Below, one piece after another: positions 1 to 64,000 of a stretch of 64,000 nt of DNA. The notes under the pieces were generated by a model that did no database searches, had not been told where the DNA came from, and saw only the letters and a list, made by a program, of their open reading frames with translations. The first letter of the stretch is position 1. Each line of letters begins with the position of its first letter. Source of the stretch: Saccoglossus kowalevskii (taxonomy: Eukaryota; Hemichordata; Enteropneusta; Harrimaniidae); assembly GCF_000003605.2 (NCBI RefSeq), contig NW_003110974.1:380984-444983 (forward strand), written 5' to 3'. Made by a program: the position numbers and the translations under genes.

Positions 1-412
1 TTTATTTTGTCCAGTAAAAGCTGTTGTGATAATAAGCTCCTTTCAATAAATGTTTCTCGTAAAAACACTTTTTGAAATGTGTGTATAGTAAAATCACTTT
101 TAAAAGTGTCGTGATAATAAGAGTTTTTATATTTTCAATACGTGTTATGTGCAAAAACATCCCTGAAATGTTGCAATAACAACACTGACTGCAAGTGTTT
201 CCATCAAATACACTTTTCGTAATTATGCAGATTAAGTGTTTTTTAAGTGAGTTTATAAGCACTTTGAATGTGTTACCACAAAACAGAAAACAATATTTTC
301 GATAAAAAAAAAAACTTAATGTGTTTAATTATAAAAAAACTTAAAGGGATTTTAAAGTTGGGACAAAAATGTTTCATATTTTAAAACACTTGAATTTACG
401 AGTGTAGCACGT
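1..412 (+). repeat. Periodic ACACTTTT repeat, copy A (cut by window edge)
   Basis: Short motifs of the form ACACTTTT and AAAAGTGT recur every few tens of bases, often as small palindromes. The block ends in a stretch (about 300-412) containing GGGACAAAAATG and TTTTAAAACACTTGAATTTAC-like sequence. The same succession is found in reverse complement at 10510-11060 and, more diverged, at 4779-5350. No protein is evident. I infer that this is the right-hand end of a copy whose body lies upstream of the window. Confidence 0.7.
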
Positions 413-964
413 TGTATGGGAAAGCAGGTAGCGAAATACGATTAAATAATACGAGGTTATTATCACACATATAAAAGTGCTTTCTCTCAGGACTCTTTTT
501 CAAAAATACATTGAAAAATGTATATACAAGTTTTTTAACTGACACATTGTTATGAAAAGCCACGCAGTATTTGTATCAGAGACACATTTTAAAAGCGTCT
601 GCACTGATAACGAGATTTAGAATCAATATCAATACACTGGTGTGTGACACACATGTATCTGCATCCGAAATACTATTTGGAAACGGTTTATGAGCAAAAT
701 TAAATGATACGTTTCGCGATCCTGCCTGGCATGAAAAAGTATTTATTTTTAACTAATAAAGTCCTCGAAAAAATGTGTTCTGGTGAATGTTACCAAAATA
801 TTTCGTATATTTCGTAATATATTATAAGCCTGTGCGTTATTTAATCTGTTTACCACAGTATAGCTCATGATTTGATTAGTATTTTTGCAGATTGGGTTTT
901 TAATTCAGTAGATCGTTTTCACCTTGAGTGTATCAGGCTTTTTGTGTATCAGATTATATTGTCA
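413..964. other. Non-coding stretch between repeats
   Basis: There are scattered weak matches to the ACACTTTT-type repeat around 470-620. No gene, RNA or clear element is seen in the rest. Confidence 0.4.
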
Positions 965-1870
965 AATATATTTGAATTCATATTGCACAATTCCGTCTAG
1001 TCGTTGTAAGTGCACTTTTACTACACGCTATTTTTTATTTGGGACAGTGCGGTGAGAAAGTTTGCTTGTAGAGGAGAGATGCGTTTGCCAATTGCGAGTT
1101 GTAAATGTCAGGTTCCATGTAATTGTGTTTTATGTCTATATGTTCAAGTGTGTGCATGTGTTTGCTAGGAGGCAGATTTGTCCCAGAGGGTTTCATATCA
1201 AAGTAGGTCGTGATGAACATGCTTTTAGTAGGTTTTATTTGTATGCAAAACATTATTCTGCATTTTAATTTGAACGTCAAAGATTCGAATTGTGCATGTC
1301 CATCTAGTCAATTTACGTGCACATTCACTACACTATATTCCATGGGGTTATTTTTAGGACAGTGCACTGTAGCGTAATGAAGGGCGCTTCAATTGACGAG
1401 GCACATAAGCCTAGATGCGTATTCAACTATTGTATTCTAGTAATCTCGTGTTTCTTGTTTATATATCCATATATGTGACTGTAATTACGATTACTTCCAC
1501 TCAGGTGTACATCATTGCTGGTGGGCAGATTTGTCTCCAAGGGTAGGTTGTTCTGGACATAATTATACTAGGTATTATTTATGTGCAGAATTTATCCTCC
1601 GTGAATGTTTTGGCGTCAGAAATTTGAATTGCGCATTCACTACCAGTTATTTTAAACCGTCATTTGGCACAGTGCGTTTATAATATGAGGGCGCATTTAC
1701 TTTGCGGTGTGATGCACCTTTGCTGAGTTGCAATTTCTAATCTCGTGTTTTATGTAGTTTCATGTTCATATGTTCGTATATAATTATAGAGTTTATTGTT
1801 GCCTACATTCAGGTATTCATTTGTGATATCAGTTTGCGATTATAATTATATTCAGAGTGGTGAATCAAAT
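965..1870 (+). repeat. Degenerate tandem repeat, about three units of ~315 bp
   Basis: Three successive blocks share the same order of motifs. A GGGACAGTGC-like box ends near 1050, 1365 and 1675, preceded each time by a TTGAATT(C)..GCGCAT..CACTAC-like stretch. A GGCAGATTTGTC box follows at about 1171 and 1527. Units 1 and 2 also share the TAGGTATTTATTTGTATGCA-like part. The units are clearly diverged, so the array is old. Two short overlapping open frames at 1035-1280 lie inside unit 1 and are not credible genes. Confidence 0.75.
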
Positions 1871-2299
1871 TTAATATGCTCGTCTTTTTAGAATTTCATG
1901 ACAATCGGAAGACAGGGCGACATAATGTAATATGTCGAATATTAAGTAAAACAAATAAAAGTTACTTTCTGTACAGACTAACGAATAATGAGATCACGGA
2001 TTTAGAATTAGTATAAAATAAAGCATATTACAAAAGCAATTAACATTATTTTTTACCAAATCACCACACTATTTATATTATCAAACAGGGTCAATCAGAA
2101 TGAATGATTGAATAACAAGATATATTTAATAGGAATGAATGTGGTTGAAGTAATGCATTGCTACGAAGAGACCCAAATGATGCTGTAAAGAATCACATAC
2201 ACTCTGGTTGACACTTCCTTGGACAATTGCCATTACTTTTTGAGGTGGAGTTGCACTTAAGTAGAGTAACTCACCCGAACGTCAAGTTTCAAGTCTTAT
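1871..2299. other. Non-coding, nothing recognised
   Basis: AT-rich sequence with stops in all frames. It has no similarity by eye to the flanking arm and lies outside the inverted duplication. Confidence 0.4.
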
Positions 2300-5200
2300 A
2301 ATGAAAAAATATGTCTATTATATTATGAAACATCCGTATTTTTTATTAAAATACCATGTTTTAGTATTTTTGAAAGGGTGTTTGTCGGTGTAATATTTTG
2401 ATGAAATTTAAACACATTGTAAACACACACACAAATATTAAAAAGATAAAACACTGAGTGTTTTACGGCGACATACATGTGACATTAATGTCTTCATGGG
2501 ACACTTAATCCACCGAAGTTAACGCAATTAATCAGGTCGTCGTGACATTACCTTATTCAGGGAACAGTTTTATGTGCCCTGATGTCACTACGCTAATATA
2601 CTCAAATATTTCAGGAGACAGCAACAGTCATTAACACCTAAGACACAAGATCATGGAAGGAAAATATGTATGTACTCCCTTATGGCCTTATTGACAGTAC
2701 AAACTGAAAATCAAGTCACATGGCGAAGTACTTTGAGACATAATGGACTTTGATTATCCACATCTGGTGTACAGTGGCGGCGTTTCGAAACATCAAGCAT
2801 TCTCACATGCGACTTAAAATTTGTTTTGACAAACAAAATCACTAACCATCTTTGTACCCAGAACACCTGACTATAAATGTTTAAAGGGCGGCAGTTGTAG
2901 CGCTGCGCATGTGCGACATTTGTGTTGACAAACATTGATTTTCCCACAATCCAGTGCACTCTTATAATGAAAATCACAAGTATGAGATGTGACCTGGGGG
3001 AGACGTATACCGCCGTTGATTCTTTTGATACCTTCCAGTCACCTAAAAAATACCCAATTGAAGCTCGGTAACGTCTCAGTTTGTACTCGTTGATGTTTAT
3101 GCAGTGTTTCAATACACGGTTCATAAGTGTTTATGTATACGACATGTACCCACGTTCATAAGGCTGACTAAAACACTTTTCCCGAAAAACATTTCATTTG
3201 AGAGCAATTCATAAAACAATATTTCAACCTATAACACCAAACCATGTATGTTTCACGAAGTGTATGTTCAGGACACTGTTGCATGGAGTCTATAATCAAA
3301 GTATTTATTAAAAAAAAACGACATTATTATATAAATTTATTCATCATTATGCTAGAGGATACATAGCTAGAAAATAAAGGCGACATTCACATTAAATCAT
3401 GAGGAAAACCACATTAAATTAAAGTATATATATTGTGAGGAGACATATTGTGAACGTTGCGACAAATTTATCGATTATAGAAATTTCCATAATAAACAAT
3501 AATAAAATAAATGCGTGAGCGGTTACCTGTCATAAATTCAGTAGTAAATTAAATTAAAAATGCACAGTGATGTTATCAATGTTCAAGTTGGACAGGCGTT
3601 ATTTTTTTGCGATCTAATCAATAGATTCATTTTCTTCATATCTATTATTCCATTGACACCTCAGTATTGAATGGTATCTGGTAGTGATTACCACACACCT
3701 GTGTGAACTGTGTGAGTATACTCTAATATTGAACACCATTATATGTTGTGTTTACATGTAACTGATAACGTGTGTCGTGTGCACGCTCATTCAACAATTG
3801 AATTATACATTTAGGAGCATGTGGCTTGTTTCAAATCATGGCTTTACGATCTTTAAATGCAATTCATAGAACCAAGCATCGGCAGTTGTGCACTGCATTT
3901 TCATTTACAGCGGCCTCCATTCATTTGATTAGTGTGGGTTGGTACGATAAATGATTTAACTCAAATTCATGCATTTACAGAACCAAGAGAATTGCACACT
4001 GCGTGAATTCCTTGCCGACATCTTTAAGAGACATGATCTGAGTTACCAAATAAAATATAGAACCGTTAGGCAGAATTTAAAAGGAGTGCTCGAAGCAATA
4101 ATGATAATTAATTAAACATTATTACCTGAATTTTGATAATATGTTTTTTCAGATTAAAGAGAAAAAGTAAAGGTTCGCTAAGAACACGCGATATGATTTT
4201 GACAATATTTGTTTGTTGTTGATTCAGTCTTTCCGTGCCAGAAGAGCTCTAATTAGATAAATATCCTTTTAAAAATACTACACTATACTATTTTAAGAGA
4301 TGAAAATAGACAATCAAACTATTGGAGGGATATAAAATTGAAAGATGAATTAAATGAAATTGATATAGTGCATATATGCAGAGACGTGGATTGGTTGACA
4401 ATGGGATTGCAATAGAGTAAATTGATTTTATTGAGCATGTTTCAGTGAAATAAATGAGTTTTCATTTGTCAAACAATTTTTCTTTTTCCTTGGAATTTGA
4501 TATGCCCGTACAGACTGCATTCGAAACAACGATAGGGCAAAAGAATGAGCACGTTCATTTATATTAACGAAGAAAGAGACAGTTTAAAGATGTTGTTTGT
4601 TTCAGTTTATTACACATCTCTTTTATTACTCATCTATGTCCATGTTAACAATTATTGGGTATTGTTTATACAGTTTCGCGAAAGGTGTTAATTTCAATAA
4701 CTATTCAGATGAACATAGTGTCTAAACTTGACTAAGTAGTTTGTTTATTGTACGTATTGAATTGTATTTTGCATTTAATCACTTTTTAAAATGTTTTATA
4801 AACACTTTTTTCGATGCATAATTCTGGTGGAAGCATTTTTCAAAATATATGTCCAGTAAAACACTTTCCATAGTGCTGTGATGGTGAAAACATGTCCTCG
4901 ATTGAGATACTATTACACGTGTCGTGATTATAAACACTTCACAAAATGTGTCTAGTAAAAACACTATTGCTGTGTTAAGCAATACTTGTCAATACATGTT
5001 TGCAGTGAAAGAACTTTTCAAAATGTGTGTCTAGTAAAGCACTTTTAAAGTGATAATAAAAACGTTTCTAATAAAACACATAGTGTGATGTGTTATATGC
5101 AAAAATATTCCAGCAATTTTGCATTCAAAAACACTGAATTAAAGTCTACTCACTTTACATAAGTATGAAAATTATAATCATTATATGTGTTTTAAAGCGG

Positions 5201-5350
5201 ATACAAGCCTATAAACACTCTAATAATGTTTTACCTCACAAAAGTAAAAACAATATTTTAAAAGTGTATTGTCGTAATATAAATCATTTAAAAATAAAAA
5301 AAAAATGATTGGTAATTTTAAATTGAGGAAAAAACACTTAACAGTGCATT
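2300..5350 (+). repeat. Left arm of a large diverged inverted duplication
   Basis: This ~3-kb block matches the reverse complement of 10510-13850 in collinear order. Anchors are 2456-2466 with 13746-13756 (GAGTGTTTTAC), 3165-3180 with about 13081-13095 (CTAAAACACTTTTC), 3780-3800 with about 12349-12372 (CACGCTCATTCAAC), 3880-3930 with about 12110-12160 (GCACTGCATT and CAGCGGC), 4095-4115 with about 11822-11850 (CAATAATGATAATTAATTAA), and 4671-4696 with about 11287-11315 (CAGTTTCGCGAAA and GTTTTAATTTCA). The arm ends in the ACACTTTT repeat (4779-5350). Identity is moderate with many indels. No coding capacity is conserved between the arms. It may be a copy of a large non-autonomous transposon or an inverted segmental duplication. 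Confidence 0.85.
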
Positions 5351-6149
5351 TGGAGAACCCATATACATAATCTTAATACAACCTCACATAAACAAACTCA
5401 TACAATCAAGAATTACTAAACAATACCTATATGTGAAATCACCCATTCCTCCCTCGCCAGTCATACAACGAATGATAAATACCCGATGTCAGCACTGCAT
5501 ACATTCCACTGATGCTATTTAAGATTGTCTGCGAAATTATGTCCGTGAAACCTTTTAAATCATTTTTCAGGTATACGAATGCATGTATATGAGAACAAGT
5601 CATCTAGTGATTCATGCAAGCGTCTTGCCGGTGCATGTAAACGTCAGCAAAGGCAATTGTTCAACAAACATTTATTCTAATGGATTTGGGGAATGATTCG
5701 TGTCCGGTTACTATGGATACAGCTATCGTTAGAAGGATTCTTTACTATTAGAGATATGGTCATTTTTAATGAGCAGGATAATTGGAAGCGTTTCCTTGGA
5801 ACAAAGTACATGTCAGTTGAATGCATAACACAAACAAAACGAATTATGTGTTCAGTGAAAGCAAGAAGTTGTAAAAATAAAAACCTATTCACAGCGAAAA
5901 TTTCTTCAAATTTGTGGTTTAGTGAAGACACTTATAAAAATGCTGTGATTAATATGATTCCACATCCAAATGTCGTTAGGGTTACACAAATCAAAATTGT
6001 AAAAGTTTGGAAGGGAAATTTAGTTACTGAGATATGATATGACTTTATTACATTTACTGGAATATCTCATTACAGTCGTTGCACGACATGACGTCGAATC
6101 CACGATACAATAAATTATGACCTAGAGTGTGCACCAACGCATAGACAAC
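5351..6149. other. Non-coding, nothing firm
   Basis: The stretch contains a 114-codon open frame (5693-6037) with no recognisable domain and no codon or splice support. I regard it as chance. Confidence 0.4.
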
Positions 6150-6925
6150 AACTAACTAAAACAAAGGGGTGTTTTTGTCAACATAATGAATGAAAACAGA
6201 TTATGACATGGATAATGAGAAAACAAATGAAAATTGTAGTCGGGGAAGGTCGCGACACAATTCAAAGCCGTTGCCATTTGTGGAGCTATACACCTAATAC
6301 ATATGATGACACTTTTTATCATCAAACCGTAGAAAATGACGAATTACTAGAAGACATCCCCTTCCAGTTCTAAGTATCGTATATGTACTTACGTAATTAC
6401 AGTAATGAATAATTATAATGAATCAATATTCAACTAATATGATTGTTGGTTTGTATGCGCTTTGTAGATGTGTTTGTGACATTGGAAATGTACTTATTTC
6501 AGTATTGCTTCAATCTATTCAAAAATGTTTATTCTTATGGGGAGTGTGTGCCACTAAATTTCTAGTCCGTCCCAACCGCTAAAAAAATTAGCGCGTAAGA
6601 TATATCGAATATTAAGATCTTGGGGTCGACATATCATTATGCAACTAAGCTGTATCGAGAAAATAGAGCATGCAGCACAGATATTAAAACCAAAATCACG
6701 ACTCAATTGTTGGCAAATAATAGTTGACCCATTAAATGACTTCACTATAAACGGACCAAGTCAATTTTAAATAAACACTTATAAATACAAAGATATACGT
6801 CAATTTGAAAAAGAAACTGCGTGCGCTTAGGGGTAAATTGAAAAAAACAGTTTTGTTGTCAATAACTGGATGATTCTCTTGTACAGAATGATAGGCGCCA
6901 TGTTCATATTTTACCTGATAATGTA
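6150..6925 (+). repeat. Direct duplication, copy 1
   Basis: Aligns by eye with 7290-8295. Shared landmarks are GGGGAAGGTCGCGACACA at about 6241 against GGGGAGGTCGTGACACA at about 7375, AGCTATACACCTAATACATAT at about 6283 against 7426, TACTTACGTAA near 6388 against 7610, and GGGTCGACATAT..ATGCAACTAAGCT near 6624 against 7827. GCAGCACAGATA at 6674 matches 8053, and GTCAATTTTAAATAAACA near 6759 matches 8152. This copy has no insert where copy 2 carries a MITE, so it preserves the ancestral empty site (about 6660-6675). Confidence 0.8.
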
Positions 6926-7289
6926 TTTTGGCCACTTGCTGCATTTCTTTACAATACACCTCCTTAGATGTAGCTATTGCAGTTTTATTCAGCAGGGATC
7001 TCGCAGTTATATCGTATATATCGATTAAAGTGAAGTATTTATTTAAAAATATTCTAGGAATATCGGACAGATCTTAGATAGAGTATGTGCCTCATAAACG
7101 AAGTGATTGGCGATAGAAAGTTTGTCTTGTAACTTGATTTAAAGATGCAAATTTTTCATAAATATTGATGCAGAGGTTAGTCTGAAGCGGATGATGGTGG
7201 CTGGATAAATCACTGAGAATTGAGCAAAGTATTTTTAGAATAACAAGACTGAGAAAAAATCTGCTACTTTTTTATACAATGATCATGGG
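6926..7289. other. Spacer between direct duplicates
   Basis: AT-rich spacer with no recognisable gene or repeat. Confidence 0.35.
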
Positions 7290-8295
7290 AGCAAGTAGCC
7301 AAAACAACGTTTGCTGTTTTTATGATTCAAAAGAACTAATTTGATAATGTTTTATCAACATGCAGAATGAAAAAGGGGAGGTCGTGACACATTTCGAAAG
7401 TGTGAAAGACTGCTGCCATCAGTGAAGCTATGCGCCTAATACATATACAGGTACTGACGTATGATGGGACTCCGCTTCATATTCTTATACAATTTTTCAA
7501 TAATTTCGCCAACTTTAATACCTTAGAATTACTAAAAATAAAAGTCGTCGTCAGAGATAGTGAAAGATGTGAGGAACTGTTATCCTTTAAAAGTAAGTGC
7601 CGTATATACACTTACGTAAATACAGAAAAGTTGTCATGTCCAAAAGTATATTTAGGAGCAAAAGTAAACAACAAATGTGATCTGGGGTTTTAATGCGCTT
7701 CAGGGATACGCGTAGCATTATCATACGAAAAACTAGCTATGTACTTGTTCAATTTTGCTTAAATTCAAACCATAAAATTATGGTGTGACACTAAGATTCT
7801 AGTCGAGCCCTGATAATGAGGTCACGGGGTTGACATATTAATGAGATACGTGCAACTGAGCTATTTCGATAAACTAGAACGAGCCAGTGGCGGATCCAGC
7901 AAAATGTATTGGGGGGGGGGGTCCAAGCTTCGCTTAAGATATACGGAGCATAAATTGCAGATAAGCTATGCGTAATCCAGATGATATGAATTGTCATGCG
8001 TTTGGGGGGGGGTGCCCCCTGGCCCTCCCTCTGGATCCGCCACTGGAACGAGCAGCACAGATACTGAAACCAAAATTATGATTGACCCATTAAATGACTA
8101 CGCCTTAAACGCCTTAATTTTGTGAGGTATAAACGAACTTAAACGGACTCACGTCAATTGAAAATAAACATTCATAATTATACACATGTACGTGCGCTCA
8201 GAGGGTATGTCAAATTGATATGGACATGTATGCATCCAATAACTCTCTTGTATTGAAAGGTAGACACCATGTGCATATTACACATGATAATTGTA
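7290..8295 (+). repeat. Direct duplication, copy 2 (interrupted by a MITE)
   Basis: Second copy of the block at 6150-6925, in the same orientation and about 1.15 kb downstream. It is longer mainly because of the 161-bp insertion at 7885-8045. Removing that insert and one target copy restores collinearity. Divergence is considerable, so the duplication predates the MITE insertion. An 87-codon open frame at 7430-7693 falls inside it and has no open counterpart in copy 1, so it is not supported as a gene. Confidence 0.8.
7885..8045. mobile_element. hAT-type MITE with 8-bp target-site duplication
   Basis: A 161-bp element bounded by inverted termini CAGTGGCGGATCCAG (left) and CTGGATCCGCCACTG (right), flanked by the perfect direct repeat GAACGAGC at 7877-7884 and 8046-8053. 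An 8-bp target duplication and CAG..CTG ends are typical of hAT-superfamily elements. The inside is subterminally G/C-rich, with runs of G near both ends, and has no coding capacity, so it would depend on a transposase encoded elsewhere. The paralogous site at about 6660-6675 lacks the insertion. The perfect target duplication and well-kept termini suggest a fairly young insertion relative to the host duplication. Confidence 0.93.
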
Positions 8296-8725
8296 AATTT
8301 CATAATTAGACACAGGTTTCTTTCCATCACGATTCATTATATAATTCGGTAGAGTCATCATTTGAATACAGAGTGTTAATTCTTCTTATGTTTAGAAGAA
8401 AAAAATACTCTGCTCGTGAATACAGGCGAGATTATGTATGAATACCCCTCTCGGTCCTCGGTCAAAAGTAATCATTAAATGTAAAACAATGGACCCAAGA
8501 TGTGAATTTTCCTGCTTCTGTGCGTCTCAATTTTTTACCATACTTCGGTTTAAAAAACATTCGTTAGTTAACGATACCTGCCGAGTACAGTAACGAAGGA
8601 ATACTGCGCAGTTTGGGTATATTTTTCTACAGCTTCATCGCAGGCTGTGTGTCGCTAGAGCGTGTGTGTATGTATTAACTATTTCTGTATACAATGAGCA
8701 AATGAATGTAGATGAATAAAAATAA
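8296..8725. other. Non-coding, nothing recognised
   Basis: AT-rich sequence without a credible gene. Confidence 0.35.
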
Positions 8726-9310
8726 TATATTGGGAGTTCATTAATAAAGAAAGCTTCTGAATATAAATATCTAGGACATTGGTTTACAAGGAACCTGCCT
8801 GATCATATCCAATCTAAAACACAAATTGAGAAATGTTATATCCTCTATTATGGCAGTGTAAAGAAAGTAGATTATGGCGTGTCACCCTTGAATAAAAGTC
8901 ACATAATGCACAGTAAATGTATTATCGGCGCAAGCATACATGCAGTGAATTAATGTTGTAATACTTGGTGATCAAAGATTTATCACTGTGGCAAGCCGGT
9001 TAACAATTATGAAACTAAAATATTACACACGACCGTTCCACTTTGAAGAGTACAAAGTGTTAACAAATATATTTAACAATTTAATTAGTATATATGAAGG
9101 TTTCACAAAATGTTTGGTAAACATGTTAAATTAAACAATTATATATTATATTATAACAAAATTGTGAAAGATATTATCAAAACTCCTTGGACAGCAGTTT
9201 GAAGCGAGAAACTCGTACCGTTAGGCTTATGAGAAAAATAGGCAGATGTATGTGTTCCTGTTGTGGAAATGATATTGACACATCTTAGATTGTAATTTCT
9301 AAAACATTGT
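8726..9310 (+). mobile_element. LINE remnant: reverse transcriptase C-terminus and terminal zinc knuckle
   Basis: The frame 8726-8953 (75 codons before a stop) encodes a segment with EYKYLGHWFT followed by DHIQSK, the pattern that follows the catalytic core in non-LTR retrotransposon reverse transcriptases (KYLG-type motif, then a helix with an HI signature). Downstream, at about 9244-9302, CMCSCCGNDID is followed, after a one-base frame change, by HILDC. This matches the CxxC..H..C knuckle that ends many LINE ORF2 proteins. Between them the frame is interrupted by stops. No endonuclease or palm domain is present, so this is a 5'-truncated, decayed copy. The clade (L2/CR1/RTE-like) cannot be fixed from this much. 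Confidence 0.6.
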
Positions 9311-10509
9311 TAAAATAAGGTACTTTTAAATATGTTAAGCTGATCTATTTCAAACACATACTTGATTTATTTTGAATGTTATTGAGTATTTATTGGATGA
9401 GAAAAAATTGATATTATCATTATAATTTGACATTGTCTTAATATGTCGCATTTCTGCTTTGAGAGATTAGTGATGGCGCGATGTACATAATATGTCTAAC
9501 TTGATCAGGGCGAAATGAGCTAATAACGTCTCCTTTCTCGGTGATTAACAGTGACTAATGGACAGTGATCTGTCACCTCGGATTCGTGGGCACTGACTTT
9601 ATAATGCTAAACGAACTCGAAAGATGTGCCATTGTAAGCAATACGCATAATGCCCGCTCACTATATTAGTGACAGTGTGCACACATTAGCATTGACTGTC
9701 ATGAAACACAATATGACAGAATGTTGATAGGTGTCCAATCTAGCAGATTCATCCTTTACATTTTAAACTTGCCACAATGACCTGATCCGAATAAGATGCA
9801 ATACGTTATGTCGAGTCTGATCTGTAACCACATGCAGAGATGTGTTGTTAGTAAAGTGTTAAGCAAGTGTAATGTCAAATGTGAGTTCTAACTCACTTGA
9901 TTCATTCTGTCTTTTCATGTTGTTTTTGCCATGCAGATCATTATATTCAGTAAATCATACTAACTATAAGTGCAAGAATTTCCACGTTCACAATCAATTT
10001 ACACATGATAACCTATTGAACACAATGTTTTTCGACGATCGTGGCTTTTAAAACACTCCAATAATCCTACTGAGAATCAACAACAGTGAAATGTTTCCAT
10101 TCATAATTAAGTGGTAGTTTTCAAAATGCAAATATGTTCACTTGTTTCCGATTGAATCAAATCACAGTGTAACACGAAGCATTTATGTCCAATGATACAC
10201 AGCGTGATGTGCGTCTGAATTAATAGTGCTCTCAATCAGACGATGTTACTTATTTTTAGTGCTTACTCAATCAAGGCCAAATATCTAGAATTATATGTGC
10301 TATTATTTGTACATGTAGTTTGATCATGTTGTCTTTGAATATTGACTAGTCTTAAATTCAAAATTGGTCATTAAATTCATAAATATTACAGAATTTCAGG
10401 TCAGAATTGAGCGCATGTTCAATGGCACGGCATTTCACGATTTGTCGGTGTAGCATAACGGCGCTTTTATTTATTTCATCATATATTACTCCATCTTATC
10501 TCACATTCA
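9311..10509. other. Non-coding, nothing firm
   Basis: AT-rich stretch inside the inverted pair. No clear match to 5350-6149 was found, so the inverted homology seems to stop at the repeat ends. Confidence 0.4.
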
Positions 10510-13500
10510 CATGCTCTGTAAATTTAAGTGTTTTAAAATATAACATCATTTTTGTCCCACCTTAAAATCACTTTAAGCGTTTTATAGTTAAACACATTAA
10601 GTGTTTTTCTTAAAATCGCAAATAAGTTTTTTTACTACACTGCTGCTTTATAATAAAATATGTTTACTGTTTTGTGGTAAAACATTTAAAGTGTGTATAA
10701 GCTTGTCCTCACTTCAAAAAACACAAATGTTTATAATCTGCATAATTAAAAATATGAATTTTTTTTTCATCAGAAACATGTATAAAAAGTGTTTATTATC
10801 TCAACACTCTTAAAAGTACTTTTACTAGACACACATTTTGTGTTCATAACCACGACACGTTAATTGAAAAGTGTCTCAACCGAGAACATGTTTCAATTAT
10901 TTGTATAGTATCACAACTTTTTGAAAAGTGATTTCACTAGATACACATTTTGAAAAAATGTTTCCATCACAAATTTGTATTGAAAAAGCGCTGGAAAGTG
11001 CTTTCACGCAAAACACAAACTTAATATTGACAAGTGCCCGTATTAGTGGCACATTTTAAAATGTATTTCCACTGATAACATGCTAAAACCATTATCACTA
11101 TCATTTTGGAAAAGGAAGAACATATATATCAAATGATGCGTTTCATAATCAAGCAGATTATTTATATTTATTACAGAATATAAACATTTAATAAAGTTAA
11201 TTTGAGTATGACCGACACATATTTTTGAATAAAATAATCGCATGAAGAAGTGTTCTCAACTTATATGCGGCTGAATGAGTGCGTTTCCTGAAATTAAAAC
11301 ATTTCGTGAAACTGTAGATACAATTCCTAATATTGACATTGACACTTAACAGATGAGTAATGAACTGCAACGACCCTTAACCTTTTCTTCATTGATATAA
11401 ATGAAAATGCACTATCTCTTCCCATGTGATATGCTTGTCTATTGGTACATTTAATTTCAGGAGGTAAAATCATTAATTTCAGAGAAACATGTTCTCTAGA
11501 AATAAACATTCTCACTCAATTCTCGGATCTGTATATATCCACTACATCCATTCTATTTCATTCATCTTACACTTTTCTATCCGTCAAATGGTTTGATAGC
11601 TTATATTAAGCACTTTTAAAATACCCTCTGAAACGCGAAGGGTCGACTATATTTACCTAACCAGAGTTCATCTAGCATAGAGCACACTGAACCAACAATA
11701 ACTCATATTATAAGAACAAAATTAATCCAAAATATTAACAATATCATTTTGTCCGCTCCGATCCTTTCTTTTAAAATCTGAAAATTATAATAATATCAAA
11801 ACCCAGTGAGAAAACTTCATTTAATTAATTAATTATCATTATTGTTTTAAGAAATCCGATAATTGAATCAGAAATATGTGATGTAAAATATCATTGTTAG
11901 ATAAACGTAACGCACATGTAATGCAAATGCGAAAATATGACCACACACCATTTACACAATTTGAACAGCATTTTCATGTTAAATTATGCCTAACATTTCT
12001 TTGAAATTATTTGGTAATGTATCTTGGGGATGTCGACAAGGAAGTTATACATTATGGAATTCGTCATTATGGAATGACTTTAATCAGTTATCCCGCACAT
12101 AATGAAATGAATAGATGCCGCTGCTGATAGCAATGCAGTGCGCAACTGTAGATACTGGCTCTATCAATTACACTTTCTTTACGTTTCGCAACGGAGTAAC
12201 AAAATCGTCATACCTTCAGGTTTATTTCGGATAACATCCGGTTCCCTTCTTTCCTCAGAAAATCTAAAAGGCATCAGTCGGTGTAAGTTGTTGCTTCTTT
12301 AACGAATATGCCACCTGTTCACAAACTCACGATATTATGATTAAAACGTTGAATGAGTGTGCGCACGACTCAAGTTACAATTTATTTAAACAGGCGACAT
12401 AAAATAGTGTCACCGTCGCTTACGAAAGGTATCTCAGTCACCTCAAAATGTTTCCGAAGAGGTAACAAAAAAATTAGATACCAGTTGAGTGGTCATGTAA
12501 TGTTAGAACAGCTCATATAAATTATAACCGACTTTGCACAGATTCGCGGTAATCATCATATTAGATGGAATTCAGCATTGAGGCTCCGCCAATAGAATAA
12601 TATCCAAAAAGAACACGAATCTAATTATTAGATCACAGGGAATTAACGTCTGTCTAGCGCTGAGTCATCCTGCTTACTAACTCGATCATTGATAACAACA
12701 TCGTGGATGTTTAATTCCATATCAGTTGTTAAACTTGTGACAGGTATATAGTATGCACACTCGCAAAATATATGAAAATATAAAGTTGTTTATTATTGAA
12801 AATACTAAAATCAATATAATAATCAATACATGCATTGTATATGCTTCACACAGTCGATAATAGCAGTGTGTCTATTATAGATGCATACCGTAGACGGCAA
12901 ACCAAAGTGTCCAGTGTATGAACACCTATATAGTCGGGAGTTTTTAGTTGAAACAATGTATGTATGTTTTTTTATGAAGTGCTTCAAAATGAAACAGTCT
13001 GGAAAAAACTGTTCTATACAGAAACACATGAAATATGCATAGTCGGGTATTTTACCTTGAAATACTGCATGTCTGCTTAAGAAAAGTGTTTTAGTTACGC
13101 TTATGAAAATAGATGAGCCTTATACATTAACACTGTGTTTTGTGTTTGTGTTTTGTGCTTTTTCACGTGTTTCAAATTGAACTTGTTTCGAGAAAAATGT
13201 TTAAACAACATGTGAGAATACTCAGGTGTGATTGAAACTACAAGAACCGTTCACCAACTGTATCTAATCCATGAGGCCACTAGATACTTAATTCACTACG
13301 TGTGTCGATTTTCAGCTGTACTCTATGCTAAGGCCATATAAGCGTAGATACAATTAATTCTTCCTCAACCTGGTGCTTGACATAAAGCTATTTTCTGAAA
13401 GTAATGTCATTACCATCATATTATGCGTTGAATTACGTCACCTTCGTTTATTTTCTGATTGGCATATATACCGTAATTTTTAATTACGATTCTCCAGTCT

Positions 13501-13850
13501 TTTCATTCAATTGTGTTAATACTGCTTATATAGAGTTGGATGTACTGGTCCATAAATGTATATCAATAAACACTTATCATCTCATTATGCGATGGATTAC
13601 GTCACCTTCGGTGATTGTCTAGTTGGCATATATACCTTAATGTTTATCTATACGAGTACCCAGACATTTCACTAAATTTTGTAATATTGCTTGCATAAAG
13701 TTGGATGCACTAATCCATAAATGTCCTATAATGACACATGTCCCCGTAAAACACTCAGTGTTTTATTTTGAAATAAAAATACTAAAATACTACTGTTTTG
13801 ATATAAAATAAAGTTTTTTATAATATAATATACATTAAAAAGGTGTGTTT
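10510..13850 (-). repeat. Right arm of the large inverted duplication
   Basis: Reverse-complement partner of 2300-5350, collinear across its length. It begins (10510-11060) with the ACACTTTT/AAAAGTGT repeat, whose edge closely matches copy A at 300-412, including GGGACAAAAATG-like and TTAATGTGTTTAA-like stretches. It runs through the shared anchors to about 13850, where ATTATATTATAAAA-like sequence matches the left arm near 2320. It is ~300 bp longer than the left arm, partly because of the 164-bp tandem duplication at 13408-13735. Several short open frames within it are not conserved in the other arm. Confidence 0.85.
13408..13735 (+). repeat. Two-unit tandem duplication, period 164 bp
   Basis: ATTATGCG..GAATTACGTCACCTTCG at 13420 recurs as ATTATGCG..GATTACGTCACCTTCG at 13584. 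Both are followed by TTGGCATATATACC and later by AGTTGGATG..CT..TCCATAAATG. Units are about 13408-13571 and 13572-13735. The left arm near 2500-2530 shows only one reduced match (CACCGAAGTTAACGCAATT), so the tandem step probably arose in the right arm, or one unit was lost from the left. Confidence 0.85.
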
Positions 13851-16800
13851 TATTGAAAAAAAAATGAAAGTGCTCCCAAGATTCACAATGTCGTTAATGT
13901 TAAATTTTATCAGAAATGTGTAGTTTATTGCATTTTATTTCGATCTGGTTGCTGCTGTTTTCTTAAGGTAGAGATGCAGGTTCGTGGGCACTTGTGATTG
14001 AAATTGCTTTTTATTATCCAAACAGTCTTGGATATACACTGTTAAAATTTTGTTGAATTGTGAATAGTGGAACATACTCAAAAAACGATTTTAAAATATA
14101 CATAACAGGTGCAAATATTCTCTCTTTTGAATGCTTAGCAAGATTTAGCAAGGCTGTACATAAATAATCAAAAAGAAACATGGTAAAAAAGGAAATGACG
14201 GGATCTCCATAATATGCACTATATTTAACTTTTAACAAAACGATAATACATTTAAATTTGAAACTGTTACAGCCATTTTAATTATGAGCATTAGCCAACT
14301 TCTTACTGAGTGAATTGTTAGGCAAATTAGCAATTATCTCAACTTCTTTTTAGTGCACATCCCAGAAATAAAAAAAAATGCTCCTAGACGCTTTGACCTT
14401 TTGTTTTGTTTTGAAATTTATACATGATTGACAATGTGTTTATCTTCAACACGCCGTCGGGCATTGTTTTTGGTTGAACAGTGATACAACAATCGTACAG
14501 ACAACTAGCCTGGGTGTTAATTTATGCAATAAACTTGAAGTAGTGAAATTTGAGCTGCTGTCCTGCAAAATTGACAACTGGTAGACAGTTTTCAAAACGA
14601 CACTTTCTTCATAGTAAACAGATGAATCCATAAACCAATTTTGACAGGAAACAGAAACATGGTTTAGAAGCTAATTTTCTTCAAATCACTTTTGATCAAA
14701 AAAGCACATTTTATGCATATTTAAAACTACAGTATCCATAAAAAATACTAACAAAAAGTTAAAATTCATACAATAAGCTTTCCGAAAATATATAATTTTG
14801 AGGACAGGGAAGGTCTTGGTTTCCTAATTAACTAATTAAAATACCTGTCAGGTAAACTGCATATCTACCTTAAGTAAATTCTCGATTTCTGAAATGTCAG
14901 ATACCCTCCAAAATCGTAAACGTTACGATATTTTTAAATTGATTATCGAAAATTAAAATATAAACCAATCATTAGAAAACAATGCTAACGTCTGGTCGAC
15001 AAATCATTGGACGGGGTTAATATTTATATAATATAATTCTACCCAATGATAGGAGTTCAAAAACAAGTACGTAACATTCTGATCAAGAAGATCACACTCC
15101 GAGAAATTCGCATTTTGCTACAAAGTGGATTCTAAATAGAGCGTGAAATTATATTTTAGCTACTGTGAATACTGTTAAGTATCAAATGACATGGGTAATA
15201 CGATTTGATGTTCCGTGTACCACCCATTACAGGCAGTATCCAATTGCGATGTAGTCAATTGAATTTCAAATAAAACTAGAACCGGAAATTATGAGGCAAA
15301 TTGATTACCTAATTAAAAATTGGTTTGCAACAATTCAAATTGGCCGACACGTTATGAATGAAACATATCGTAGTATTCAGACACGTGTTTCGTATTCATC
15401 TATTGATTCAAAACATCAAGATGAACAGTTTAACACATACTTTAGTCCGCATCCACTGTACGCATATATGCATTCACCAATCGATACACCAATACTTAGA
15501 CGTATGTAATCCATTGCAATTTTATCATCGTTCCTATGAAGCCCTTGTGACATCGTGTTAGGAAAAGTTGTATTTGATCTCAGTTAAATTGAAAGATTTA
15601 ATTCGGTGCATCAAGGATGTTGACCCATCAATCAGCGTTATTGTAAGAAATAGTCGCATCAGCTTCAAATTTGAACCAATAAGTGTTGCTGTCTTATATC
15701 ACATCACACATAAACACGCGACTTAGCGTTCGATTTCGCATTTAAACGAATCACATCACTTATTTGTGCGCTCCATTTGCCATGGAAACGCACCAGAGCG
15801 TTCGCCGTTGGTTTTGATTTCTTCCAGAGAGAATACAGTTTTACAGTTGGAATACTGTCAAAGTGTAATGGTAAGACGACGGCAGAATAAATGAATTTTG
15901 TATGGAGAAGATGCAATTACGTGTGATAGACAGCATTGTCATGATAATGTCCAAGAATGTTAGGATGATACAGTATTCCACACGCTGGTAACATCATCGA
16001 CATAGCTTATAGGTAGAAGTTTTTGACTGAAATGGTTTGTCATATAATATGGAAGTAATTCTCAAAACTTATCACCTTGGCTACTTATATGTAATTTCAG
16101 TAATTGTCATTCTTATACTTAATTAGAAATATGTGTAGTAGCTACTGGTATTCATTTAACATTCTACCACTCACGTGCAGGCTCCTGAAAGATACATCGA
16201 CTAACACAAACAACTATTTGAATTCCCCATATACTAAGTTTATAGCCGCGTGGAACCCCTGAACAAAATGTCTCACTAGTAAAACACAGATGTACAAAGC
16301 GTAACATAATAAGCATAAACTTTCCCTTGTGTGCAAATTAAATCTTATTCTGGTATTTACGAAAACGTGATTTAGGCTACTATGTTTAAATTTACTAGAA
16401 TAAATAGTCCCATCTTTAGTTCATGCAGTGTTCATTGTAGTTCAGTTTGCACTTCTACACCGTACATGCATGTTTAATTTGATTTTCCTTCTTGCTGTAA
16501 TGCAATTTGTCAACATGCATGCCGGAATTCTCAATTAGTATATATATGGATAATCTCCATAAACGTATATATATTGTCAATTTGTGGTTAATTCCGATTA
16601 ATTTGGAAGATATTCCCAAGAATGTATAGGGTAATGAAACTCTGTGTTCAAAATGTATCCGTAATTGGCGGAAGATATGTTACTGTAACATAACAGTATT
16701 GTGACTGCTGACGATGCTAGCTCTGTGTTGTGCTAACTGCATTAAATAATTTTTTGTTTGTGAGGTCGACTATATATTGTATTATCACCTGTATATATTT

Positions 16801-17978
16801 CTTAGAAAAATAACATTATTGTGATTAAAGGTACCTACTAGGTAATTGCTTTCACGGTGATGTGGCATGTTATGATTAAACTATATATCAGGAGTTTGTT
16901 TTTCAATATTACAAAAACTATTATTGTGTGAACTCTTGCATATTTTATTAGTATATTCCTTTGCATTTTTTATTACATGAGCTCCTGCTGAGCAGAGTTT
17001 ACACGCGATGCCGTTGGCATCAGCAGGACATAACGGGTCAATTGTGTGGTTTTATATGGAAAACTGTTTAGTTCAGTTAGGAAATGGGATCACACTCATA
17101 TTAGAGGATATAAGTGAACAGGTGTGATTGGAAATAAACAAGTACTCCTTTACACTATAGGTAGAAATCATATAAATTATGTCCCATACATGAAAGTATA
17201 TGGAGACTACCGATATAACTGATATGTCGTGGACTGATTGATAAATAATAGTGGATTTTAGTCAGACATAGGTTGACCCCCCCATTTACCTATCGTAACA
17301 GACCTTTATGTTTTGTTGCAAATATACACGTGTTATACGATAACAAATTACCATATGACGAATTCACGTTATCTGTTCAGCAATGCATTCAGTAATTTGT
17401 GAAATATGACGTGTTCATTTTGCTGTTCTTTATAGGTTTACGTAATATCAGAATGAACATTCGGTTTTGTAAATCATGCGTTCGATATATGTCTCAAAAT
17501 ATGTACACTTGTCTACTCTCGTATTCGAATACGCCAAGCTGACTGAAGGATGACCGATCACGTGCAATGGAATAAATTAAATTGTACTCCTCTGTTTATG
17601 TTTAAATCGCGCTGTCATTCCCATACAATGGCGTCTGCACGTCAAACCACGCAAACGCACTTTGCTGGCTGGAGGAAAATGCCAAAAGTTCAAGTGCGGA
17701 CAAGTTCTGAAAATTTGATCACAGCAACTATCAGAATAATTCAAAAGAAAGCTTGCGACTGAAACCATGGACATTTATAACACTATCGGATTTTGATAAA
17801 CTGTTTTGAGTAAACTGCTGAATTCGAGATGACAAAACAACTAATATCTCTACGCTTCAGCGTATATGAAGACTATAAACTTCGGCCATCCCTTCTGGAA
17901 GCAAATCTGCATATACCGCTCAGTTGCATTTATTAATTGTTTAGCATTCTAATACGCATAATGGATTGATAGCATTAG
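13851..17978. other. Intergenic, no gene supported
   Basis: About 4 kb of AT-rich sequence. Open frames do not exceed about 75 codons and none shows a recognisable domain. The overlapping frames at 15291-15561 and at 17550-17774 look like chance openings. No repeat stands out. Confidence 0.45.
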
Positions 17979-18070
17979 TATGAGGTTATTACGAGGATAC
18001 CGAAAAGTATGCACGAAGGCAGTACAGCGGGAGTATCGACATACGGTATCCTCATTATAACCTTATTATT
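17979..18070. repeat. Imperfect inverted repeat (hairpin or MITE-like)
   Basis: GAGGTTATTACGAGGATACCG at about 17982-18002 pairs with CGGTATCCTCATTATAACCTT at about 18044-18064, with three differences over about 21 bases around a ~40-base centre. It may be a tiny foldback element or a palindromic fragment of a MITE. No coding capacity and no clear target duplication are seen. Confidence 0.6.
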
Positions 18071-21000
18071 ATACATCTCCCCCCAATGGTACATTGTTAG
18101 AGGACGGTAATGGTTAAACTAATTACATCGTGGACATTATTTGTGTCTGAAATTTTTTTTGCATTTAAATCACATTTTAGGAAAATGTGTTTTATTTCTT
18201 AATCATAATTCAGAGAAAATCTTAATTGTCTTACCGAAAACAAGTATAATCGTGGATGTTGTCCCACTATACACCTTTTGTATGTATTTGAAATGTTATA
18301 TTGCCGGGATTAATAGAATTCCACACCTAAATACCCGCGGCGAAAAAAGTAATCTTCCCAGCATAAGCTGTACCTGTCAACCGTAGTGTAATGTCACTGT
18401 CTTGATTTAAATTAATTGTTATTGCGTAGATATAATGGATGTTACCAGATTCTCACAGCAAGTCACATGTCTATTCAGTCCAACGTGTGTACACCAAATA
18501 TGTCTCGTCAATATATTGTTTGGGGGAAAATGTTTAATTTGTTGACAGCACATTCATATGGGATTTAGATTTGGCAAGTAACAGTTAGTAATAACAATTA
18601 AGCATTTCAGAATAGAACATTATATGTCTTTCAAAACTAACTGAATAAATAAATAAATAGGAAGATCGTACTCATGGAACAAAAATTAAAAAAAAAGTAT
18701 TGTACACGCTTGACCCCGCACCTGTAATAGCTAACGTTAAATTTATCATGTAATAAGGCAAATAAACTTGACACTCGTTGGTATGTTTAGAAAATTCACA
18801 CCAGATCAAAATGATACACTAAAATCGATGCAAACGTATGACTATAACATTTCCCCGTGTATATATATATCATAGTGTATATACCGGCGTGGGAAATATA
18901 ATCTGAGTCATCCGTTGTGTCACCTTTATGAGAAACATATTGGGTCGGTGTATGGCCGTGTTCTGTATTGTAATTAAACACAACAAGAATAACTTCACGG
19001 ATTTATTAACAAGATTACAACTGCCCAAAGGATCGGCGAGATGCTAACATCATTCGTGTTATATTGCTTTTATTACCCGAGGCGAGGAGATTTGTTTGAT
19101 TATACACTCTATTGACCTACATTACAATGGTTTCCTATTGATAGAATCGACAAATAATTGTTATAGTATAGCTAGCTGCAATACTCAATCCAAGATTAGA
19201 TTACCGCCAGAGGCCCAGAGCTCATATTATATACGAGTTTTTGTTGGGTTTGTAGCTATTAACAATAATGTACACCTATTTCGGACTCATTAATTTTATT
19301 GCCAGTGTAAAAATTTCGATGCTTGTCTTCTCGATTGCCATCGTCAAATGTTATCGACAACATTATATGCAAATGAAGAATTCCAATTAAAATGTTTTTC
19401 AAAGATTAGTTTTTTCTTATTTTGATATATCATACTCAATATTCCCGTGCTTATGTGTTAGGAAAGATAAATAACGTAGCATATCCTATATTTGTTTCCT
19501 TTCGAATTGGTTGGACACAGTAGACTGTAACAAACTACGGAATATTCGCCCAAACAATCTACAAAAAATAATGCAATTTTGTGTTGATAATTGGATTTGA
19601 AGTATAGAAGGATAATATTCAATGAACTAAAACAGAAACAAAAATATTAAAAAGAAATGGACTTATGTATAGCTATGAAATATCACACAAGATCATGTAT
19701 TTTATGTGATTAGAATTAGGTAGGTTATGAAGTAAAGTACACTATATCACGGATTGCAGACAAGCAGATATTCTTACATATAGGGTGACATTCTTTAGAG
19801 AAATAGATATTTTATGTTTGAAGAATTAACGAATATTATAATAAAAAACAAGAACAGAATGAGAACAGTTAAATTACGAACATACAAAATGCACCTTAGT
19901 ATTAATAAATTCAGTCTGTTGTAAATAAATAAATAAATAAATAAATAAATAGATAAAAAGCACAGTAGATAAAACAAAATCTTAATTAGCACAGTGAGTT
20001 TAACTGAGTCGAAGATAAGCAAACATTTATTTGATAGTCTATAAGTTGACAGCAAAATAAATAATTTAGAGATTATACATGGTTTTTAGTAAACAGTATT
20101 ACACCGATTGCACATTTTCGATATGTTACAGATAATGGCTACTCACCAACAAAGGGTGATATTTCTTCTGTGTTGCTACTACGGCAACGAAGACCTGTTA
20201 TGCTATAAGGCAGAAACATGCTATACTATTAGTATCATAAGGTTTTTATGGGTTGGGATCAGTACGATTGGATTAAAGTGGGGAATTCTTGTATCGAATC
20301 TTTAATTTATAGTTTGAATAAATACAAGACTCTAAAAAGTACTTTGTACGTAAAAGATACTTTATATACAAAATTCAAATGAATACTTTGCACGTAAAAG
20401 ATACAAAGTGGAATTTGTGATCCATATCGGATTGAACTAGTCTTTACAGAATATTGAGGGCACATATATGAACACATTAAGACATGGTTGACCCAAAACA
20501 AGCATAGTTGTTCATTGTCTATAACGTATGGCCAAATTAAATTTATATTGATTATCCCTACGTCATTAAGAAAATTGAAATGTCTTTACACTGTTTTGGG
20601 CCACGTAACCTTGTAATATGAGATTTATTTAATTATTATATATTGCAGGGTCTCACAAATTTGTATCCATTTTGCAGCTTCTAAATGTAGCACAGTGACA
20701 CTGATTCGTGAGCACGTATCCAAAATATCGCAATGCATTCTGGGTCATCAGACACGGGTGAAACACAATTTGCCCCCAAAAAGTACAGGCTTTATATCAC
20801 ACATGCACATGTACAACAAATATTGGAACATAATTGTCAGTAACAATTAAAGAAATATTTTGTAAGACACCCATTATATAGGAATATATTATTAATTGAA
20901 ATATCACATTCTCTATTAGCACCCATTTTTCCTCGAAAATGAATTTTGAAAGTGGTTAATTGTAATCTGATAAAAATAGAAATATAGAAATTGTATAAAT

Positions 21001-22332
21001 GATTATTGCTCATTGATAGATACTTTATCTACCAAATTGACTACTAAGTATACCCAGGTAAACCTTTTCAGAGTAACCAAGCCGCAAAACGAAAACACAT
21101 TATCATGCAGATATCATGCCCATGCCTTTGATACCATAACGAATGGCGTTTGTCCAGTCAATATATTCAAAATACATGACATAGGTTGTAATAACCTGGA
21201 GTTATTAAAGATAATGCAACATTTTGTTTCGTTTATGACCTCGTCAGTCACGTGATAAACATGTTGCATTCACATTTTTTCATCCGAATAACTCACTTTT
21301 ACTTTTACTACTATTTACATCACTCGGCGTATCGAGTATACGGAACAGCGGGTTGATTCAATTACCGGGTAGTTCCTATATTATATGTGAAACGTCTCGC
21401 CTACAAGTAGTCACACAAAGGGAAACATATGGATGGTCAACCATGTTCTCGGTGTATTCTATAATGTGTGAAGAAATCAGCTTTGCTAACAGGATAATGT
21501 CAATACCATATACTAAGAACATAACACATTACATCGGTTGTTGATATTGTTCCCAGCATTTATCATTCGATTAAGGACATCCGACCCGCAGCCTCCAGTG
21601 ATCTATGGTATTTCTCAGATAAATTAGTAATCATTCATATGGGGATTGTGACAGAACTGCTCACTTTCCTAAATGACCATCTATGCTCGCTCGAAGTTAA
21701 TTCTCATTTAGAATTCGACTTCCCCGCTGTTGGCACAGAATTTATGAAACTGTATATACTGCTATTTTTATTACTATTTATAAACTAAGCAGCTAATCCG
21801 AGGAGTAAGCACATGATAGCATGTGTCACCTCATCCGTATGTGATGATGTTCAGTTAAGGAATACAATACAAACTGATCCGAATAACCGATAAATTCTGT
21901 ATTGATTTTAATAACCTATCTACGATTTCTATCGGAATAACAGTAAATGTGAATTTTTACATTTCCAATATATAACCTTTTAATAGAAAACTCCTCGTTC
22001 TATGAATATTTTGATTAGTATTCTTTTTTCAAGTCCTCGTATGTTATGATCTTGATATTTTTTACGAGGATGCCAATTTATGAGAGGGGGTGAAATAAAG
22101 CAATATTCGCTTTAACTTATTTCAATGAAGGTTTAACCGTGATGTGCGATATATTTGATTGACAGAAATACTTGTTTATTATCGATGTAAATAAACTTAA
22201 TCTAAAAATAAAACACGTGTTAGTGATCTATATAAATTCGTTGTAACATTCAGTAGGTGTCGTACTAAACGTAGTTGTACTGTATCTGTCCATTTGATTG
22301 TATGGGGATGATTGCAATAATATCAACTTTAT
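18071..22332. other. Intergenic with simple repeats
   Basis: No gene is supported. There is a TAAA/AAAT microsatellite at about 19922-19951. A short direct repeat (TACTTTG(T/C)ACGTAAAAGATAC) lies at 20339-20360 and 20383-20404. Confidence 0.45.
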
Positions 22333-22791
22333 TTTCCAAAAAAAGAATATGGTTTCGGGTGGATTCATGAATCCTAATAGTAAAACAGAGATCTAATGAG
22401 GTGATTACGGTAAACTATATGATGTTTATTTGACAATATTCCTGACTTCGTGCTACCAGATTGCCAGGCTTGATATGAGCACTCATCTTTCCACGAAAAT
22501 GCATTTCCAAAACAACAATATGGTTTCGGGTGGATTCATGAATCATAATAGTAAAACAGAGATCTAATGAGGTGATCACGGTAAACTATATGATGTTTAT
22601 TTGACAATTTTCCTGACTTCGTGCTACCAGATTGCCAGGCTTGATATGAGCACTCATCTTTCCACGAAAATGCATTTCCAAAACAATAATATGGTTTCGG
22701 GTGGTTCACGAATCCGAATAGTAAAACATCTAATGAGGTGATTACGGTAAACTAAATGATGTTTATTTGACAATTTTCCTGACTTCGTGCT
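22333..22791 (+). repeat. Satellite-like tandem array, 171-bp period, ~2.7 units
   Basis: GGTTTCGGGTGG begins at 22351, 22522 and 22693, giving an exact 171-bp period. The first two units are nearly identical. The third carries small deletions and ends at TTCGTGCT (22791), where unique sequence begins. Inside each unit are ATCTAATGAGGTGAT(T/C)ACGGTAAACTA and CCAGATTGCCAGGCTTGATA. The near-identity indicates recent tandem amplification. The unit has no open frame. Confidence 0.95.
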
Positions 22792-25389
22792 GTTACTGCT
22801 GTGGTTGTCGTTGTACATATTCTATACATTATTTTCCGCCGGCAGTTAATCCAAATGATATCCATTTAATATCCTCTAAAAATCTAACAAACAAATGGTT
22901 GTCGTCCTGGCTATAAGTGTTTGTCCTATATCACGTGGCTGTCACCTATCAGACGATATAATGTCGAACAAATATTTCACTGGCGTTTGATTATACGTAA
23001 ACATGTAACATGTATAAACACATTTAGGGTTAGGAAATGTGGTTGATTGATTTTTCTGTTGTTTTTTAATACTGGTTAATTTTAATACTGGTTAATATAT
23101 TAATAATAATATAACATTGGGCTTTATTTTAAGTATAAACACATTAAATGTGTCTGAAGATACACCCATTCAAATAATGGTTTCGATGTCACGTGATATG
23201 TGTATCGAATTAATGATCTGCTATTCAAAAAAGGCAGACCATATAATTTATTCAACTAATGTAAATTAATAGATATGTTTTATTTTCACTCTGTATCGCG
23301 GCAAGTACAAGAACCAATGCATACTATATTGTTCGATCGTGTTTGTGCGGTATTATTTCTCGGCTCCTTTCTACATTATATTGTGAATTCAAATATTACG
23401 TAGTACGAGATTATCTGTTTATGCAATTCAACCAAATGTAATCTTTTACTAGTGTATCCATTAGGGGTGGTATTATATATCTAAATACACTGTATATAAT
23501 ATATGAAGAGTATTTTTTTACAGAGTGATAATAAATGCGACTGTGTTATTTGAAACCCGTCGGTGTTTTTATATAATGTCACTAACCACGTATCATCACA
23601 TTTAAAATCCGATTTATTCTTCGACATAAGCCTCTATTATAAATATTATCAGATACATGGTTGTACTCTAAACGCCGTAATGTAGCTATGCAATGATTAA
23701 ATTACTATTTAAAGAGAGTGACATTTGCTCTCATCGTTTACCATGGCGAAATGACTTCGGGGAAGTGGATGTAGGCTGGAGGTTGTTTTACATGTAATTG
23801 CTATCAGTGAAGTACATTGCCCGTTGTATAATTCTAAATACGTTTTATATCTGTGCAAAAACATCTAAATGTTTAGAATTAATCGGCTCGATATAAAAAT
23901 AAGCGCGTCATTAAAGCGTTTACGTTTCTTGTAATTTTCATAATTTTGTATTTCTTACATCCTCATTTTGTCTTATTGAAGACACAGCCTGTGTGGGGTT
24001 TTTTTCGTATCACATGTCAGAATGTATCAGATCCAGATGAGATGGAGTCTAACTGATGCATCATGGGAAATGTCTTCAAATTGTCACATTAGAATGCAAA
24101 TGCTATCGTTCATAATCACTGTGTTTTATTCGACAACATTTAGTCCATCCACATGACGATTCGCATCACATCGGACTCGTTTTGCAGAGTACTGTAGTAA
24201 CAAACGCAGATTGGATTTTAAGGTGAGAGGTTTTAAGTTGTATCTCATGTCCAATCATGTTTATGTGCCGTGTGGCTAACAGCCGTATTACAAACGTGTA
24301 GGTAAATCCAATATATGTGTGGCATTCAGATAGATGTGGTGGAAAAAGTAATCCTCCCGTATCTCCGTAATCATAATGGTTGATACTTTATTCCATGATC
24401 AGTTCTAAAATTGTTCCGCCTATTATCCCAATGTTAGATACTATGTTCTCAGTACCACATGTTGTATTCAGTAGTTTTAGTAATGAACAACGGTAAGTCC
24501 GTGCTAGAGTGTGTTCATTCAACATAAAATGCAGACAACAAAGAAATAAGTAATACCAAACCAATTACTTTGTTTCCAAATCAATGATTCATGTTAATTC
24601 AAAATGATTAGAGCTAATACATCGAGTTAATAAAATGCTTCGTTTGAAACGTGCCATGGGAACAAAACAATCAAGATAGCTGATATATGTTTTCGAATAA
24701 TATAAATTTAATTATTTCTGGAAATAAATATTAGAATCACATATTGATCCCAATAATCTCGAATCAATTAGACAAATACAACCTGTTCTGCATTTATAAT
24801 TCCATTGTAACACTGACTAATATGACCCATCGCGATATATTGTAATTTATTATAATAACAGTATGTAAAACGTAACAACACATGCCATACAGATTAGTTA
24901 CGATGTTCATTTCACTTCGCGGCAGTACATTGTTTATGAGAATAGTGTAGTTTTATCACTGCGACTAACTACTATCACGTCTTCGTGGTCAACTCATGCA
25001 TGTACCTTTAATGACTGAATTCCGTTCTCTTTATTTTTAATCAGATACCAATTACACGTTTATCAATATATATTGAAAGTCATGTTTTAAAGATAAGCAA
25101 AGCGTTATACTATGCATGTATGCGAGAAACACAATCAGAGCGCATTCTTCTTCCGCTGTGTTTCCCGTTGGTTGTAATCAACTCTCTCAAATTACCAGCA
25201 ACGTCGTCAGTTACAACTTCCAATCCGTACCCCGGCATGACGATGTTTCTAAGTACCTGCCTAGGTAGTTAACCACTTCATCCATGTACAAAAGCTGTCC
25301 GGCCACATGTGCGTACAATTAGTGTACTTTGTATTGTCAGAGCCATTATCAATTTAGTATTGTATTCCGGCAATTAGGTGAACATTCTT
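22792..25389. other. Upstream intergenic region of the receptor gene
   Basis: No coding exon is recognised. It includes a short direct repeat (TTTTAATACTGGTTAAT, about 23066-23096). The receptor's promoter and any 5' untranslated exon should lie here or further upstream. I cannot identify a TATA box with confidence. Confidence 0.4.
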
Positions 25390-25406
25390 GCGTATTTTTT
25401 TTTCAG
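25390..25406 (+). promoter_or_regulatory. Probable 3' splice site before the receptor coding exon
   Basis: A long pyrimidine tract (GTATTTTTTTTTTCAG) ends in AG at 25405-25406, 21 bases before ATG 25428. It falls inside the upstream extension of the open frame. It suggests that the long frame from 25329 is partly intron and that an untranslated 5' exon is spliced in. Confidence 0.65.
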
Positions 25407-25427
25407 TTAACTATTTCGCATGCCATA

Positions 25428-26507
25428 ATGAACATCACAAATATCACCGTGGAGATGGAAGAGAGTGGCGGGGAACAATATGGTTTTACGTGTGGTGCAA
25501 CTGGAACTTCCTTATATGTAGTGGGTATACTGATCTGTTTCATTGGCCTGCTTTTTAACGGAGCATTCGTGTTTGTGTTTGCTCGCGTACGCTATATGAA
25601 AACACTAACGAACGCATATTTAGTGAACTTAGCTACATCTGACATGCTATTGCTTTTGAGTGTTTTACTGGTTTATGTGAGCACGCTGGTGGATCGTGAA
25701 GTTCTCACTCGGGATCTCAACTGTGCCATCAACTATATACACACGACGCTGTTATTCGTATCGCTATGGGTTGTTACCATCGTCAGCATCGAAAGATACC
25801 TGGGTATTTGCAACCCACTGAAGGCCATGATGCTAAAAACAAAAGGTCGAGTAATGTCTCTCATCTGCACAACCTGGGTACTGGGCGTGCTATTTGCTAT
25901 GCCGAGAATTCTACAATGCACTCTGTTAAAATCACATCCGACCATGTTACAGAAAGCAGAATACGCGGTCTACATTACTTATGCATTGATGTTCCTTGTT
26001 TCTATGGTTACCGTTGCCACTATGTACACTCTGACAATTACTAATTTTAGACAGTCCGTCAAACGGCTGCGGGATCGTAAACAGTCGAAAAAAATCAAAT
26101 CCGATGAGAAGCAAGTGCTTGTCACGTGTATGGCTATATCTGTAGTGTTTTTCATCTGTATGTTGCCAGCATTTTATAAATACGTATTACATGTGATATG
26201 GAAAATGACCGGCTCAGACATGCCACATGGTGGGCACTTTACGATCTGCATGTACGCTCTGTCCAAATGGTTCCTACTGATTAACTCATCTATAAATCCA
26301 ATAATATACACTATCACCAGCGCACGTTGCAGGCGAGCATTTTACTTAGCGTTTTGCTGCCGACAAGAAGAGTCCGACTACGGTGTGACAGGCACCGTGC
26401 GATCGACTCTCGGTAACAGCTCTAGTATGATGGCAAGTATCAATATGGGCAACACGGAATGCTCTTACAAGCCCAGACTGCCAAACGTGACAGAACTCAG
26501 TCTCTGA
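25428..26507 (+). CDS. Class A (rhodopsin-like) G-protein-coupled receptor, peptide-receptor type
   Basis: An integral plasma-membrane receptor expected to couple an extracellular ligand to heterotrimeric G proteins. The open frame runs from an upstream ATG at 25329 (392 codons). I prefer ATG 25428 (359 residues), which has A at -3, follows a strong splice acceptor, and leaves a short glycosylatable N-terminus (NIT twice). Numbering below is for the 392-residue frame. TM1 is about 61-85 (N77), TM2 96-118 with LATSD (D105), TM3 132-156 with C132 and ERY 155-157, and TM4 175-195 (W183). ECL2 has Cys 197, the likely partner of C132. TM5 is about 212-238, TM6 262-290 with FFICMLP, and TM7 about 305-328 with NPIIY 323-327. 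Cys 343-344 could be palmitoylated, and a Ser-rich tail follows. The usual CWxP tryptophan is Met 278. The ICL2 and TM2 style recalls TRH/neuromedin/ghrelin-type receptors, but the ligand is unknown. No disruption is seen. Confidence 0.95.
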   Translation: MNITNITVEMEESGGEQYGFTCGATGTSLYVVGILICFIGLLFNGAFVFVFARVRYMKTLTNAYLVNLATSDMLLLLSVLLVYVSTLVDREVLTRDLNCAINYIHTTLLFVSLWVVTIVSIERYLGICNPLKAMMLKTKGRVMSLICTTWVLGVLFAMPRILQCTLLKSHPTMLQKAEYAVYITYALMFLVSMVTVATMYTLTITNFRQSVKRLRDRKQSKKIKSDEKQVLVTCMAISVVFFICMLPAFYKYVLHVIWKMTGSDMPHGGHFTICMYALSKWFLLINSSINPIIYTITSARCRRAFYLAFCCRQEESDYGVTGTVRSTLGNSSSMMASINMGNTECSYKPRLPNVTELSL

Positions 26508-26930
26508 ATATATTACTCAGTTAAGTTGAAGTCACTACAACTGCCCAAAATTTGAAATTACGAAAAACACACGACACGACATAAACTATGTATTCTCGCT
26601 AGTTCGTATTTCTTTGCGGCTTGGTTGAAAATGAAAACATTATTTATTTATTTAGTTTAGTTTGCCAAACAAGCAACGAAATGCAAAAAAAAAATACTGG
26701 ATTATTTTCTGTTTGTAGTTTTATTATTTACCATCCTTTTGAAACAGTTCTGGAGTGAAACACGTAGTTCTGCTTTGCGCATATTGATTCTTCGTGATAA
26801 AATAAGTTGGGAACCACCACGACCCTATTGACTCTATCGTGGAAAAGTGTTTCATGAATACATATAGATTACAACTGACACTTATGTTGATGTTGTTAAG
26901 GCAATATGTATGAAAAAGCACATTAAAACA
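26508..26930 (+). other. Probable 3' untranslated region of the receptor
   Basis: AT-rich sequence after the stop. No canonical AATAAA was found close by. ATTAAA at 26922-26927 is a possible polyadenylation signal. The 65-codon minus-strand frame here is not supported. Confidence 0.35.
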
Positions 26931-29900
26931 ATCTGCATATTTAGTTAATTACTTGTGTTGCATTGAAGGAAGCTTGCAACATAAACGATATATCATTTTA
27001 TCGTTTTTTATTATCGAATATTTTTACGTTGGATACGTAGATGCGACATCACAACAAAACATTTAGCGTGTTTTGAGTATTTCTCTATCTGAATGATCCC
27101 AATATGACTGTATCCATACTGGTTAAGATAGAACAGTACATGTTTCCAATCCTAGTTAATTAGTATTTTATCTCCAATTGTAAGTTTAATCATTGAATAT
27201 TCATTTGCCAATACTATTAATTGATACCCAACTATACAGTACCCATAGCAAAAAACATGATGACATTTTCTCATATGACCTCTGTCTTAGTCATTTAAAT
27301 GACATCTAATTATACACTATCACAGGGTGAACGGTCCCACGATACAAACTTCAGATGTTATGTTGCCATAACTACGTAATCACTTGCTTGGCACGGTTGA
27401 TCTCGAGTCGCCACACGAACCGTAAACAGTCTTTCGAGAATTAGTAAGATTGACTTGTTTTCTGTCTTGACAAAAATCCCAGTATAATGGCGTCATTGTC
27501 CCGGATGAACACGTAACGCCATCCGTTATTACACACAATATTGGAAGATGATCTTCATTGAAGATGGGGTTAATTGCATGATGTCACCTACAAATCATAG
27601 GCTGTTCTTATCTTGTAATATCGCGCGAGGTCTCTTGGTTTTGGCACATTGTTATAAGAACTCATTTGGTGAAATACCGTGTATCCGTCAGATTAAAGCA
27701 TGGGGAGTTACAGTACGTATCACTACGAGTATGCTTCACTAAAAGTGAAATATAATATAACTGTATATACAAATATTCGGGTAAATTAGGAAAACGTAAA
27801 TATTATGAATTGACAACAACGCAATGACGTATTTACTAATTATGAAAAACATATGTATTAATATTATGATAATGGTTTTAGTAATGTTTAGTTTTTTCAT
27901 TCAACGTTGACGAAATAGGTGAGATAATATACATACAAAGGAAATAGCAGTCATTTTTGTTTTCTTTTACGTTGAGCTTTGTTCCGATTACTGTGTATCG
28001 TCGCATTTGCATGTAAAATGTAGCAGTGCTGGTGTAATTGCTGATAACATTAATCTGAACCATACCGCTGCTTTGTATAGTGTTGTAAATAATTGAAGGA
28101 GTAATCACATTTCAAGAGTGCAAATTGTGTTGTAATTCAATTATATGAAAAATTAAAGTATTATAAGCGTACATTTGTCAATTAATTTCGTTTTCTACTT
28201 AATTCACCATAGTGATTATATAATTCGTCTACCAATACGAAGAGTCTGGATTAGTTGATTTGTATTTGCTTGCTTTCTTAGCGCATCAGTACGTGTAAAT
28301 ACATTATGGCCAACTGTACAAACAATTACATTAACCTTGAAAATTATAGGGTGGTGTATTTTGTCGATTAAATGTGTTACTTTGCAATTTACTATGATAA
28401 TGACGACAAAAACTCATCGTTATTGAACCTTAATCAGCAAGTGTATGATAATTTTATTTGCTGATGAAATCCAAACAGTACGTAATTTCATTCACGCTGT
28501 GGCTTTTGACTGAGAACATAAATTATATTATTTGGAAACGCTGTCAAACATAATTAAATTTGGAAATTTTCAATGGTATCTACACAAACCAAGAAACAAT
28601 GTTAGTTGCTGTATCGTAGGCACAGTAAACAAATCATTGAAAACCCACACAGAGCTCAATTGAATTTTGAAATTATGATAATCACTATCTGTGAGTTCTT
28701 CCATTGAACTTCGAAAGCTGATACTACAAACTCTCAGCTTTATATATTATTATATCAAGCACCAATCAAAATACACACTCGTACACTAGCAGTACACAAC
28801 AGACCCATGCGCAATTCGGCTTGCAGGAATGACGTATTGTAGTCTTTTCATCTTCTAAGTGCAGGTTAAAAACCTCATTGACACGCATTAACGTCGCACA
28901 AAGTAAAGAATTTATTTACGGGAGCTGATTGAACTCCATGCTTTTATACGATTTGGTAAATCTAAAAACTTTGGTTGATCTGAGTAATATATTATTACAC
29001 GTCTAAAATTTGCTTTGAGTGGAAGGCATAACAATTAAGAAAGAAAGTAACAAGGAAGTGACCTTATGAATTATGTAACAGTCGATTCAGTACCTGCAGC
29101 GTAGAAAAAACACACACTGCATATGCGATAATATTGTAGTTGATTTCGTGCACAACACAGGAAACACATCTGCTCCACAGGAAATACTCTACTCTGCCAA
29201 AACGCTGTACTCTGTCCGAAGCGTAGGACACGAAACGACATCACTGTATATGGAATAATGTTGCAGTCGATTTGATGACTGTAGTGTAGAACAGAAATAT
29301 TGTTGCGAATTCAGTTCAATTTAGCATGTTTATTCTTAGATATAAATTCACACGAATACTTTTAATTATATTAGCTATTGGGTTAAAACGAAACAAACTA
29401 CACGTTAAGATTACCAGACAACGAGATACTGACCATGTTAGGTATTACATAAAAGTCATGTGTATATTACAGAAGAATTGTTAAAAGATCAAATACAAAA
29501 TCAATTCAAATATGTGTATGCGTCTAAACGCTCACGGAGCATATACAGTTATCCAGTCGCTGTACTCATTAAAATTCATAGTTTTCTATTATATGTAGAT
29601 ATGCGCGTGTTAGTCCACAAAACAATCGTATTATTACACGTGAAAATTATATTATATATTGACTAAAACCCTGCTTTCATTCTGTGCGGAGAATCTATTG
29701 CGTGCGTCAACGATTTTTGATGGAGAAAAAATATTACTATTCATGTCCCTCTACTTATATTACACTTTCGAGACAAACTTCATCAAGTGACCCCGTGTAA
29801 ACTATATGCATGTGCATACTGACATGTTATTATTACTATATGATTGAATACCTAAAACAAACAAGCGTCATTCACCATCCACAAGTACAAAAGCACAACT

Positions 29901-30019
29901 CAAAAATTAATAGAATTCGTTCTTTTTATAACGAACAAATACGAGTATTCGACGTCTGAAGATCCCCTGACAAGTCATGTATTTAATATACGGCCACCGG
30001 TGCACAATTCATCTATCTG
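26931..30019. other. Intergenic, minor degenerate duplication
   Basis: No gene is supported. At about 29080-29300 a ~127-bp period degenerate direct repeat is visible (CACTGCATATGCGATAATATTG against CACTGTATATGGAATAATGTTG). Confidence 0.4.
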
Positions 30020-30205
30020 ACTTCTTATGACAGATTACATGTGCCTAGACGCATATTGGGTTCAAATCCCGTATAACCGACAAGCAAACCGATCGTAATC
30101 TTAGGAGACATAGCTTTCTCGTTTTATACTTATCTCGTCAGAGGAAATCTCCCTGATCACGGTCGTATATTACAAGCGACCAGCGCCTTAACCTCATTTT
30201 CGTTG
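30020..30205. mobile_element. tRNA-like fragments, probable SINE fossils
   Basis: Plus strand: GGGTTCAAATCCCG at about 30059-30072 is a good polymerase III B-box/T-arm, but no matching A-box or acceptor stem is evident upstream. Minus strand: GAGGTTAAGGCGCTGGTCGC (about 30179-30198 read in reverse) resembles a tRNA D-arm/A-box and anticodon stem, with a poor B-box after it. They look like decayed tRNA-derived SINE heads rather than working tRNA genes. Confidence 0.35.
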
Positions 30206-32554
30206 AGCACACGCTCTATATTTTATGAGTTATGTGTTGTACACTCAGACACGCGCCCTCTTGTGAGCAAGACAACACGTAATAATGATAGCAGGCGAGA
30301 GAACAGTGTGCTTTCAATTTTCAGTGAATGCAATTAGCCTATTGCTAAATATAACTTTTTGTATCGTATACATACAATATTTTTCAAGCATACTCGATTG
30401 TTTAGATGTACATGAGCACGATCCGTGGTATGGTTGAATAAATATATATAAATGTTATGTGTTCGTTTCATTAATGAAATTAATCTGCCTGCAAAAAAAT
30501 ACCACAATTTGTGCTTGTACTGGCTGTTTCAGAAATGATTTAAAATTCGTTTAGTTATTCAGCTGATGTGCAATTAGACAATCCAGGTTATTGGCTTTCG
30601 ATCCCCAGACTAATAGTTTACGTGATTTCATTCAGGTAATACCGCCATCAACGGCCAACTATATACTATCAAGATCAGTATCTCTTCTATGACCAATACA
30701 ATAGATGATGTGTTCCTGAAGTTAATGCGAAGCTAGGTAAAATATTGTGCCTGATTGGCCACCTAACAATCAGAGAAATCATAATCAAAATCCTGCTTAT
30801 ATATATGTATATATTTATATATATGTACTTCGACTCAAATGTAAGTTTGCAACAGTATGATGAAGTAAAGCACCATCGTGTGTCGTATATATATATACAT
30901 ACGTTGAATTGTAATAAAATATCAAATACAGAAACAGCAGTCGGATGAAGTGACCCGATAACGTCTACTTAACTGTAATAATGCATCAACCAGGGTCTCA
31001 AACTACATATGTCTTGACTGATGTCAGCGTCTCGCCTATTTTGTTTTACAATCACATCAAGCTGAAGGTCGTATTTGATGAACACAACAGTTTAATTCAT
31101 CGTATTTTGTTTTGCTAGAAAATCAAGTGGAGACGTCGTTGCTGTTGTACACACTGGTTAATCTACACAATCCACATAATACTCGATGATCATGCACACA
31201 GTTCCTGACATGTAATTTATAAAGGTGATTGGAATTTCCTTTGAACTGCTAAGTAATTACTATGTATGTTTAGCTTGTCACATTAGGTTGATTGGATCTT
31301 TAACGAGTTATACTTTTTTTTATAAGAAATATTGATGAGTGAGTACGCCAGCTTTGAAATAGACAATAAGTATGTGCCATCATAGTAACTACCAATTATA
31401 CTGCATTATAGCCAAAGTGCTGCTGGGCATGATATTGGCAAAATGCATTTAAATGAATAATTGAACATTTGCAGTAATAATAAATGTAGTCGTCTCGGAT
31501 TGCTACGCTGAAATGAATGCAGACACTGCATTATGTATCAATTGAAACATATATTTATATATAGATTAATATAATTAAAGATATAATACACAATCTAAAT
31601 GTTCTGGGGGCGATTATACTAGGTTATTAAAATGTATTAAATATCAAATGCTCGTAAAAAGTACATTTCATCTGTATATAACGTGTCATAAATGATGTGA
31701 ACCACCTATTGACAAATTTCATTTATCACGGACACGCGTGATGCAAACGATATTTGTAATATAGCATGGTCAACGTTGCTGTTTATATTTGGCAGTTGTC
31801 CGATATGTTGTATTTCACCTACGATTATGTCACAATGAATCAGACAAAAACGATGGGCATATTACAGTAAGATTTGTCACACCTTCCACCCTATAAATTA
31901 ATTTGAAACGTCTTGTCGCATGATTTTAGTCTGTCACGTGTCACTCATTTCTAATCCAGACCATGATTAAGCAATTAAGCAACAGGGGAAATAGGTCAAA
32001 AGATCAAGCTGGAATAGGTTGCTTCAATAGCAATAACAGGTAACACAAATTTATCAGACTTCCTCCAGACAAATTAATTGAAGTAATAACAAACGTAAAC
32101 GGAATTTGATGAATAAAGAGTCATTTTTATATACTATTAATTTCGCAACGAAAACATGTATGCAATACGATGGTGTTTTAATTAATTAATTAATTAACAA
32201 CCAGAAAGAATAATGTTGGTAGTACTTCAACTTTCATTAATAAAATTTAACCTAAGCTATTGACTTCCGGTATTTTCCGGTAGCCATATTATTGGCTGAA
32301 GCATGGTCTTATATATTAGGACTTTAGGTTTATATCTTAAACAAGGTCTAGAAGACGTGCGATCCTTTCCGAAACTGAGACTACATATCTAACTGATTCT
32401 AAATCAGACGACTGTAAGCACTGTTCATAGTGATTGCGATTCTATAATCAACTGATCAAAACAAGGAAGCCTGATGCAAGTACTACTACGAATTACTATT
32501 CCAAAAAATGCTAACATTATTTTGCATTTTGCGAGAAAAATCCCTTGCTTTTAT
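30206..32554. other. Intergenic, nothing recognised
   Basis: AT-rich sequence with TATATA-rich tracts near 30790-30900 and an ATTA microsatellite at about 32178-32198. No gene is supported. Confidence 0.4.
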
Positions 32555-32632
32555 TGCGAGACAGGGTTCGAATCAAACCCTGGGACGTTATCGACCCGGC
32601 CATCCTTACCACTTACCGAGCTTGTCGTCTGT
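32555..32632 (-). mobile_element. tRNA-derived SINE head or tRNA pseudogene
   Basis: Read on the minus strand, AAGCTCGGTAAGTGGTAAGG is an A-box-like D-arm and CAGGGTTTGATTCGAACCCTG is a B-box/T-arm region with an enlarged palindromic T-loop. Spacing between the two boxes is close to that of a tRNA. The acceptor stem does not pair convincingly, so a functional tRNA is unlikely. Confidence 0.45.
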
Positions 32633-35600
32633 CTATAAATTGGCTTAAATGCAAAGGATCACAACTAAAACATTTTGTTTGCTTTTTTTGCTTCGTATAT
32701 ATGGCAGAATGATGTATGGTTGGTATAACCCAGTTTGTTGAAATATATTGGAATTGGTGTCGATTTGGTTATGCGTCTTGTTCATCTGTGCCTAAAACCC
32801 CAAATCCACTTGGGATTCAATATATAACGAAATATATAATGAAAATCAGGGTATTATATTTTCAAAATTATCATCCGTGATGATGTTATAATTCGGATAT
32901 CAACGGGGCTGACGCTCGGTTATTATCTGCGGCCATATATGCTAATTTTCTCTATCGAGGGCTTATATTCACTACCAAAAACTCTCTTTTGCCGTTTCTG
33001 AACTCTAATTAAAGAAACAAAATGAAAAGAATACTTGAAGGGAAGCCAATGTTATTGGTTGCAGATTCATAAAGTTTTAACAAAATGTGAGTGCGGTTAG
33101 ATAATTCGCTTTACATCATTGTAATGCACGCATCGCCTAACTGCATAGAACAAAGATTATTCAGCAGAATGGCGTAATCAATAGTACAAACCAATTTACG
33201 TAATTCAATGAAAAGATTACCGAGACGATCTTCGGTTGATTTATATTCTACTATTTCTTACGTTAACAATGTAAACTAATGATGTGATGGCATGTTGTTT
33301 TCTGCAGTTGGATTGGCAGCTGCTAACTAGTTATTCATTCTGATCCAGAAGTTACATATTTTTTCATAAGGACATGTTTCATTAACTTTTTTTTAAACGG
33401 GGATGATTTTCGTCGATTTACAGTCCGATAGGCTACAATCAATTTAGTTTCTATGACGGCGATGGCGCAATACATGCTCCAGATTTCAGCAAGCGAGTAT
33501 TCATGCTTATGAGCTGTTCTTCTACTTCTTTCAGGATGATTGAAAACTGAAAAAATTCCTCTGTAGTTTTTAATATTGAAGGCTTTACTCCAATAATAAT
33601 CACAGATTTGCAGAGCTCATTTTTGACACGTAGAAGTAAGTGTATAGTCCAGTCAATTTAGCGACAAATCATGCATAGCCGGTAACTAATTGCACATGGT
33701 AAAATATCCTCCACAATATCTATTAGTCAAAGCACCAGCAATCTAGCAAAATGGTTTAGAAAAATGTTATTAAATGAATTCATGTTGTTTCTAAGTGTTT
33801 AACATTAGTGAATACTAGAAAGTGTAATTAGACAATACAATTATTCCAAAACAAATTCAAAACAAAAATATTAATATATTAAATTTCTATATTGATATAA
33901 TTTGATACAAAGTGCAGTGATATTAATATTTTGGGAAAATCTGCACAATAATTGTTGCATGATTTCTATAGTAATACATTTATGTGATACATATAGAATA
34001 TCGCATGAGAGACCCTGATATTTCAGATTGAACGAGCCTAGTAATTTCATAAGTTTTTAAATTTTAAAAACATTGACCGTATTTCACATCGTAGAACATT
34101 TGCATAACTAATCGCTGTGCATAAAGACATACTACCGTTAGTTCACGATGTTGCAATTAAGAAATATGGTTAGTTTTGATGGCACTGCTACATTTACGGA
34201 GACGCATAGGTAACATAATTACTATTTGAGAAGTGGATGTAATTTACGAACGTTTTAGCAAACAGCTGAAACAACGTTCATGTTATTTTTAATAGGTATT
34301 CAAGAAATATTGTGAAAATTTAACAAACATCTTAAGATATGCGATATTGCGATGGTGGAAATCTGCTTGCATGGACTAATCAGATTGCCGTGATATTTAT
34401 TGCATAATATGGAAATATGCTGAATTACAGCTTTATAAAACCGAACTATTTTGATATATATATATAGAAAAATACGTATATCAGGTGTGACATCTACATG
34501 ACATTGGCACATTATCATTTTATACAAAAGGAGCTACATAACACACGTACCATGTGACAACACTCAATCAACGACGGGCCGTGGTCTAACCTTTTTTAAG
34601 TACACCTACTCGCCCACTATCGTTAATTAACGGACAGTTTTGTGGCTCCGGCCAGACAAGGGTTCTTGACACTGTGCGCCAGGGACTCTTACCAGATCTC
34701 CAAACTAGTGATAGCGATAGCGAAATCTTAATCGTACTTTTAGATAACAGTTATGCAAGTTGCGTAATTGCGGACGAGAAGAACGCATGATTTTTGTGCA
34801 AAAAAAATACATAAATTTTACTAGGTTTTTAATATTTTGTTTAGGGGATATTTGCGACATATTACCATGAACATATTTTGTTTTGCAATTAGATGCAGGT
34901 AAGGAACGATTTGTTTCGCTAAATTGTCTGGACAATTGACAAATTGATATTAGAACCGAATATTCCAAAAGGCACATAATCTTTGTTGGTTTAATTTTCC
35001 ACAAGGAATTGCTCCAGGATTCAGGTGTATATTATCTGAAAAGTAGGACAACAGTAACCTAACGAACTAAAGAACTTGTGGGACTGTATAATACATTACA
35101 AAATACATTACGTGCATTACAATGAAGGTAATTGGAGTTTGTTGCATAATTTCAATGAAAATGTCGTATAGTTTGATAACAAACAAACAAATTTGATAAA
35201 TATATATTTTCTCAGATACGGTATATAAACTCTACATGTGTGCATGCAGCATACAATCGGCGATGTGTCAGGGGTGCATTAACCGCCAAAACATTAATAA
35301 CATTTACGCCATTCCAATTGCCATGATTAATAGAAGCCTTATTATTTGATTGTTGAACTTTTATAGTGACATGGGAATGACTTTGATTAATGTTGAGCAT
35401 GTTTAATAATGAGTATATGCTTTAATTTTGTTTGATAGTGCATATTGTTTGGAATCATTGAGTGTGATTCACCGTAAAATAAAGAAAAAACTATTTGTTT
35501 TGGCAGTAGACGTAGTATTTTTTTGCAATCGACACTATTGTTATTTGCACGCTTGGAATACTGATACGTATAAATAAATCTGGGATGTCTGATTGCCAGA

Positions 35601-38600
35601 TGTAATTTTGCTTGCAACGCGCCAACCAGGGTCCAATGCCATAGGTTCATACGAAATTCTGAGGTTTCGAATAATTTAAATAATTTTACTCATGTTTTCA
35701 GCTTTTTTTTTTATTTTATATTGAAATAAACCTGGAAAATCTCATTCTCTTTCAACTGCATCTGAAATTTCGTACTGACAAATTACACTCGAATAATTGT
35801 GCCTTTTTCAATGTTTACATGTTTTATGAGATTTATTTATTTCAATAGTTCACATATATTTACATGTAAAGTTATTGCAGGTAGACAAGCTGCACTGCAT
35901 AATTACCTTTAGATAGTTATTACTACAAACGTGAACCTGATATGGTTAGAAATCCGAACGCTGATATCGTATGACTGGTAGCCCGAAAGACAAAGTGTTT
36001 TCCTTTGAATTAAACTTGAAACCGCCCAACCAGTGGCCTGCTTTAAGGATTGTCACTACAATGTTGGTGACATTATGACAGTGAAGGACTCCAAAACAAG
36101 AGTCACTACTTTATATCTAGATTAATCGCCGTGGTACAATATCTGGATATCAGATGCAATTTTCATTATGTATGTATGTATGTAGACATTTCTTTGGTCA
36201 ACAAATCTGCGTGAAAATAGTTAGGGATAGAAGAACCATACCCTAATAGTCAAATGAAATATGCTAAAATGGTCCGGGAACGTATATTGTCAATACGGGG
36301 TTACCGCATCGCTAGCTTGCTGTGCTAGAATCTAGATGGACACAATTGGCCAGTGTTTTATATTTGATTTCGCAAGACATTGCGCCAGGTTCTGAAACAG
36401 GGCATTTAGTCTATACAACTTCGGTAATAGAACATTCAGACGATCCAGGGAGCAGCTTTTTGGTTGATAGATTTGTTTCTACATTGCTTGTATATATTCT
36501 GAGAGTCAACTGTCAAATAACCGCATATTAGCCATTACTAAGCCAACGCGTAATTGTTTTAGACGCAGTCAATAATTTAATGAATGAATGAATGAATGAA
36601 ACAAAGTGAATTGAAGTTGATATACTCACACTGTGATACAAGTACTGCATTGCATACCTTCATCACTCAGAGTGACAGATTTATGAACAGCATGTACAGT
36701 AATTTTGTACGGGTGACTGATTCTATATAATGAAGTAATAATGAAGTCTCCACCTTGCATCGTTATTTATTTTCAATGAACAGTATTTTAGATAAAACTG
36801 ATTGCCAGTATTAATTTCCTGTTATCCTAGACGTCCTTGGGCAATTTCGTGAGTTCGCCCGATCCTAGTTACACTGGGAAAACCAACATCCAGGGTATTA
36901 TATAAAGTCTTGTAATGGATTATTCAGATTTGCCATTGAGCAATAGGTAGGGCTGTCTGCTCTAAATTCGAATGTTTTGAAGGCATTTAATGGTAAGTTA
37001 GAAATACAAAAATCAATAATCCAAACAGCAATAGCAAATACGGGATTTTTACTGTAGTAGCCTACTATAATAAATAAATTATTAAGAATTGTTATCAATT
37101 CGATGATAAGCATTCAATAAATTAGACTAGTATTGGCCTTAGTTTTCTAGAACTGCTCGTAAAATTGGCGGTGTTCAAACAACATATTATATTATTGTAT
37201 TTTACATTTTGGCGTAATACATCTATGGATAAACGGTTCGCTTTGTCAATTTGTTGTAGCACTCTAACCCCAAGCGCTAATCGTATCATGCCATGTCATT
37301 AGAAACATTGATATAGAGGGATAAATGAATATCTAATTCAAGTATAATACTTTTATCTTAATACTGATGTATAACTGCTATGATAAACCCCCTTAACATT
37401 TACTAATTTGAATATTTTTATCGTTGAATCTTCTAATTCATTGATAGGGCTCGTGTGTCGAGTGAGTGTGTAGTGCTTTCTATGTCATAAAATACACTAA
37501 TAGTATCCATGATCACTTTCATAACGAGTTTATCTAGATTTGCATGATCGCGGAAACAATACATTACCGTGAAGGTTAGTCGTGCGTTAAATAAACTAAA
37601 TAGAGAGAACAGGGACTTTTTTTGAGATTTTTGAAAAAGATAATATTTACTTTTTCAATTTGGTTGTCAAAATAACGTCTCCTCGACCATTGACTTTTAT
37701 TACCACACTTATTTACTTCGAAATTCCATCACCATTGTATTTGCGGGGCTTAATTTGATTAGATTATATTGTGCTATATCACTAGTAAAATAAATGAATA
37801 TGAATTGGCAATTACAGCAGCTTGAATTGAATTACTTGTTTATAATTTATATATTTTTATAGCATCACATTTCTTTTTTTTACAGACCGCAATACAAAAT
37901 TGTTATTTAAAATTTAATTTTGCAAAGCGTCGAAGCACATCTTATAATAACACATTTGATATCATAGTACTCACTGGTTTCAATAATATCAACAATATAA
38001 ATGCTTTTATTGTAACAAATTTGAATAAAATTAGTTGTCTAAAGTATGGTAGTAAATAATATACAGATGTGATAATAATAAATTCACTATTAACGTCAAC
38101 AACCACTATACTAGTTATAGTTTTTAAAATTTGACATTCTTTTAAAGACTTGATTCAATCATATTATAACAGGAAACGGCATGGTACTGTTTCCATACAA
38201 ATAACCTGAAATCCGTCGATGTAGATAGGATGTATCTTTGTGCATATATTTATTATCTCGATGATGACCTTTCACTCACTTGCAGATTATGATACCTACG
38301 CAACACTGAGACCATTGCACGCCACTACAGATATTTCGAATTAATTTATTTAAATCCATAAAGCACCTAATTCTGATGAGGCTATATACAATACAAAATT
38401 TAATTGAATTTTTTGTAAATATATGTATTGTTTTAGTATATATGCAATGTAATCGTCATAGATGTTTTATGGAATAGCTACTACCTTCCAAACATATTAG
38501 ATTTAGCAAAATTATACCAATTATCCGGTTCTGACCTCAGTAGATGCCCCTGCAATCTGTTAATCATCTCACATTGTTACGGACTAACTAGTGCATTTTA

Positions 38601-38610
38601 ATATATTCTT
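32633..38610. other. Long intergenic stretch, no gene supported
   Basis: About 6 kb of AT-rich sequence. Open frames stay under 100 codons and show no domains. The longest, on the minus strand at 34705-35004, has no recognisable motif. Small microsatellites lie at about 36171-36184 (TATG) and 36581-36600 (AATG). A weak tRNA-like patch near 34575-34660 is too degenerate to call. Confidence 0.4.
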
Positions 38611-39906
38611 ACAGAAAGATTCTTATAGCAATTTGAATAGGCCATTTTCAATTTATTTTACAGATATTTCATTTATGGAAATTCTATAGCATCTGATAGT
38701 CTTTTATAAAAATTATATAAAATTTCAAAGAAGTTTATAATATACTAGAAGATTTTTATAGATGTTTTTACAGGAAATTATAAAAAATATATAACTGATA
38801 GTTTATAAAGGAATAGAAAAGATTACTATAATTGTTTTATAAAAATCTGTATAATTTTAAATTCTAAAGCCAACTATAAAACATGGCAACAACCATATAT
38901 CAGAAAAACTTCACATATATGATGAAAGTCAATGACAAAAGTAGATTATTAAAATTAAAATTAAAGATTATAAATTAAGTTATACGCATTGAAGAATTCG
39001 TAGATGGCTACACCAGAAACATAGGAGTCATCAATTGACTGTTTCGAACGTTACATTTATACTACATACTCATCATTTTATGCCTAATTGTTTTAGTAAT
39101 TTTGAATGAATACTACATTTACAAACTTTGTTATTATCTTAAATGTAAAATATCCTGTATGTTGCTGAACTGTGGTATTACATTATACTTGTATTTAACA
39201 GCAACACTACTTCACGTTATTTAAAAAAAAATACTTAAATTACACATTCAATGTATGCACATTTCTGATAAATAAACTTTAACCCAAATTTTCCGCTAAG
39301 AATATCAGAATCAAATACAATTATTGTAATTGCTATCGCATTAACATCTAACTGTATACATGAGAATTTAATTATATTTAACTGTACAAAAGTCTTCAAA
39401 ACCAGATTCATAAAGTGTTTGTAATATTAATAACCCAACAAATATAAAACACAAACGACACACCTTTGAAGTCAACAGTCAGCTGGTTAGCGATTACTAT
39501 CACTGCATACACACATGCTCAAAATTCACAGTGATTTTCAGTGTTTCATGGTGAAAGTGATAAAAACATTAAGTAAAATTGCATATGCATATCACGCACA
39601 ATTTCTGTGACATATATGCCAGTTGCACAGTTCTGTAAGTTTAGAATTTATGTTTTCAGTAATAACTTCCAAGTTTCAAAAATTCTATTAAGAAATTCAG
39701 AAAAGCTATAAAAATACTATAGACGAAACTTGTGTGTTAATCAATTTTCAATTGAATAAATTATAACAATCGTATTATTTTACTAATACTTCAAGAAATA
39801 AACAGAATGAAAATGATTAAGTTTAATTATAACCACACAAACACAACATGTATAGACTTTACAAACTATTGAAAATGTATAGATTTCCATAGGAATCTTA
39901 TAGACG
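38611..39906. mobile_element. Candidate non-autonomous DNA element with imperfect terminal inverted repeats
   Basis: The left end (from about 38617) reads AGATTCTTATAGCAATTT..CATTTTCAAT. The reverse complement of the right end (to about 39898) reads AGATTCCTATGGAAATCT..CATTTTCAAT. The two align over about 40 bases with a short indel. Inside, motifs of the type TTTTATAAAAA and CTATAGA recur often (especially 38690-38880 and 39690-39720). No open frame is present and I could not define a target duplication, so the call is tentative. Confidence 0.4.
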
Positions 39907-42610
39907 CAGCTTGGCATGACCCCGGCCCCTTATGACCTACGTAATCTAAATTATTTAACCCAAAAATACATCTACTTGTTCTGCACTTCTATCAATAGTT
40001 CAAATGTCTTTCAGAATTTTCTTATCAAACATATTAAGTCTTTTTTTCAACCTACAATAAATTGCTCTGATGATTAGAGTAAAATGTTGTGTTGATTGAG
40101 CCGCATTACATTAAATTATGACGGAAAGTTGTGACATCTGAATTATATCGGTATTATTGCTAAACAGTGTGCACTATTAATTCATTTGTGCAATGTTTGC
40201 ATACATTGTTGAGTTGCCAAAGCAAATTGAATTCAGAATATGTAGTTACATTTTAATACAATGTTCATAATTTGTGAAAGCCTGTTGTAAGGAATTTCAC
40301 AGTTGGATGATGAAGGCGTACACAATTTGAATTGCGTTTAAAAATATACTGCCATCTTGCGTTCGTTTACATTTTGAAAGATTTATGAAAAGGCTAAAGC
40401 GCCCCCTACTTTGAATACTTTTTTTTAAATTGATTATTATGTAATAGCGCCTCCAGTGTTGAACAAATTTTAGCAAAGCAATACAGTATGGAACGTGGCT
40501 CAATTTTTGAATTTTTGTAAACAAAACTTTAATATACGTACGTACTAGGGCACTTTTAGTATTATTTTAAGTTTTATTGAACATATTGACACTATATTAT
40601 TTCTTGGATTTATGTGTCTGATTATCAATACAAAGTAAATACGTCTCCTGTACACAAGATTTGTTTGATCTCCAAACGTATTTTTCCTTATTTTGCCATA
40701 TTTATTATATTACAATGAGATTAGGAGGCTGTTTTATTTTGAATTTACCTATCTGGGCCATTTACCTACTCCCTTTGTTTTAAGCTATTTCCTGACAAAT
40801 AGCTCATGTTAGAAATATGAAGGGGTATGGTTACACTGTAAAAGGTAGATAAAAATAAGCAGTAAAAAGTGTTTCCTCTAAAAATGAACGATCCCGAACC
40901 GTTGTTTTATTCCTAGGGTCCCCGGGGGATAAGTGGCGACTTTGAACCTCTGTACATGTCCTTTGCATTTCAGGCCATTTTGACATTTGCGATACGACGG
41001 ATAGTTGGTAAACAATATTAAAAATATCGCCGCATCAAGTATTTCCTTAATTAAATAAAAATATTATTGTGAATAAAAAACAATACGTTTGTTGTGGTAA
41101 ATATGATTTATAATACATGAAATGCACAAAATTGTATTGAATTTACAAAACGTGACATTTTATAATAAAACTCTCATCCGCTTACATCAAAAACAAAACG
41201 ACGGCTTTTGCACGTTGTTTTAGCGCTGTCAGTATTCTCACTTCCGTGTTTGTCATCGTGTGTACGTGCATGTGTACAACGGTAGCGAATATGGCGAACA
41301 CGTTTGCTGTGTGCATGACAGCAAAAGCTGGATCAACTATTACATTTTAAATTAAGTTTACAAAAAAGCTTATGTTGCCCTCAAGTCGGAAAATTTAAAA
41401 ATTAGGTCGGTCGGCGCGGTAGGCCTAATATTGTGTTTTAACATTTTAAATTCTGCAGGCATATCTGTTAACACGTATTAAGACTTACTCGTGGGTGGTG
41501 TTTCAGCAATTGCAGTTAATTGTGCACAAGCCCTACTTATATGGTACTATCATCTTTTGATTCGTTCCCATGATATTAGGATATTAGGATCTTCAATCAC
41601 ACTATTTGACACAATCTCTTGATTCCCCAGACAGTTTACTAATCTCATATATTACACACAATTCTCGCACGGTATGACTTAACATCACAAGTCTTGTTAA
41701 TCCTGCTAGACAACAATTTTAACTACAGATGATTCTAGCATGTCCGCGACTATCCATTCTCTCTTCAAGGGCATAGTACCCAATATTGCCCAACTGCTTT
41801 TACCCCATTGGATGGTAAGCTGAAATACACAATTAAATACATAATTTGTTTCCATAGCTCAGTCAATTATTATTCTAATTGTCAGAAATATCAGGCAAGC
41901 CACACATGTGATATACCAAAAACAGAAAACACACCAAAGCGTAGTAAGAATTCGTACACTGTATTAAGCTGATTGAGAATTTTACACAAAGGCGTGATTC
42001 TATGGAAAGTATTTCTAGACTACACGCTCATAAATTGTGCAGCATAAACGTTATAAGCATAAACTAAGATCTGACATTCGGAGTTGGTAATACAACCGAT
42101 TGGACCTCATGAACACGTCACACTGACAATAACAAGTTCCGATTGTCATAATGTTCGGTAAATTCAATTTGCTCAATACGACACTTTTCACTCAGAATTC
42201 CCTCCGTGCACTATGCGTTACGACGGCTAGCCAGTCTAGCTAATACTAACTACTGAGACACGAGTTTATATGTGCTGACGCTTTGACCATCTCCCTCACA
42301 AAAATTTAAAGGGTAGACAATTATCACAGGGGGAAAATTTTCCTCCTCTGGGTTCTCCACAAGTGTCAGGGGGGAATCTCGTCTCGTCTCTATATCGCGT
42401 CCCCTTGAGGTACGGGATCGGGAACATCAGGTAAACTTTACAGTCAAATAGACGCACACAACAAAATACATTTCAACTCTCGTATTTAGTCGGTCAGTCA
42501 AGCACTCTATAAGACACAGCGCCCTGGGGAAAGTCCCCAAGACTATCACAAGGCTGACCCAAGACTCGCCCAAGACTAGACTAGGTCAAGACTGCCTCTG
42601 TCCTGGTGTA
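39907..42610. other. Intergenic with a CpG-richer patch
   Basis: Mostly AT-rich. Around 41190-41430 CpG dinucleotides cluster (about 17 in 240 bases by eye) and ATGGCG occurs at 41291. The frame from that ATG is only 19 codons. A GC-rich stretch with CCCCGGGGG-type sequence lies at about 40915-40935. Neither can be assigned to a gene. Confidence 0.35.
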
Positions 42611-43325
42611 CTCGCCAAGACCAACTAAAAACAACTTTATTCACTTTCAAAACCTCAACCAATTACAAAGCAGTATAAAAACTCTAGGGCGTAATCTTCA
42701 ATCATACAGCCAATCACACTAAATACTGAACACGTCATATCTTTTGATTAATCGTTCTAATCGCTAAATTAGTAACCGCGAATACCAACTGTCAGAAATA
42801 GTATTCCGAATACGACGGTTATATCGTAATTAGTTCCAAATCACTGAACCAAGTTCAGTCCAGAACCTCGCATGGGCCTAAACGATGACAGACATAACAC
42901 AGCCATTCACTCGCAACCAGCTAAATAAGTCGATCAACAGATACGTGCAAACAATTTCATCAACACGAAAACTTCAATAACTTTCAAAACGTCGATATCT
43001 CTGTACATCGACAAAACTCGCCAAGACCAACTAAAAACAACTTTATTCACTTTCAAAACCTTAACCAATTACAAAGCAGTAAAAAGACTATAGGGCGTAA
43101 CCTCATATCTTTTGATTAATCGTTCACTACATTAATAACTGGGAATACCAACTGTCAGAAATAGTAGTCCGAATAGCGACGGTTATATCGTAATTAGTTC
43201 CAAATTACTGAACCAAGTTCCGTCCAGAACCTCGCATGGGCCTAAACGATGACAGATATAACACAGTCATTCACTAGTAATCTGCTAAATAAGTCGATTA
43301 ACAGATACGTGCAAATAATTTCATC
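42611..43325 (+). repeat. Tandem duplication, 406-bp period
   Basis: CTCGCCAAGACCAACTAAAA at 42611 recurs at 43017. Both are followed by CTTTATTCACTTTCAAAACC, ATATCTTTTGATTAATCGTTC, ACTGTCAGAAATAGTA and CCTCGCATGGGCCTAAACG in the same order. The second unit is shortened internally and ends at about 43325. Similarity is high, so the duplication is fairly recent. No coding role is visible. Confidence 0.92.
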
Positions 43326-43344
43326 ATACAATCCCAGGAATATC

Positions 43345-43521
43345 ATGAAGCTGCTAGTTCAATTTTGCGGATCTCTACTCCATACACTTGGATGTCCTAC
43401 GGTTAAACGTGAAGAATTATCCAACGTGTCCGAAGAAGTCTTACAGCTATTTCAACCACGTGTTGACGACTTCTACGTGCTTTACTGGGTGAATGACCCA
43501 TACTTTAGAATAGACACTTAA
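43345..43521 (+). CDS. Candidate terminal exon or small ORF, unrecognised
   Basis: The last 59 codons of a 90-codon open frame (which starts at 43249 inside the tandem repeat) leave the repeat. They encode a compositionally protein-like stretch with CPTVKREELSN and FQPRVDDFYVLYWV. An AG that could serve as acceptor (ATCCCAG) lies just before, at about 43336. The stop is at 43519-43521. I do not recognise a family, there is no obvious polyadenylation signal close by, and no upstream exon can be matched. It may equally be chance or part of an unknown repeat. Confidence 0.15.
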   Translation: MKLLVQFCGSLLHTLGCPTVKREELSNVSEEVLQLFQPRVDDFYVLYWVNDPYFRIDT

Positions 43522-43639
43522 ATTACACAAATATAAAATGTATCTAGGCATCTTAGTACAACATTTCTAGGCACTTCCTGACAGACCTAAACCTCGTCAT
43601 TGGGCAATATATGTAGATCTGTTCTGATGTTGTTTGTAA

Positions 43640-44760
43640 AACAGAATAATCAAATAGCTCACCGGATTGCTTCTAATTCTGCCATAGCTTAACTTGACCT
43701 AGATTACTTATTATTTGATTATTTATCGTAAAGGTTTGATTTGATTTTTCCTGACCCTCAGTGGTATACATATTCCTCACTTCTGATTGTAATAGCATCC
43801 TTGGACAAATCCAATTATCCCCGATTGAATTTCTAGATATTCTGAAAATTAACCTCCAACTTCGCAGTAGAAAATTATTTCTTAACGTTGTTTTTAAATT
43901 AGCCTTCCTCAAATCAGATATTATGTTAAATAATTGACAGAAGAGAACTTCATTGTAATGATTAGGTCGACCCTGACATGTTCACTGTTATCCAAGTTGC
44001 CAACTCATCTGCGATCAGTGACCATACTGACAATGTTAAAGGCTATGCTAATTAGTTATTCATGGGGATATTCCATCTTGACATGTATCTTTCATGACAT
44101 TCAGTTTAGCAATTTTTTATTCCACTATCTACTGTCTAAGGACAATGACCACTAATTTCACTCTAAAATATCCTGCTAATATTGAACATGGGTCTGAAAC
44201 GACATTAATGCTTTCAATAAAAACATGTGTTTGGAAAATTAGCGATTTTGTCGATAGATAAAAACATATTGCCGTGTTCATCACCCAGTAGCACTACAAA
44301 ATCTTTGGCCAAAACATGCTTTAAAACCATGTCATATGTAGCCAGTGAGCTCAGTTCCCAAGAACAAATTTGCTTAATAAGTTTTTTTCTTCTTTTGATT
44401 GCTTTAATTAACTTATGATTCATTTATACTCGTTTAATTTAATTTTGGTATACACTCCCCGCTTTCTATCATATTGGTATCCTGAAAATTTTTCAAGTAC
44501 CCAACTAAGCTTTCTTGAATCAATAATTATGTCAAATGACTTACAGCAGAAAAATAACACTGTAACGATAAACCCACCAATAACATGGCCATGTTTTTTG
44601 AATTGCAAACCGATTTACACTGATTAAGCAATTCGAATAGTCGTTCCCAACACGGCCAGATGTAAGATCCAAACAACTGATATCAGGATAACTGAAATCA
44701 CAAACAATAATAACATGACAACCTCCAGCATCTGCGAATATTGATATCAGAACTTTTGGA
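43640..44760 (-). mobile_element. LINE remnant (CR1/L2-like), endonuclease and linker region
   Basis: On the minus strand, about 44640-44720 encodes VIIVCDFSYPDISC, resembling the GDFNxPDI motif of apurinic-type LINE endonucleases. Further along (about 43970-44070) VGNLDNSEHVRVDL resembles the closing SDH motif. Then 43673-43912 encodes RKANLKTTLRNN with later W and MYTTEGQ positions that fit the stretch between endonuclease and reverse transcriptase (FRKAD/N..W..YIP). The catalytic Asn/Gly positions are altered and frames are interrupted. A ~400-base stretch in between (44190-44600) does not fit the LINE and may be a later insertion. The reverse transcriptase is absent. A dead fragment. Confidence 0.55.
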
Positions 44761-46932
44761 GCATATATATTATGTTAAAATGCAGTTCATTAGTAGTCAC
44801 ATTGTTAATGGTGTAGTAAATCCGAGTCTGTCAGTTAAACGTTTGACTGATTCGGGGCGTGAAAAGGTTTGATTATGAGTATTTTAAATTGTGATGGTGT
44901 TATGTAACATTGACTTTGAGGAGAATATTTTTAATCAGACGTATTATGCGTAAAAACCCAACCACACACTGGTTGTTTCCAACTGCTCCCCGTTACTCCT
45001 TTTTTTTGATCATCTACTTATATTCTATTTTCCTTTTCTATTCACTCCTCAAATTCTGATTAATGTAATATAGTCTTTATGAGTGCACAAATACTGAGGT
45101 TGGATTGTGGAATCATGTGCATATATAGCTACTTATAGTAATGAGCCTTGCAACCCACTACCACTTAACTCTACTTGTTGTGATAAAGGCGAGGTTGTAA
45201 AAAGTGAAATACAAATGGCCATCACAACATAATAATTATTACTATGTGGTACAATAAGCCAGTAATACAATAATGAACCACATATCTACAAATCCCAGTC
45301 AGTGACAGAAGCCGAACTGGATTCTAAGCCTACCTGAGTATGATTACGCTGTCGAACAATTTCCTGCTTTTTGTCATGACTTGAACAAAAAGTATGATGA
45401 GATGCAATGTAATGCATCTAGTCTACACTGCCCGTGTCAAGCAATGGTGATGCAACAGGTTTGCTTGAACTACATGATAAACTGACTTCAGTGATAATTC
45501 AGTATTACCCTCAACAGAAGTGACGTGTTCAACAGTCATGTCACTTACAAAAGTCGCCGATATTATATAAAAACAAATACGAACCCAGTGTGAAATAATA
45601 AAAAAATATCCGACTTCTGTCGTTCAAGCTGCATATATTTTCTGTGGTAGATGATATTAAATTGCTTATGCAGATTAACACAATTATGGTGGTTTAGCCC
45701 AATACATTTTTTTGAAATCACTACCTCATCGTTGTTCTTCGTAAACTGAATCCAGTAACAAGTTGCATCAAATGCGCCTGCAGTCTCTTGTCGCTGTATC
45801 ATCTAATGCCTATGATTGTACTATCAATCAATACAACGAAATGATCACGTGTACACCTCTAGATGTATGTAATATGGATCTCATACATACGCCTTAAAAA
45901 TCATTTAAATATTGAAGATTTTTCTACTAAACATAAATGAATTAGAGAGCTCTTGAAAAAATATTTACTGCGAATAATGAATTCCACGCATGCCTTGTAC
46001 ATTAAATAATTTGCATATGTCATGCAGCGTACAAGTTAAATAGTCGTAGAGATGTTTATATTTTGAGAACAGTGGTATTTAATCTATTATCATTGAAAAT
46101 ACCTAACTAATTGTCGACAACATTCCTACATGATAATCCTGTAATTGTCGAAATTACAACTACAATCTATATGCCTTTTTTTATTATCTTGATATTATAG
46201 ACACACACACAACTCAATACTGAAAGGTCCTGACGCGTTACACATCTAGAACTGTTTATATCCTATTTTTCTTGTTCAATATCAAAAGCCGGAAAACAAG
46301 CTATTTTTAGGTCGGTACTCATCAAACGCCTTAAATTGCACTTTATTTTTGATTAGTTAATTTAATGTCAAAGGTAATCGTGAATATATATTTCTTTTAT
46401 TCAATACTACACAGCCGTAGTAACAATTTATTTGGTTTCTATGTAACCTGATTGAAAAAGTGATGTTTTTAATGTGTATAATCAACACAAACAATCGGCG
46501 CAAACACAAACGTTCTGTAAATGAACCTTAAACCAGTAATAGCTCATCTATTCTTTTGCTGAATTCATATATTCAATTGAAGACGTAGTAGTAGTATAAC
46601 ATAAAGGCTGTTTTTAAAATACGGTAAATACGTGATCATAAGTTTACCTTTATATGTATGTTCAATCACACTAATACATACGCGTCATTGCATATATTCC
46701 AGCATTCGAGTTCCCCTAAGCACAAATAAAACAGAGAGGCTTTGAAAAGAATTTCCCGAAAAATGTTATATATGTTATATACGTGTAAATATGTTTATAT
46801 TTCAAGAACTTTTTAGTGCATTATCTTTTAAATTACCGACAGAAGTTAATTGGTGACTACATTTTCGAAAAATGTGGGTCCCTTATTTTTTACCTAATAA
46901 TGGGTGTCGCATACGACTTATTTACCACTTCC
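44761..46932. other. Intergenic, nothing firm
   Basis: No gene is supported. The minus-strand 79-codon frame at 45563-45802 has no recognisable domain. Confidence 0.4.
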
Positions 46933-47397
46933 GTGTCACTGAGAATGTTCTAGAACCGTACTGTGTCTGGGTGAAATATTCTAGATTTTTTTAAAAAAAC
47001 TGGTTGAATAGGTAATAGAACACTGTACGAGGCAATAGAAGGTAATGGAACATTCTAGCAGTTTATAGTAAATTCCAGACTCATTATGTATGCTGATGTA
47101 ATGGTCTATTTATAGACAGTGTGGGTATATATAGGGGAGTTGTTCAGCACTGAGTTCAGATCGGAGATCTCGTTGAATTGTATTGGAGTTTAAGTATCTA
47201 GTTATTGGAGTATTGGAGTTTTACCGCGTTATTGTACTTGATGTTTGCAGAGTATAATAATACCAGTACCAGTTGAAACCTCATCTGTTGGCTCCGTGTT
47301 CGTACTTTATCATCGCCGCCAGGGAAGTCTTTCTGGTATTTGAACCATCACACCTGTACTATATCAATTACGGTATTATTACGTTGCGTGTGACAAT
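46933..47397 (+). mobile_element. LTR-like promoter block, possible solo LTR fossil (Gypsy-like)
   Basis: The block starts with TGTCAC (46935) and ends with GTGACA (about 47389-47394), as LTRs often do with short inverted ends. It contains a TATA box, an initiator-like TCAG and a ~200-base leader rich in short direct repeats (TATTGGAG). A GCCGCCAGGGAAG stretch at about 47314 recalls the primer-binding neighbourhood of some Gypsy elements, which would place the LTR end nearer 47312. No gag or pol follows and no 5-bp target duplication was found. It may instead be a host promoter. Confidence 0.35.
46943..47160 (+). promoter_or_regulatory. Heat-shock-element-like sites plus TATA box and initiator
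   Basis: GAATGTTCTAGAA at 46943-46955 is a perfect three-unit heat-shock element (GAAnnTTCnnGAA). GAACATTCTAG at 47048-47058 is a second, two-to-three-unit match, and TTCCAGAC at 47073-47080 a weaker one. TATATATAG lies at 47126-47134, and an initiator-like TTCAGA places the likely start near 47158, about 32 bases downstream of the TATA box. No heat-shock protein frame follows within the next several kilobases. Confidence 0.5.
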
Positions 47398-50300
47398 GGG
47401 ACATTCCAAAACCAATCATACGTGTTGATCTACGTTTATTTGTGTTTACAACCACAAACTAGATGCAGTGTTTTTTCACTAATACTTGGAAAATAATATA
47501 AAATAATACGCATGCCATGTAGGACAACGCCCTCAATATTCAATTTGTTTCCGTCAAATATCGAAAGCCGAAACACAACAAATACTGTGTCAGGAACCAT
47601 AACACACTGTAAATTGAACTATATTTTTTAATTTTAATTAAGTAAGTAAGTATATATCAAAGGTATTCGAGATTTTAATTTGATTTAATACCTCGCAACC
47701 ATAGCAACACATTGAATAAGTCATGTGTATACTATGAACACAAACACAAATGTTCAGAATATATATTATTACCAATAATAGCAAATTCATTACTTTTCTG
47801 CGTCCCTAAGCACGGTTGTAACTGTAATTGTTTTTAATTGACGACGCAATTAGTATAGCATAGGATATTAGGTCTTAAATAGTTTATATTATGTCGACAA
47901 TGAATGAATATGAACAATGAATATTTAATGTAAACCATCTAATATGTTTAAGCTCATTTACGATGATGCCGTCATTGGCGGGAAAATTGACATTATAATT
48001 ACCTCCTAATTATTATCACATGATATAGATATACTAGTGAAAGCGAGAGACATAATTACAACTGAGTCGTAAACGTTCATTCTATGTACTATAATTGTAT
48101 GTACGTGGTTACTGCGCTGTATGGAGTATGGTATGTGGACACGGTGGTGCTGATGTGTACATTAATTTCTGGTGTATCCCGGTCGCCTTAACTACATCGA
48201 CTAATCACAGAGCATCTTACATGGAAGATTTTCTGACTAGAGCATGCGCGAATAATCGTGCTTTCATGGTGGCAAATTATGGATTCAGTCTGCTGAGAAG
48301 TCGATCGGAGATGGTGATTTGACGATGCGGTAGGCAAAAACAATCGTGTGCCTGCCTTTTCTGGGTGTCTCATTTATCTTGAGAATGCAAACACACAGAC
48401 ACACGAACCAGGAGTAGGCGTGAACATCTTTATATGGCAAAAATACCTGCACCTACAATTGTGGACGTGTACGTTGGCGGGGATATACACATTTCAGGGT
48501 TGAACTACTAGCCAATGACGAAACGCAGATTGAGACACGGTTCCTGAACACATTGAGACTGTGATTCAGACGAATCAGTCGACTGTTACTATAATTTATA
48601 TGTAAACCTAAGCTTGCATGCAATCTCGTGTTTATTTGTTAGTGATTTTGTCAATAAAACAAAAAAAACGCGATAGACTAGTCTAATGTAATCCATTTGA
48701 CATCCAAAATGTTAAATAAAAATTCAACTCCATTTAAGGTGGCAAATAGTCAACGAAATTTACTTACATGTAATAGTTAGTTCACACAACAAACAGAGGT
48801 ACTTGTTTTAGTCATTTATAAATAGCTCGTGCTAAGGATTAGACTCTCGTTGGCACGACAGAAGATCGGCGTAGTTAACGGTCCCGCAGCAAACATTACG
48901 TGTTTTGCTCTAGGCTTTGACCGTTTTATGATAACGTACGTTGGTCCGATTTAGTTTTGTATCGTTATAAAATCAAACGTTATGCAAAACTCGCAGACCA
49001 ATCAGGCTATAATACTTGCTAGTATGGCTGGTTCAGCTGCAATTGTTGTTGTTGATCTCCTACGTTTGATCGCACCTAGCGTGTGCACCCGCGTTATCAA
49101 AGCAGTAGCTTACTTCTGAAACTGACATCTGCAAGTCATGCACCGAATAATCGATACCGGGTACCTCGCACGCTTTCATATCAAGCCGTCCTTGTTCATG
49201 GCTTCACAACTGCAGGGTTTTCCGACGATTGCACTACTTATAACCTAATTACGGCAAGTTAAATAAAAAAATATAAATAAACAAAAATAACATAAACAAA
49301 ACATATTTAAATTTTAAAAAATAAATATTAAGAAAACAAATTGAGCCTATATCTACATCGGATTGAACAGTGAACAACGCAAAATCCGAAGTCACATATC
49401 AAACCATAATTTATAACGCTAGTATTCAAGTGGTTTCACACGTTTTTCCAAACGGCAATTAATGTGTGAAGTAATTTAATGGTGACCAATTTACTACTAA
49501 CGAATTCGCTACTAAATTAAATTACTTTATGTTTAAATCAATCTTGGTCAACTTGATTACATTTGTTGTAAACTCCTCACACCCCGTCAACACACGTAGA
49601 ACCAAGATCACACATAGTTCACCCTGAAACGCCCCCACATTATAAGTTTTGAAATTGAGTGTCATTTCAAAGTGTTATATGGCAATCGGGTGTTTTCAAG
49701 GTAGGCGCATTCAAAATAACACATGTCGTTTAAATAATAAATATTATAATGTTGATTAACGTAGCACTATTTTTGTCTAGGGCCGAAGGAGACAATGCCT
49801 AAATAAACATGACTGGTGACTTACGAAGACACTGGAAGTTCTGGGAAGTTGATTGCTGCTCTTACTGATGGAACTCATGTTGCTCATTATAATCTCAAGC
49901 TGTTTGTTGGTTGACATTCCCAGCGGAATCAAAATACCACGAATTGTTATAGTATCAAAAGCCGCGAAGGAGAGCTTTCAAGAGCTGACATCGACACGCT
50001 CGCATATAGTACATGGAAGTACATGGATTTTGCGGGGGGGGGACACATTTAGAAAATTTGTTTTGTACTAAAATGCGTTGAAATGCATTCATACACGTGA
50101 TTGGCTATTTTTATTTAGTACACTAGTATCGCTGTAACTTATCTAGCAATATAAATCAGTGGATAATCATTAGTATTTACGGTAATTTGTGTTCTGTGTT
50201 GAAATTACATATGGTGTAATCATATTCGCCTTGTGGACTTGGGGTAGATTGATTATTTTTTTATTTAGTACGGAATATTGACTGTTAATGATGACTTGTA

Positions 50301-51229
50301 TATGTCCGTTGGTCATGGCAAATCATATAATATATAAACTGCTGATTATAATATGTACTAATAACAGTTTGTATATATCAGTCGTGCAGTGACCTCGATA
50401 TCATCCGAGTTCGTTCAATAACCTAAAGGGGAACGTTTATTAGTAGTGCTCCTGTCGTTTATTTATAAAGACATTGTTTGGTTCTTGCAAGCTGTCCTTC
50501 TTTCAGCAGTGTGACTATAATTGCTGTTAGCAATAAAGATGGCTGTCATTCGATGACATTGGCAGTACCACACACTGGCACGCAGTACGATTTGTTTGCA
50601 TATCCGGCCAGCATCAGGAAGTTTGCGGCTCAGACACTCAGACACAAGGTTATCGGCAATCATGGCTGGGAACATGGATGTGACTATCGGCCCAAACATT
50701 GAAACGATCACGTGATACTATGCTAATACTCGTCGAATATTGTCACTTATATAATACTATGCACGTTCGCACATCAATACAGGAATCTCTAACGCAGTTA
50801 GTGAATAGTGAAAAATATAAACACTGAACCCATTAGTATAGCCTACAATCTAGTAGCGATTTATTTATGTCACACTGTAAAAAGACAATAATCATTAACA
50901 TGCACAATAACTAATTATAATTACAATCTCTAGAGTGAGGCCTATGAGTATGACTGCCTTTTGAGAAAATTAACATATTTGATATGTCGGCGGTAGTATT
51001 AAATTGTAGCGGGTTCAATTGTCCTATGAATTTATCTTGGAAACGTTTTAGTCATATTAAATGTTAAATATTATATTATATTTGAAATTAAAATGGTTTG
51101 TATAATAAAAATTATTATTGAAAATTAATGGATACAATATTAAAAAAAACTGCAGAGCAGCTTTGTCGGGTCGAGGCTTGAAGGCTGTCAGTAGAATATG
51201 CCTAAATATGTACTCACTGATATTATTTT
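47398..51229. other. Intergenic, nothing firm
   Basis: AT-rich sequence with a CpG-richer patch at about 48840-49220, which holds a 31-codon frame starting ATGGCTGGTTCAGCTGC at 49024. A G-run lies at about 50033-50041. Overlapping frames at 48095-48373 and 50463-50711 are on both strands and show no domains. Confidence 0.35.
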
Positions 51230-52110
51230 TCTCAAAAGATGTTTTGGTCATACATGCTATATGCAAAATAGCAAGTATATTAGTTAGTGCATTCATGAGA
51301 CACAACTTCCCAAATTTGTGGTAGATATTCTTATTTATCAGTTAAAGAACTCATGAGAAACATGTTCCAAATTGTGACTATTTTTTGCAGAAAACCAAAG
51401 CTCACGTTCGGAACATGTGACAAGATAATTATGTTATTCCCCCTCGTACGAAGCTCTAGCCATGTATGCTACATGCTAAATATCGAGGTGATCATTTAAA
51501 GCACTCTTTAGAAACAAATATCCCAAATATTTGCCATTTTGTTTCTAAAATCATCAATGAAAGATGGCAGCCAAACCAAGGACTCGTGCACAATATTTTT
51601 GTCTTTTTGTAATTTTTGCTAAAAATTCAAGATGTGACTAATCTGAATTCTTTTTTAGCTGCTCGAAAGCATTTAATATAAAGATGTAATGTGGCAAATT
51701 ATCATATGTTCACATAACTTAGTAAATCATCAATAAAAACGACTTTCTGTTTCGAAGGAATTAAAAATCGCGACCAAGCCCCGTGACTAGCCATAGGAAG
51801 TTTTTTTTCGAAGTTGAATGTACTTCACATATATGTGCTAAAAACAAGTTTCAGTTCAATGTGTTTGGTGGTAATAAAGAAGATTTTCAAGCATTTCTTG
51901 CCGTTTTTTCAGAAAAGGCATGCCGTTTTGTGACCACTATTTTTATGGCCATAACAAAATCGGGTCGCCTAGACTCTCAATCTAAAATGGCTGCCAAATT
52001 TCAGACCCATTTAGTTGACATGTTTTTCCAAACAGCGTGACGAAAAAACGGCAGAAGAAGAAAAGGGAAATCCGAATGATACAATTGGACTCCCAGCCCT
52101 GCAGATTTGC
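51230..52110 (+). repeat. Degenerate interspersed repeat with internal ~212-bp periodicity
   Basis: CATACATGCTATATGCAAAATA (about 51249) with GCATTCATGAGACACAACTTCCC matches CATGTATGCTACATGCTAAATA (about 51461) with GCACTCTTTAGAAACAAATATCCC. Spacing is about 212 bases. A third weaker echo lies near 51825. The 85-codon frame at 51783-52040 ends with a KMAAKFQTHLVDM stretch that I associate with translated interspersed repeats in invertebrate genomes. This is recollection, not a search, and I do not regard the frame as a gene. Confidence 0.45.
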
Positions 52111-52295
52111 ACTCCTTGCAAAAAAACTTTAACAAAAACAATAAATCTATTAACATGTTATGCCTTTAAAAGTTTGTTAATGCTTCCCGATTTGTACTCA
52201 TCAAATGCACTTGGCACACACAGATGAGTAAGTAAGTGATCTCATGTAGTATGTAGGCATACCTGCAGTGACACATCAATTATGAATTAAAAGAA

Positions 52296-52370
52296 CAGTC
52301 AGCCTCAGGTGGGATTTGAACCTATGACAATTATGACGAACCCCATCACCTTTGTCAGCTTCATAGTGGG
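52296..52370 (-). mobile_element. tRNA-derived SINE head, minus strand
   Basis: Read in reverse, GAAGCTGACAAAGGTGATGG resembles a D-arm/A-box and AGGTTCAAATCCCACCT is a strong B-box. The spacing is tRNA-like. No full tRNA fold with a pairing acceptor stem is evident. Confidence 0.5.
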
Positions 52371-52383
52371 AATAGTATACTAT

Positions 52384-52452
52384 TTGGTCTAGTGCTTAGC
52401 ATGTATGTCTTGCATGCTGATGGTTGTGAATTAAATTCCCATAGTGGTACTG
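52384..52452 (+). mobile_element. tRNA-derived SINE head, plus strand
   Basis: TTGGTCTAGTGCTTAGCATG is a good A-box/D-arm. TTGCATGC sits at the anticodon region, and GGTTGTGAATTAAATTCCC is a degenerate B-box. It begins 14 bases from the end of the oppositely oriented tRNA-like block, so the two heads are back to back. Confidence 0.55.
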
Positions 52453-52678
52453 TTGCAATAGTTCACATGAAATAGATGACAGTATTTACTTAATGTTATT
52501 TCGAAATACAGTGACAAATTTTTTCCTGTTCTCTAACTTCTAACTGCCTCATTACCATATTTGTTCAGCTCACATTTTCAGTTGATTATTAACACTTGCA
52601 ACATTTATTTAAAATGTGCAACATAATATGTAATGAGATTAAAAAGACTTGGACAAATGTAACACACAATAATGACAA
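52453..52678. other. Possible SINE body, otherwise plain
   Basis: AT-rich sequence following the plus-strand tRNA-like head. It may include the SINE body but no end can be defined. Confidence 0.25.
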
Positions 52679-53560
52679 TGTGAGAGCTGCTGAGCCCCCC
52701 TGCCCTGTATAATAGAGTACTGCTCGGTATATTAAATCCGACATTGTTGCCAAACAAAAGCACCTTGGGGATGAGACAAATTATAGCTCAAAATGTCATA
52801 TATCATTGATGCAATAACAAAAAAACATCACCAAGACCCCCAAAAATACGATGAATAGCATACTTCTGGTTTTTTTTAATTAAACGTGCTACCAAACCAC
52901 GTGAACAACTGCCAACAAATTATCTGCCAAATAATTTCCCATAAATTCAAACAACATAAAGTGAGATCAAATATAAACAGGTTGCTAGCACTCGTACAAT
53001 ATATATTTGTAATGTATTGAGGTTTTCTAAGCGCATTGCATGATAGGTACAACCTCGTTGTGAGTTCGGTAAGCAAAGTCACCGTCCATGCCAAGATTTG
53101 ATTCCGATTTGAGCCCTATAAATTATAGTAGTAAGAGTGACTATATTACAGAGCGTAAAAGTATATGCTCACTGGCGACGAGGATATTCCACAACGAAGG
53201 AAATAGTGAGATGAATACGGAGAAAAACGCTATACCGAGTTTGAATGCTTAGCTGAATCATCTACGTTGGGGCTTCGCTGGTCAAGGTTGCTGACATCAT
53301 TTCAACTGTAGAAGCTGGGAAGGGCTAATTGTGAATAAAGACACGGAAAACTCGGTAAACAGAGGCGACGGGCATTACTATTACATTTGGCAGGCCTGAT
53401 GTACAGGACATATTTTTTACATTTCCGGTAACAGGTGAACCAATTGATTATGTTGCCGCCGTCACACCGCTGAATACCTTTTTTGTGCCTCAAGTAAACC
53501 CAGACGTTCCACTAAATAGCACAGAAATAAGGTGAGAATGTACAACAATTCGTCACTTGT
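52679..53560 (+). mobile_element. Gypsy/Mag-type LTR retrotransposon fossil, 5' part
   Basis: TGGCGACGAGG at about 53174, directly after a CA-ending stretch, is the usual primer-binding neighbourhood of Mag-like (C-clade) Gypsy elements. The sequence before it, perhaps from TGTGAG near 52679, would be the 5' LTR, with a TATAAAT-like box near 53117. After it, a gag-like segment is recognisable near 53455-53520 (LNTFFVPQVNPDV, like the LxxYFxPxxN motif of these Gag proteins). No protease, polymerase or 3' LTR is seen. It is broken, with several breaks and most of the element missing, and appears old. Confidence 0.5.
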
Positions 53561-56500
53561 GTACGAAAAGCAGCGAGTAAATGTAATTTTGCTGCTGCCA
53601 ACGCTAATCACACCAAGGTCGGAAACTGCTGGAGGAAGGTTAGGGGTTAAACTTTGCACGCACACTCGTAATGGCAGACCAATGTGAGAAAGTTGAAGAG
53701 CCAGTGATAGATATGTTTGTCTCAGCCAGAAATCCTCTGTCAACCTGACCTCAAACCCCTACGCCTATGTGAAGGTCGAACTTTTGGTATTGTGGATGAA
53801 TTCGGGCGTGTAATGAATCATAAAGTAATGCAGTGGCTACACCAAATGTTATATGGCAGGGGTGATCTTGAATTGGTCAATGAGCCTGTTGTTTTCCACT
53901 TATACAGTCACTTTGACAACAAGGTCATTATAGCCATCCAAACGGCCTGTCAATAGTGGCACAAAACCTACACGAATCTGCCCTGTGCTTTTTACAAATA
54001 TATACAGGTACAATGGTGTAGTGGGTGACAGGTGGTTTCACATAAACAACAGCTGATAAAACTTCTATTAAGTGGCAAAACATTAAGCTACACTCGTGCC
54101 CGATATTTTGTCTAGCATTTAATGGTATTTGCGTTTACATCAATTGCTACCTTTGATACCAATGAATGTATACACATTCAATTATTATTCTGTTTATGTT
54201 GTGTGCGGAAATAGCAGCTCGGTCACAATATTTGTGGTAATTGGGGCCAAAGAGGAATTACTGCATTGCCCATTCACAGCCTTGCATTTATATTATTAGA
54301 GAATTATAAGGTCAAGAGTGACACTAAACAGATGTTTGTCTGTTATGTAGAACAGAACAGAACAGAACAGAACAGAGCTGCAACATTGATGCTGGTCAGC
54401 TGGTGTGTTAAAAAACAATTGAGTTTAAATCAATATCGTACCAATGATTGGAAGTATGATAAGTTTGGCTGAACATTATTAAATTTACTAAAGTGATAAT
54501 ATGACATTTTACATAGTGAAGCCATACTCTGTACACAATCCGTCTTCAGTCACTTCTGCAGCTTCATTCTATGTACAATTTAGGACTATTTCTGAGGAGC
54601 TTGGTTAGAGCTGTTGTTGATGCAAACATAAAGGTAATATTTCCAAAATAGTATCATGAATAGGTATTGCCCATGAGTTGGTGTAAAATAAGCATGATAA
54701 CAACGCTATGTAAAATGTCATATTATCGGGTAAGTGAATTTGTATTTTAGCATGGATTTGTAATTACGCCATTATTCTACGAGCTGCTAAATGTACGTTG
54801 TGACGGTGGTTTCTCAACAGAAAGCAGTCTGAGGCAACTGTAGGCATTACATCTACATATTGCATGTGTGCAAAATGCAAAATAGCCAATTTGAGTTTCA
54901 ACTGCTATTGAAAAAACACTTATAAATACTGCATTTTTCCTGTGCAACATGTACACTAAAACGTCTGGGATTGTTGATTGGGTTTTTCACTTTTAACAAG
55001 TATTTAACACTTCTGGCATCATAGTCTTAGACTAAAATACGATAAAATAATTCCCGAACGTCTCCCCTTGGTGAAAACACCGCCTACATATTCGGAGTGT
55101 ACAAATGCCCACGTAAAGCTATATATATTAAAAAGATTCAAACAACTTCTGTTCTGAACGGAAAATAAATTTTTGCTACAGTATATTTATAAGCTTAACT
55201 TCTACATTGATAAATATACAAATACATTTTAAATGATATCTAACCATGCTTTTATTATTACATTAAAATAAACTTGTATCTATTGTATTTGTATCACTAT
55301 TGCCATGGTAACATCCATGTCAGATATCACTTTGAATGTACTCAAATATATATGAAAGATACTCTGAACAACTCAAACGATAGTAACACGCTCTTCACGC
55401 TCAACACGTGTCACTTTCGATAAACTCGAGCTAAATGTTTAGCATAAGTTGTGTATTAATCAATGTGGTCCTGGCTTTACATATACTAGTGCTTTTTCAA
55501 ACACATAACTGACTGTCTAAATGTCTGACTCAATATGAAAAGACTCAAAATTGTCAGGATATGTGCAAAAACAATTGGGAAAGCTTCTGAGAGATTAATG
55601 AAGATACCTGAATCCATTTGCGCTCACCACGTGTACGCCAGGTTAACGAACGTATGTATAACCATTTAAATAACAAACGTTAAGGTTATCTTGGGTTACC
55701 ATCTTTAATAACTGTCAATGTAATATAATAAAATAGACAGACAATGTTAGATACTATCACCCTCTCGTTGCTACGCACACAGCATCAATAGATAATGTTT
55801 GAATGTGTATACATTCATTGGCGTCGAAGGTAGCAATTGATGTAAACGCACATACCAATATATGCCAGACAACATATCGTGTGTCATCTTCTTATTTCAA
55901 TATCAGGGACGAGGAGTGTAACTTAATTTTAATGTTTTTTTCTACTTTATACCATACGTCTGTCGACAGAGTAGAGTAGAGTACAGCTTGTTATGTCAAC
56001 TGCCTGAAGACTTGCCTACTTGCAACACTGAAGTGATAACAAGAAGACGGTAGCTCATGAGACCTAGTAATCACATAATAACACATTTTAGATCAACTTC
56101 ACAGGATCATTGATTAATTATGATAAAGAACGCATGGTCAGGTGGTCGACATATTTTATTATTTGAGTCCAATTTGCTATAGGTTTATATATTTTATACT
56201 ACTAACGTATAAATGTTTTTAAATACTGTATAATACACCAAAAAACTTAACTTATTCAGTTGGAGTTTTTGCGCAAGGTTTGAAAACTATTACGGCTTAC
56301 ATATGTTCACTTAAATAATAGTCGAGACCAAACAGAATACTTGTTAGTACACTATCAGTATTTACACGTCACAATAATTAGTATGTCAGTAATTTGTAAC
56401 ATTGTGTATTTCTGTTGGTGTATCGGCGTTTGTAGTGTAATATTTCGAAGGTTACATTTATTGAATAAAACAAGTAAATATTAAAAATTCATGCACACCT

Positions 56501-59500
56501 GTCACAGAATCTAAATTAATCTGTGTAGCTATGTAAGAGTTCTATTTCATACAGACTGAATTGACACATTGGCAGTGCGTCAAGCTGTCCTGCTTACATC
56601 ACACAATAGAAAATTGATTACATAGTAATTATTCTTGTTGTATTAAATTAGAATTAAAATAATATATTGGTTTTATTTTTAAGACTGACAACAAAACAAT
56701 GTTAGATATAGTGGTAGTACAGTAATATACCATGTTCATTCTACTGAAAGTAATACATATATACTACAATTATATGTAAATTGGTCACATCTGATTCATT
56801 ATGTTGATTGTTCTAATCCGTTGCAGATGTAGTGTTGAAAATAATAAAATGGCAGCGCAATGTTTATCGTATAAAGGAACGATGATTCATAGATCGGAAA
56901 CGATGCACTGAATGCTCTCAGTGTTCAATTGTTTCGTCTATTTCACAAAGAAAATTGATGATTTAAACCTCATTTTTTTCAGTTCACTTTAACGCATAAA
57001 GTGTCAGAAATATAGTTGAAATAAAAAATATTATATTACATATTCAAAAGATATATTTGTTTTGTTTTTATAATGAAATACAATCTTGCAGGTGAAGGGA
57101 TAGTTTATAGTATAATTTTCAAATACGATGTCCTATATTATTATATATATATTTGAAAATCATGAGATAGAAAGTTTAGTGTGTTTTTTTAATATTGTCG
57201 TTATAAATTCCAAAAAACAGACTCCAAGGTTTAAGAATGTATATTATGTCGTAGAATAACTAACAGTAAGTGGCTTACTGAAAAGAAAAACTGATAATTA
57301 CGATTTCCTTTGGTCACTGCTGTGTGTGTATTGTATAGTTCCATGTAATCAAAAAGTACGAGTCACATAACACCCGGGTTACGTATATACTTGTTTAGAT
57401 GAGACATTCACGGACCACCATGTCTATACAGTGATGATTTGTTTAACGTTTCCTGCCCACAATTGCATCACAGTCCAGATAAGTTGAACAGTGCTACGTA
57501 ATGCGGTTCACAAACATCAACACCTACGGCGTGACATTACCTAACTTGAGTTTACAAATTCACATCCTCGGCACATTGCACGTCCACATCTAGACTATTT
57601 ATGTCAATCATACGACATATAGTACGTAACTTATATCCCAGACATCAAGATCGTGCTACCACCCACATGACACAGATGACTGACAAAACATGTTTTTATA
57701 TCGAGTTCAGAAAGATATAATTCACTTGTAGGCTTTCCGTTTGTTTCAGATGAAAATGGCTGAGAATTGTTTCGAATTTCCTGTGCGTGACGTTTATATA
57801 ACACGCTACTCATGGTTAGTTTCCATAACAGCCATTCATAAACACCAATAACTGAGCCGGAAATTGCTGACTTTACATTATATTCAAACAAATATTTCAT
57901 ATTCAAAATTGTAATAACATAACTGCCCTCAAAACTTTCATTGAACTATTGAATTGTACTCGATATTACAAAATTCATATTTATGAATATTATTTTTCCC
58001 TGTCATGAGCATATTTTAATAAACTTAAAGTGTTTTGAAATCAACTTACAATAATGACAGTGGTTGCAATGGGTTATGCTACATCTCAATGAGTTTATAC
58101 AACACCCTAACAATGTGCTACTATAGTAACTAAATATAAATACTCTGATGGCTAAACTACGTGAATGTATTATATGTCAAATATAGTCATATATATATTT
58201 TATATATTGACTGTAGTCACCTTCAATTTTTATAGGAATATTACAAATTACAATGTTATAGTAAAATGTAGCTCATGTGTGCAATTTAGATATTTATGTG
58301 ACGTCAGTCGAATTAAGCATGCATGCAGAAGATATACGTATATGTTTCTATATGTATGTTATTTGAATTATCACGTGATTTTATTGAATTGGGCTAAACA
58401 TGTATCATAGATAATGAATAATTCTTTTGAACTGGAAATACTTCAGGTTGCAGTTATCCTTGGATACAATAGAATATAGCCATCAACTGCATCTAGTTGT
58501 CCAGATCGACAAAAGCAATGTCTGTATAATATAATGCATCACTGGCTGATGTTATAATGAGAAATTCTTTCTTTAGTGTTGAGGCTGCGATGCTTGACAG
58601 AGATGGGAAATCGGGACATATTGTCGAGCACAATGAACGGTCCACACAGCTGGTGACAGTGCGAGCAAGTACTAGCTTGCCACGCCAGTTATTTTCTTTT
58701 CTATTTGGTATGTTTTCGTGTGACACATGAATAAATATCTGCTGTTATCCCATAATATAAATTATATAATTATGTAACAATTGCGTTCCTATCTAATGTA
58801 CTAGCAGTACTAGCTTGACACATGGAAACGTTGAAAACTACGTTATTGGATTCAGGCGGACGGACGTTCTAACAGCTTTAATGATTTCCAATGAGGGGAA
58901 TGTAATGCAGTATTTAAGCGAATCTGTTAGTTATTTATAGACAGTTGTTACACCCTAAAGCAGAGTGAGTTGATTCATCACGTCATAAATGTAAAACGTG
59001 ACAACTTAAGTGCGATCTATCACCAAGTGCTTGGGGCAAACAATTACTATTTAATCTTTAACCAGGATATGTATTTTGTTTCATTCTTATTCTAATGATG
59101 GACAGAAAAACAAACTAAATCCTTGAGGCTATCGAAAATCACTTAACAGAAATAGTCATCAAGTGACTTGTCATTTGTGTAGAACGTATACTATTTCAGC
59201 GAGAATTGCAGCGAATTAGTAGACAGTTTACAGTGGTTAGATAGCCATATTATGTTATCTCATGAAACGAGCGCACATAATACACGATCACATGGAAAAC
59301 ACACTCACCATAATGTTTGTGAACACCAATCTTCTAAACCATGTTACGACATTTGTAACGCAATGTAATCGCATGTTATTTTAGGACATATTTTAAATCC
59401 TACGCATATTTATCGAGAAATCTGATAGCTGAATGTTTCGAAAAGGTCCTTGAGGTCAATTTCATTAGTTGATAAATCGTAACATTAGTTGTGGTTCAGT

Positions 59501-62500
59501 AGAGAAACGTAATATACGACACGTGTGTAGTTAATAGCTACGTACGAATGTGGTTCTAAAGTTATATATTTACAATGCCGCATTACTATTTTTGATTTGA
59601 AAATTTCTAATTTTATTTCACATTTAACACGTAGTTTTTGTTATATGTATATAAAGTTGTGCAATTATTCCATGTCATTGCGAATCAGAAAACGCGAGTA
59701 TATATCAAAGCGAGTTTCAAGACGTGATCCTGCATACACATCTGTCGTGTAATAACTTTATATATTCCCAATATCCTTGACAGCTACATAATTGATAAAT
59801 ATATAAGTTTAAGACATTAATTATATGGTTCAACTCATTCGCAACTGAAGGTGTGGAATACAAGATTGTTTCTCTTAATTTATATGCGAGGGGATCTATT
59901 TCAAGCTGACGTGCGCCGACTATTCATATCAATGCATTACCTTGACAACGATTCAACGATCGTGTTTAAATGTCATAGAAACATATTACTGATGAAATTA
60001 TATATCACATATGCTTGGATCCGTATTTGCTAGGTTTCAGTAGGAATCATGGTAAATTAATTAGTTTAAAATCGGATGAAACAAGCTGCTTTAGACTTTC
60101 TATATACCGTTAGTTTCAGTGGGGCATGTCGTATACGTATAACAAGCTGTTATAAGATATATTTTGTGCTGCCATGTGTAATGTATGTAAGCGTCAAAGG
60201 TGGGAACTGTATTTATATACACATTGAATGTGAACGCAAGATGGTTTAGACAATCGTAAATCGTACATCTAGCACGAAGTCGATGTCATAATATTGTCCA
60301 AGTAATATATACGTTGTTCGCGTTATATATCGCCAAATACAACATATTACCTTACAAATATTGTGCGGTTTCTTTTATCGAACAATAAATTATAACGCCA
60401 ATTCGCCATATCGTCAAGTATGGGAAATATTGTGACTCGTCTGAAGTATTTATGTTTCGTCACTGCGCACGTTGAAAATCTTAATGTATGTTGTTGCTTG
60501 TTCACGGTCACCTGAGCACAAGTAATCAAACGTAAAATACACGATATAGTTTGCAAACGTTGAATATTGAACAGCGCAAGCTAGGACATAACATTTAAGG
60601 CGTAATATTCAATTGTATATGCTCGTCCGCCTAGACATTCTACTAATCGCACGTGTGTAACTAAATTACAGAGACACAGATTTTTCGTTTTGAAACCAAT
60701 TTAACACTAAATTGTAACTAAATTAAGTAAAACTGTCATAAGCAAATTCAGTGTATATTTGTCGCGCATAGTACGTTTCGAGTGCAGTACTCTTTAATTA
60801 GTTTTACTCGTGATTTTGTTATTCTGATGCTTTGATTTACAACTCATCAAAATATTGTAATTATCCTTGAATATGACACGTATCACGGAGATTGTCGTGA
60901 AATGACCTCTAACGTGTTGACAATGAATACAAATAGGATTATATAAATGGTTGCACAGACAATGTCTGACCCCATCATAAAATGACCTCTGTATATAGAA
61001 ATATAGATAAGTATACACAAACACATATCATGTCAATCATTGTGCTTGAATATAATGCCATAGCAACAAAACATGCCATAGAGTCCAATATATCGTGGAG
61101 TAATTTGGAAAATTAGCGACCGAAAAGCGATCTTTGTCTGTGATGGAAACATGTTTTTTTACACTGATAGAATGGAATGTAGGACCGAACATTTGACTTC
61201 TGTACACGCAATTGATGCTCTAACTTCACAACATCATACTTCTAAGTTGGACAACGACGATGTATCCTGATGATTGTGATAAAACGAGGAACTTGACAAT
61301 TGTTGGTATGATGACATATCGTTTATCTCACGCTTACAAGATATAATGTAGCGTATGCAATGATAAAACGATGTTTATGTTGTGGGCAAAACAAATTATA
61401 ATTATATGCGTTGATCAATGTTGATATCATGGAATATATTGTTTACGATCTACCACATGCACAGTTTTTTGGTCAGATCCATTATACGCTTTCCAGCCAA
61501 TGAATTTTTCCCGTAATGTGGACAGCGTACGTGAGATGTTATTAATCGGCGCTAATATGAGTAAAGTAGTGACCCCTATCAAATCTGATGCAAACGGATC
61601 AGTTATAACAAATAATATTCATCATTGGAAAGGAAGAGTGATCTATTCGAATCAGTTCTTTGTGAATAGGCAGTGGAGTAAACATCTAATGACATTTCTG
61701 GTTCACTTTACTGAACCTAACATCGAACAACGTTACTTTACACTCTGTGGTAACCATACGCCAAGTTCATATATAAATTAAACATTATGATATGATGAAT
61801 ATTGAGACATGCTCGTCAACATGTACAACTTATTAACAATCTGTAATTTATTCCCCTCCAGTGGGCGCATGAAGCTTACAGGCAAATGATTTATGAATGA
61901 CGCACTTCTGTTATTGAAATAGCTTGGCCTTTGACATTTTCGTCTTTCAATTTTGGCAAAGTGCAATTAATTTAACCTGATTTAGAACATTACAGGTTGT
62001 GATACAAAACAACTCATTCACGTTTCATTTGTAGTGTAATCGACGAACGGCCTCATTATTCACTATGGTTAGTCATTGTCACGTTTTGCTTTACTAAATA
62101 ATTTATTACGTTCATAGATTCGACTGATGTATTTCTTTTAGTGTATGCATATCAATCATACACAAAGGCCAATAGGCGCATAAAAATATATAATAATCAT
62201 ATAACTACACAGAATATTATTCAGTCGATACATCACATTTGAGGGCAACTATGATTAACTATAAGTAGTGTCCATTTTATCATGTCGTCGTTATGTGTAT
62301 GTTTGTTCGTAAATTTAGTATGATTTTTGTTCATAATAAACATGATAGTCCATGGGTCATTTTAGCGAGCACAGTTAACATGTCAAATTGGCTACGGTTC
62401 ATAATGTTGAGTGTTATAACTAGGCTTTTTCGTAAAACGAGATATTCAATGTGCACAATACAAAATAACATCCCATTGTATCGAACTCGATGGGCAGAGT

Positions 62501-62625
62501 CCGTAAAATCAAATTGAAAGTATAAATGTCCAAAACTAAACAAAATATTAATCATTCAGCGCATATCTATAGCGTTATACATGAATAAACATGAACCAGC
62601 GTGGACTGTATTTCGGAGTTACCAG
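53561..62625. other. Long intergenic stretch, no gene supported
   Basis: About 9 kb. An AGAAC microsatellite lies at about 54349-54376. Open frames stay under 95 codons: 53717-53956 plus, 57631-57906 minus, 58493-58726 minus and 61500-61781 plus. None shows a recognised domain or a convincing splice context, although the first lies next to the Gypsy fossil and could be repeat-derived. TATA-rich tracts are common (for example 57140-57155 and 58190-58207). Confidence 0.4.
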
Positions 62626-62673
62626 TTCACCAGTTCATCTAATAATATGATTCACTGGTGAAGTGAATTCTCT
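62626..62673. repeat. Short hairpin
   Basis: TTCACCAGTTCATC at about 62627-62640 pairs with GATTCACTGGTGAA at about 62649-62662, with two mismatches, around a loop of about eight bases. The role is unknown. Confidence 0.6.
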
Positions 62674-62701
62674 CATTTTACGTATTCTTTTATTGTGGGA
62701 T

Positions 62702-62705
<4 letters not shown>

Positions 62706-62761
<56 letters not shown>
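62706..62761. repeat. (TA)n microsatellite
   Basis: An uninterrupted TA dinucleotide run of about 56 bases. The 66-codon minus-strand frame across it, with a run of alternating I and Y, is an artefact of the repeat. Confidence 0.98.
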
Positions 62762-62764
<3 letters not shown>

Positions 62765-64000
62765 TGTGAATATAACATAGTATTTATAAACAACTCTTAT
62801 ATCCGCGTGTTTCTTATGTTTTAGCTGTGGTGATATTCTTTTTACCCCGGTGTTAATGTTTGAATCCTGAATCCATAATATATCCTCCATTCCCGTAACG
62901 TTGTCAGTGTGGGATGAAGCGCATGTGAATATTGTGAATAATTTTCGATTTCACATTTCTTTGACTTATTTCTGCCAGGGAGCCAACGCTAAGCGAGATT
63001 ACGTATTGAATAACCTTCCATGGTAACAATCTGTGGCGATCTTGGATATTATACGAATGTGCATATTCAATTTTGTTGGTAAAATTATTAAACATATTAA
63101 TACTTATTCACACATAACTAACGACTAAAAAAGGTTTGGCTAGTTTACGATCCATTTTGATTAGTAATATGGCGCATCAAATCGTATAATGTTTGACAGT
63201 AATCCCCGGATCAAATATTACTATATTCTACATTAATAAAGAGTGCATGATCTGAAGTACACACAATGTGTTCACCGCGGCTTCCACGGAACTCTACTCT
63301 GTACATTACCTCTTTGGGCTCGTAAAGACTCAATAGAACACACGATAATCGCAGATGATACCGGAGATAACATTATTGATACTTTGCGTATATACGCTAT
63401 ATGCCTTACTAGTAATACTAGCATTATCAGCAAATTACGTCTAATTATCACATGACCATGGTGTATATTAATTTCTAGATGTGACGTCGCCAAAGAAAGG
63501 TAATGTTTCCGTTAAAATACCATTGACGACCGTACCTGACAGACAGGCTTAGACGTCATGTCTAATTAGCATATTAGTCGTGAAAGTATCCCCGTAAAAA
63601 TGTGTCACTCTTTTTGACACTCGGGATTGCTCGTGTGATTAAATATTTTCGACATTAATTCCTTATATCTCTTACTCGTAAAAATGGTCGATACTCGCTT
63701 TCACGACAACTCCATAGTATCACTCTGCGGTTATCGCATTTACGAATCAGTCATTAAAAGTAATTCCCAACCGCACACAGGGTTATAATTATCACGGTGA
63801 GTTTATACTTAGTGGTTTCCCCCGTGTATTGTTTCAACAACCAGAGCAACATTTAACTGACAGCCAATCAGCTGCCATTAGTTGACGCAATGCTATACAG
63901 TTGTTATAGGCGACGATATGGAGCGCACAGTTTAATTAACGTCGCAGCAATCAATTACAACGAATTCAACAAGTCGGGGATAAGCTAACTCTCTCGTTTT
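62762..64000. other. Intergenic to window end
   Basis: No gene is supported. CCAAT occurs at about 63865 within a moderately CpG-containing end of the window, which could precede a gene beyond the edge. This is speculative. Confidence 0.3.

What the first reader, a model, noticed from the sequence alone, without database searches (positions are those of the whole stretch)
2300..13850. Two ~3-kb non-coding arms in inverted orientation, collinear over their whole length
At least eight anchors match in exactly reversed order between 2300-5350 and 10510-13850, with coordinate sums staying near 15.9-16.2 kb. Divergence is substantial, yet order is kept and no protein frame is shared. This is either a large old inverted duplication or two opposite insertions of one large non-autonomous element that I do not recognise.
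Basis: seen in the sequence. Interest (0 to 1): 0.72.

Follow-up and report, generated by a model that had tools for sequence, protein, structure and literature searches.

The report
Old 3-kb repeats facing each other
Two old, non-coding 3-kb DNA copies lie in opposite directions in what looks like an animal genome; a third and a probable fourth partial copy beside them suggest worn-out jumping DNA rather than a single flipped duplication.

Summary
Positions 2311-5392 and the reverse complement of 10471-13835 align collinearly (core score 642; best of 100 shuffles 118) and form the strongest self-match in the 64-kb window. Identity at aligned columns is 60-76%, depending on the aligner. No protein signal was found.

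Copy 3 (1-449, + strand, running off the window start) carries the tail of the arms. A weaker, probable copy 4 (457 to about 883, - strand) follows it directly, as if copy 3 had jumped into it. In the shared tail A and B are the least alike of the three copies, which speaks against one local inverted duplication. Nothing beyond chance was found at 14-64 kb.

Best reading: old, non-coding, presumably non-autonomous transposable elements, with A and B as opposite insertions. Class unresolved: no TIRs, LTRs or target-site duplications found. A single foldback-like element with 3-kb terminal repeats remains a serious rival. The decisive genome-wide search could not be run: the tool did not answer in 15 requests. 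Interest is modest.

The parts
2311..5392 (+). Arm A: copy of the roughly 3.1-kb non-coding repeat; inner end uncertain, between about 5341 and 5392
   Evidence: Collinear with the reverse complement of arm B over 2436-5392, score 642 against shuffle maximum 118; outer end from the 2311-2371 / 13835-13775 match (2 of 300 shuffles as high); match to copy 3 stops at 5334-5341
10471..13835 (-). Arm B: second copy, opposite orientation, roughly 3.4 kb; inner end uncertain, between about 10441 and 10523
   Evidence: the inner end at 10471 is set by the blastn match with copy 3; a looser alignment runs on weakly to 10441
1..449 (+). Copy 3: the inner (tail) end of the same repeat, cut off by the window start
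   Evidence: blastn 41-449 against 10869-10471, 123 bits, and 8-368 against 4949-5334, 121 bits; scores 276 (B) and 217 (A), 0 of 300 shuffles as high for each
457..883 (-). Copy 4 (probable): diverged fragment in opposite orientation, starting right after copy 3; ends at about 803 (match to B) or 883 (match to A)
   Evidence: Summed score 152 against both arms, best of 64 tile-strand tests; 0 of 1500 shuffles as high, shuffle maximum 147; matches A 4696-5059 and B 11224-10906, overlapping places in the arms
4780..5392 (+). Tail of arm A with degenerate short repeats, cores AAAACACTTTT and TGTSTMTAGTRAAA
   Evidence: Motif AACACTT 6.5 per kb here, 8.9 in copy 3, 4.6 in the B tail, 0.24 per kb beyond 13836; core positions
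10471..11130 (-). Tail of arm B with the same degenerate short repeats
2447..2465 (.). Palindrome TAAAACACTGAGTGTTTTA (one unpaired central base) near the outer end of arm A, kept exactly in arm B
   Evidence: Inverted pair 2443-2474 / 13738-13769, 94% over 32 bp; both copies printed
13747..13765 (.). The same palindrome near the outer end of arm B
13410..13724 (-). Tandem duplication (start-to-start about 164 bp) in arm B; no such pair was listed for arm A
   Evidence: 13410-13559 / 13574-13724, 79% identity (which shows 20 of 30 direct families)
5393..10470 (.). Spacer between the inner ends; the stretches next to the two inner ends are unrelated
   Evidence: 5392-6100 against the reverse complement of 9800-10523: 56 of 300 shuffles as high

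Best explanation
The arms are two old copies of one roughly 3-kb, non-coding, presumably non-autonomous transposable element, inserted at separate times in opposite orientation about 5.1 kb apart. Copy 3 is a younger insertion of the same family and copy 4 an older one into which copy 3 jumped. Shown: collinear homology of A and B, no detectable coding signal, a third copy of the tail, unrelated flanks at both ends, and no A-B sister signal in the shared tail. Supported but weaker: copy 4, and that copy 3 stops at the family's tail end. Inferred: movement by enzymes supplied from elsewhere, perhaps recognising the AAAACACT motif that is dense in the tail and also forms the conserved palindrome near the other end; the class of element; and dispersal elsewhere in the genome.
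For: Copy 3 matches both arms strongly and on the expected strand. Copy 4 starts right where the blastn match of copy 3 to B stops (449 and 457), in opposite orientation, and matches overlapping places in both arms; 0 of 1500 shuffles as high, as expected if copy 3 inserted into it. In the shared tail (354 ungapped columns) the counts are c3=B but not A 73, c3=A but not B 48, A=B but not c3 24; A=B was not the largest of the three classes in any of 9 aligner/region settings. Under a simple clock a local A-B duplication predicts the reverse. K2P distances in the tail are A-B 0.61, c3-A 0.46, c3-B 0.37. Flanks beyond the arms are unrelated (103 of 300 and 56 of 300 shuffles as high). No coding signal.
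Against: No dispersed copy was seen: the 14-64 kb part gave nothing beyond chance (best 90, shuffle maximum 100), so all copies found lie within 14 kb. No TIRs or terminal direct repeats within a single arm and no target-site duplication, so no class of mobile element is recognised. The common tail end is only approximate and partly circular: B's end at 10471 is set by the match to copy 3, a looser alignment runs on weakly to 475/10441 and so overlaps copy 4, and the A-copy 3 match stops at 5334-5341. The three-way test uses only the tail; its two halves disagree about which arm copy 3 is closer to, in the repeat-rich half A=B was about equal to c3=B, one setting was weak (32/11/25, bootstrap 0.20), and repeated units may be mis-paired. 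Copy 4 was the best of 64 tile-strand tests and only just above the shuffle maximum (152 against 147); against B alone 1 of 500 shuffles was as high, and its direct match to copy 3 is weak (11 of 500). Copy 3 is cut by the window edge.
Confidence: 0.52

Rival explanations
1. One old foldback-like DNA transposon spanning 2311-13835: A and B are its 3-kb terminal inverted repeats and the 5.1-kb spacer is its middle domain. Copies 3 and 4 are remains of other such elements.
For: Arms in inverted orientation with matching outer ends; short repeats inside the arms, as in Tetris (PMC4079207, passages seen); a single arm lacks terminal inverted repeats of its own, as expected if the arm itself is a terminal repeat. 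Copies 3 and 4 also lie tail to tail.
Against: Copy 3's tail abuts copy 4, which suggests that the inner end is itself an insertion terminus (end uncertain by tens of bases). Copies 3 and 4 resemble each other less than copy 3 resembles A or B (scores 50, 217 and 276), so they are not a matched pair of arms. Changes unique to A exceed those unique to B in the tail (73 to 48; 80 to 59 and 67 to 56 with other aligners), whereas arms of one insertion should age equally. No outer target-site duplication, though at this divergence it could have decayed. The arms are nearly twice as long as the longest reported for Tetris (up to 1,735 bp).
Confidence: 0.25
2. A local inverted duplication of one 3-kb segment, made once at this locus, with copies 3 and 4 as further local rearranged pieces.
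For: All detected copies lie within 14 kb and none was found in the next 50 kb. The neighbourhood holds other old local duplications: 6149-6969 / 7292-8342 and 907-1315 / 1202-1654.
Against: A and B are the least similar pair of the three in the shared tail (limits of that test are given under the best explanation). Copy 3 carries about the same tail end as the arms rather than an arbitrary stretch of them.
Confidence: 0.15
3. A more specific form of the best explanation: the element is a Helentron-type non-autonomous rolling-circle transposon (HINE-like), with no target-site duplication, satellite-like internal repeats and a palindrome near one end.
For: Exact palindrome kept in both arms near the outer end; tandem repeats inside; no target-site duplication found. 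These resemble features given for Cg_HINE in oyster (PMC7492417, passages seen).
Against: Subterminal inverted repeats of 11-12 bp, as reported for Cg_HINE, were not identified; only a short AGTGTTTTA / TAAAACACT core is seen near both ends (read), and it is also the family's internal motif. The palindrome lies about 136 bp (A) and 70 bp (B) inside the outermost matching base. No Rep or helicase domain in the region, which says little for a non-autonomous element.
Confidence: 0.08

Closest known systems
Foldback-like non-autonomous DNA transposons such as Tetris of Drosophila virilis (PMC4079207, passages seen)
   Same: Long inverted arms, internal tandem repeats in the arms, no protein-coding capacity, non-coding middle part.
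   Different: Tetris arms reach 1,735 bp and its three complete copies carry 8-9 bp target-site duplications; here arms are 3.1-3.4 kb with no duplication found, and the inner end may be a terminus, judging by copy 3.
Cg_HINE non-autonomous Helentrons of the Pacific oyster (PMC7492417, passages seen)
   Same: Non-coding, satellite-like repeats inside, palindrome near one end, no target-site duplication.
   Different: Subterminal inverted repeats of 11-12 bp were not found; the repeats here are degenerate and lie next to one end, with a separate tandem pair near the other end of B; the conserved palindrome is not at the outermost matching base.
Mutator-like elements with long terminal inverted repeats (PMC3310237, passages seen)
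   Same: Unusually long inverted terminal sequences; repeated motifs inside some of them; extra or solo terminal repeats are known.
   Different: Described there in plants, and the 61 tomato elements with additional TIRs have recognisable target-site duplications; none was found here, nor any transposase relic.

Membership tests
Foldback-like DNA transposon | Long inverted repeats flanking a middle domain | tested here: met
   A and B are inverted and collinear around a 5.1-kb spacer; whether they belong to one element is open
Foldback-like DNA transposon | Internal tandem repeats in the arms | tested here: met
   Degenerate tail repeats and motif density; 164-bp pair in arm B
Foldback-like DNA transposon | Target-site duplication outside the outer ends | tested here: not met
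   Longest exact shared word at 2311 / 13835 is 5 bases of A; 571 of 2000 random site pairs shared 5 or more. Only exact words were tested, so decay could hide a true duplication
Foldback-like DNA transposon | Other copies in the genome with the same paired-arm layout | not testable with these tools
   The genome search did not complete (15 identical requests, listed in Tried and rejected)
Helentron / HINE | Subterminal inverted repeats at both ends | tested here: inconclusive
   No significant inverted match between the two 250-bp ends of a copy; a short shared core AGTGTTTTA / TAAAACACT is visible
Helentron / HINE | Short palindrome near the 3' end | tested here: inconclusive
   Exact palindrome in both arms, but 136 bp (A) and 70 bp (B) inside the outermost matching base
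Helentron / HINE | No target-site duplication | tested here: met
   None found; weak evidence given the age
Helentron / HINE | Insertion between T residues in T-rich sites | not tested
   The ends are not fixed well enough
TIR-type DNA transposon (a single 3-kb arm as the unit) | Terminal inverted repeats within one copy | tested here: not met
   First against last 250 bp: A 147 of 500 and B 77 of 500 shuffles as high; with copy 3 as the last part 70 and 33 of 500
LTR element (a single 3-kb arm as the unit) | Direct terminal repeats within one copy | tested here: not met
   A 68 of 500 and B 32 of 500 shuffles as high
Any autonomous element | Transposase, reverse transcriptase or helicase relic | tested here: not met
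   No such Pfam match in six frames of 1-14402 at E up to 1; the only hit, a plant family below its cut-off, was judged spurious

The most novel reading that the evidence does not exclude
An animal family of foldback-like elements, not recognised by me as any known one, with unusually long (3-kb) terminal repeats carrying AAAACACT-rich subterminal arrays and a conserved palindrome near the ends, which tend to insert next to or into one another.
Probability: 0.12. Interest if true: 0.45.

Novelty: new member of a known kind. Interest (0 to 1): 0.25.

Why it matters
If it is a transposon family, it is one more old non-coding mobile element in what looks like an animal genome, useful for annotation and for reading the history of this locus. 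Clustered, nested and inverted copies would make the locus a candidate for hairpin formation or inversion by recombination when young, but at the present divergence that is probably past. The case also shows that an apparent inverted duplication can instead be separate insertions once a third copy is compared.

Tried and rejected
Protein relics: six-frame Pfam scans of 1-14402 gave nothing credible. A Chloroplast_duf hit to the spacer ORF 5681-6034 (E 0.00018, E 0.03) scores below its curated cut-off and was set aside as spurious. RNA families (gathering threshold) and tRNAs: none. Arm A against phage records, and one degenerate tail pattern against IMG/VR and GTDB contigs: none, as expected for animal DNA.

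A weak match of 11733-12013 to 56072-56349 looked like a dispersed copy but fell within the null when the rest of the window was tiled. A match of 5844-5956 to the tail repeats (E 9.4e-6) was uneven in shuffle tests: 1 of 300 as high against B and 16 of 300 against A, 22 of 1500 for the tile 5600-6000; it may be a stray unit of the tail repeat and is not counted as a copy. Copy 3 turned round gave a weak match to A (17 of 300 shuffles as high), which reflects the partly palindromic tail units. An attempt to align the roughly 300-bp repeats at 450-2300 only matched a stretch to itself because the ranges overlapped, and is not used. Target-site duplications: none.

Literature: 5 searches served for comparison only. 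No claim is made that this family is absent from print: the literature could not be searched by sequence and the species is unknown. An earlier count gave 76% identity; one search showed that this depends on the aligner, so the report gives 60-76%.

Full report
What the window is. GC content is 27-39% per 2 kb. A single-exon rhodopsin-type receptor at 25323-26507 (Pfam 7tm_1, E 2.5e-35) suggests animal DNA; the species is not known to me. No RNA family reached Rfam's gathering threshold and ARAGORN found no tRNA.

The observation. Arm A and the reverse complement of arm B align from 2436/13775 to 5392/10523 with score 642. One hundred Markov shuffles gave at most 118 and 17 other stretches of the window at most 105. 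A further 62-column match carries the arms out to 2311 and 13835; it is less secure, with 2 of 300 shuffles as high. Chaining the self-matches of the window puts the arms first with 9 pieces and 689 bits, ahead of 369 bits for a tandem array; five shuffled windows gave at most 48 bits. Identity at aligned columns is 60% with MAFFT and 76% with a permissive local aligner, so no single figure should be quoted. Large gaps, for example near 11858-11974 and 12200-12370 of B, are visible in the alignment.

No coding signal. Six frames of 1-14402 with X at stops gave no credible Pfam match at E up to 1. Translated matches between the arms, in the part of the list printed, are short, often contain stops and occur in many frames on both strands, as expected for homologous non-coding DNA. 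Mismatches do not favour a codon phase: 0.405, 0.402, 0.394.

Copy 3. The tail (inner end) of the arms occurs a third time at 1-449, + strand, cut by the window edge: 123 bits against B and 121 bits against A, with 0 of 300 shuffles as high for either. The blastn match to B stops at 449/10471; a looser alignment runs on weakly to 475/10441, and the match to A stops at 5334-5341. The common end is therefore known only to within some tens of bases.

Copy 4. Directly after copy 3, from 457 to about 883 on the minus strand, a weaker match fits A 4696-5059 and B 11224-10906, overlapping places in the two arms. Its summed score of 152 was the best of 64 tile-strand tests and was reached by 0 of 1500 shuffles (maximum 147); the same tile on the other strand reached 113 (49 of 1500 as high). 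Tested against each arm tail alone it was reached by 0 of 500 (A) and 1 of 500 (B) shuffles; copy 3 against copy 4 directly was weak (11 of 500). The simplest reading is that copy 3 inserted into an older copy 4, so that the tail end near 449 is an insertion terminus. This is inferred; the other side lies outside the window.

No copies further on. Nothing beyond chance was found in 14-64 kb (99 tiles, both strands, both arms, 396 scores; best 90, against a maximum of 100 in 400 shuffled tiles).

Are A and B sisters? In the tail shared by three copies, sites at which two agree against the third are: c3 with B 73, c3 with A 48, A with B 24 (of 354 ungapped columns). If A and B had arisen by one local inverted duplication after splitting from copy 3, A=B should be the largest class under a simple clock. 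With three alignment methods and three regions (9 settings, overlapping data) A=B was never the largest, though in one setting (last part, genafpair) the counts were 32, 11 and 25 and the bootstrap share for A=B was 0.20, and in the repeat-rich half A=B about equalled c3=B. The two halves of the tail disagree on which arm is closer to copy 3, so mis-paired repeat units or conversion may play a part. The test speaks against the duplication but rests on about 450 bases.

Ends and structure. Flanks outside the arms are unrelated at the outer side (103 of 300 shuffles as high) and the inner side (56 of 300). A single arm has neither inverted nor direct terminal repeats, and no exact target-site duplication was found for A, B or A-to-B. 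The tail holds degenerate short repeats rich in AAAACACT; the motif AACACTT occurs at 8.9, 6.5 and 4.6 per kb in copy 3, the A tail and the B tail against 0.24 per kb beyond 13836. Near the outer end a 19-base palindrome with the same core is kept exactly in both arms. A role as a protein-binding site is inference.

Age. With MAFFT the arms have K2P 0.58, a direct duplication inside the spacer 0.56 and the 300-bp repeats near position 1000 0.50. All are old, and the figures are probably inflated by uncertain alignment. Over the tail, A-B is 0.61, c3-A 0.46 and c3-B 0.37, so copy 3 appears youngest.

Interpretation. I favour separate insertions of an old non-coding transposable element (0.52), then one foldback-like element with 3-kb arms (0.25), then a local inverted duplication (0.15). 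A Helentron-like class (0.08) would be a specific form of the first. The element's class, abundance and host are unresolved because the genome search did not answer in 15 requests. Papers were used only for comparison: passages of PMC4079207, PMC4168063, PMC7492417 and PMC3310237, and search listings. The name hAT given to a small element in the spacer rests on my recall that such elements make 8-bp target-site duplications.

Verdict.

Noticed in passing
window 7885-8045: Small element with inverted ends CAGTGGCGGATCC and a perfect 8-bp duplication GAACGAGC on both sides (7877-7884, 8046-8053), probably a hAT-type MITE (class recalled); the related spacer copy near 6666-6681 lacks it.
   Followed up: partly
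window 6149-6969 and 7292-8342: Old direct duplication inside the spacer, offset about 1.2 kb once the MITE is discounted; 74% identity by local alignment, 61% by MAFFT (293 mismatches of 751).
   Followed up: partly
window 907-1654: Direct repeats of about 300 bp (907-1315 / 1202-1654, 59% with gaps) between copy 4 and arm A.
   Followed up: no
window 25323-26507: Open single-exon frame for a rhodopsin-type GPCR (7tm_1, E 2.5e-35); best solved-structure matches include motilin and somatostatin receptors.
   Followed up: partly
window 22333-22791: Tandem array, period 171 bp, 2.7 copies, 94% matches.
   Followed up: no
window 42610-42962 and 43016-43326: Direct duplication, 82% identity.
   Followed up: no
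window 54101-54207 and 55774-55879: Short inverted pair, 87% identity, about 1.6 kb apart; possibly two copies of a small repeat.
   Followed up: no
window 38617-38848: Stretch matching its own reverse complement (62-67%) in the most AT-rich 2 kb of the window.
   Followed up: no
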